Below, one piece after another: positions 1 through 24,748 of a DNA stretch of 24,748 bases. The position numbers were made by a program, and so were the translations under genes. The stretch covers positions 1-24,748 of IMG/VR virus record IMGVR_UViG_3300020214_000115, one strand, 5' to 3'. The stretch comes from a virus. The notes under the pieces are model-generated. The model saw nothing but the letters and a program-made list of their open reading frames with translations. It made no database searches and had not been told where the DNA came from. Positions within the stretch are counted from its first letter, which is position 1. Each line of letters starts with the position of its first letter.

Positions 1-1274
1 TTCGATCCACAAGAAGTAAAGCTGAGACTAATCTATCTTCGCTTGCTACGATGATTACATTCTATGAGGATATGTTTACTCCCTTCATGTCGTGCGACGT
101 ACAGATTACCGACGGTACTTCTTTACGGACACAGACAGATGGCATCATCGGCGGAGAACTTGTATCTGTCGATATGGGCGATGGCGGCGGCGGAAGAAAA
201 CTAAAGAGTGATTTTTTCGTGCGCGATATTGCCAATATAACAAAGATAAAGCCCGACGTAGAGACATATACATTACGCCTTACGGCATTACATGATCTAT
301 ATGATGCGCCAACTACATTGAATGGTTCTTACACAGGCGAAATAGAAAAATCTATAGATAAAGTAATCACCGAATTCATTACACCAAAGACAAAAAAGAA
401 ACTCGTTACGGTAGAGGCTTCTCTAGGTATACAAAGTATCATAGCATCGCAGATTACGCCATTAGCCTTTATAAAACAATTAACACGCGAGGCTCAGTCT
501 AAAACCAATCCCTCGTCTTTGTATTTCTTCTATGAAACAGTAGAGGGATATCACTTTATTACCATAGACGAACTATTCAGCAAGTCAGTTCCAAACACGC
601 ATAAATTTATACATGATGAGTTATCACAGTCACAACATTCGCCGGGTGCGTCTACCCGACTAAGTACGAATATATTAAATCTTCAAATAGATGAGACTCC
701 TTCTATTGGATATCTACAGAGTCAGGGTGCTAGTAGCCAGACTTATAGCCTAGACACACTGACTAGACAGCGTACAATAATCGAAAATTATTACCATGAG
801 TCGTTTAAAGGAGCTAAAGGTGACAATCCTAACTTTCCCATTGAAACAAGTAAACAGTTTTTCGGTAATTCTAAGGGTAAACTATCGGAAAAGGGCGGCA
901 CTGCTCAACATTATATAATAGGTTCGAACCCAAATATTCTGCCCTATGTAAGCGAGAGAGACCCGAGTAGAGATACTACGTTTAGGCACAGGCAATCATT
1001 TGCTGCAATAGAGACTATGACCAAGGCGCTATACGGCGCGCGCAGAAAGCATATCTCAATATACGGCAATCCAAACATAAAGCCGGGCGATACGATTGAT
1101 CTTACTCTACCTATGACTACCTCCTCGGATGAAAAGAATAAAAATAACCCAAATGATTCGGGAAAACATATTGCTACGGCTGTCAAGCATGTAATACAAA
1201 TGGCCGAGGGCAAATATGAAACTGTTATTGAATGTATGAAGCGCGGATCCGATAAACCAATTAATAAGTATTAG
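1..1274 (+). CDS. Baseplate central hub protein, gp27-like (5' end outside window)
   Basis: The product probably forms the trimeric hub at the centre of the baseplate, on which the spike sits and to which the tail tube attaches. The frame is open from base 3, and the first in-frame ATG (base 51) has no Shine-Dalgarno sequence before it. The segment ITFYEDMFTPFMSCDVQITD also looks like an internal part of hub proteins (early strand with YEDMF.PF), so the true start is probably upstream of the window. The visible part is about 424 residues, similar to T4 gp27 (391). The assignment rests on this N-terminal pattern, the size, and position directly before the OB-fold spike gene, as in T4-like phages. 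The stop TAG overlaps the Shine-Dalgarno AGGAG of the spike gene (1273-1277), suggesting translational coupling. I see no catalytic motif. A different hub or tail-tip protein is the main alternative. Confidence 0.72.
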   Translation, partial: RSTRSKAETNLSSLATMITFYEDMFTPFMSCDVQITDGTSLRTQTDGIIGGELVSVDMGDGGGGRKLKSDFFVRDIANITKIKPDVETYTLRLTALHDLYDAPTTLNGSYTGEIEKSIDKVITEFITPKTKKKLVTVEASLGIQSIIASQITPLAFIKQLTREAQSKTNPSSLYFFYETVEGYHFITIDELFSKSVPNTHKFIHDELSQSQHSPGASTRLSTNILNLQIDETPSIGYLQSQGASSQTYSLDTLTRQRTIIENYYHESFKGAKGDNPNFPIETSKQFFGNSKGKLSEKGGTAQHYIIGSNPNILPYVSERDPSRDTTFRHRQSFAAIETMTKALYGARRKHISIYGNPNIKPGDTIDLTLPMTTSSDEKNKNNPNDSGKHIATAVKHVIQMAEGKYETVIECMKRGSDKPINKY

Positions 1275-1283
1275 GAGAATATT

Positions 1284-2789
1284 ATGGAAGCTGGAGGAGC
1301 CACTCCCAAAGATGGAGATCATGCCGGACTTGATGGATTCGTATGGTTCTTTGGCGTAGTCGAAGACCGCGATGATCCGCTAAATGCTGGTCGCGTGCGT
1401 GTGCGTGCACATGGATTTAATACGGCTGATAAGGCTCTTCTGCCGACCGATAAATTACCATGGGCGCAATGTATAATGCCAGTAACTTCTGCCTCGCTGG
1501 GCAAAATAGGATCTTCAGCTACGGGATTGATTGAGGGCTCATTTGTTTTTGGATTTTATACCGACGGCAAAAATAGACAACAGCCAATTATTATGGGTTC
1601 GTTACCAGGAATTGCAGCCAAAGGGCCAGGCGCAGGAACATCCAGTACAACGCCCGGATCTGGATTTGGTGATCCCGATGGAATATTCCCATTATATGGA
1701 ATAGGATTGGCAGATACGCCTTCGCTTGGTGCAGGAGCTGAATACGGCGGTTCGGATAACACTTTCGACAAGTTAACGAGTTGGACACCTGATGTCTCAG
1801 TTGCATCGCGTCATAGAGTATCCAGTGTCGGCGACGACAAGGCCGACGACAAATACCCAGAACTCAATAAAGATAAAAAGATTATACCCGACACATGGAG
1901 CGAACCTCTTCCTAGAGGAGGTAAGCCGTCGGTCTATCCTTATAATCATGTAACAAGAACTGAATCTGGGCATGTTATTGAAATAGACGATACTAAGGGC
2001 GGCGAACGTATTCATCAATATCACCGAACTGGAACATTCTATGAGATGCAGCCCGACGGTAATCGGGTGACAAAAGTTGTCGGTTCGGATTATGAGATTA
2101 TCATTAAAGACAAGAACGTCTATATTCAGGGCGCATGTAACGTCACAATCAAGGGCGACGTTAAGATGCTTTGTGAGGGAGACCTTGTGCAAGAGGTTAA
2201 TAAAAATTATCATTTGACTGTTCATGGCGATATGATAACCAAGATCGGTGGAAATCAACTTACGGAAATATCAAGCGATAGATCAACCAATGTCGATGGC
2301 AAAGATTCACTTCTGGTTTCAGGAAACCGTATATCCACGATAGGAAACGATTACTCTCTTAACGTGGGCAAAGAAAGAAAAACACAGATTGGATTTTCGG
2401 ATGTCAAAATCGTAGCCAATACTGTTACCACGGTGGCCGGCGGAGGTATCAATTTTACGACACCTGAGAATACAAATATATCCACTGTAGGCGATCTTAA
2501 CTTTGCGGCTGCCGGCAATATAGCCATAAAGTCCAAGGGCACATTCAAGCTTAATGTCGAGGGTGATGCATATCAGACATATGAGAGTAATTCACATTTC
2601 CGACATGTGGATAATGCATTTTCAACGTATAAGGCCGAATCTCATTTTCGACATGAGGGCCATTTCAAGTTTTTTTATGGAGCAGACACATCGAAAGACT
2701 TTGCGACGGGCACTGATCATATTGCACCTTCGCCAGCACGAAGCGGTGACTCTGCTCGTAATACCGCGACGGAAGCGACATCATCATGA
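1284..2789 (+). CDS. Baseplate spike (gp5-like OB-fold plus beta-helix), no lysozyme domain seen
   Basis: This is the membrane-puncturing spike at the baseplate centre. Residues about 10-110 look like a gp5/VgrG-type OB domain (VWFFGVVEDRDDPLNAGRVR, then PWAQCIMPVTS and PIIMGSLPGI). After a Gly/Ser/Pro-rich linker, residues about 229-420 carry the repetitive short strands of a VgrG/gp5 triple-stranded beta-helix (GHVIEIDDTKGGERIHQYH, then many G-N/D-x turns). T4 gp5 (575 residues) has a lysozyme domain between these parts; here the linker shows no lysozyme-like sequence, so the protein probably only punctures. The C-terminus has five His in 23 residues (H438, H441, H454, H457, H460), possibly metal-binding. 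The ATG at 1284 is supported by AGGAG at 1273-1277. The stop overlaps the next start (ATGA). Confidence 0.85.
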   Translation: MEAGGATPKDGDHAGLDGFVWFFGVVEDRDDPLNAGRVRVRAHGFNTADKALLPTDKLPWAQCIMPVTSASLGKIGSSATGLIEGSFVFGFYTDGKNRQQPIIMGSLPGIAAKGPGAGTSSTTPGSGFGDPDGIFPLYGIGLADTPSLGAGAEYGGSDNTFDKLTSWTPDVSVASRHRVSSVGDDKADDKYPELNKDKKIIPDTWSEPLPRGGKPSVYPYNHVTRTESGHVIEIDDTKGGERIHQYHRTGTFYEMQPDGNRVTKVVGSDYEIIIKDKNVYIQGACNVTIKGDVKMLCEGDLVQEVNKNYHLTVHGDMITKIGGNQLTEISSDRSTNVDGKDSLLVSGNRISTIGNDYSLNVGKERKTQIGFSDVKIVANTVTTVAGGGINFTTPENTNISTVGDLNFAAAGNIAIKSKGTFKLNVEGDAYQTYESNSHFRHVDNAFSTYKAESHFRHEGHFKFFYGADTSKDFATGTDHIAPSPARSGDSARNTATEATSS

Positions 2790-4348
2790 GTGTAGACTTA
2801 TCAAACTTACAGAGCGTAATAGAGGCCGCGAAAAAAGGCGCGGGCGCGACTGGTCTTGGAAATCTTAATGGAGCTGCCGCGGCAGCTGCGGCGAGTCTAA
2901 AGGTGTATGAATTTGGTAAACTTGAAGATGTAGTTGCGCCAGACTTTAATACACTAGCCGCGACGGCAAAGAGTGCAGCCAGCTCTATGAATGAAGCCGC
3001 GCAGGAAATTACCACTGCTATGCCAAGCTTGTCAGTGAAGTTGGGTGGCGTGATAGATAGCCTGTCCAGCGCCGGCCTTTCAGACGCCCTGAATGGGCAA
3101 GTGAAATCTCTAATGACGGGCGCCCAGTCTGCGCTAGGAGACGCAGTCACAGGAAGTACTGCCGCGATTACTAAGATCGCAGATAGCATTCCAAAAGACT
3201 TAACCATTGACGGTTCTGCACCGGCTGGCGCCGGTGACGGCGCAGGTGCTTCAGTAGCGAGCGCGGCGGCAAGCTTAGGAAATGTACAGAATAACCTAAC
3301 TGACGCAATGACAAAACTAAGCGACATGAAACAAATCGTAAGCAATGCAATACCGGCCGCGACAGGTTCCGCATTAGAGGCTCTAACGAATATGAAGAAG
3401 CAACTAACTGGAACCATAGAGGGCGCAGAAGGCTTGCAGAAAGGCATAACTGATGCGCTTCCACCACTTCCTGCGCTTCCATTTACAATTCCTAGCGCAA
3501 CCGCTGTTACGACTCTTATATCGAAACTACCGACTTTACCGTGCGGAATAGATATCAAGTTAGATGCGCTTGCGGGGCTACAAAAAGAATTAGATAATGT
3601 AATGGGTGAATTAAGTTCGACTGTCAATGGAGTATACGATAAAATCGATTCACTGAAAGCTCAAATGGAAACTGCTCTAGATGGATGCGTGAATAAATTG
3701 AAAGATGCATTAAGCGAGATAAAAATTCCTACTCTGGAGTTCCCGGCCGAACTACTTAATGTCTTAAGCTTGATGCAGGGAGATGCAGCAGCGTTTGCTG
3801 CCGGACTCGCAAAACTTAAAATTAATTTTCCCTCGATAGATGTCGATTCTATTTTAAAAAAGATGGTTTCTGGGCTGGATTTCAATTTCTGTAAACTTGT
3901 ACCCAATGTAAAAATCATTGATGGTAAAGAAGTACCTAAAGCAGAACCGGCAACTACCGCTGTCGCTGCGCCTGAACCAGTGACGCCTGCGGCGGCACCA
4001 ACGCCTGCCGTGACGGCGCCGACGTTATTATCGCGACTTGGTACAATCACCGAGAAGGACAAACAAGAACTGGACTCTTATGCGCGAGATGATCGTATTA
4101 CTGAGATCGAGCAGTGGGGTGCGAAAATTCGCGCTAGAATAATGGCGGATAAAGAAAAGTACTTTCGACTGACGCCACCAGTCAGCGACTTCGAAGGCAC
4201 GGGATCAACACCAGATACGTGGGTACCAAAAGATCCGGCAAAAAATAAACTAACTCAGGTAGATGAAGAACTGGGCTTACTTGCTACACTCAAGCGCTCA
4301 GCGGTGGATCAAGCGCTTCATAATCGCGCCGCCGCCGAAGTGGTTTAG
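2786..4348 (+). CDS. Alanine-rich baseplate-region protein of unknown function
   Basis: I do not recognise a family. The 520-residue product begins with an alanine-rich segment (residues about 26-75) and continues with long stretches of alternating small and hydrophobic residues typical of helical bundles or coiled coils (about 75-380). A Pro/Ala linker follows (about 390-425), then a charged C-terminal helical region with an EIEQWGAKIRARI segment. Two cysteines lie in SKLPTLPCGIDIK and NFCKL. No signal peptide or catalytic motif is evident. The start overlaps the spike stop by four bases, so the two are probably co-translated, and gp25 follows, making a virion or tail-tip role likely. A membrane-active or chaperone-like tail component is possible. 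The large antisense frames across it are shadows of its alanine-rich codons. Confidence 0.6.
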   Translation: MSVDLSNLQSVIEAAKKGAGATGLGNLNGAAAAAAASLKVYEFGKLEDVVAPDFNTLAATAKSAASSMNEAAQEITTAMPSLSVKLGGVIDSLSSAGLSDALNGQVKSLMTGAQSALGDAVTGSTAAITKIADSIPKDLTIDGSAPAGAGDGAGASVASAAASLGNVQNNLTDAMTKLSDMKQIVSNAIPAATGSALEALTNMKKQLTGTIEGAEGLQKGITDALPPLPALPFTIPSATAVTTLISKLPTLPCGIDIKLDALAGLQKELDNVMGELSSTVNGVYDKIDSLKAQMETALDGCVNKLKDALSEIKIPTLEFPAELLNVLSLMQGDAAAFAAGLAKLKINFPSIDVDSILKKMVSGLDFNFCKLVPNVKIIDGKEVPKAEPATTAVAAPEPVTPAAAPTPAVTAPTLLSRLGTITEKDKQELDSYARDDRITEIEQWGAKIRARIMADKEKYFRLTPPVSDFEGTGSTPDTWVPKDPAKNKLTQVDEELGLLATLKRSAVDQALHNRAAAEVV

Positions 4349-4350
4349 AA

Positions 4351-4378
4351 CTAAATAGACATATTAATCGACTAAATA
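4351..4378 (+). promoter_or_regulatory. Paired CTAAATA motifs before gp25 (possible late promoter)
   Basis: The 55-base gap before gp25 is one of the few real intergenic gaps here. It holds CTAAATA twice, at 4351-4357 and 4372-4378, with starts 21 bases apart. The core resembles the T4 late -10 element TATAAATA, and the extended form GAACTAAATAG recurs at 21006-21016 upstream of the third fibre gene. Promoter function is inferred; the 7-mer also occurs inside genes, for example near 9706. Confidence 0.35.
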
Positions 4379-4403
4379 CCAAATAATAATCGATAGGAAC
4401 ATA

Positions 4404-4802
4404 ATGGCGACTGTATCAAAACAAATAACATATAGAGATTTTGATCTGCGATTCATAGCCCATCCTATTACGGGTAAGCTTAATATGCTGAAAAATAGCA
4501 ATTCGATAAAACAGGCAGTAAAGAATCTGATTTTAACTAATTTCTACGAACGCCCATATGCTCCTCTATTTGGATCCGATGTTCGCGCTACGTTATTCGA
4601 AAATTATACGCCTCACACACAAGATGAATTGAGAGATGCCATAACAATAGCCCTAAATAACTTTGAGCCTCGCGTAGAATTGTTATCCATCGATTTTGGT
4701 GGTAACCCCGACCTCAATCAACTTTCTGTTTCAATTGTGTTTCGCCCAATCAATGCAGTCGAAGCTATAACCCTAAATGTCTCATTAGATAGAGTTCGAT
4801 AA
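4404..4802 (+). CDS. gp25: Baseplate wedge protein gp25
   Basis: This is the small wedge subunit that joins the gp6/gp7 core and contacts the first sheath ring, helping to start sheath assembly. The 132 residues match the T4 protein in size and show the gp25/IraD-like pattern: N-terminal YRDFDLRFIAHPITGKL, the helix and loop NLILTNFYERPYAPLFGS, and the conserved EPR motif at residues 88-90 (FEPRVELLSIDF). The C-terminal strands close the small alpha/beta fold. Homologues occur in most contractile systems, including type VI secretion (TssE). The start has AGGA just upstream. The stop and the gp6 start overlap as TAATG, the usual gp25-gp6 arrangement. This is one of the safest calls in the window. 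Confidence 0.93.
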   Translation: MATVSKQITYRDFDLRFIAHPITGKLNMLKNSNSIKQAVKNLILTNFYERPYAPLFGSDVRATLFENYTPHTQDELRDAITIALNNFEPRVELLSIDFGGNPDLNQLSVSIVFRPINAVEAITLNVSLDRVR

Positions 4803-6655
4803 TGGCCGCAAATACTGCTATACCCGTAACGGGGTTGAATTATAACGAGATTCGCGCGAATTTGCGCGATTTCATATCGGCTAAGCCAGATTTTGCTGAC
4901 TTTGATTTTCAAGATTCTGCTCTGGGCACTCTACTCGATCTATTGGCATACAACACATATTATAATGCGTTCTATGCCAGCATGGCCGCGTCCGAGGCCT
5001 TTATTGATAGCGCACAGTTTTATGATAGCGTAGTTTCTCGCGCAAAGCTGGTAAATTACACACCAACTTCAGCACAGGGCGCTACGGCCAATGTTAGAAT
5101 ATCATTTGTGAATGCCGCGGTCAGTTCGTCACTTCTATCTATCAATATACCTAAAAACACAGAATTCACATCGACCATCAATAATATATCATATACTTTT
5201 GTGACTCCTCGGGCGTATACAGTTCTTGCCAATTCCAGCAACGGATTTGCAACTAATATCGATCTAGTTGAAGGTACACCACTAACGCATCGATATCTAT
5301 TTACCTCATCCAACACCGAATTTATACTTCCAAATTCGGACGTCGATACTCGTAGCATTTCTGTAACCGTCACAAGTTCGGGTAATACGTCTACGTATAC
5401 GTCCGTTAGCGATATTCTTACTATTAATTCATCGTCCAAAATATTCTATATCGAAGCAGATCGTGATTCTAAGTACAAGATCAGTTTCGGTGACGACGTT
5501 CTTGGAGATAAACCCGACTTTAATAGCACAGTAGCTATTTCATATCGCGTATGCAATGGCACTAGAGGTAATGGCGCTAACAATTTCACAACGGCAGGAA
5601 GTATCGATAATCAATCGGTATTCACTTTATCTGTAAATAATCGCGCAGTAGGCGGCTCTGGCCAAGAAGATATTGAATCCGTTCGATTTAATGCGCCCAA
5701 AAATTATGAGACTCAAAATCGAGCCGTTATTGCAGCCGATTATCAGCGTATCATTCTACGCGATAATAGGGATCTGCAGGCTGTCAATGTCTGGGGTGGT
5801 GAAGAAAATGATCCGCCCATTTATGGTAAAGTATATGCTTCAGTCAAGCCTATTGTTGGTACTCTAATATCTGCATCTCGCGCCGCTCAAATAAAAACAA
5901 ACATTCGTAAGTATAATGTGCAATCTATCGATTTGGAAATTGTTGATCCCACATTTGTATTCATTGAACCGACCATTACGGTAAATATGAACGTCGAAGC
6001 AACTACACTAACTGCATCGGAAATTGCGGCCCTTGTCGCAGCACGAGTAATTACATATGAGGGCACCAATCTCAATCGATTTGGTGGGCGATTTAGGTAT
6101 TCTAAATTTCTTAATTATCTGGATAATTCCGATATCGGTATTACCGGCTCTTCTGGTTCAGTGCAGCTACAGAAGCGATTCATACCATCGACAACCGTTA
6201 AAAATTCATATACATTCAATTTTAATCAGCGAATCGCAAATCACATGGGAGGAACTAATTCAGCCGTGTCAAGTAGTAGATTTACATTAAACGGCGAAGC
6301 TAATTCATTTATAGATGACGACGCTGAAGGTAATATTCGCACATACTATACTTCAGGTATCGATAAAATTTATACTAATGCTATAGCTGGGACAGTGAAT
6401 TATGACACGGGCAAAATCGTATTAAATGCTTTTATACCAACTGCATACGTAGGCAATCACATATCGATAAATGTAACCCCCACCACTCAGAATTTCGCGC
6501 CAATACGAAATCAGATATTGCTAATATCAGGAGCATCAATAAAAGTATTCGACGATGAGACGCAAAAGGAATTGGCAGCTATTACTAGTGTCAATACCAT
6601 TGGGAAATCTGCTAATGTTTCTGAGACCGGACTTGCTCCAGTGACGACGTACTAA
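4802..6655 (+). CDS. gp6: Baseplate wedge protein gp6 (gpJ-like)
   Basis: This is the main wedge subunit; dimers form the continuous ring around the hub that transmits the signal for sheath contraction. The 617 residues compare with 660 in T4. The N-terminus is diagnostic: GLNYNEIRANLRDFI followed by FADFDFQDSALGTLLDLLAY, with NTYYNAFYASMAASEAFIDS, as in gp6/gpJ proteins. Around residues 230-330 the gpJ-like core is visible (YKISFGDDVLG, then NRAVGGSGQEDIESVRFNAP and QNRAVIAADYQRIILRD). The C-terminal ~200 residues are beta-rich and less familiar, and may contact neighbouring wedges or fibres. It overlaps gp25 (TAATG) and ends one base before the next start. Confidence 0.92.
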   Translation: MAANTAIPVTGLNYNEIRANLRDFISAKPDFADFDFQDSALGTLLDLLAYNTYYNAFYASMAASEAFIDSAQFYDSVVSRAKLVNYTPTSAQGATANVRISFVNAAVSSSLLSINIPKNTEFTSTINNISYTFVTPRAYTVLANSSNGFATNIDLVEGTPLTHRYLFTSSNTEFILPNSDVDTRSISVTVTSSGNTSTYTSVSDILTINSSSKIFYIEADRDSKYKISFGDDVLGDKPDFNSTVAISYRVCNGTRGNGANNFTTAGSIDNQSVFTLSVNNRAVGGSGQEDIESVRFNAPKNYETQNRAVIAADYQRIILRDNRDLQAVNVWGGEENDPPIYGKVYASVKPIVGTLISASRAAQIKTNIRKYNVQSIDLEIVDPTFVFIEPTITVNMNVEATTLTASEIAALVAARVITYEGTNLNRFGGRFRYSKFLNYLDNSDIGITGSSGSVQLQKRFIPSTTVKNSYTFNFNQRIANHMGGTNSAVSSSRFTLNGEANSFIDDDAEGNIRTYYTSGIDKIYTNAIAGTVNYDTGKIVLNAFIPTAYVGNHISINVTPTTQNFAPIRNQILLISGASIKVFDDETQKELAAITSVNTIGKSANVSETGLAPVTTY

Positions 6656-6656
6656 C

Positions 6657-8798
6657 ATGCCGGCCGTCGGGTCAAATGATGTATATCGTAAGCTATCTTC
6701 TCAGATTGAATCTCAGTTTTCTGAATTCATTCGAGCAGATGGTCCAAAATTTATTTCGTTTGTCAAGGCGTATTTTGAATACATGGAGCAGAGCAACAAA
6801 GCTCTAGATTCGAGTCGAGGGCTATTTGATAATCTAGATATCGACCGAACGGTCGATGATTTCATAGAATACTTTCAGCGTGAATTCATGAATACTATTC
6901 CGCGCAATATTGCAGCAAATAAAAGATTACTGATAAAACATATTAAACAGCTATATCGATCACGTGGTTCTCAGGAATCGTATAGATTTCTGTTTAGGGC
7001 CATGTTCGATACCGAAATAGATTTCTATTATCCTGGCGACGATATTCTTAGAGTTTCTGATGGGCGATGGGTTGATGAAATCGTTTTAAACGGGTATAGG
7101 ATTGATGGTGATCCTCTTCTTATGGACGGGCGACTAATTACTGGACAAACATCAGGTGCTACGGCTCAAGCTATAGAAACATTAAACATCACATCTTTGG
7201 GTGTATCGCTATATCAGTTTCGTCTACAGTCTCTACGGGGAACATTTACTGCCGATGAACTTATTAGCGACGGACAAGGCAATTCAATTCGGCTTAATAG
7301 CACAGTCGGCGAATTATCGTCGGTAACTATTATTGATGGCGGCGCATTTAATCAATCAGGCGATGCGTTATCTATATCTGGCGTTTCTGGTACTGGCTCA
7401 GCCACTGCAACTGTATCAGCTACATCTGAACAGAGCGCAATGACTTTTCGGATTGTCAATGGTGGTTCTGGATATCGTACTGCCAATAGTATAATTACAA
7501 TGAGCGGCGGTGGACCGGTTCGAACAGCGCGAATTTCCATTGTTAATATATCTAATACTCAAAATATAACCATAAATCAAGACGTTATTGGTGGTGTTAA
7601 AAATGTAGTCCTCAATACAGGCTCAACATTCAGTACGGGATCGACTAATAGCACAGCACTAAGTGCTAATCTGGCAGCTGCCAATATAACATCGACTATG
7701 GCGACTGCATTAAAATTCTCTAATATAACGGTAGGTTCGATTAACACCATTGCACTATTGGATCCAGGCGTTGGATATACCAGCGTACCTACAGTAGATA
7801 TAGTGGATGCCGATGTTTCTATTCAATCGATAGTGGATGTCGATAAGGGAGGACTTAAGGGTCATAATGCGGTAATTGTAGCTAATACCGTGCCAGGAAC
7901 TGTTACTTCGATTTCTATCAATAGTGCCGATTCCAATTTCGTTCGTGATGATGTACTCACAATAACAAATAATACAAGAAGCATAGCCAATACAACCGAC
8001 ACATCTACAGACATTAAGGCCAATATAACCCGTGGTCTTATTCGACAGGGAGTATATAATGCCAACGGCGTAGCTAGTGTTTTTAGCGTAAAAACACTAG
8101 GTGGGCGTTATATCGATACGCGTGGTCTTATAAGTTGGAATAATAAACTACAAGATAATTATTACTATCAAGAATATTCATACGTCATCCGAGCCACAAA
8201 ACTCGTAGACGAGTATAGAAATGCTATAAAGAAGATATTACATCCTGCTGGTACCAAGATGTTTGGTATTCTGGACACAAATAGTACTTTGGATCTTTCG
8301 TCGTTCGGCACTGTCGATACCGTAGTGGATGATAGTATTCTAAGTGTCGAAGTCTCCGCTATTCCTGATTTGTATGAATCTATTCTACTGACCGATTCTA
8401 TATCTGGCGGTATTCAGCATGCTGGTACAATTACAGAATCTACGACAAGCACCGATGCAACAGACGCAGCCAATATAACAACAGCAGCCATTAGTGAATC
8501 GGCCACAGCAACAGATACTCCAGACGCAGCCAATATAACAACAGCAGCCATTAGTGAATCGGTCACAAGCACTGATGCAACAGACGCAACCAATACAGCA
8601 GTTGCTGCCCTTGGTGAATCGGTCACAAGCACCGATGCAACAGACGCAACCAATACAGCAGTTGCGGCAATTACAGAGCAAAGCGGTATTCTATTAACGT
8701 GGGAAAATGTGATCGAATCTAGTTATGATCCGCAGGTTATATCTGATGTGCTTGATGGTCTTCTTTCAATTGACGATACTGTCAATGCTACTACGTAA
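6657..8798 (+). CDS. Baseplate wedge structural protein in the gp7 position, with C-terminal 20-residue repeats
   Basis: By gene order (gp6, this, gp8) it occupies the place of T4 gp7, which bridges gp6 to the peripheral baseplate. Its sequence is the type found in marine T4-like phages rather than T4 itself. Residues 1-140 are a helical domain (QIESQFSEFIRADGPKFISF, YFEYMEQ, then RLLIKHIKQLYRSRGSQESY). Residues about 140-450 are beta-rich with GxGY turns (NGGSGYRTAN, DPGVGYTSVPTVDI) as in other wedge proteins. Residues about 490-540 return to a helix (YYYQEYSYVIRATKLVDEYR). Residues 592-671 are four tandem 20-residue Thr/Ala/Asp-rich repeats, followed by an acidic tail. The virion role is confident; the name gp7 is positional only. 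Confidence 0.75.
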   Translation: MPAVGSNDVYRKLSSQIESQFSEFIRADGPKFISFVKAYFEYMEQSNKALDSSRGLFDNLDIDRTVDDFIEYFQREFMNTIPRNIAANKRLLIKHIKQLYRSRGSQESYRFLFRAMFDTEIDFYYPGDDILRVSDGRWVDEIVLNGYRIDGDPLLMDGRLITGQTSGATAQAIETLNITSLGVSLYQFRLQSLRGTFTADELISDGQGNSIRLNSTVGELSSVTIIDGGAFNQSGDALSISGVSGTGSATATVSATSEQSAMTFRIVNGGSGYRTANSIITMSGGGPVRTARISIVNISNTQNITINQDVIGGVKNVVLNTGSTFSTGSTNSTALSANLAAANITSTMATALKFSNITVGSINTIALLDPGVGYTSVPTVDIVDADVSIQSIVDVDKGGLKGHNAVIVANTVPGTVTSISINSADSNFVRDDVLTITNNTRSIANTTDTSTDIKANITRGLIRQGVYNANGVASVFSVKTLGGRYIDTRGLISWNNKLQDNYYYQEYSYVIRATKLVDEYRNAIKKILHPAGTKMFGILDTNSTLDLSSFGTVDTVVDDSILSVEVSAIPDLYESILLTDSISGGIQHAGTITESTTSTDATDAANITTAAISESATATDTPDAANITTAAISESVTSTDATDATNTAVAALGESVTSTDATDATNTAVAAITEQSGILLTWENVIESSYDPQVISDVLDGLLSIDDTVNATT
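8430..8669 (+). repeat. Four tandem 60-bp repeats in the gp7-position gene
   Basis: Four in-frame 60-bp units start at 8430, 8490, 8550 and 8610, each coding 20 residues of the form ISES-x-TSTDATDA-x-N-x-x-x-AA. Units 1 and 2 share a long identical block (CAGACGCAGCCAATATAACA and onward), and units 3 and 4 differ at only a few bases. Because the period is a multiple of three, copy number can change without breaking the gene. Confidence 0.92.
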
Positions 8799-8810
8799 TT
8801 GATATTACGT
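8793..8810 (+). other. Small perfect inverted repeat over the stop of the gp7-position gene
   Basis: ACGTAAT (8793-8799) and ATTACGT (8804-8810) form a 7-bp perfect stem with a 4-base loop; the gene's TAA stop lies in the left arm. No U-tract follows, so it is not a canonical intrinsic terminator. It sits directly before TATAAATA and could be a weak transcript-end hairpin or chance. Confidence 0.35.
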
Positions 8811-8812
8811 CT

Positions 8813-8820
8813 TATAAATA
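8813..8820 (+). promoter_or_regulatory. T4-type late promoter TATAAATA
   Basis: TATAAATA at 8813-8820 matches the T4 late promoter core (read by the gp55 sigma-like factor) exactly. It lies in the 57-base gap before the small gene at 8856, giving a short leader with AAAGGG at about 8842-8847 as a possible ribosome site. Its position in one of the few intergenic gaps supports function. No such exact octamer was noticed before the other genes. Confidence 0.6.
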
Positions 8821-8855
8821 GTTAATATTTTAACTACTCATAAAGGGTTCGCTCA

Positions 8856-9443
8856 ATGACTATCGAAACTATCAAGGTAAGTGACATCAACTCAGCCAGT
8901 GTGACGCGCAACGCTCAGACAAGTGAATCCGTATCGGTACAGGGCGTATATAAGGCCGTGTGCTATGATGCGGAAGGAAAGATCAAGTGGGAAGATAACT
9001 TCCCTAATACCGTTACTACGGTAGGTAAGAATAATCTTCTTAACATTTATCTCGGGGCTAACTCCATTACGGCTGTTCCTGTCACCTGGTATCTTGGGCT
9101 TATCGTAGCAAATGGGTATTCTGGAATTTCCGCAGCGGATACTGCTGCATCACATGCTGGCTGGTTAGAATCTGGCGCTCAAGGCGGGGCTGCTCCCGGT
9201 TATAGCCAGGGTACCCGTCGAGCCGTCACTTTCTCCGCGGCCGCTTCTGGCGCAAAGGCCACATCTAATGCTGCAATCTTTTCAATTAGCTCAGCTGGTA
9301 CATTTAAGGGAGCTTTCCTGATAAACAATGCGACAAAGGCTGGCACAGGCGGTATTCTGTATTCGGCCGGGCTATTCACTGTCGGCGACAAGGTAGTTAC
9401 AGCATCGGATACACTAAATGTAACATACACGGCATCTGCTTAA
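8856..9443 (+). CDS. Small virion-associated protein of a widespread phage family
   Basis: The 195-residue product resembles a small structural protein I recognise from many unrelated tailed phages and prophages, whose exact role is not established. Seen here are VYKAVCYDAEGKIKWEDNFP, NTVTTVGKN (about residues 51-59), WYLGLI (78-83), AADTAASHAGWLE (93-105) and a beta-rich second half with FSISSAGTFKGAF and LNVTYTASA at the end. It is probably an all-beta decoration or fibre-associated protein. It is not part of the standard T4 gp7-gp8 order. It has flanking gaps (57 and 28 bases), its own TATAAATA, and GC-richer DNA than its neighbours (40 of 60 bases G+C at 9181-9240), all consistent with insertion as an independently expressed cassette. 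The first ~30 residues are Ser/Thr-rich and may attach it to the particle. Confidence 0.7.
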   Translation: MTIETIKVSDINSASVTRNAQTSESVSVQGVYKAVCYDAEGKIKWEDNFPNTVTTVGKNNLLNIYLGANSITAVPVTWYLGLIVANGYSGISAADTAASHAGWLESGAQGGAAPGYSQGTRRAVTFSAAASGAKATSNAAIFSISSAGTFKGAFLINNATKAGTGGILYSAGLFTVGDKVVTASDTLNVTYTASA

Positions 9444-9471
9444 TTTCATCAAATCATCATAGAGTATAGCT

Positions 9472-11061
9472 ATGCCTGGTATTATTACAAAACGATTTCG
9501 AATAAACAATGCCAAGCAATTTTTTGATGCAATAACTGCTGTCACAAAGAAATTATATATCTTCATCGGCCGCGTGACGCCTTATGCCAATGAAGCTGCG
9601 CCAACTACGCCAACCGATACATTTCAAAACACTCACTTTGATGGTTATCGCGACATGATTGCAATGAAACGAGTGCAGTCTTCCGACATATCGCAAGTAA
9701 TATCTAAATATTTATGGGCCAATAATACTGCTTATACTCAATATATCGACACCAGTGCGTCATTGTTTCCTACCTCAACATCAGTCTATTCGAATACTAC
9801 ATTCTACGTATTAACCGATGCTGATAACGTATATAAATGTATATACAATAATCGTGGTGGGCGATCAACCATAAAGCCTACTGGGACAAGTACGTCTATC
9901 ATAACTACAGCCGACAAATATCGCTGGAAATTTCTATACAACATAAGTGGAGCAGATAAAACTAAATTCTTTTCTACCTCATTTATTCCTGTAAAGACAC
10001 TAACAGCTAATAATGGAAGTGCTCAGTGGTCAGTTCAGCAGGCCGCATCAAATGGTGCAATACATAATATTCTAATTACAGCTAATGGAACAGGATATAT
10101 AACGACATCAAATACATTCTCGGCCGTATCAAATAGTACGACGATGGTGTTAAAGAATAATGCAAGTACTACCGATGACATTTATACACTATCGACTCTA
10201 TATATTTCTGCTGGATTAGGAGCTGGTCAGCTTCGTAAAATCGTGAACTATGTCGGATTAACCCGTACTGTAACAGTAAATACCGCTTTTACTCAAACAC
10301 CAAATACATCTTCTAGTTATATTGTAGGTCCAAACGTAATCATAAAAGGTGATTCTGGAGGCTCCAGCGCACAGCGCGCGACCGCATACGTTTCGAATGC
10401 TGCATTTGGGCAAATTCGAGATATCACGATGATAACCGAGGGTCTACACTATTCCACAGCTAACGTATCTATTTCGGCCAATTCATCTTATGGGTCAGGC
10501 TGTGTCGCCACACCAATAATATCGCCTAAGGGTGGGCACGGTAAAGATCCCGTACAAGAGCTTGGTGCAGTCAATGTTATGCTAAGTGTGCGCGTAACAG
10601 GAGCGGAATCCAATACATTTCCTACCAATAATGACTTTCGTATAATTGGTATAGTGAGCGATCCATTACTTCGTGGTGGCTCATCGGCTAATGCGTCAGT
10701 AATCGATCAGTGTAGCAGAATTACCGTCACGTCGCTTTCTGGCGATCTTACTTCCGATGAAATCATTACTGGTGGTACCAGCGGAGCTAAATCCAGGTTT
10801 GTACAATTTGCCAATACAAATAGTGCGCGAACAGCAGGTATAGTTCGTGTTATTCGAGTTGCCACAAATGGAACAGGTGGCACATATAGTGTAGGGGAAA
10901 CTGTCACTGGAAGTGTTTCGGGAAAAACTGCCACGGTAGCATCATTTACCAAGCCTGCCGTGAGAGAATTTACCGGAAACATCATATATACTGAGAACAG
11001 GACGTCTATCGCAAGAGCGCCCGAACAATTAGAGGACATTAAAATGGTTGTGAAATTCTAA
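9472..11061 (+). CDS. gp8: Baseplate wedge protein gp8 (extended form)
   Basis: gp8 dimers lie at the outer part of the wedge and link the gp6-gp7 core to gp10. The N-terminal ~200 residues carry the pattern of marine T4-like gp8: KQFFDAITAVTKKLYIFIGR, then DGYRDMIAMKRVQSSDIS, a YLWANNTAYTQY segment, and residues about 119-158 with VYKCIYNN, IKPTGTSTSIITTADKYRWK. T4 gp8 is 334 residues; this protein is 529 because of a beta-rich C-terminal extension with GTGY-type turns and Ser/Thr/Asn-rich strands, which may dock the giant protein that follows. The stop overlaps the next start as TAATG. The start at 9472 has only a weak ribosome site. Confidence 0.87.
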   Translation: MPGIITKRFRINNAKQFFDAITAVTKKLYIFIGRVTPYANEAAPTTPTDTFQNTHFDGYRDMIAMKRVQSSDISQVISKYLWANNTAYTQYIDTSASLFPTSTSVYSNTTFYVLTDADNVYKCIYNNRGGRSTIKPTGTSTSIITTADKYRWKFLYNISGADKTKFFSTSFIPVKTLTANNGSAQWSVQQAASNGAIHNILITANGTGYITTSNTFSAVSNSTTMVLKNNASTTDDIYTLSTLYISAGLGAGQLRKIVNYVGLTRTVTVNTAFTQTPNTSSSYIVGPNVIIKGDSGGSSAQRATAYVSNAAFGQIRDITMITEGLHYSTANVSISANSSYGSGCVATPIISPKGGHGKDPVQELGAVNVMLSVRVTGAESNTFPTNNDFRIIGIVSDPLLRGGSSANASVIDQCSRITVTSLSGDLTSDEIITGGTSGAKSRFVQFANTNSARTAGIVRVIRVATNGTGGTYSVGETVTGSVSGKTATVASFTKPAVREFTGNIIYTENRTSIARAPEQLEDIKMVVKF

Positions 11062-14000
11062 TGGCATCCATAGCAAATACCGCCACTCTCTCTACCAATC
11101 TGAATGTCGATCCTTACTATGATGATTTCAATGAGTCTAAGAATTTTCATCGAGTTCTGTTTAGACCGGGCTTGGCTGTGCAGGCGCGCGAGCTTACGCA
11201 GATGCAATCTATTCTTCAGAACCAGATTGATCGCTTCGCAGAGCATATATTCAAGGAAGGTAGCATCGTTCGTGGATGTGAACTAAATCTTGATCAGAGA
11301 TTTTATTATGTGAAGCTTCGCGATAAAAATTCTACAGGGTCTACGGTAAACGCGGCCGCGTTTTTAAATAAGACAGTTAAGGGAACAACGTCTGGTGTTC
11401 GTGCTATTGTTAATGCTACTACCGATGGCTCGCAAGCCAATACACCAAACTTTAAGTCATTATATGTAAAGTATACTGCCGCAAATACAAGTGGCGCAAA
11501 GTTTTTTGCTAATAATGAAATTCTAACAGCCACAGATGGATCAGGCATCACGGCCAATACAATTACGGCCGCTATGGGTGGCGCTACAGGTCACGGCAGT
11601 TCAATCACGATTGCCTCTGGTGTCGTGTTCGCGAAAGATCATTTCATTCGTGTCGATGAACAAACGCTAACTCTGGAGAGATATTCGGCTAATGCGACAT
11701 TCCGTATTGGTTTGGATATTAATGAGAGCATCGTATCCGACGTTGATGATACTACTCTACTCGATCCCGCAAGTGGCGCATTTAATTATGCTGCTCCAGG
11801 CGCAACTCGATTAAAGCTTGTGGCCACACTCGCCAAAAAAACAACTACAGAAAACACTGCGAATAATTTCATCGAACTTATGCAAATTAAGGGTGGTGTA
11901 GTTCAAAGTCAGTCCGACAAGCCTGAATATGCTGCAATCAAGGATTATATCGCTGGGCGTACATACGATGAATCGGGCAACTATATTGTTCACGGAATGA
12001 GTATTCGTCTGAGAGAACATCTATATAGTGCCAACAATCAAGGCACATTCACGGCCGCACAGGGCGGTAACACTAGTCTTATAACGATTGATATGCAGCC
12101 CGGCAAGGCTTACGTTCAGGGATATGATATTGAAACTTTAGTGACAAAACAACTTAATATTAAAAAAGGCATTGATTTTCAATCTCTAGAGCAGGTCAAG
12201 ACATTAATTGATTATGGTAATTACGTTATAGTCGATAACGTAGTTGGTGCATGGGATATCAATGGTCAGGATACAGTTACACTGCGCGGCCAACAGGCCA
12301 ATGCGATAAGCACTCGCTCATATTCGACAACCAATTATCCTGCTTCCTCCATTGGTACTGCCCGCGTGCGTGGGTTAGAATATTATTCGGGCACTCCTGG
12401 TCTTCCGTCCGCTCAATATAAGATGTATCTGACAGATATAAAAATGACGGCGGCCAACAAAAGTTTCGCTAATGTTCAATTTATTGGATTCTCAGCCGGT
12501 GGGTCAAGCGCGAACGGTAAAGCTGATATCGTTGGATCAAATGGACTTAATGCAAACACTACCGATCCCTCGTTCGATAGGGCAGTATTCAAGTTGCCCA
12601 CATTTGCAACGAAAAAACTACGTGATACATCAGGTAATATCGATACCGACTTTACCTTCTATAAATCATTCGATATATCGTTCGGTGCAACAGGCCAAGC
12701 CACTATAACTACGGGTGATAATTCGGAGCGTTTTGCCGGATCGGGCACATTAAGCGATTCCGCAACTAGGTCGAATTACTATATTATCTCACGGAGCTCG
12801 GCCAACACAAATACTCTCACCGGCACAGTAAGTGTAACGAGTGGTTCAAATACAGTAACTGGTTCTGGAACGGCATTTACAACGCAAGTAAACCCCGGCG
12901 ATCTGATTCGCATCGCTAATACTGGTACCACAAATTTTCTTGTGAGCGAAGTAACGAACGATACTTCACTGAAAGTGCTAAATGCTGCTGGTGTTACAAA
13001 GACGGGTATGCCGTTACACAAGAGATTTATACAGGGGCAAATTCTCGATCTTGGTGGCGTAGGTCGCGACGGCACGCGATCCATTACAGTTTCGGGTGCA
13101 CCCACGACTACTTCATTAATCGATTTAAATGAAACTCTTAATTCACCCTCAACGCTTACTGCTACTGCCATCGTCAAGCTTACCAAGGCGGATGGCCAAG
13201 AAGCAGCTAAAACTGTTGTTCGCGACAGATTAGTTCAGATTCGCATTGGTAATGCCGCTGCGGGAAATTCGTATGCAGGTAATACATCTGGACCATGGCC
13301 ACTAGGGCTATCCGATGGATTTAAACTTGTTTCGGTTCGCAAGCAAAGCGGAAGCAATTTCGCATCTGTATCTGCTGGGTCGGACGTAACGAATGACTTC
13401 ATTCTCGATAGCGGTATGCGCGATAACTTTTATGATCATGCCCGATTAGTTAAGAAGTCAGGTAGCGGTCTAACTATTTCTTCTGGTGATAGGCTTCTTG
13501 TTAAACTGGATCATTTCACTCATTCGTATTCGACAGGCGTAGGATATTTATCGGTAGATTCATATCCTGTAAACGATACAACGGCTGGATCAGATACGAC
13601 TAAAATCTTCACATATGAAATTCCCATATATACTTCGCCGTCAGATGGCAGGAGTTTTGATCTTCGCGATTCAATCGATGTACGACCACGCACGACTGAT
13701 ACTGCAAATAGCGTTACTACTCTGACTAATATATCGGTCAATCCATTGGTGTCAACATCATTCGATGAACCAAGTGGTGGTCTACATTTCTCTCCACCTC
13801 AAGAAGATTTGACGGCTGATCTTGACTATTATCTTGAGCGTAAGGATCTTATTGTTCTGGACAAGACTGGTTCGCTCCGTTCAATATCCGGTATGCCTTC
13901 ACTATTTCCACGCGCGCAGCCGGCGCCAGCCGAGGGCATTGTTCTGGCCGAAGTGAGTCTTGCTCCATATCCGTCACTTCCGTCTGAAATTGCGCGGCGA

Positions 14001-17000
14001 GTGGGCAGGCCTGATATGTCAAACGGTGTTTATCCTGTGAAGAATTCACGCTTTACAATGCGTGACATAGGCGTTATTAAGGATCGTGTAGACAATCTTG
14101 AATATTATACTTCTCTATCTCTTCTTGAAAACGATGCCAAGTCATTGATCGTTCAAGATGAAAATGGGCTAGATCGATTCAAGAACGGAATTTTAGTCGA
14201 TTCGTTTACCGGTCACAAGATCGGTAACGTATATGATTCCGATTACAAGATTGCAATCGATCCTTCGAAGGGTGAAGCTCGGCCTCCGTTTGCCATAAAC
14301 AACGTAGAACTATTTTACCATGCTGCGAATTCATCGAATGTCGTTCGCACAAATGTTACCGCCGATGGTATTTCTCGCGATCAGACAGTATTGATTAGTA
14401 ATTCACAAATTCTGTTCTCAAATAATGAAACTCTAACATCTGGTGCAAGCACGGCCAACCTTCGATATCAGGTAGACAACAAATTGTATATCGAAGCAGC
14501 TACCGGCAACTTTGCTGCGGCCGCTTCTGTAGTTGGCGGTACTAGCGGCAAAACAGCTACTATCAGTAGCACTATTACAACGACTGTTGGCGATCTGTTG
14601 ACTCTTCCATATACTCATGAAATTCTCGTAGATCAGAAATATGCAACTACTACTCGCAACGCGGCTGGAGCTTTCTACAATTGGGCTGGCGTGCTAGTTC
14701 TTGACCCAGCCGAAGATTATTGGGTAGATACGACGATTGCTCCTGCCGTTCAGGTTAATTTCGATTTAAATACAGATAATTGGTTGCATCTGGCCAATTC
14801 ATGGCAGACACAATGGGGCGCATGGAACACAGTATGGACAGGTACGAGACCTAGTGGAGCAACTTCGACTAGTACTTCAGGTGTATATGCGTCGGGCCAA
14901 CAGCTCCTGCAGGACTTCACCGTATCCAATGAAATGGTGACTACTACTGGCTTAAGCCGAACTGGTATCATACCAACAATTACAGTGCAGAATACAACAC
15001 AGTCTTTGGGTAATACTCTCCGTGATGTGAATCTACAGCCCTACATGCGCTCGCGTGTCATTCGATTTACAGCCCATGCAGTAAAGCCAAGCACACGATT
15101 ATACGCATTCTTCGATGGTACGAATGTGTCCAATTACGTGACGCCGACCAACTCTTCGTTTGCAAACACAGCAAACGAGGGCGGTATTCTAACAAGCGAT
15201 AGCACAGGCAGATTATACGGTATGTTCCGTATACCAAATGATAGCGCGCTTCGATTCAATACAGGATCGCGCAATCTGCGCTTTACGGATAATCCTTCGA
15301 ACGCTCAGAGTCTGGGGCTTCTTACAACTTCGGCCGAAGCTACATATACAGCCCAGGGTCTTTCTACTACAGCGCAAGACACAATTGTTGCGACAAGATA
15401 TCCTGTAATCTCTCAGACAACAACGACAGAGACGACAACTACGACAACAAGTAATTGGATTCAAGTCGGTGGCGGCACAAATGTTGTCGGCACTATACCT
15501 GATCCGGTGCCGATACAGGTCGCCGCGGCGACCATCGAAGTGGAGATTCCACCGTCGGCCCCCGTCGCGGAGGCCTTGGCGCCGGCGATCCCGACGGACG
15601 AGTCCGGCAACCCTCTACGGGTCAACAACGATCCCGGCGGTAATGCCGCCGCCGACATCGATCCCATATCCCAGACATTTCTTGTCAATACTGTGCAATC
15701 GTCCAGAATATCTGGCACAGGCGCGTTCATCACCAAAGTCGATCTATTCTTCTCGACAAAGGATCCGACTCTACCAGTCACCGTGGAAATTAGAGAAGTC
15801 GATCCGGTTACTGGGCATCAAACATTGCGTAGAGTTCCCTATGGTCAGGCTATTGTAGCATCGTCTCTTGTCAATACAAGCACCGATGGCAGCAAACCCA
15901 CACCGTTCTACTTCCCTTCGCCAGTATATCTTTTGAATAATCGTTCATATGCAATCGTAGTCATTCCCGGCGCAACAAATCCTAATTATCGTGTATTCAC
16001 GGCTCGAATTGGCGAAAACGATTTGCTGACGGGCAACAGAATTACAGCCCAGCCCGCATCCGGTACGATGTTTATTTCCTCAGATGATCGTACCTACAGC
16101 GCAGTTCAAGAAGAGGATATGAAGTATCGCCTGTATATGGCCAAATTTAACAAGTCCTTGGTTGGTAGTATTGTGGTCAAAAATGAAAATCGCGATTATC
16201 TGACTGTAGCAAATCAATCGGCCGCACTTCATAAGATTGGTGAACAAGTTCACGGGATAACTCTTCTTCATGGTACATTTGCAAATACAAAAACCCTAAG
16301 CGTTGCAAACAATACGACATTTGCACAGGGCATGGTATCTGGTGCCACTGGTATAGTTACCTCGTTTTCGGCCAACACGGTTACTGTTCGCGATGTTACC
16401 ACGGCTGTTAAATTCAAGGGCAAAGAGAGAATTCGTATACGTACAAACAACGCAACGAGCGGCGGTATTGTCGGTAATTCGACAGGCGTTATAATATCGG
16501 CCACTACTCCAATTGGCTTTGTTACCTACTACGATGCGGTGAACTACGCAAATACTCACCTGCATCTTTCTAACACATCATTTATAAACAGCGGTGCCGC
16601 GTGTACTTCCAATCGTATGTTCACGAACAATACATTTATACGTGGGCAGTCAAACGGATATACCGCACGAATCGTTGCAATGAATAGACTTCAGGGAGAT
16701 ATATTTAAGTTTACAACTGATTATCTACAACCATCAAATACTACTATCTCTTCAAGTGCCAAGATGGCTTTATCTAACTCGTCACGCGATACGTCATATG
16801 TCTCTATCAATATTAATGAAGACACCGAACTGAATGTGCCTCGCTTTATTCTATCGCGGTCAGTAGAGTCTAATACCAGTGCCAGTAGTAGTTCATTCGC
16901 ATCATCTCGGTCGGCCGAGTTCAAAATCGCGATTAAGTCTACTAGCGATTTGTCAAGCCCGGCCTTTGATTTGCGCCGTACTTCACTTTGCCTGATAGAA

Positions 17001-17513
17001 AATCTTATCAACTCCAATAATGCTATTGGGTCAAGTGAAGACGGCATTAAGACTGGCGGTAATGCAAAGGCTAAATATATTAGCCGGCGCGTAACACTGG
17101 CTGATGGACAAGATGCCGAAGACCTTCGTGTATATGTAACAGCATATAAGCCAAGTGGCGCAGGAGTGCATGTTTATTATAAGGCTCTGAATAGAGAAGA
17201 CAGCGATACTTTCTCTGATTCTAGCTGGATACCAATGACTCCTGTAACAGACGCTGGTTTCACAAGCACTGCGCGGTATTCATCCAGTGAGGATACAGAG
17301 GATTTTCTAGAGCTGGCCTATAAGATAGATTCATATTCAAATACACACAAGTCAGGAGCCAATACGACAAGTGGTATTATGGAATATCGCAATACACTGG
17401 GCGCACGATATACGGGCTTCAAGTATTTCGCAATCAAGATTGTTCTAACGCATACTACAAGCACACGGCCGCCACGTATTCGCGATTTCCGCGCAATCGC
17501 ACTACAGATTTAA
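11061..17513 (+). CDS. Giant DUF4815-type baseplate/fibre-connector protein (gp10-like)
   Basis: At 2150 residues this is the largest gene here. It is of the DUF4815 kind found after gp8 in marine T4-like phages, often named gp10, and probably forms the peripheral structure joining wedge and fibres. Seen: residues about 15-60, DPYYDDFNESKNFHRVLFRP and VQARELTQMQSILQNQIDRF; about 310-380, AGRTYDESGNYIVHGMSIRL and MQPGKAYVQGYDIE; about 930-1060, LDYYLERKDLIVLDKTG, FTMRDIGVIKDRVDNLEYYT and LVDSFTGHKIGNVYDSDYKI. A second conserved block starts near residue 1532 (DPISQTFLVN, then ITKVDLFFSTKDPTLPVTVE). The C-terminal ~500 residues are beta-rich with a final strand block similar to jelly-roll receptor-side domains. 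The linker at about 1480-1530 is encoded by a GC-rich patch (15500-15665). Product and position are confident; the exact role is by family. Confidence 0.85.
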   Translation: MASIANTATLSTNLNVDPYYDDFNESKNFHRVLFRPGLAVQARELTQMQSILQNQIDRFAEHIFKEGSIVRGCELNLDQRFYYVKLRDKNSTGSTVNAAAFLNKTVKGTTSGVRAIVNATTDGSQANTPNFKSLYVKYTAANTSGAKFFANNEILTATDGSGITANTITAAMGGATGHGSSITIASGVVFAKDHFIRVDEQTLTLERYSANATFRIGLDINESIVSDVDDTTLLDPASGAFNYAAPGATRLKLVATLAKKTTTENTANNFIELMQIKGGVVQSQSDKPEYAAIKDYIAGRTYDESGNYIVHGMSIRLREHLYSANNQGTFTAAQGGNTSLITIDMQPGKAYVQGYDIETLVTKQLNIKKGIDFQSLEQVKTLIDYGNYVIVDNVVGAWDINGQDTVTLRGQQANAISTRSYSTTNYPASSIGTARVRGLEYYSGTPGLPSAQYKMYLTDIKMTAANKSFANVQFIGFSAGGSSANGKADIVGSNGLNANTTDPSFDRAVFKLPTFATKKLRDTSGNIDTDFTFYKSFDISFGATGQATITTGDNSERFAGSGTLSDSATRSNYYIISRSSANTNTLTGTVSVTSGSNTVTGSGTAFTTQVNPGDLIRIANTGTTNFLVSEVTNDTSLKVLNAAGVTKTGMPLHKRFIQGQILDLGGVGRDGTRSITVSGAPTTTSLIDLNETLNSPSTLTATAIVKLTKADGQEAAKTVVRDRLVQIRIGNAAAGNSYAGNTSGPWPLGLSDGFKLVSVRKQSGSNFASVSAGSDVTNDFILDSGMRDNFYDHARLVKKSGSGLTISSGDRLLVKLDHFTHSYSTGVGYLSVDSYPVNDTTAGSDTTKIFTYEIPIYTSPSDGRSFDLRDSIDVRPRTTDTANSVTTLTNISVNPLVSTSFDEPSGGLHFSPPQEDLTADLDYYLERKDLIVLDKTGSLRSISGMPSLFPRAQPAPAEGIVLAEVSLAPYPSLPSEIARRVGRPDMSNGVYPVKNSRFTMRDIGVIKDRVDNLEYYTSLSLLENDAKSLIVQDENGLDRFKNGILVDSFTGHKIGNVYDSDYKIAIDPSKGEARPPFAINNVELFYHAANSSNVVRTNVTADGISRDQTVLISNSQILFSNNETLTSGASTANLRYQVDNKLYIEAATGNFAAAASVVGGTSGKTATISSTITTTVGDLLTLPYTHEILVDQKYATTTRNAAGAFYNWAGVLVLDPAEDYWVDTTIAPAVQVNFDLNTDNWLHLANSWQTQWGAWNTVWTGTRPSGATSTSTSGVYASGQQLLQDFTVSNEMVTTTGLSRTGIIPTITVQNTTQSLGNTLRDVNLQPYMRSRVIRFTAHAVKPSTRLYAFFDGTNVSNYVTPTNSSFANTANEGGILTSDSTGRLYGMFRIPNDSALRFNTGSRNLRFTDNPSNAQSLGLLTTSAEATYTAQGLSTTAQDTIVATRYPVISQTTTTETTTTTTSNWIQVGGGTNVVGTIPDPVPIQVAAATIEVEIPPSAPVAEALAPAIPTDESGNPLRVNNDPGGNAAADIDPISQTFLVNTVQSSRISGTGAFITKVDLFFSTKDPTLPVTVEIREVDPVTGHQTLRRVPYGQAIVASSLVNTSTDGSKPTPFYFPSPVYLLNNRSYAIVVIPGATNPNYRVFTARIGENDLLTGNRITAQPASGTMFISSDDRTYSAVQEEDMKYRLYMAKFNKSLVGSIVVKNENRDYLTVANQSAALHKIGEQVHGITLLHGTFANTKTLSVANNTTFAQGMVSGATGIVTSFSANTVTVRDVTTAVKFKGKERIRIRTNNATSGGIVGNSTGVIISATTPIGFVTYYDAVNYANTHLHLSNTSFINSGAACTSNRMFTNNTFIRGQSNGYTARIVAMNRLQGDIFKFTTDYLQPSNTTISSSAKMALSNSSRDTSYVSININEDTELNVPRFILSRSVESNTSASSSSFASSRSAEFKIAIKSTSDLSSPAFDLRRTSLCLIENLINSNNAIGSSEDGIKTGGNAKAKYISRRVTLADGQDAEDLRVYVTAYKPSGAGVHVYYKALNREDSDTFSDSSWIPMTPVTDAGFTSTARYSSSEDTEDFLELAYKIDSYSNTHKSGANTTSGIMEYRNTLGARYTGFKYFAIKIVLTHTTSTRPPRIRDFRAIALQI
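15500..15665 (+). other. GC-rich island inside the DUF4815 gene
   Basis: Within an otherwise AT-rich gene, about 165 bases jump to high G+C: 45 of 60 bases at 15541-15600, against 24 of 60 at 15361-15420. The stretch codes a Pro/Ala/Glu linker (VEIPPSAPVAEALAPAIPTD) between the beta-rich middle and the conserved DPISQTFLVN block. Codons there end mostly in C or G, unlike the rest of the gene. Boundaries are by eye. Confidence 0.7.
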
Positions 17514-17514
17514 C

Positions 17515-17730
17515 ATGTATACAAAAGTGAAAGATGCGCCTGGTTTTGTTCGAGGAGAAAACTCCGCTATATTATCGACAGATGTGGCGAGTTTAACTTC
17601 ATATAAAAAACGGCGCGATCAGCTTAATGAAATGAGAGCTGCTGTACATGATATAAATAACATGAAGATAGAATTAAATGAAATAAAATCCATGTTGCAA
17701 ACAATTATCGGAAAAATACAAAATGGCTAA
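17515..17730 (+). CDS. Small coiled-coil protein between giant connector and fibres
   Basis: The 71-residue product starts MYTKVKDAPGFVRGENSAIL and ends with a strongly helical heptad-like segment (residues about 30-68: hydrophobic I, L and M spaced between charged residues, for example MKIELNEIKSMLQTIIGKI). The N-terminal pattern KVKD-x-PGFVR-x-x-x-x-AIL-x-TD resembles short conserved proteins in structural clusters of T4-like marine phages; their function is unknown to me. It starts one base after the giant gene and overlaps the first fibre gene by eight bases, so it is probably translated with them. It may be a fibre attachment or assembly factor. Expression is likely; function is a guess. 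Confidence 0.6.
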   Translation: MYTKVKDAPGFVRGENSAILSTDVASLTSYKKRRDQLNEMRAAVHDINNMKIELNEIKSMLQTIIGKIQNG

Positions 17731-18847
17731 AATTGCCAACGTAGCATTGACCAATACATTTGATACATGGCGTATTACGTCAAATAAAGCATTTGATCGG
17801 CTAAGTCAGTTTGCAATAAACAATTCATCGCTATATGCAAATACAGTTACAGCTAATAACAACCTCAATGCATTAAAAAATGCCACGATTACAAAGAATC
17901 TAACTGTATCTGGTAATACATCCACTAATAAAGCAACTGTTACATCATCATTAACTGTATCTGGTAATACAACATTAGGCGCTGCTGGTAAGACGATTAC
18001 ATCTACCGGTGTTCTAGCTCATACTGGCAATCTAACTGTATCAGGCAATACATCCACTAATAAAGCAACTGTTACATCATCATTAACTGTATCTGGTAAT
18101 ACAACATTAGGCGCTGCTGGTAAGACGATTACATCTACCGGTGTTCTAGCTCATACTGGCAATCTAACTGTATCAGGCAATACATCCACTAATAAAGCAA
18201 CTGTTACATCATCATTAACTGTATCTGGTAATACAACATTAGGCGCTGCTGGTAAGACGATTACATCCACAGGTGCTGCTGCTCATACTGGCACTAAAAC
18301 AATATCAACAAATCTAACAGTATCTGGTAATACATCCACCAATAAAGCAACTGTTACATCGGCTCTAACAGTATCAGGTAATACAACATTAGGTGCTGCT
18401 GCTAAAACAATTACAACGACTGGTCTTCTGGGCCATACTGGTCGAGCCACTATTAGTACGAATCTAACTGTATCTGGTAATACGACGCTGGGTGCTGCGG
18501 GTAAGACAATTACAACGACAGGTGATCTATCCCACACCGGTGATATTACTGCATCTGGTGATATCACATCGAATTCGGATCTGGCATTTAAGTCTAACGT
18601 CGAAATAATTACCAATGCTCTCGACAAATTAAGTAACATCAAAGGTATTACATTCAATAGCGATGGTGTTTTGCGCCGTCGGACAGGAGTTATAGCTCAG
18701 GACGTACAGACGGTGTTGCCCGAAGCTATTCATACTAATTCCGATGGTCATCTATCTGTTGCATATGGCAATATGATCGGACTTTTAGTGGAAGCCATCA
18801 AGGAACTGGATAAAAAAATCAAGAATATTACTGAATCAAATGGATAA
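17723..18847 (+). CDS. Tail fibre A with S74 (endosialidase-type) intramolecular chaperone
   Basis: This is the first of three paralogous fibre proteins. Residues 1-55 are the shared N-terminal domain (RLSQFAINNSSLYANTVTAN, NNLNALKNATITKN), presumably the virion attachment part. Residues about 58-280 are Thr/Ser/Gly-rich repeats (LTVSGNTTLGAAGKTITSTG) forming a long beta-structured shaft, including three nearly identical 44-residue units. Residues about 284-374 are a peptidase S74 domain: SDLAFKSNVEIITNALDKL, then GVIAQDVQTVLPEAI and a C-terminal helix LLVEAIKELDKKIKNITES. In this family the chaperone trimerises the fibre and cleaves itself off at the Ser that begins the domain, here S285 (base 18575). 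No enzyme domain for host polysaccharide is visible. It overlaps the previous gene by eight bases. Confidence 0.9.
   Translation: MAKIANVALTNTFDTWRITSNKAFDRLSQFAINNSSLYANTVTANNNLNALKNATITKNLTVSGNTSTNKATVTSSLTVSGNTTLGAAGKTITSTGVLAHTGNLTVSGNTSTNKATVTSSLTVSGNTTLGAAGKTITSTGVLAHTGNLTVSGNTSTNKATVTSSLTVSGNTTLGAAGKTITSTGAAAHTGTKTISTNLTVSGNTSTNKATVTSALTVSGNTTLGAAAKTITTTGLLGHTGRATISTNLTVSGNTTLGAAGKTITTTGDLSHTGDITASGDITSNSDLAFKSNVEIITNALDKLSNIKGITFNSDGVLRRRTGVIAQDVQTVLPEAIHTNSDGHLSVAYGNMIGLLVEAIKELDKKIKNITESNG
17897..18292 (+). repeat. Three 132-bp tandem repeats in fibre A
   Basis: Units start at 17897, 18029 and 18161, each coding 44 residues. Units 1 and 2 are nearly identical, differing for example by TCTGGT versus TCAGGC; unit 3 diverges only near its end (GTTCTA replaced by GCTGCT). 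Further diverged copies follow to about 18540. Parts of the unit recur in fibres B and C, so this DNA is a strong substrate for homologous recombination. Confidence 0.95.
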
Positions 18848-18855
18848 AACGAATA

Positions 18856-20595
18856 ATGGCCAAGATTGCAAACGTTGAAACATCAGATACTTTTTCAATA
18901 TGGCGAATTCGGTCGAACGCGGCATTTGATCGGCTGAGTCAGTTTGCAATAAACAATTCATTGCTATATGCAAATACAGTTACGGCTAATAACAACCTCA
19001 ATGCATTGAAAAATGCCACGATTACAAAGAATCTAACTGTATCTGGTAATACAACATTAGGCGCTGCTGGTAAGACGATTACATCCACAGGTGTTCTAGC
19101 TCACACTGGTAATCTAACTATATCTGGTAATACGACATTTAGTAATCCCATAACTTACGGCGGCGTCACGCTCAGCAACTCCGTCACCGGCACTGGGAGC
19201 ATGGTACTTGCAACTGCTTTAACATCAACCAATACAGCACTTCGTACACTAATTGCGGATAGATTGCAGGTTGCTAATGCCGCAGCAATCTATCAGACTA
19301 AAGCAATTGAACGAGCTGCGTTGGCGAATACAAACGCATCGATATCAAATGTTAAAACTGGTTTAACATCAACCAATACAGCACTTCGTACACTAATTGC
19401 GGATAGATTGCAGGTTGCCAATGCCGCTACAATATATCAGACTAAATCAATTGAACGAGCCGCGTTGGCGAATACAAACGCATCGATATCAAATGTTAAA
19501 ACTGGTTTAACATCAACCAATACTGCGCTTCGGACTCTTATATCAGATAACACCTTCGGCTACAAGAACCGCATCATCAATGGCGACATGCGCATCGACC
19601 AGCGCAATGCCGGCGCGACCAAGCAAATCACCGCAACCAACGACTACACTACAGACCGCTGGCGGGCCATCGCCACGGGCGCCGGCCGCATGGACTTCGC
19701 GCGTTCGACCTCGACACCGCCGACTGGGTTCTCGCATTTTTTGCGGATGACTGTGGGCGTCGCCGACAACTCGCTCACGAGCACTGACGAGTATTTCATC
19801 TCGCAGCGTATCGAAGGCTTCAATATCGCAGATTTGTTGTTCGGGTCGGCCAGCGCCAAAGCCGTTACGTTGTCATTCTGGGTGCGTTCAAGCCTCACCG
19901 GAGCGTTCTCTGGCGCACTTCGCAACGCGGCCGGAGGCGCGCTCAACCGCTCCTATCCGTTCTCGTACACCATCAGCGCGGCGAGCACCTGGGAGCAAAA
20001 GACCGTCACTTTGACGGCTGACACTTCCGGTACGTGGACAACCGACGCGAGTATTGGCGTTGAGGTGTGCTTCTGCGTAGGCGCGGCAACGGGTCAACTT
20101 GGGACAGCCAATGCTTGGACAGGACCCACCGCTGTATCCGGTGTTACCGGCACAACCAATGTCATGGCGACCGTTTCAAACACCTTTGACCTCACCGGCG
20201 TCCAGCTGGAGAAGGGCACCGTCGCGACCGGCTTCGATGTCCGCTCGCATCAGCAGGAGCTGGCGCTTTGCCAGCGCTACTTCTGCAAGACCTTCCCGGT
20301 CGGCACCGCTCCGGTCACCGGGGCGAGCAGCATCGGCTGCTTGTCGCAGAACGGCCGTGAACTGCTCTTGTCCTTCACCAAGGACTGGCGTTTTCCGGTG
20401 ACCATGCGCGCCAGCCCGACGGTGACGACCTATTCGCTCGATGCCGGGCAGACCTACTGGAAGGGCTATATGCTCGGGAGTACCGCGACATCAAACGTGA
20501 CCAATTCCGGCGACCTGGCCTGCCTGCTGACCGGCACGAACCAGAACGGCCTCGACCTCTTCATCATCCACGCAACGGCAGCGGCGGAGCTGTGA
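18856..20595 (+). CDS. Tail fibre B with GC-rich prophage-type adhesin C-terminus
   Basis: Residues 1-110 repeat the fibre A N-terminus and shaft (RLSQFAINNSLLYANTVTAN, LTVSGNTTLGAAGKTITSTG). Then comes FSNPITYGGVTLSNSVTGTG, a motif common in prophage fibres. Residues 122-217 are two 48-residue repeats (LTSTNTALRTLIADRLQVAN, then IYQTKAIERAALANTN), probably a trimeric coiled-coil shaft. From residue 234 the protein changes completely: GYKNRIINGDMRIDQRNAG, YTTDRW, and QLEKGTVATGFDVRSHQQEL with LALCQRYFCKTF. This module is one I recognise from many proteobacterial phages and prophages, thought to be a beta-sandwich receptor- or carbohydrate-binding domain. The DNA switches at about 19552 from AT-rich to about 67% G+C (40 of 60 bases at 20221-20280). 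An assembly-chaperone-like gene follows immediately. Confidence 0.87.
   Translation: MAKIANVETSDTFSIWRIRSNAAFDRLSQFAINNSLLYANTVTANNNLNALKNATITKNLTVSGNTTLGAAGKTITSTGVLAHTGNLTISGNTTFSNPITYGGVTLSNSVTGTGSMVLATALTSTNTALRTLIADRLQVANAAAIYQTKAIERAALANTNASISNVKTGLTSTNTALRTLIADRLQVANAATIYQTKSIERAALANTNASISNVKTGLTSTNTALRTLISDNTFGYKNRIINGDMRIDQRNAGATKQITATNDYTTDRWRAIATGAGRMDFARSTSTPPTGFSHFLRMTVGVADNSLTSTDEYFISQRIEGFNIADLLFGSASAKAVTLSFWVRSSLTGAFSGALRNAAGGALNRSYPFSYTISAASTWEQKTVTLTADTSGTWTTDASIGVEVCFCVGAATGQLGTANAWTGPTAVSGVTGTTNVMATVSNTFDLTGVQLEKGTVATGFDVRSHQQELALCQRYFCKTFPVGTAPVTGASSIGCLSQNGRELLLSFTKDWRFPVTMRASPTVTTYSLDAGQTYWKGYMLGSTATSNVTNSGDLACLLTGTNQNGLDLFIIHATAAAEL
19218..19547 (+). repeat. 144-bp tandem repeats in fibre B
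   Basis: Two full 144-bp units start at 19218 and 19362, and a partial third runs from 19506 to about 19547. Each full unit codes 48 residues beginning LTSTNTALRTLIADRLQVAN. The GC-rich module begins right after the partial third unit. The same unit occurs in fibre C. Confidence 0.93.
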
Positions 20596-20998
20596 CCATG
20601 TACCAGGCAGTGAATACAGCGATGATCCGCCGCCTGTCCGATGGCGCATTCATCCCGATCGACGAGGCCAACGCCGACTATCGGCAGTACCTCGCCTGGG
20701 CGGAGCAGGGCAACAGGCTGCAGCAGGCCGATCAGCCAAGTGCCGCAGAACTCAACGCACCGATCCTCATGGAGCTTGCCGCCCGCGACGCCAAGGTCAT
20801 TCGGGCGCTGGTGGAGGGCGACACCGTGCGGATCGAGGCGCACAAAGCGAAACAGGCCGAGCTGCGCGCCCGGCTGGTGACGCCATGACGCCGGCGCGAT
20901 CGGACGACCTCGATGCCTATGCCATTGCGGTTGAGGCGCGGGAGCGGTCCGCGCCACCCACGTGCGAAATCATCGACGTGGACGAATTCGGCGACCCA
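19552..20998 (+). other. GC-rich cassette II (adhesin module plus chaperone-like gene)
   Basis: The segment covers the C-terminal two thirds of fibre B, the 96-residue gene at 20598, and the first ~38 codons of the 54-residue ORF at 20885. It is clearly GC-richer than the flanks and uses G/C-ending codons. Both ends are abrupt: the left follows a 144-bp repeat remnant, and the right lies within the small ORF near 20998, where AT-rich sequence (GAACTAAATAGTC and on) resumes. Likely acquired from a GC-rich prophage or host. Confidence 0.75.
20598..20888 (+). CDS. Tail fibre assembly chaperone-like protein
   Basis: The 96-residue product follows the fibre B stop directly. It has MIRRLSDGAFIPIDEANADY followed by RQYLAWAEQGN, a pattern (IRR-x-x-DGAFIP-x-D-x-AN-x-DY-x-x-YLAW) I associate with small tail-assembly or fibre-assembly proteins beside prophage adhesin genes. 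It probably assists folding or trimerisation of the matching C-terminus. I chose ATG 20598, which has GGAG at 20586-20589 eight bases upstream; GTG 20592 would add two residues but has no comparable site. The second half is helical and alanine-rich (ELAARDAKVIRALVEGDTV, KAKQAELRARL). The DNA is GC-rich like the fibre B tip, so both probably arrived together. Confidence 0.7.
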   Translation: MYQAVNTAMIRRLSDGAFIPIDEANADYRQYLAWAEQGNRLQQADQPSAAELNAPILMELAARDAKVIRALVEGDTVRIEAHKAKQAELRARLVTP

Positions 20999-21049
20999 AT
21001 TACTGAACTAAATAGTCTAGAATTATTTACTAAAAATATAGAAAGTTAA
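20885..21049 (+). CDS. 54-residue chimeric small ORF at the right end of cassette II
   Basis: This ORF starts inside the previous stop (ATGA) and codes 54 residues. The first ~38 codons are GC-rich (MTPARSDDLDAYAIAVEARE, then PPTCEIIDVDEFGD) and the last ~16 are AT-rich (ITELNSLELFTKNIES). The break at about 20998 is where cassette II meets phage backbone, so the ORF looks like a fusion made by recombination. The GC-rich part could be the start of a small prophage gene; the AT-rich part could be the end of an older phage gene. Coupled translation is plausible, but a functional product is uncertain. A CTAAATA motif lies in its 3' part (21008-21014). Confidence 0.4.
   Translation: MTPARSDDLDAYAIAVEARERSAPPTCEIIDVDEFGDPITELNSLELFTKNIES
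21008..21014 (+). promoter_or_regulatory. CTAAATA motif upstream of fibre C
   Basis: CTAAATA lies 42 bases before the fibre C start in the context GAACTAAATAGTC. The same GAACTAAATAG occurs upstream of gp25 (4349-4359). It could be a late-promoter-like element giving fibre C its own transcript. Function is inferred from motif recurrence and placement only. Confidence 0.35.
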
Positions 21050-21056
21050 ATGAAAT

Positions 21057-22322
21057 ATGGCCAAGATCGCAAACGTTGAAACATCAGATACTTTTGGAAT
21101 ATGGCGAATCCGTTCGAACGCGTCGTTTGATCGGCTAAGTCAGTTTGCAATAAACAATTCATTGCTATATGCAAATACAGTTACAGCTAATAACAACCTC
21201 AATGCATTGAAAAATGCCACGATTACAAAGAATTTACTTGTATCGGGCAATACGACATTAGGTGCTGCCGGTAAGACAATTACATCCACAGGTGTTCTAG
21301 CTCATACTGGTAATCTAACTGTATCGGGCAATACATCCACTAATAAAGCAACTGTTACATCGGCCCTAACAGTATCAGGCAATACGACATTTAGTAATCC
21401 CATAACTTACGGCGGCGTCACGCTCAGCAACTCCGTCACCGGCACTGGTAGCATGGTACTTGCAACTGCTTTAACGTCAACCAATACTGCGCTTCGTACA
21501 CTAATTGCGGATAGATTGCAGGTTGCCAATGCTGCTACAATATATCAGACTAAAGCAATTGAACGTGCGGCCCTTGCTAACACAAACGCATCGATATCAA
21601 ATGTTAAAACTGGTTTAACATCAACCAATACTGCGCTTCGGACACTAATTGCGGATAGATTGCAGGTTGCTAATGCCGCTCTTGGATCGCTGATTGGCTT
21701 ACAGGTCTTTACCGGCACCAGCACCTGGACGAAGCCGTCCAATCCATCGCCAACGTCCGTTGTCGTCTGGGTTACTGGCGGAGGCGGCGGTGGCGGCGGC
21801 GCGATCCTCTCCACGAATGGTACCGGCGGCGGCGCCGGCGGCACGGCAATCAAGCGGATCACCAGTGGCCTTGGGGCAACGGAAACGGTCACGGTTGGCG
21901 GGCCCGGGACAGGGGGCCTCAATTACGGCGCCGATAACAATGGCACCGCCGGCGGTACATCGAGCTTCGGCTCCCATTGCTCCGCCACAGGCGGCACGGG
22001 TGGCGCCGGCTCGACCCACGGCTTGCCTCACTTTCCACTCACGGCGAGCAAGGGCGGCCTCGGCGTGGGCGGCAACATCAATATAAACGGCGGCGACGGG
22101 GCCTGGGCTGCGCAAGTCGGGAGTGCGGCCGCACTGGTCGGCGGACATGGCGGCGCCAGCTATTGGGGCGGCGGAGGCCGCGGCGGCGGCGATGGCCATC
22201 CCGGGCCCGCATCTCAGGGGTACGCCGGCAAGGCCCATGGCAGTGGCGGTGGCGGCGCCCAGGGCCATGGCGTAGCCGGCGATGGTACGGTCGGTATCGT
22301 GGTCGTATGGGAGTACAGGTGA
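21057..22322 (+). CDS. Tail fibre C with glycine-rich adhesin C-terminus
   Basis: Residues 1-55 are again the shared attachment domain. The shaft then has LTVSGNTSTNKATVTSALTV, the TYGGVTLSNSVTGTGSM motif, and the 48-residue repeat from residue 139 with a partial second copy from 187. From about residue 216 a glycine-rich module follows: QVFTGTSTWTKPSNPSPTSV, VVVWVTGGGGGGGG, and many GG-rich loops to the end, VGIVVVWEYR. The family pattern (QVFT-x-x-x-TWTKP, then V-x-V-x-GGGGGG) is common in phage adhesins; the crystallised phage S16 gp38 adhesin tip uses polyglycine-II helices of similar composition. Variable loops between such helices bind receptors, so this is a probable receptor-binding tip. 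The module is GC-rich (47 of 60 bases at 22141-22200). A chaperone-like gene overlaps its stop (TGATG). Confidence 0.88.
   Translation: MAKIANVETSDTFGIWRIRSNASFDRLSQFAINNSLLYANTVTANNNLNALKNATITKNLLVSGNTTLGAAGKTITSTGVLAHTGNLTVSGNTSTNKATVTSALTVSGNTTFSNPITYGGVTLSNSVTGTGSMVLATALTSTNTALRTLIADRLQVANAATIYQTKAIERAALANTNASISNVKTGLTSTNTALRTLIADRLQVANAALGSLIGLQVFTGTSTWTKPSNPSPTSVVVWVTGGGGGGGGAILSTNGTGGGAGGTAIKRITSGLGATETVTVGGPGTGGLNYGADNNGTAGGTSSFGSHCSATGGTGGAGSTHGLPHFPLTASKGGLGVGGNININGGDGAWAAQVGSAAALVGGHGGASYWGGGGRGGGDGHPGPASQGYAGKAHGSGGGGAQGHGVAGDGTVGIVVVWEYR
21470..21684 (+). repeat. 144-bp repeat (one full, one partial copy) in fibre C
   Basis: A full unit starts at 21470 and a partial copy at 21614, both nearly identical to the fibre B units at 19218 and 19362. 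The partial copy ends where the foreign C-terminus begins, as in fibre B. Confidence 0.9.
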
Positions 22323-22690
22323 TGGCCCGATTTGCTCGCGTCGAAGGCGGCGTGGTCCGCGAAATCTTGGTGGCCGACAAGCTGCCGCCATTTCATCCGG
22401 AAATCGCGGCGCAGTTCATCGCAGTCGCCGACGATGTGCTGGAGGGGTGGCACCGGAGCGGGGATGCGCTGGTGCCGCCACCGCCGCCGCCCGCTCCAAC
22501 CTATCGCGAGCTTCGCGCGGCCGCCTACCGCGATGAGATGGGCCGGGAAACCGAAGACTCCATCAAGACTATCGGCGACGTGCTCGACACGCTGCTCGGC
22601 TGGGCCGCCGGTGAGATCGCCGCCGGACGCGCCCAGGCCACGCCCGAGATCGAGACGATGTTGACCAAGCGCGCTGAAATCAAAGACCGA
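21700..22690 (+). other. GC-rich cassette III (glycine-rich tip plus chaperone-like gene)
   Basis: From about 21700 to about 22690 composition is very GC-rich, then returns to AT-rich inside the C-terminus of the gene at 22322. It contains the fibre C tip and most of the following chaperone-like gene. It mirrors cassette II: shared shaft, foreign tip, small assembly gene, right junction inside an ORF. Boundaries are by eye. Confidence 0.75.
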
Positions 22691-22780
22691 ATTCCTATCG
22701 ATATTAATTGGTCCGCTCCGCCGGCAAGAGTCATTAAAGAGTTAAAGACTGAAATAGAAAAATTGAAAAATGACAACTAA
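22322..22780 (+). CDS. Tail assembly chaperone-like protein with a phage-type C-terminal tail
   Basis: The 152-residue product starts at ATG 22322, overlapping the fibre C stop (TGATG). A longer reading upstream in this frame is only a shadow of the fibre gene. [40 protein letters not shown], a [20 protein letters not shown] linker and [16 protein letters not shown] match the pattern of small prophage tail-assembly proteins next to adhesin genes, so it probably helps fold the glycine-rich tip. The last ~20 residues ([16 protein letters not shown]) are AT-rich in DNA and resemble the final helix of the S74 domain of fibre A (AIKELDKKIKNITESNG), suggesting the cassette replaced most of an older S74 fibre end. 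The collagen-like gene starts 11 bases before its end. Confidence 0.72.
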
Positions 22781-22841
22781 GATAAGTTCTTCCGGTATAA
22801 CATTCAATAATTCTACAGTTCAAGCGACAGCTACTGGTCCT

Positions 22842-23880
<1,039 letters not shown>

Positions 23881-23886
<6 letters not shown>

Positions 23887-24585
23887 TTGAAAAATAGAAA
23901 TTCTAAAACTTTCTACACTGACTATGAAATTAAAAATATACCAGATGGAATGGCACATTCAGATAGAGTTTTAAGATATGCTTCATATTATATTATAGAA
24001 GATTTTTTGACCGATGATATTCTCAAAGAAGTAACTAATTTCACTGAAAAGAAACACAATAGTCTTATTAAAGGATCAGTTATTGGTTATACTCATCAAG
24101 AAGCTGAACAAAATAATATGCGTGATTCGAGCATTCACTTTATGGAAGATGTTGAGTTTGAGAAGTATAATGACTACATAGCTAATAAAGTATCTGAAAT
24201 CAATAAGAATATTTTTAATCTTGATCTAAGTTGTTTTATGACACCTCAGTATGCCGTATATGGTAAAGGACAACATTTTAATTGGCATCCAGATGGACCG
24301 CTTGGCGTCCTGGATCGTAGAGGATTAAATTGCATTCCTGATTATCTTGCATGGAGAAAGCTGTCCACGTCAATTGCTCTTAACGATGAGTCTGAATATA
24401 CGGGTGGTGATTTTCAAATTATTGATCCATCTGCTAATCCGTCTTGTTCAATTGTAAATACAATTAGAATGGCTAAGGGAACAGCCATTTTATTTCCAGC
24501 ATTTAGTGCTCATCGTGTTTCACCAGTAATTGATGGTACAAGAAAATCATTAATTTATTGGTTCTGTGGTCCAAGATGGAGATAA
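23881..24585 (+). CDS. 2OG-Fe(II) oxygenase, PKHD/prolyl-hydroxylase-like
   Basis: The 234-residue product is a non-haem dioxygenase of the 2-oxoglutarate/Fe(II) superfamily, which hydroxylates a substrate while decarboxylating 2-oxoglutarate. The metal triad is visible: H136 and D138 in QHFNWHPDGP and distal H211 in FPAFSAHRVSPVIDGT, with R221 ten residues later as the expected 2-oxoglutarate ligand (GTRKSLIYWF). The N-terminus has YYIIEDFLTDDILKEVTNF, the usual first helix of this family. Related genes are common in T4-like marine phages, with unknown substrates. Here the gene follows three collagen-like genes, so Pro (or another residue) in those rods is an attractive but unproven target. 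The ribosome site GGAG lies in a duplicated leader. The DNA is more AT-rich than the fibre genes. Confidence 0.88.
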
Positions 24586-24589
24586 GAAT

Positions 24590-24748
24590 ATGTCACCTAA
24601 AACAATTAAAAAATATGACTTGAATTCTCCTAAACTATATAGAAATTATGAACAAAAAAACAAAGTCAAGAATTTGCCATATTTTGTATTAGAGAATGTT
24701 TTATCTACCAATGATGTTGATGCTATAACATCGATATTAGACAATTAT
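24590..24748 (+). CDS. Probable second 2OG-Fe(II) oxygenase (3' end outside window)
   Basis: An open frame runs from ATG 24590 (GGAG just upstream) to the window end, 53 codons without a stop. Residues about 31-52 (LPYFVLENVLSTNDVDAITS) line up with the first helix of the preceding oxygenase (SYYIIEDFLTDDILKEVTNF): aromatic pair, hydrophobic, E/D-N, and a Ser/Thr-Asn/Asp-Asp helix start. That helix is typical of the PKHD-type oxygenase N-terminus, so a tandem paralogue is likely. The catalytic H-x-D and distal His lie beyond the window and cannot be checked. The region is extremely AT-rich (11 of 60 bases G+C at 24601-24660). Confidence 0.55.
   Translation, partial: MSPKTIKKYDLNSPKLYRNYEQKNKVKNLPYFVLENVLSTNDVDAITSILDNY

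Follow-up and report, generated by a model that had tools for sequence, protein, structure and literature searches.

What is a gene for a 195-aa protein doing between two conserved genes of a baseplate wedge operon, and to which gene does the late promoter before it belong? The window in which this question arises is a whole virus record of 24,748 b from a T4-like phage, with genes for the tail and baseplate: hub and gp5-like genes, gp25, gp6, a wedge gene in the gp7 position, gp8, a gene for a 2150-aa protein and tail-fibre-like genes. The components of the junction are as follows.

6657..8798, + strand: baseplate wedge gene in the gp7 position, upstream of the 195-aa gene (PF23786, 3.8e-12; phrog_17744, 7.7e-80)
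8813..8820, + strand: late-promoter motif TATAAATA, ATG 35 b downstream (in 21/21 occupied gaps read; PMC2984593)
8842..8847, + strand: AAAGGG, putatively ribosome-binding from its sequence, ATG 8 b downstream
8856..9443, + strand: 195-aa ORF for a phrog_8123 protein of unknown function, between the gp7-position gene and gp8 (ORF list; PHROG match)
8856..8939, + strand: codons 1-28, without predicted secondary structure and of low confidence in the AlphaFold2 model; possibly a tether
8940..9440, + strand: codons 29-195, predicted beta-rich domain and one helix, alignable to GP4 fibre I over residues 52-194 (model, VIA-align)
9444..9471, + strand: 28-b gap before gp8, without late motif (motif scan)
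9472..11061, + strand: gp8 baseplate wedge gene, downstream of the 195-aa gene (PF09215, 4.5e-12; phrog_438, 2.1e-100)

The layout described in the original prediction is borne out. A small gene does lie between the gp7 and gp8 positions, it is flanked by gaps (57 b upstream and 28 b downstream), and an exact TATAAATA stands upstream of it. The remainder of the wedge operon had been called overlapping; this is right for most of it, where genes touch or overlap (gp25 and gp6 by 1 b, gp8 and the next gene by 1 b, with 1 b between gp6 and gp7), but not upstream of gp25, where there is a gap of 55 b. The body of the gene is GC-rich as claimed (49.0%, compared with 41.3% for both gp7 and gp8), though the contrast is modest since 5.2% of 588-b windows over 4404-17513, the gene's own windows counted in, are equally GC-rich.

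Elsewhere in the window, the fibre region (19500-23000) reaches a GC content of 58-71% over stretches, far higher than the remaining sequence, and three consecutive small ORFs at 22770-23789 (97, 109 and 110 aa) are rich in Gly-Pro-Thr repeats and collagen-like. The gp7-position gene itself encodes 713 aa here, compared with 792-800 aa in loci L002-L004.

Presence, absence and exchange at the junction

Relatives of the gene are widespread, as had been proposed. In IMG/VR, 222 of 241 pattern matches encode one, as do 27 of 46 in genome contigs, the latter from varied bacteria and two archaeal bins; 17 among the best 80 of the 222 IMG/VR relatives lie before gp8. Is the gene then a fixed part of the junction? 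Among 54 gp8 relatives it is found in eight (in L117 only partly), a gp7-position gene stands directly before gp8 in 40, and L133 has other cargo. The other five of the 54 (L091, L102, L123, L124 and L134), in which the gp7 end lies outside the contig or is uncalled, were left out of the count; on a later look L091 ends like the empty group, with GATAAATA. Eight of the empty loci have short ORFs upstream of gp8, which a check identified as the ends of gp7. With the named phages L137, L147 and L148 the 40 make up 43 empty gaps, a number that includes near-copies as well as L147, whose pre-gp8 gene carries the annotation of a putative fibre and may not be gp7. Ochrobactrum phage OC and Pelagibacter phage HTVC008M are among the named phages that have no copy before gp8. 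The gp7-gp8 spacing in relatives, which the original prediction had put forward as a check, supports its view of an add-on: the gene is present in 21 gaps read, and since 43 gp8 loci lack it, it is not always found at this place.

The trees were built from chosen subsets, of 42 rows for gp8 and 52 rows for the protein of the 195-aa gene. On the gp8 tree, presence of the gene requires three changes, all three forced by starred branches, compared with 13.9 in shuffles; gain and loss are indistinguishable in this count. The gene is not fixed, its presence or absence having been switched at least three times on the gp8 tree, and it is an add-on.

It is also exchanged. Between loci L015 and L113 the likeness is 73% for gp8, 71% for gp6 and 56% for the protein of the 195-aa gene, while for L015 and L011 the corresponding values are 62, 66 and 84%. 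In AU tests, the data of the gene reject the pairing of L015 with L113 (5e-69) and the gp8-type clade (0.008), and the gp8 data reject the grouping given by the gene (5e-8); that grouping is not rejected by the gp6 data (p 0.09). These tests used 15, 15 and 14 rows, and the groups were named after the larger trees had been seen. It is well shown that alleles of the gene move independently of gp8. The 17 T4-slot copies that were used lie on one side of a branch in the 52-row protein tree; as the support is only 80/80, a single entry into the slot is possible.

The same place holds other cargo in a few lineages. In L133 the upstream gene is separated from gp8 by a 96-aa ORF (1166-1456). In Pelagibacter phage Mosig (L146 3381-5957) a tail fibre gene, a 161-aa gene and a gene annotated as a tail assembly chaperone come directly before gp8. 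Synechococcus phage BUCT-ZZ01 has a 157-aa gene (phrog_5417) that is a distant relative by profile (hhalign 95.2%, E 2.9e-8) and is likewise directly upstream of gp8, but it is preceded by gp5 rather than gp7. On the other side of gp8, L134 carries a 192-aa ORF (770-1348) between gp8 and the next large gene that resembles a GIY-YIG homing endonuclease by eye.

The late motif and the gene it belongs to

According to PMC2984593, the late promoter is TATAAATA in T4 and KVP40 and NATAAATA in cyanophage S-PM2. Its mere occurrence in the window says little: there are two copies of TATAAATA compared with 2.08 expected, and we rejected this count, which is at the level of chance, as stand-alone evidence. 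The only other copy (17652-17659) is inside a small ORF (17515-17730), ~63 b upstream of a tail-fibre-like gene at 17723. Position is more telling. Dinucleotide shuffles of the 57-b gap generate the motif in 2.2% of draws, and over nine shuffled gaps the range is 0.15 to 2.9%. Yet a late motif of the TATAAATA/NATAAATA type is found close upstream in all of the 21 occupied gaps read, the window included; these comprise 17 distinct sequences, from loci that are akin to each other so that the gaps are not independent, and L014 and L117 were left out of the reading. The late motif before the 195-aa gene is more than chance by position, not by count.

Other candidate signals near the start of the gene fared less well. 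A sigma-70-like site at 8799-8828 (9/12) overlapping the gap was discounted, there being three such sites in all against 2.5 expected. An inverted repeat AGTTAA-TATT-TTAACT is found at 8820-8835, where transcription would be expected to start; it is not kept in L002, and is therefore probably due to chance.

Does the promoter belong to the gene? According to the original prediction it did: the gene was taken to be a moron, an independently transcribed addition with its own late promoter. Morons of temperate phages are add-ons that lie between two conserved genes and are missing in relatives, and some properties of the 195-aa gene fit this description. It is absent from an otherwise kept junction (the 43 empty gp7-gp8 or pre-gp8 junctions), so missing from many relatives; a GC content that is modestly higher would lean the same way. 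Leader length tracks the allele type: one type has leaders of 30-43 b, while those of the other, and that of L017, measure 14-18 b. The leader therefore seems to travel with the gene. Moreover, where the cargo is different, in L133 and Mosig, one TATAAATA precedes the cargo and a second precedes gp8.

The gaps that lack the gene nevertheless point the other way. A late motif lies directly upstream of gp8 in 36 of the 43 empty gaps, with TATAAATA in five, another NATAAATA in 31 and neither in seven; by distinct sequence (n = 21) the corresponding numbers are four, 12 and five. In the sister loci L017, which has the gene, and L121, which does not, promoter and leader can be aligned with each other. 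Scanning of 17 occupied loci, the window included, found no late motif between the gene and gp8, and none within the gene in 16 of the 17, the exception being L116. A true moron would also be expected to have a terminator, but a simple consensus scan of 8600-9700 found no terminator-like site on the + strand, the single site found being on the - strand. The private promoter is rejected because the empty junctions already carry the late motif before gp8. In the simplest reading, drawn from comparison of these sequences, the 195-aa gene would have gp8 downstream of it and an older late promoter of gp8 upstream. What stands of the earlier claim is the add-on; what finds no support is its transcriptional independence, as the promoter appears to be older and shared with gp8. 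We consider a true moron, with promoter and terminator of its own, distinctly improbable, and the gene is probably better read as cargo placed downstream of the older gp8 promoter.

Family and predicted fold of the protein

What kind of protein is the cargo? It has no match in Pfam at E <= 0.1, so that PF23140, the family of GP4 gp80, is unmatched, and the sole match in PHROG is phrog_8123 (E 1.2e-15, residues 24-192). A tblastn search of named phages gave no match at 1e-5; four records were returned at E <= 10, Mosig not among them. A profile of 41 family members is more productive. In hmmsearch it matches chain U of PDB entry 26la (26la_U), named 'Structural protein' (E 6.8e-13). The printed stretch of that chain matches ORF007 of Pseudomonas phage KPP25 with 100% identity over 158 aa, as it does two more Pseudomonas phages, and hhalign gives 99.4% with the group of KPP25, Rollin, AP1 and MW202615. 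A second entry, PDB 44nx, has a KPP25-type homologue together with KPP25 ORF006. With the KPP25-type match in the PDB, one member of the family has therefore been solved as a phage structural protein. On profile evidence over most of its length, the window protein belongs to the phrog_8123 / KPP25 ORF007 family. The Pfam model of GP4 gp80 (PF23140) is found in 3 of 38 family members at E <= 1, the best at 2.3e-5. Our literature text searches found nothing on phrog_8123 and nothing linking 26la with phage cryo-EM, the matches to 26la being on other subjects by title and abstract, and KPP25 is not mentioned among the matches listed for its structure.

The comparison with KPP25 has limits. ORF007 is likewise a small structural protein gene of the same family by profile, but it encodes 171 aa in another phage type, follows ORF008 and precedes ORF006 outside any T4 wedge operon, and is represented in PDB entries, while the window phage is known from sequence alone.

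AlphaFold2 predicts a beta-rich domain for the window protein, with the first 28 residues lacking secondary structure. We compared this model, and that of the distant allele in L114, with known structures using VIA-align. GP4 fibre I of Ralstonia phage GP4 (PDB 8jou chain a) matches with Z = 9.4 for the window model (rmsd 2.9, 122 aligned, 22% identity) and Z = 8.7 for L114 (rmsd 3.2, 119 aligned, 21% identity). A tail chain of HFTV1, named 'Baseplate hub' in its entry, gives Z = 8.7 (rmsd 5.0, 132 aligned) and 9.0 (rmsd 5.3, 132 aligned), respectively. Each is thus best in one model and second-best in the other, and in both models connector, neck and baseplate-arm proteins of phages come next, at Z = 6-7. 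GP4 fibre I has the same fold, which does not by itself show function, and it comes from a podophage whose Pfam family PF23140 is unmatched by the window protein. From the titles, 8jou chain a appears to be gp80. GP4 fibre I is reportedly a chain of gp80 dimers. The HFTV1 match, at the higher rmsd of 5.0-5.3, is to a domain (PDB 9h4p chain BD, about 375-507); the hub protein that contains it has 954 aa and comes from an archaeal virus.

Foldseek gave no match in the PDB at E <= 0.001, and GP4 is absent among the 50 rows listed; these include phage connector and neck chains and others, such as astrovirus spikes, that we took as unrelated. Against viral models there are 31 matches at E <= 0.001, including tail fibres of Stenotrophomonas and Xanthomonas phages. 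The many PRMT chains at Z = 4.1-5.8 in VIA-align were taken to reflect a common sandwich rather than kinship.

Probable role in the virion and the nature of the junction

Taken with the homologue in two PDB entries, the fold supports a virion role of the fibre type. The more particular suggestions of a 'fibre cap' or a 'decoration' protein find no specific support. The reading that we favour, by a modest degree, is that this late gene is exchangeable and that its small product serves as a bead or arm in a tail appendage; the exchange is well shown, and the role would follow from homology and fold. A late promoter would act at the gp7-gp8 junction of most relatives examined, where its motif is conserved. 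In some lineages the gene is placed between that motif and gp8, so that the late transcript of gp8 would have it as first cistron. The trees show gain or loss of the gene, and replacement of its alleles, independently of gp8. By homology and predicted fold its protein is a small bead, rich in beta structure and flexible in its N-terminal tail; it would be carried in a tail or baseplate appendage touching the host surface, and swapping or losing the gene would retune adsorption while leaving the conserved wedge undisturbed.

The protein might instead decorate the capsid or neck, its gene lying in the wedge operon by chance. Scanning chosen neighbours of homologues elsewhere gave a mixed set, with tail-fibre, virion-structural, portal, major head and weak head-decoration genes, and a head or neck role therefore has to be weighed. 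Homologues adjoin portal genes in L045 and L031 and major head protein genes in L050 and L151, that of phage AP1 follows a gene of the 'head closure Hc3' family, and in L026 the gene immediately before it encodes 762 aa that match 'head decoration' weakly; the structural matches include chains of the Bas63 connector and the Sf14 neck, with Z = 6.3-6.7. Yet a tail fibre and a baseplate hub take the first two places in both models, and other homologues adjoin tail-fibre genes (L067, L080 and L151). We think such a location unlikely.

A helper outside the virion, for instance a chaperone in the assembly of gp7, gp8 or the fibres, is very unlikely. Mosig does have an annotated tail assembly chaperone in the slot, and T4 gp8 is reported to assist the folding of gp6 (PMC3004832), but the homologue is a 'Structural protein' in two PDB entries.

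How general is the arrangement? An exchangeable appendage gene could be one instance of a wider property of the junction, by which T4-like phages would keep a standing cargo dock between gp7 and gp8, with a conserved late promoter and, downstream of it, small adhesion genes that are slotted in, swapped and lost. The examples are the bead family, the 96-aa gene of L133, the fibre-plus-chaperone set of Mosig, and the distant relative before gp8 in BUCT-ZZ01. It is because L133 and Mosig also hold cargo before gp8 that we raise this reading; the lineages are few, and we put it at a little under an even chance. If it is true, such phages would adjust adsorption within the wedge operon, separately from their main tail-fibre genes.

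If the tail-appendage reading is right, a family of unknown function that is spread over unrelated tailed phages would gain a testable role. The junction would offer a natural comparison, between relatives with, without and with swapped copies of a small surface protein at a single place, and it would mark a site with room for an additional late gene in T4-like phages.

Follow-up and report, generated by a model that had tools for sequence, protein, structure and literature searches.

The GC-rich block at positions 19552-20998 of the analysed virus DNA is very probably an imported host-recognition module, namely an extra fibre unit that carries a foreign tip and partner gene within an array of three fibres. 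The analysed DNA, referred to as the window, is the complete virus record IMGVR_UViG_3300020214_000115 (24,748 bp) of an uncultured virus of bacteria. In the proposed course of events, a complete extra fibre unit would have been inserted at 18855-20997, between fibre A and the spacer in front of the next fibre. The stem of this unit would be of the phage's own kind, and DNA from a GC-rich source would start within the third linker repeat, comprising a CBM-like tip, a small partner gene and the truncated start of a third gene, which now ends in the phage spacer.

Genome context and fibre array

The left part of the window encodes a T4-superfamily contractile-tail baseplate with gp5 (OB and trimerisation domains), gp25, gp6 and gp8, and the window is a fragment of a T4-superfamily myophage. 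Its 2150-aa VrlC-like protein is nearest to phages of Ochrobactrum, Rhizobium, Pelagibacter and Sinorhizobium. Two shorter rises in GC content to about 53% were observed at 2751-3500, inside a 520-aa gene of the baseplate region, and at 15251-16000, inside the VrlC-like gene. Downstream of the baseplate, three fibres with one common N-terminal stem are encoded on the plus strand, A (17723-18847), B (18856-20595) and C (21057-22322). The array is followed at 22770-24585 by three collagen-like genes (Gly-Pro-Thr repeat) and an adjoining 2OG-Fe(II) oxygenase (PF13640, E=2.7e-12), which has the fold of prolyl hydroxylases. Judged by this gene order, the collagen-like fibres might be hydroxylated by the phage's own oxygenase.

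After the shared stem, fibre A comprises repeats and a C-terminus of the Peptidase_S74 type, an endosialidase-type intramolecular chaperone (PF13884, E=6.4e-11), and it was found at the same place in the relatives L144 and L145. Its length is 374 aa in the window compared to 330 aa in contig L009 (4105-5097), which is otherwise nearly identical; the difference equals one 132-bp repeat unit and can be explained by copy-number variation or by an assembly collapse.

Fibre C (PF21722, E=3.8e-9) is by position the counterpart of the relatives' second fibre, and its stem is 94.7% identical to the second fibre of L144 (5.3% difference). From 21712 on (breakpoint interval 21702-21718) it continues as a glycine-rich tip of about 70% GC, which is joined inside the same type of linker repeat as the tip of fibre B, after a partial second repeat copy. 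The following 152-aa gene (22322-22780, plus strand) is GC-rich to about 22646-22678 and then AT-rich, and its position suggests that it is probably the partner of the fibre C tip; a search for relatives of this gene found none. Its last approximately 30 codons are AT-rich, and the end of the protein looks slightly like the end of S74-type fibres. The fibre C tip and the 152-aa gene (21712-22780) make up another cassette, laid out like that of fibre B.

Composition step and its boundaries

The stem of fibre B (18856-19551, plus strand) starts with the shared N-terminus (MAKIANVETSDTF..) and is AT-rich with a phage-type composition (GC3 31.5%). Homologues of the stem were found in 54 viral loci, and sister phages bear other tips on the same stem. 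One sister phage (L157, 9001-10062) shows a different tip with a GC step of its own, 61% compared to 42% for the contig. In another (L039, 10001-14409), the stem fibre is followed by two genes with RCC1-like repeats (DGTLWSWGxNxxGQLGDNT) of 59% and 50% GC, between which a 239-aa gene is located. Within fibre B, linker repeats of 144 bp (48 aa) were detected on the plus strand at 19212-19549, with two full copies at 19212-19499 and a partial third copy at 19500-19549, where the self-similarity at an offset of 144 bp stops.

Maximum-likelihood segmentation showed a change in GC content from 41.4% to 63.1% and back to 39.5% across the fibre B block, with a left breakpoint at 19582 (2-log-unit interval 19549-19599) and a right breakpoint at 20997 (20962-21003). 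Both are consistent with the limits of 19552 and 20998 that a preliminary description had set from the letters alone. Since the repeat similarity stops at 19549, the GC step comes after the partial third repeat, directly behind the remnant where it had been placed before, and the GC-rich tip joins inside the third linker repeat. At the other end, the step falls within a composite 54-aa ORF (20885-21049, plus strand), again as described earlier, with 38 foreign codons of GC3 76% followed by 16 phage spacer codons (20999-21046) of GC3 0%. This ORF was rejected as an independent gene, because tblastn against the loci collected found no relatives except in a contig of the same population and its end is spacer. 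Its sequence rather points to the truncated head of a foreign third gene, the frame of which would read through the phage spacer.

The GC-rich block comprises 62.7% GC compared to at most 49.3% in any 1447-bp stretch of positions 1-17700. The GC3 of the tip (78%) and of the 96-aa partner (82%) contrasts with 24-39% in the phage genes measured, and the synonymous-codon score of the tip is -0.187, about 9 s.d. lower than the 0.070 +/- 0.029 determined for 347-codon windows of phage genes. The codon use is thus unlike that of the phage, which bears out the earlier impression of unadapted codons. For 165 related tips (duplicates removed), tip GC tracks contig GC with r=0.82 (mean difference -2.4, s.d. 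4.4), and homologues in AT-rich contigs have about 35-52% GC. The excess of the window tip over its own phage (+18.6 points) is the most extreme of all 166, the next being +10.5. Since homologous tips match the GC of their own contig, the composition step is not a family property. The preliminary description had counted the same step in homologues of other phages as evidence against a capture, and such a step is absent.

Probable insertion site, empty in related phages

The complete fibre B unit (18855-20997, plus strand) is absent in two relatives. The first, represented by L030, L144 and L296, shares 96.7% identity with the window in 7 kb of baseplate genes, while the second, represented by L145 and L292, is 89.7% identical in the baseplate genes (L145 compared to L296: 88.6%). 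In both, an AT-rich spacer of about 60 bp is all that separates the stop of fibre A from the start of the next fibre. In the window, this ancestral intergenic spacer is located at 20998-21056, and it is non-coding in L144 and L145. The edges of the unit are marked by '..ACGAATA' after the fibre A stop on the left and by 'ATTACTGAACTAAAT..' of the ancestral spacer on the right. A DNA pattern search with the spacer gave the relatives already known as sole matches to the window. The contigs of both relatives end inside the next fibre; the empty site is established at this locus, and a fibre B unit may lie elsewhere in their genomes.

Since fibre A is directly joined to the spacer and the next fibre in the relatives, the whole fibre B unit, including its AT-rich stem, was probably inserted. 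The same spacer is non-coding in the relatives, and accordingly the last, AT-rich codons of the 54-aa ORF belong to the phage's own spacer. With L145 as outgroup, a gain in the lineage of the window is the simplest history. The acquisition had earlier been called recent, and relative to strain divergence this is supported by the site being empty in two relatives. For the moved unit, which had been described as tip plus partner, the pairing of both holds true, but at the level of the locus the unit also includes the AT-rich stem of fibre B.

The stems of fibres B and C show 93.2% identity over 190 bp (6.8% difference). Being about 7% apart, they show that fibre B did not arise very recently as a tandem copy; the stem of fibre B would rather be an older copy or would have arrived with a related phage, the difference between B and C being similar to the 5.3% between C and L144. 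The unit may have been inserted and its tip captured in separate steps, the tip possibly before the unit arrived at this site. The left joint could originate from recombination in the linker repeats, a route that fibre C would also have used for its GC-rich tip, while the right joint could originate from illegitimate joining, cutting the third gene.

The relatives' junction could also be given by a deletion, if fibre B with its GC-rich tip were old in the lineage and had been lost in both relatives, and just two relatives span the site. However, the arrangement without fibre B is common to the outgroup L145 and the sister L144, so that two independent deletions with the same endpoint would be required, and the composition of the block has not drifted toward that of the phage, which makes an ancestral presence improbable. 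An assembly chimera, in which the repeats would have linked the window phage to a GC-rich one, is very unlikely. The fibre stems are repetitive and the contigs of the relatives break there, but contig L009, though possibly from the same population, shows no mismatch to the window over 18334-22210, both junctions included; moreover, the reading frame is continuous across the left junction, and the spacer that holds the right junction is single-copy. Hardly credible is a native tip that is GC-rich through its protein composition, without foreign origin: tip and partner are Ala- and Gly-rich, but neither their GC3 compared to the phage genes nor the lower GC of homologues in AT-rich contigs agrees with this explanation. 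Altogether, the import of a fibre unit with foreign tip and partner is the preferred reading.

Fibre B tip and its partner gene

The GC-rich tip of fibre B comprises residues 233-579 (347 aa; 19552-20595, plus strand). While a Pfam search with the tip gave no match, the structure model (pLDDT 87.6) showed a jelly-roll, CBM4/11/16-like adhesin domain and a second beta domain. Foldseek related the tip to a CBM4-2-derived module (E=2.4e-6) and to CBM4, CBM11 and CBM16 in general (E of about 1e-6 to 1e-4, TM (target) of about 0.55-0.64). The ends of phage tail fibres were matched as well, with E values as low as 1.5e-34 and a TMq of 0.90, and many phage tail fibres end in this fold. The tip is thus predicted to share the jelly-roll fold of the CBM4, CBM11 and CBM16 modules, although the identity to them is about 10-16%.

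The tip is followed by a gene of 96 aa (20598-20888, plus strand), a probable fibre-assembly chaperone or cap according to its linkage to the tip, its match to phrog_20370 and its model. Members of this partner family were found at most 600 bp downstream in 195 of 210 related tips, but in none of 126 control segments, and this recurrent pair substantiates the previous view of adhesin tip and chaperone-like gene as one unit. The family core follows the consensus MYxLxxxxxVxRLxDNAFIPFDPANTDYQxYLxWLAEGNTPxPAD. In the model of the window partner, a conserved 45-aa beta-alpha core is extended by a long C-terminal helix, while the relatives comprise mostly 45-60 aa and most of them are without the helix region. 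The C-terminal half of the window partner is similar to the gene that follows the fibre in L198, a phage with 62% GC, which was the one distant match in a single-protein scan besides a contig of the same population.

The window partner matches phrog_20370 (E=1.3e-9), annotated as of unknown function, and the family also matches phrog_34019, annotated likewise. Searches of the window partner against Pfam and NCBIfam gave no match, a fold search returned nothing significant, and sequence searches of the PDB gave no significant match. Characterised chaperone families (PF16778, DUF4376, Tfa and gp38 types) were matched by the window partner neither by sequence nor by fold. The phage tail assembly chaperone domain PF16778 matches 2 of 32 partner relatives, which supports a role in fibre assembly. 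The position downstream of a fibre fits the term chaperone used in the preliminary description, but matches of the window protein to curated families and folds are absent. The inferred role of the partner is to fold or cap the tip while the fibre is assembled.

In a Polynucleobacter contig (L062), three consecutive tip copies were observed with a partner-like frame downstream of each. It is a tentative suggestion that the partner core of 45-60 aa is a widespread minimal partner, dedicated to CBM-like tips in phages of many types, and that tip-partner cassettes, several of which the phage would keep behind one type of stem, can be exchanged as a receptor array through recombination in the 144-bp linker repeats. 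In the assembled virion, the stem would dock the fibre to the baseplate and the trimeric tip would bind a cell-surface glycan. Several receptor specificities are probably available to the phage through its three fibres, and three tips would widen or hedge its host range.

Probable origin of the foreign DNA

A nucleotide search with 19552-21000 against 50,697 phage records gave no match. At the protein level, relatives of the tip were found in at least 580 viral contigs compared to 12 contigs of GTDB genomes. The closest tip proteins in viral contigs showed an identity of about 47-57%, the best one in GTDB genomes 49%, and a plasmid protein search gave four weak matches with 44% at best. Donor candidates did not exceed about 57% identity, so that direction and date of the capture can be given only tentatively.

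The preliminary description had pointed to alphaproteobacterial genomes or prophages, from which a high-identity match ending at both junctions was to be expected. Such a match was not obtained: the best identity was about 57% in viral contigs and 41% among 397 genomes of one alphaproteobacterial order. A capture from this source, which would leave the import itself unchanged and only replace the donor, is consistent with the baseplate genes, which have their nearest counterparts in phages of Ochrobactrum, Rhizobium and Sinorhizobium, and with some weak tip homologues in alphaproteobacteria. Nevertheless it is unlikely, since the partner was present in only 2 of 385 genomes of the alphaproteobacterial class and the tip family occurs mainly in viral contigs. 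Most likely, the imported module came from a different phage whose genome is GC-rich, and not from a bacterium.

Comparison with known systems

Modular receptor-binding proteins and the exchange of tail-fibre and assembly genes are known from T-even phages, P2, Mu and lambda. The window represents a clean natural record of the gain of such a receptor-binding module, in which both joints, the empty site and the donor-type composition are legible, and suggests that the unit of exchange is a tip with its small partner. Through it, a small gene that is very common but unannotated (phrog_20370/phrog_34019) can be connected in a testable way with one kind of fibre tip of aquatic phages. The worth of the case lies in the resolved junctions, the empty site, the array of three tips and the near-constant unannotated partner gene.

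In the Alteromonas phages A5, V22 and P24, fibre and downstream chaperone gene form one module common to unrelated phages (PMC10579305), and the V22 fibre requires its chaperone for cell binding (PMC7289586). This unit of fibre plus helper gene corresponds to fibre B and its partner. The Alteromonas chaperones comprise 195-239 aa with a C-terminal DUF4376 domain, and the fibres bear lectin-like heads (PMC10579305, PMC7289586), whereas the window partner comprises 96 aa without a DUF4376 match. Unlike in the Alteromonas case, both junctions and an empty site can be seen here, and fibre B has two paralogues beside it.

For the lake myocyanophage Pam3, the complex of the fibre gp24 and its chaperone gp25 has been solved; the downstream chaperone holds the tip with an N-terminal beta domain and has a C-terminal helical domain (PMC9608196). 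The glycine-rich fibre tip of Pam3 resembles that of fibre C, while gp25 and the window partner share a likeness of layout only, as no sequence or fold match was found.

The depolymerases of Klebsiella phages are modular receptor-binding proteins as well (PMC6872550, PMC8262889). As in the window, modular receptor-binding proteins combine a conserved N-terminal anchor with a swapped C-terminal specificity module, often together with a helper gene. One stem with different C-terminal ends, the predicted specificity domains, was found in fibres A, B and C and in the sister phages, tip and helper gene travel together, and the composition step and the empty site indicate horizontal exchange at this locus. 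The case is thus a modular receptor-binding exchange of an already known kind, which differs from the known systems in the protein families involved and in the joint inside a 144-bp linker repeat.
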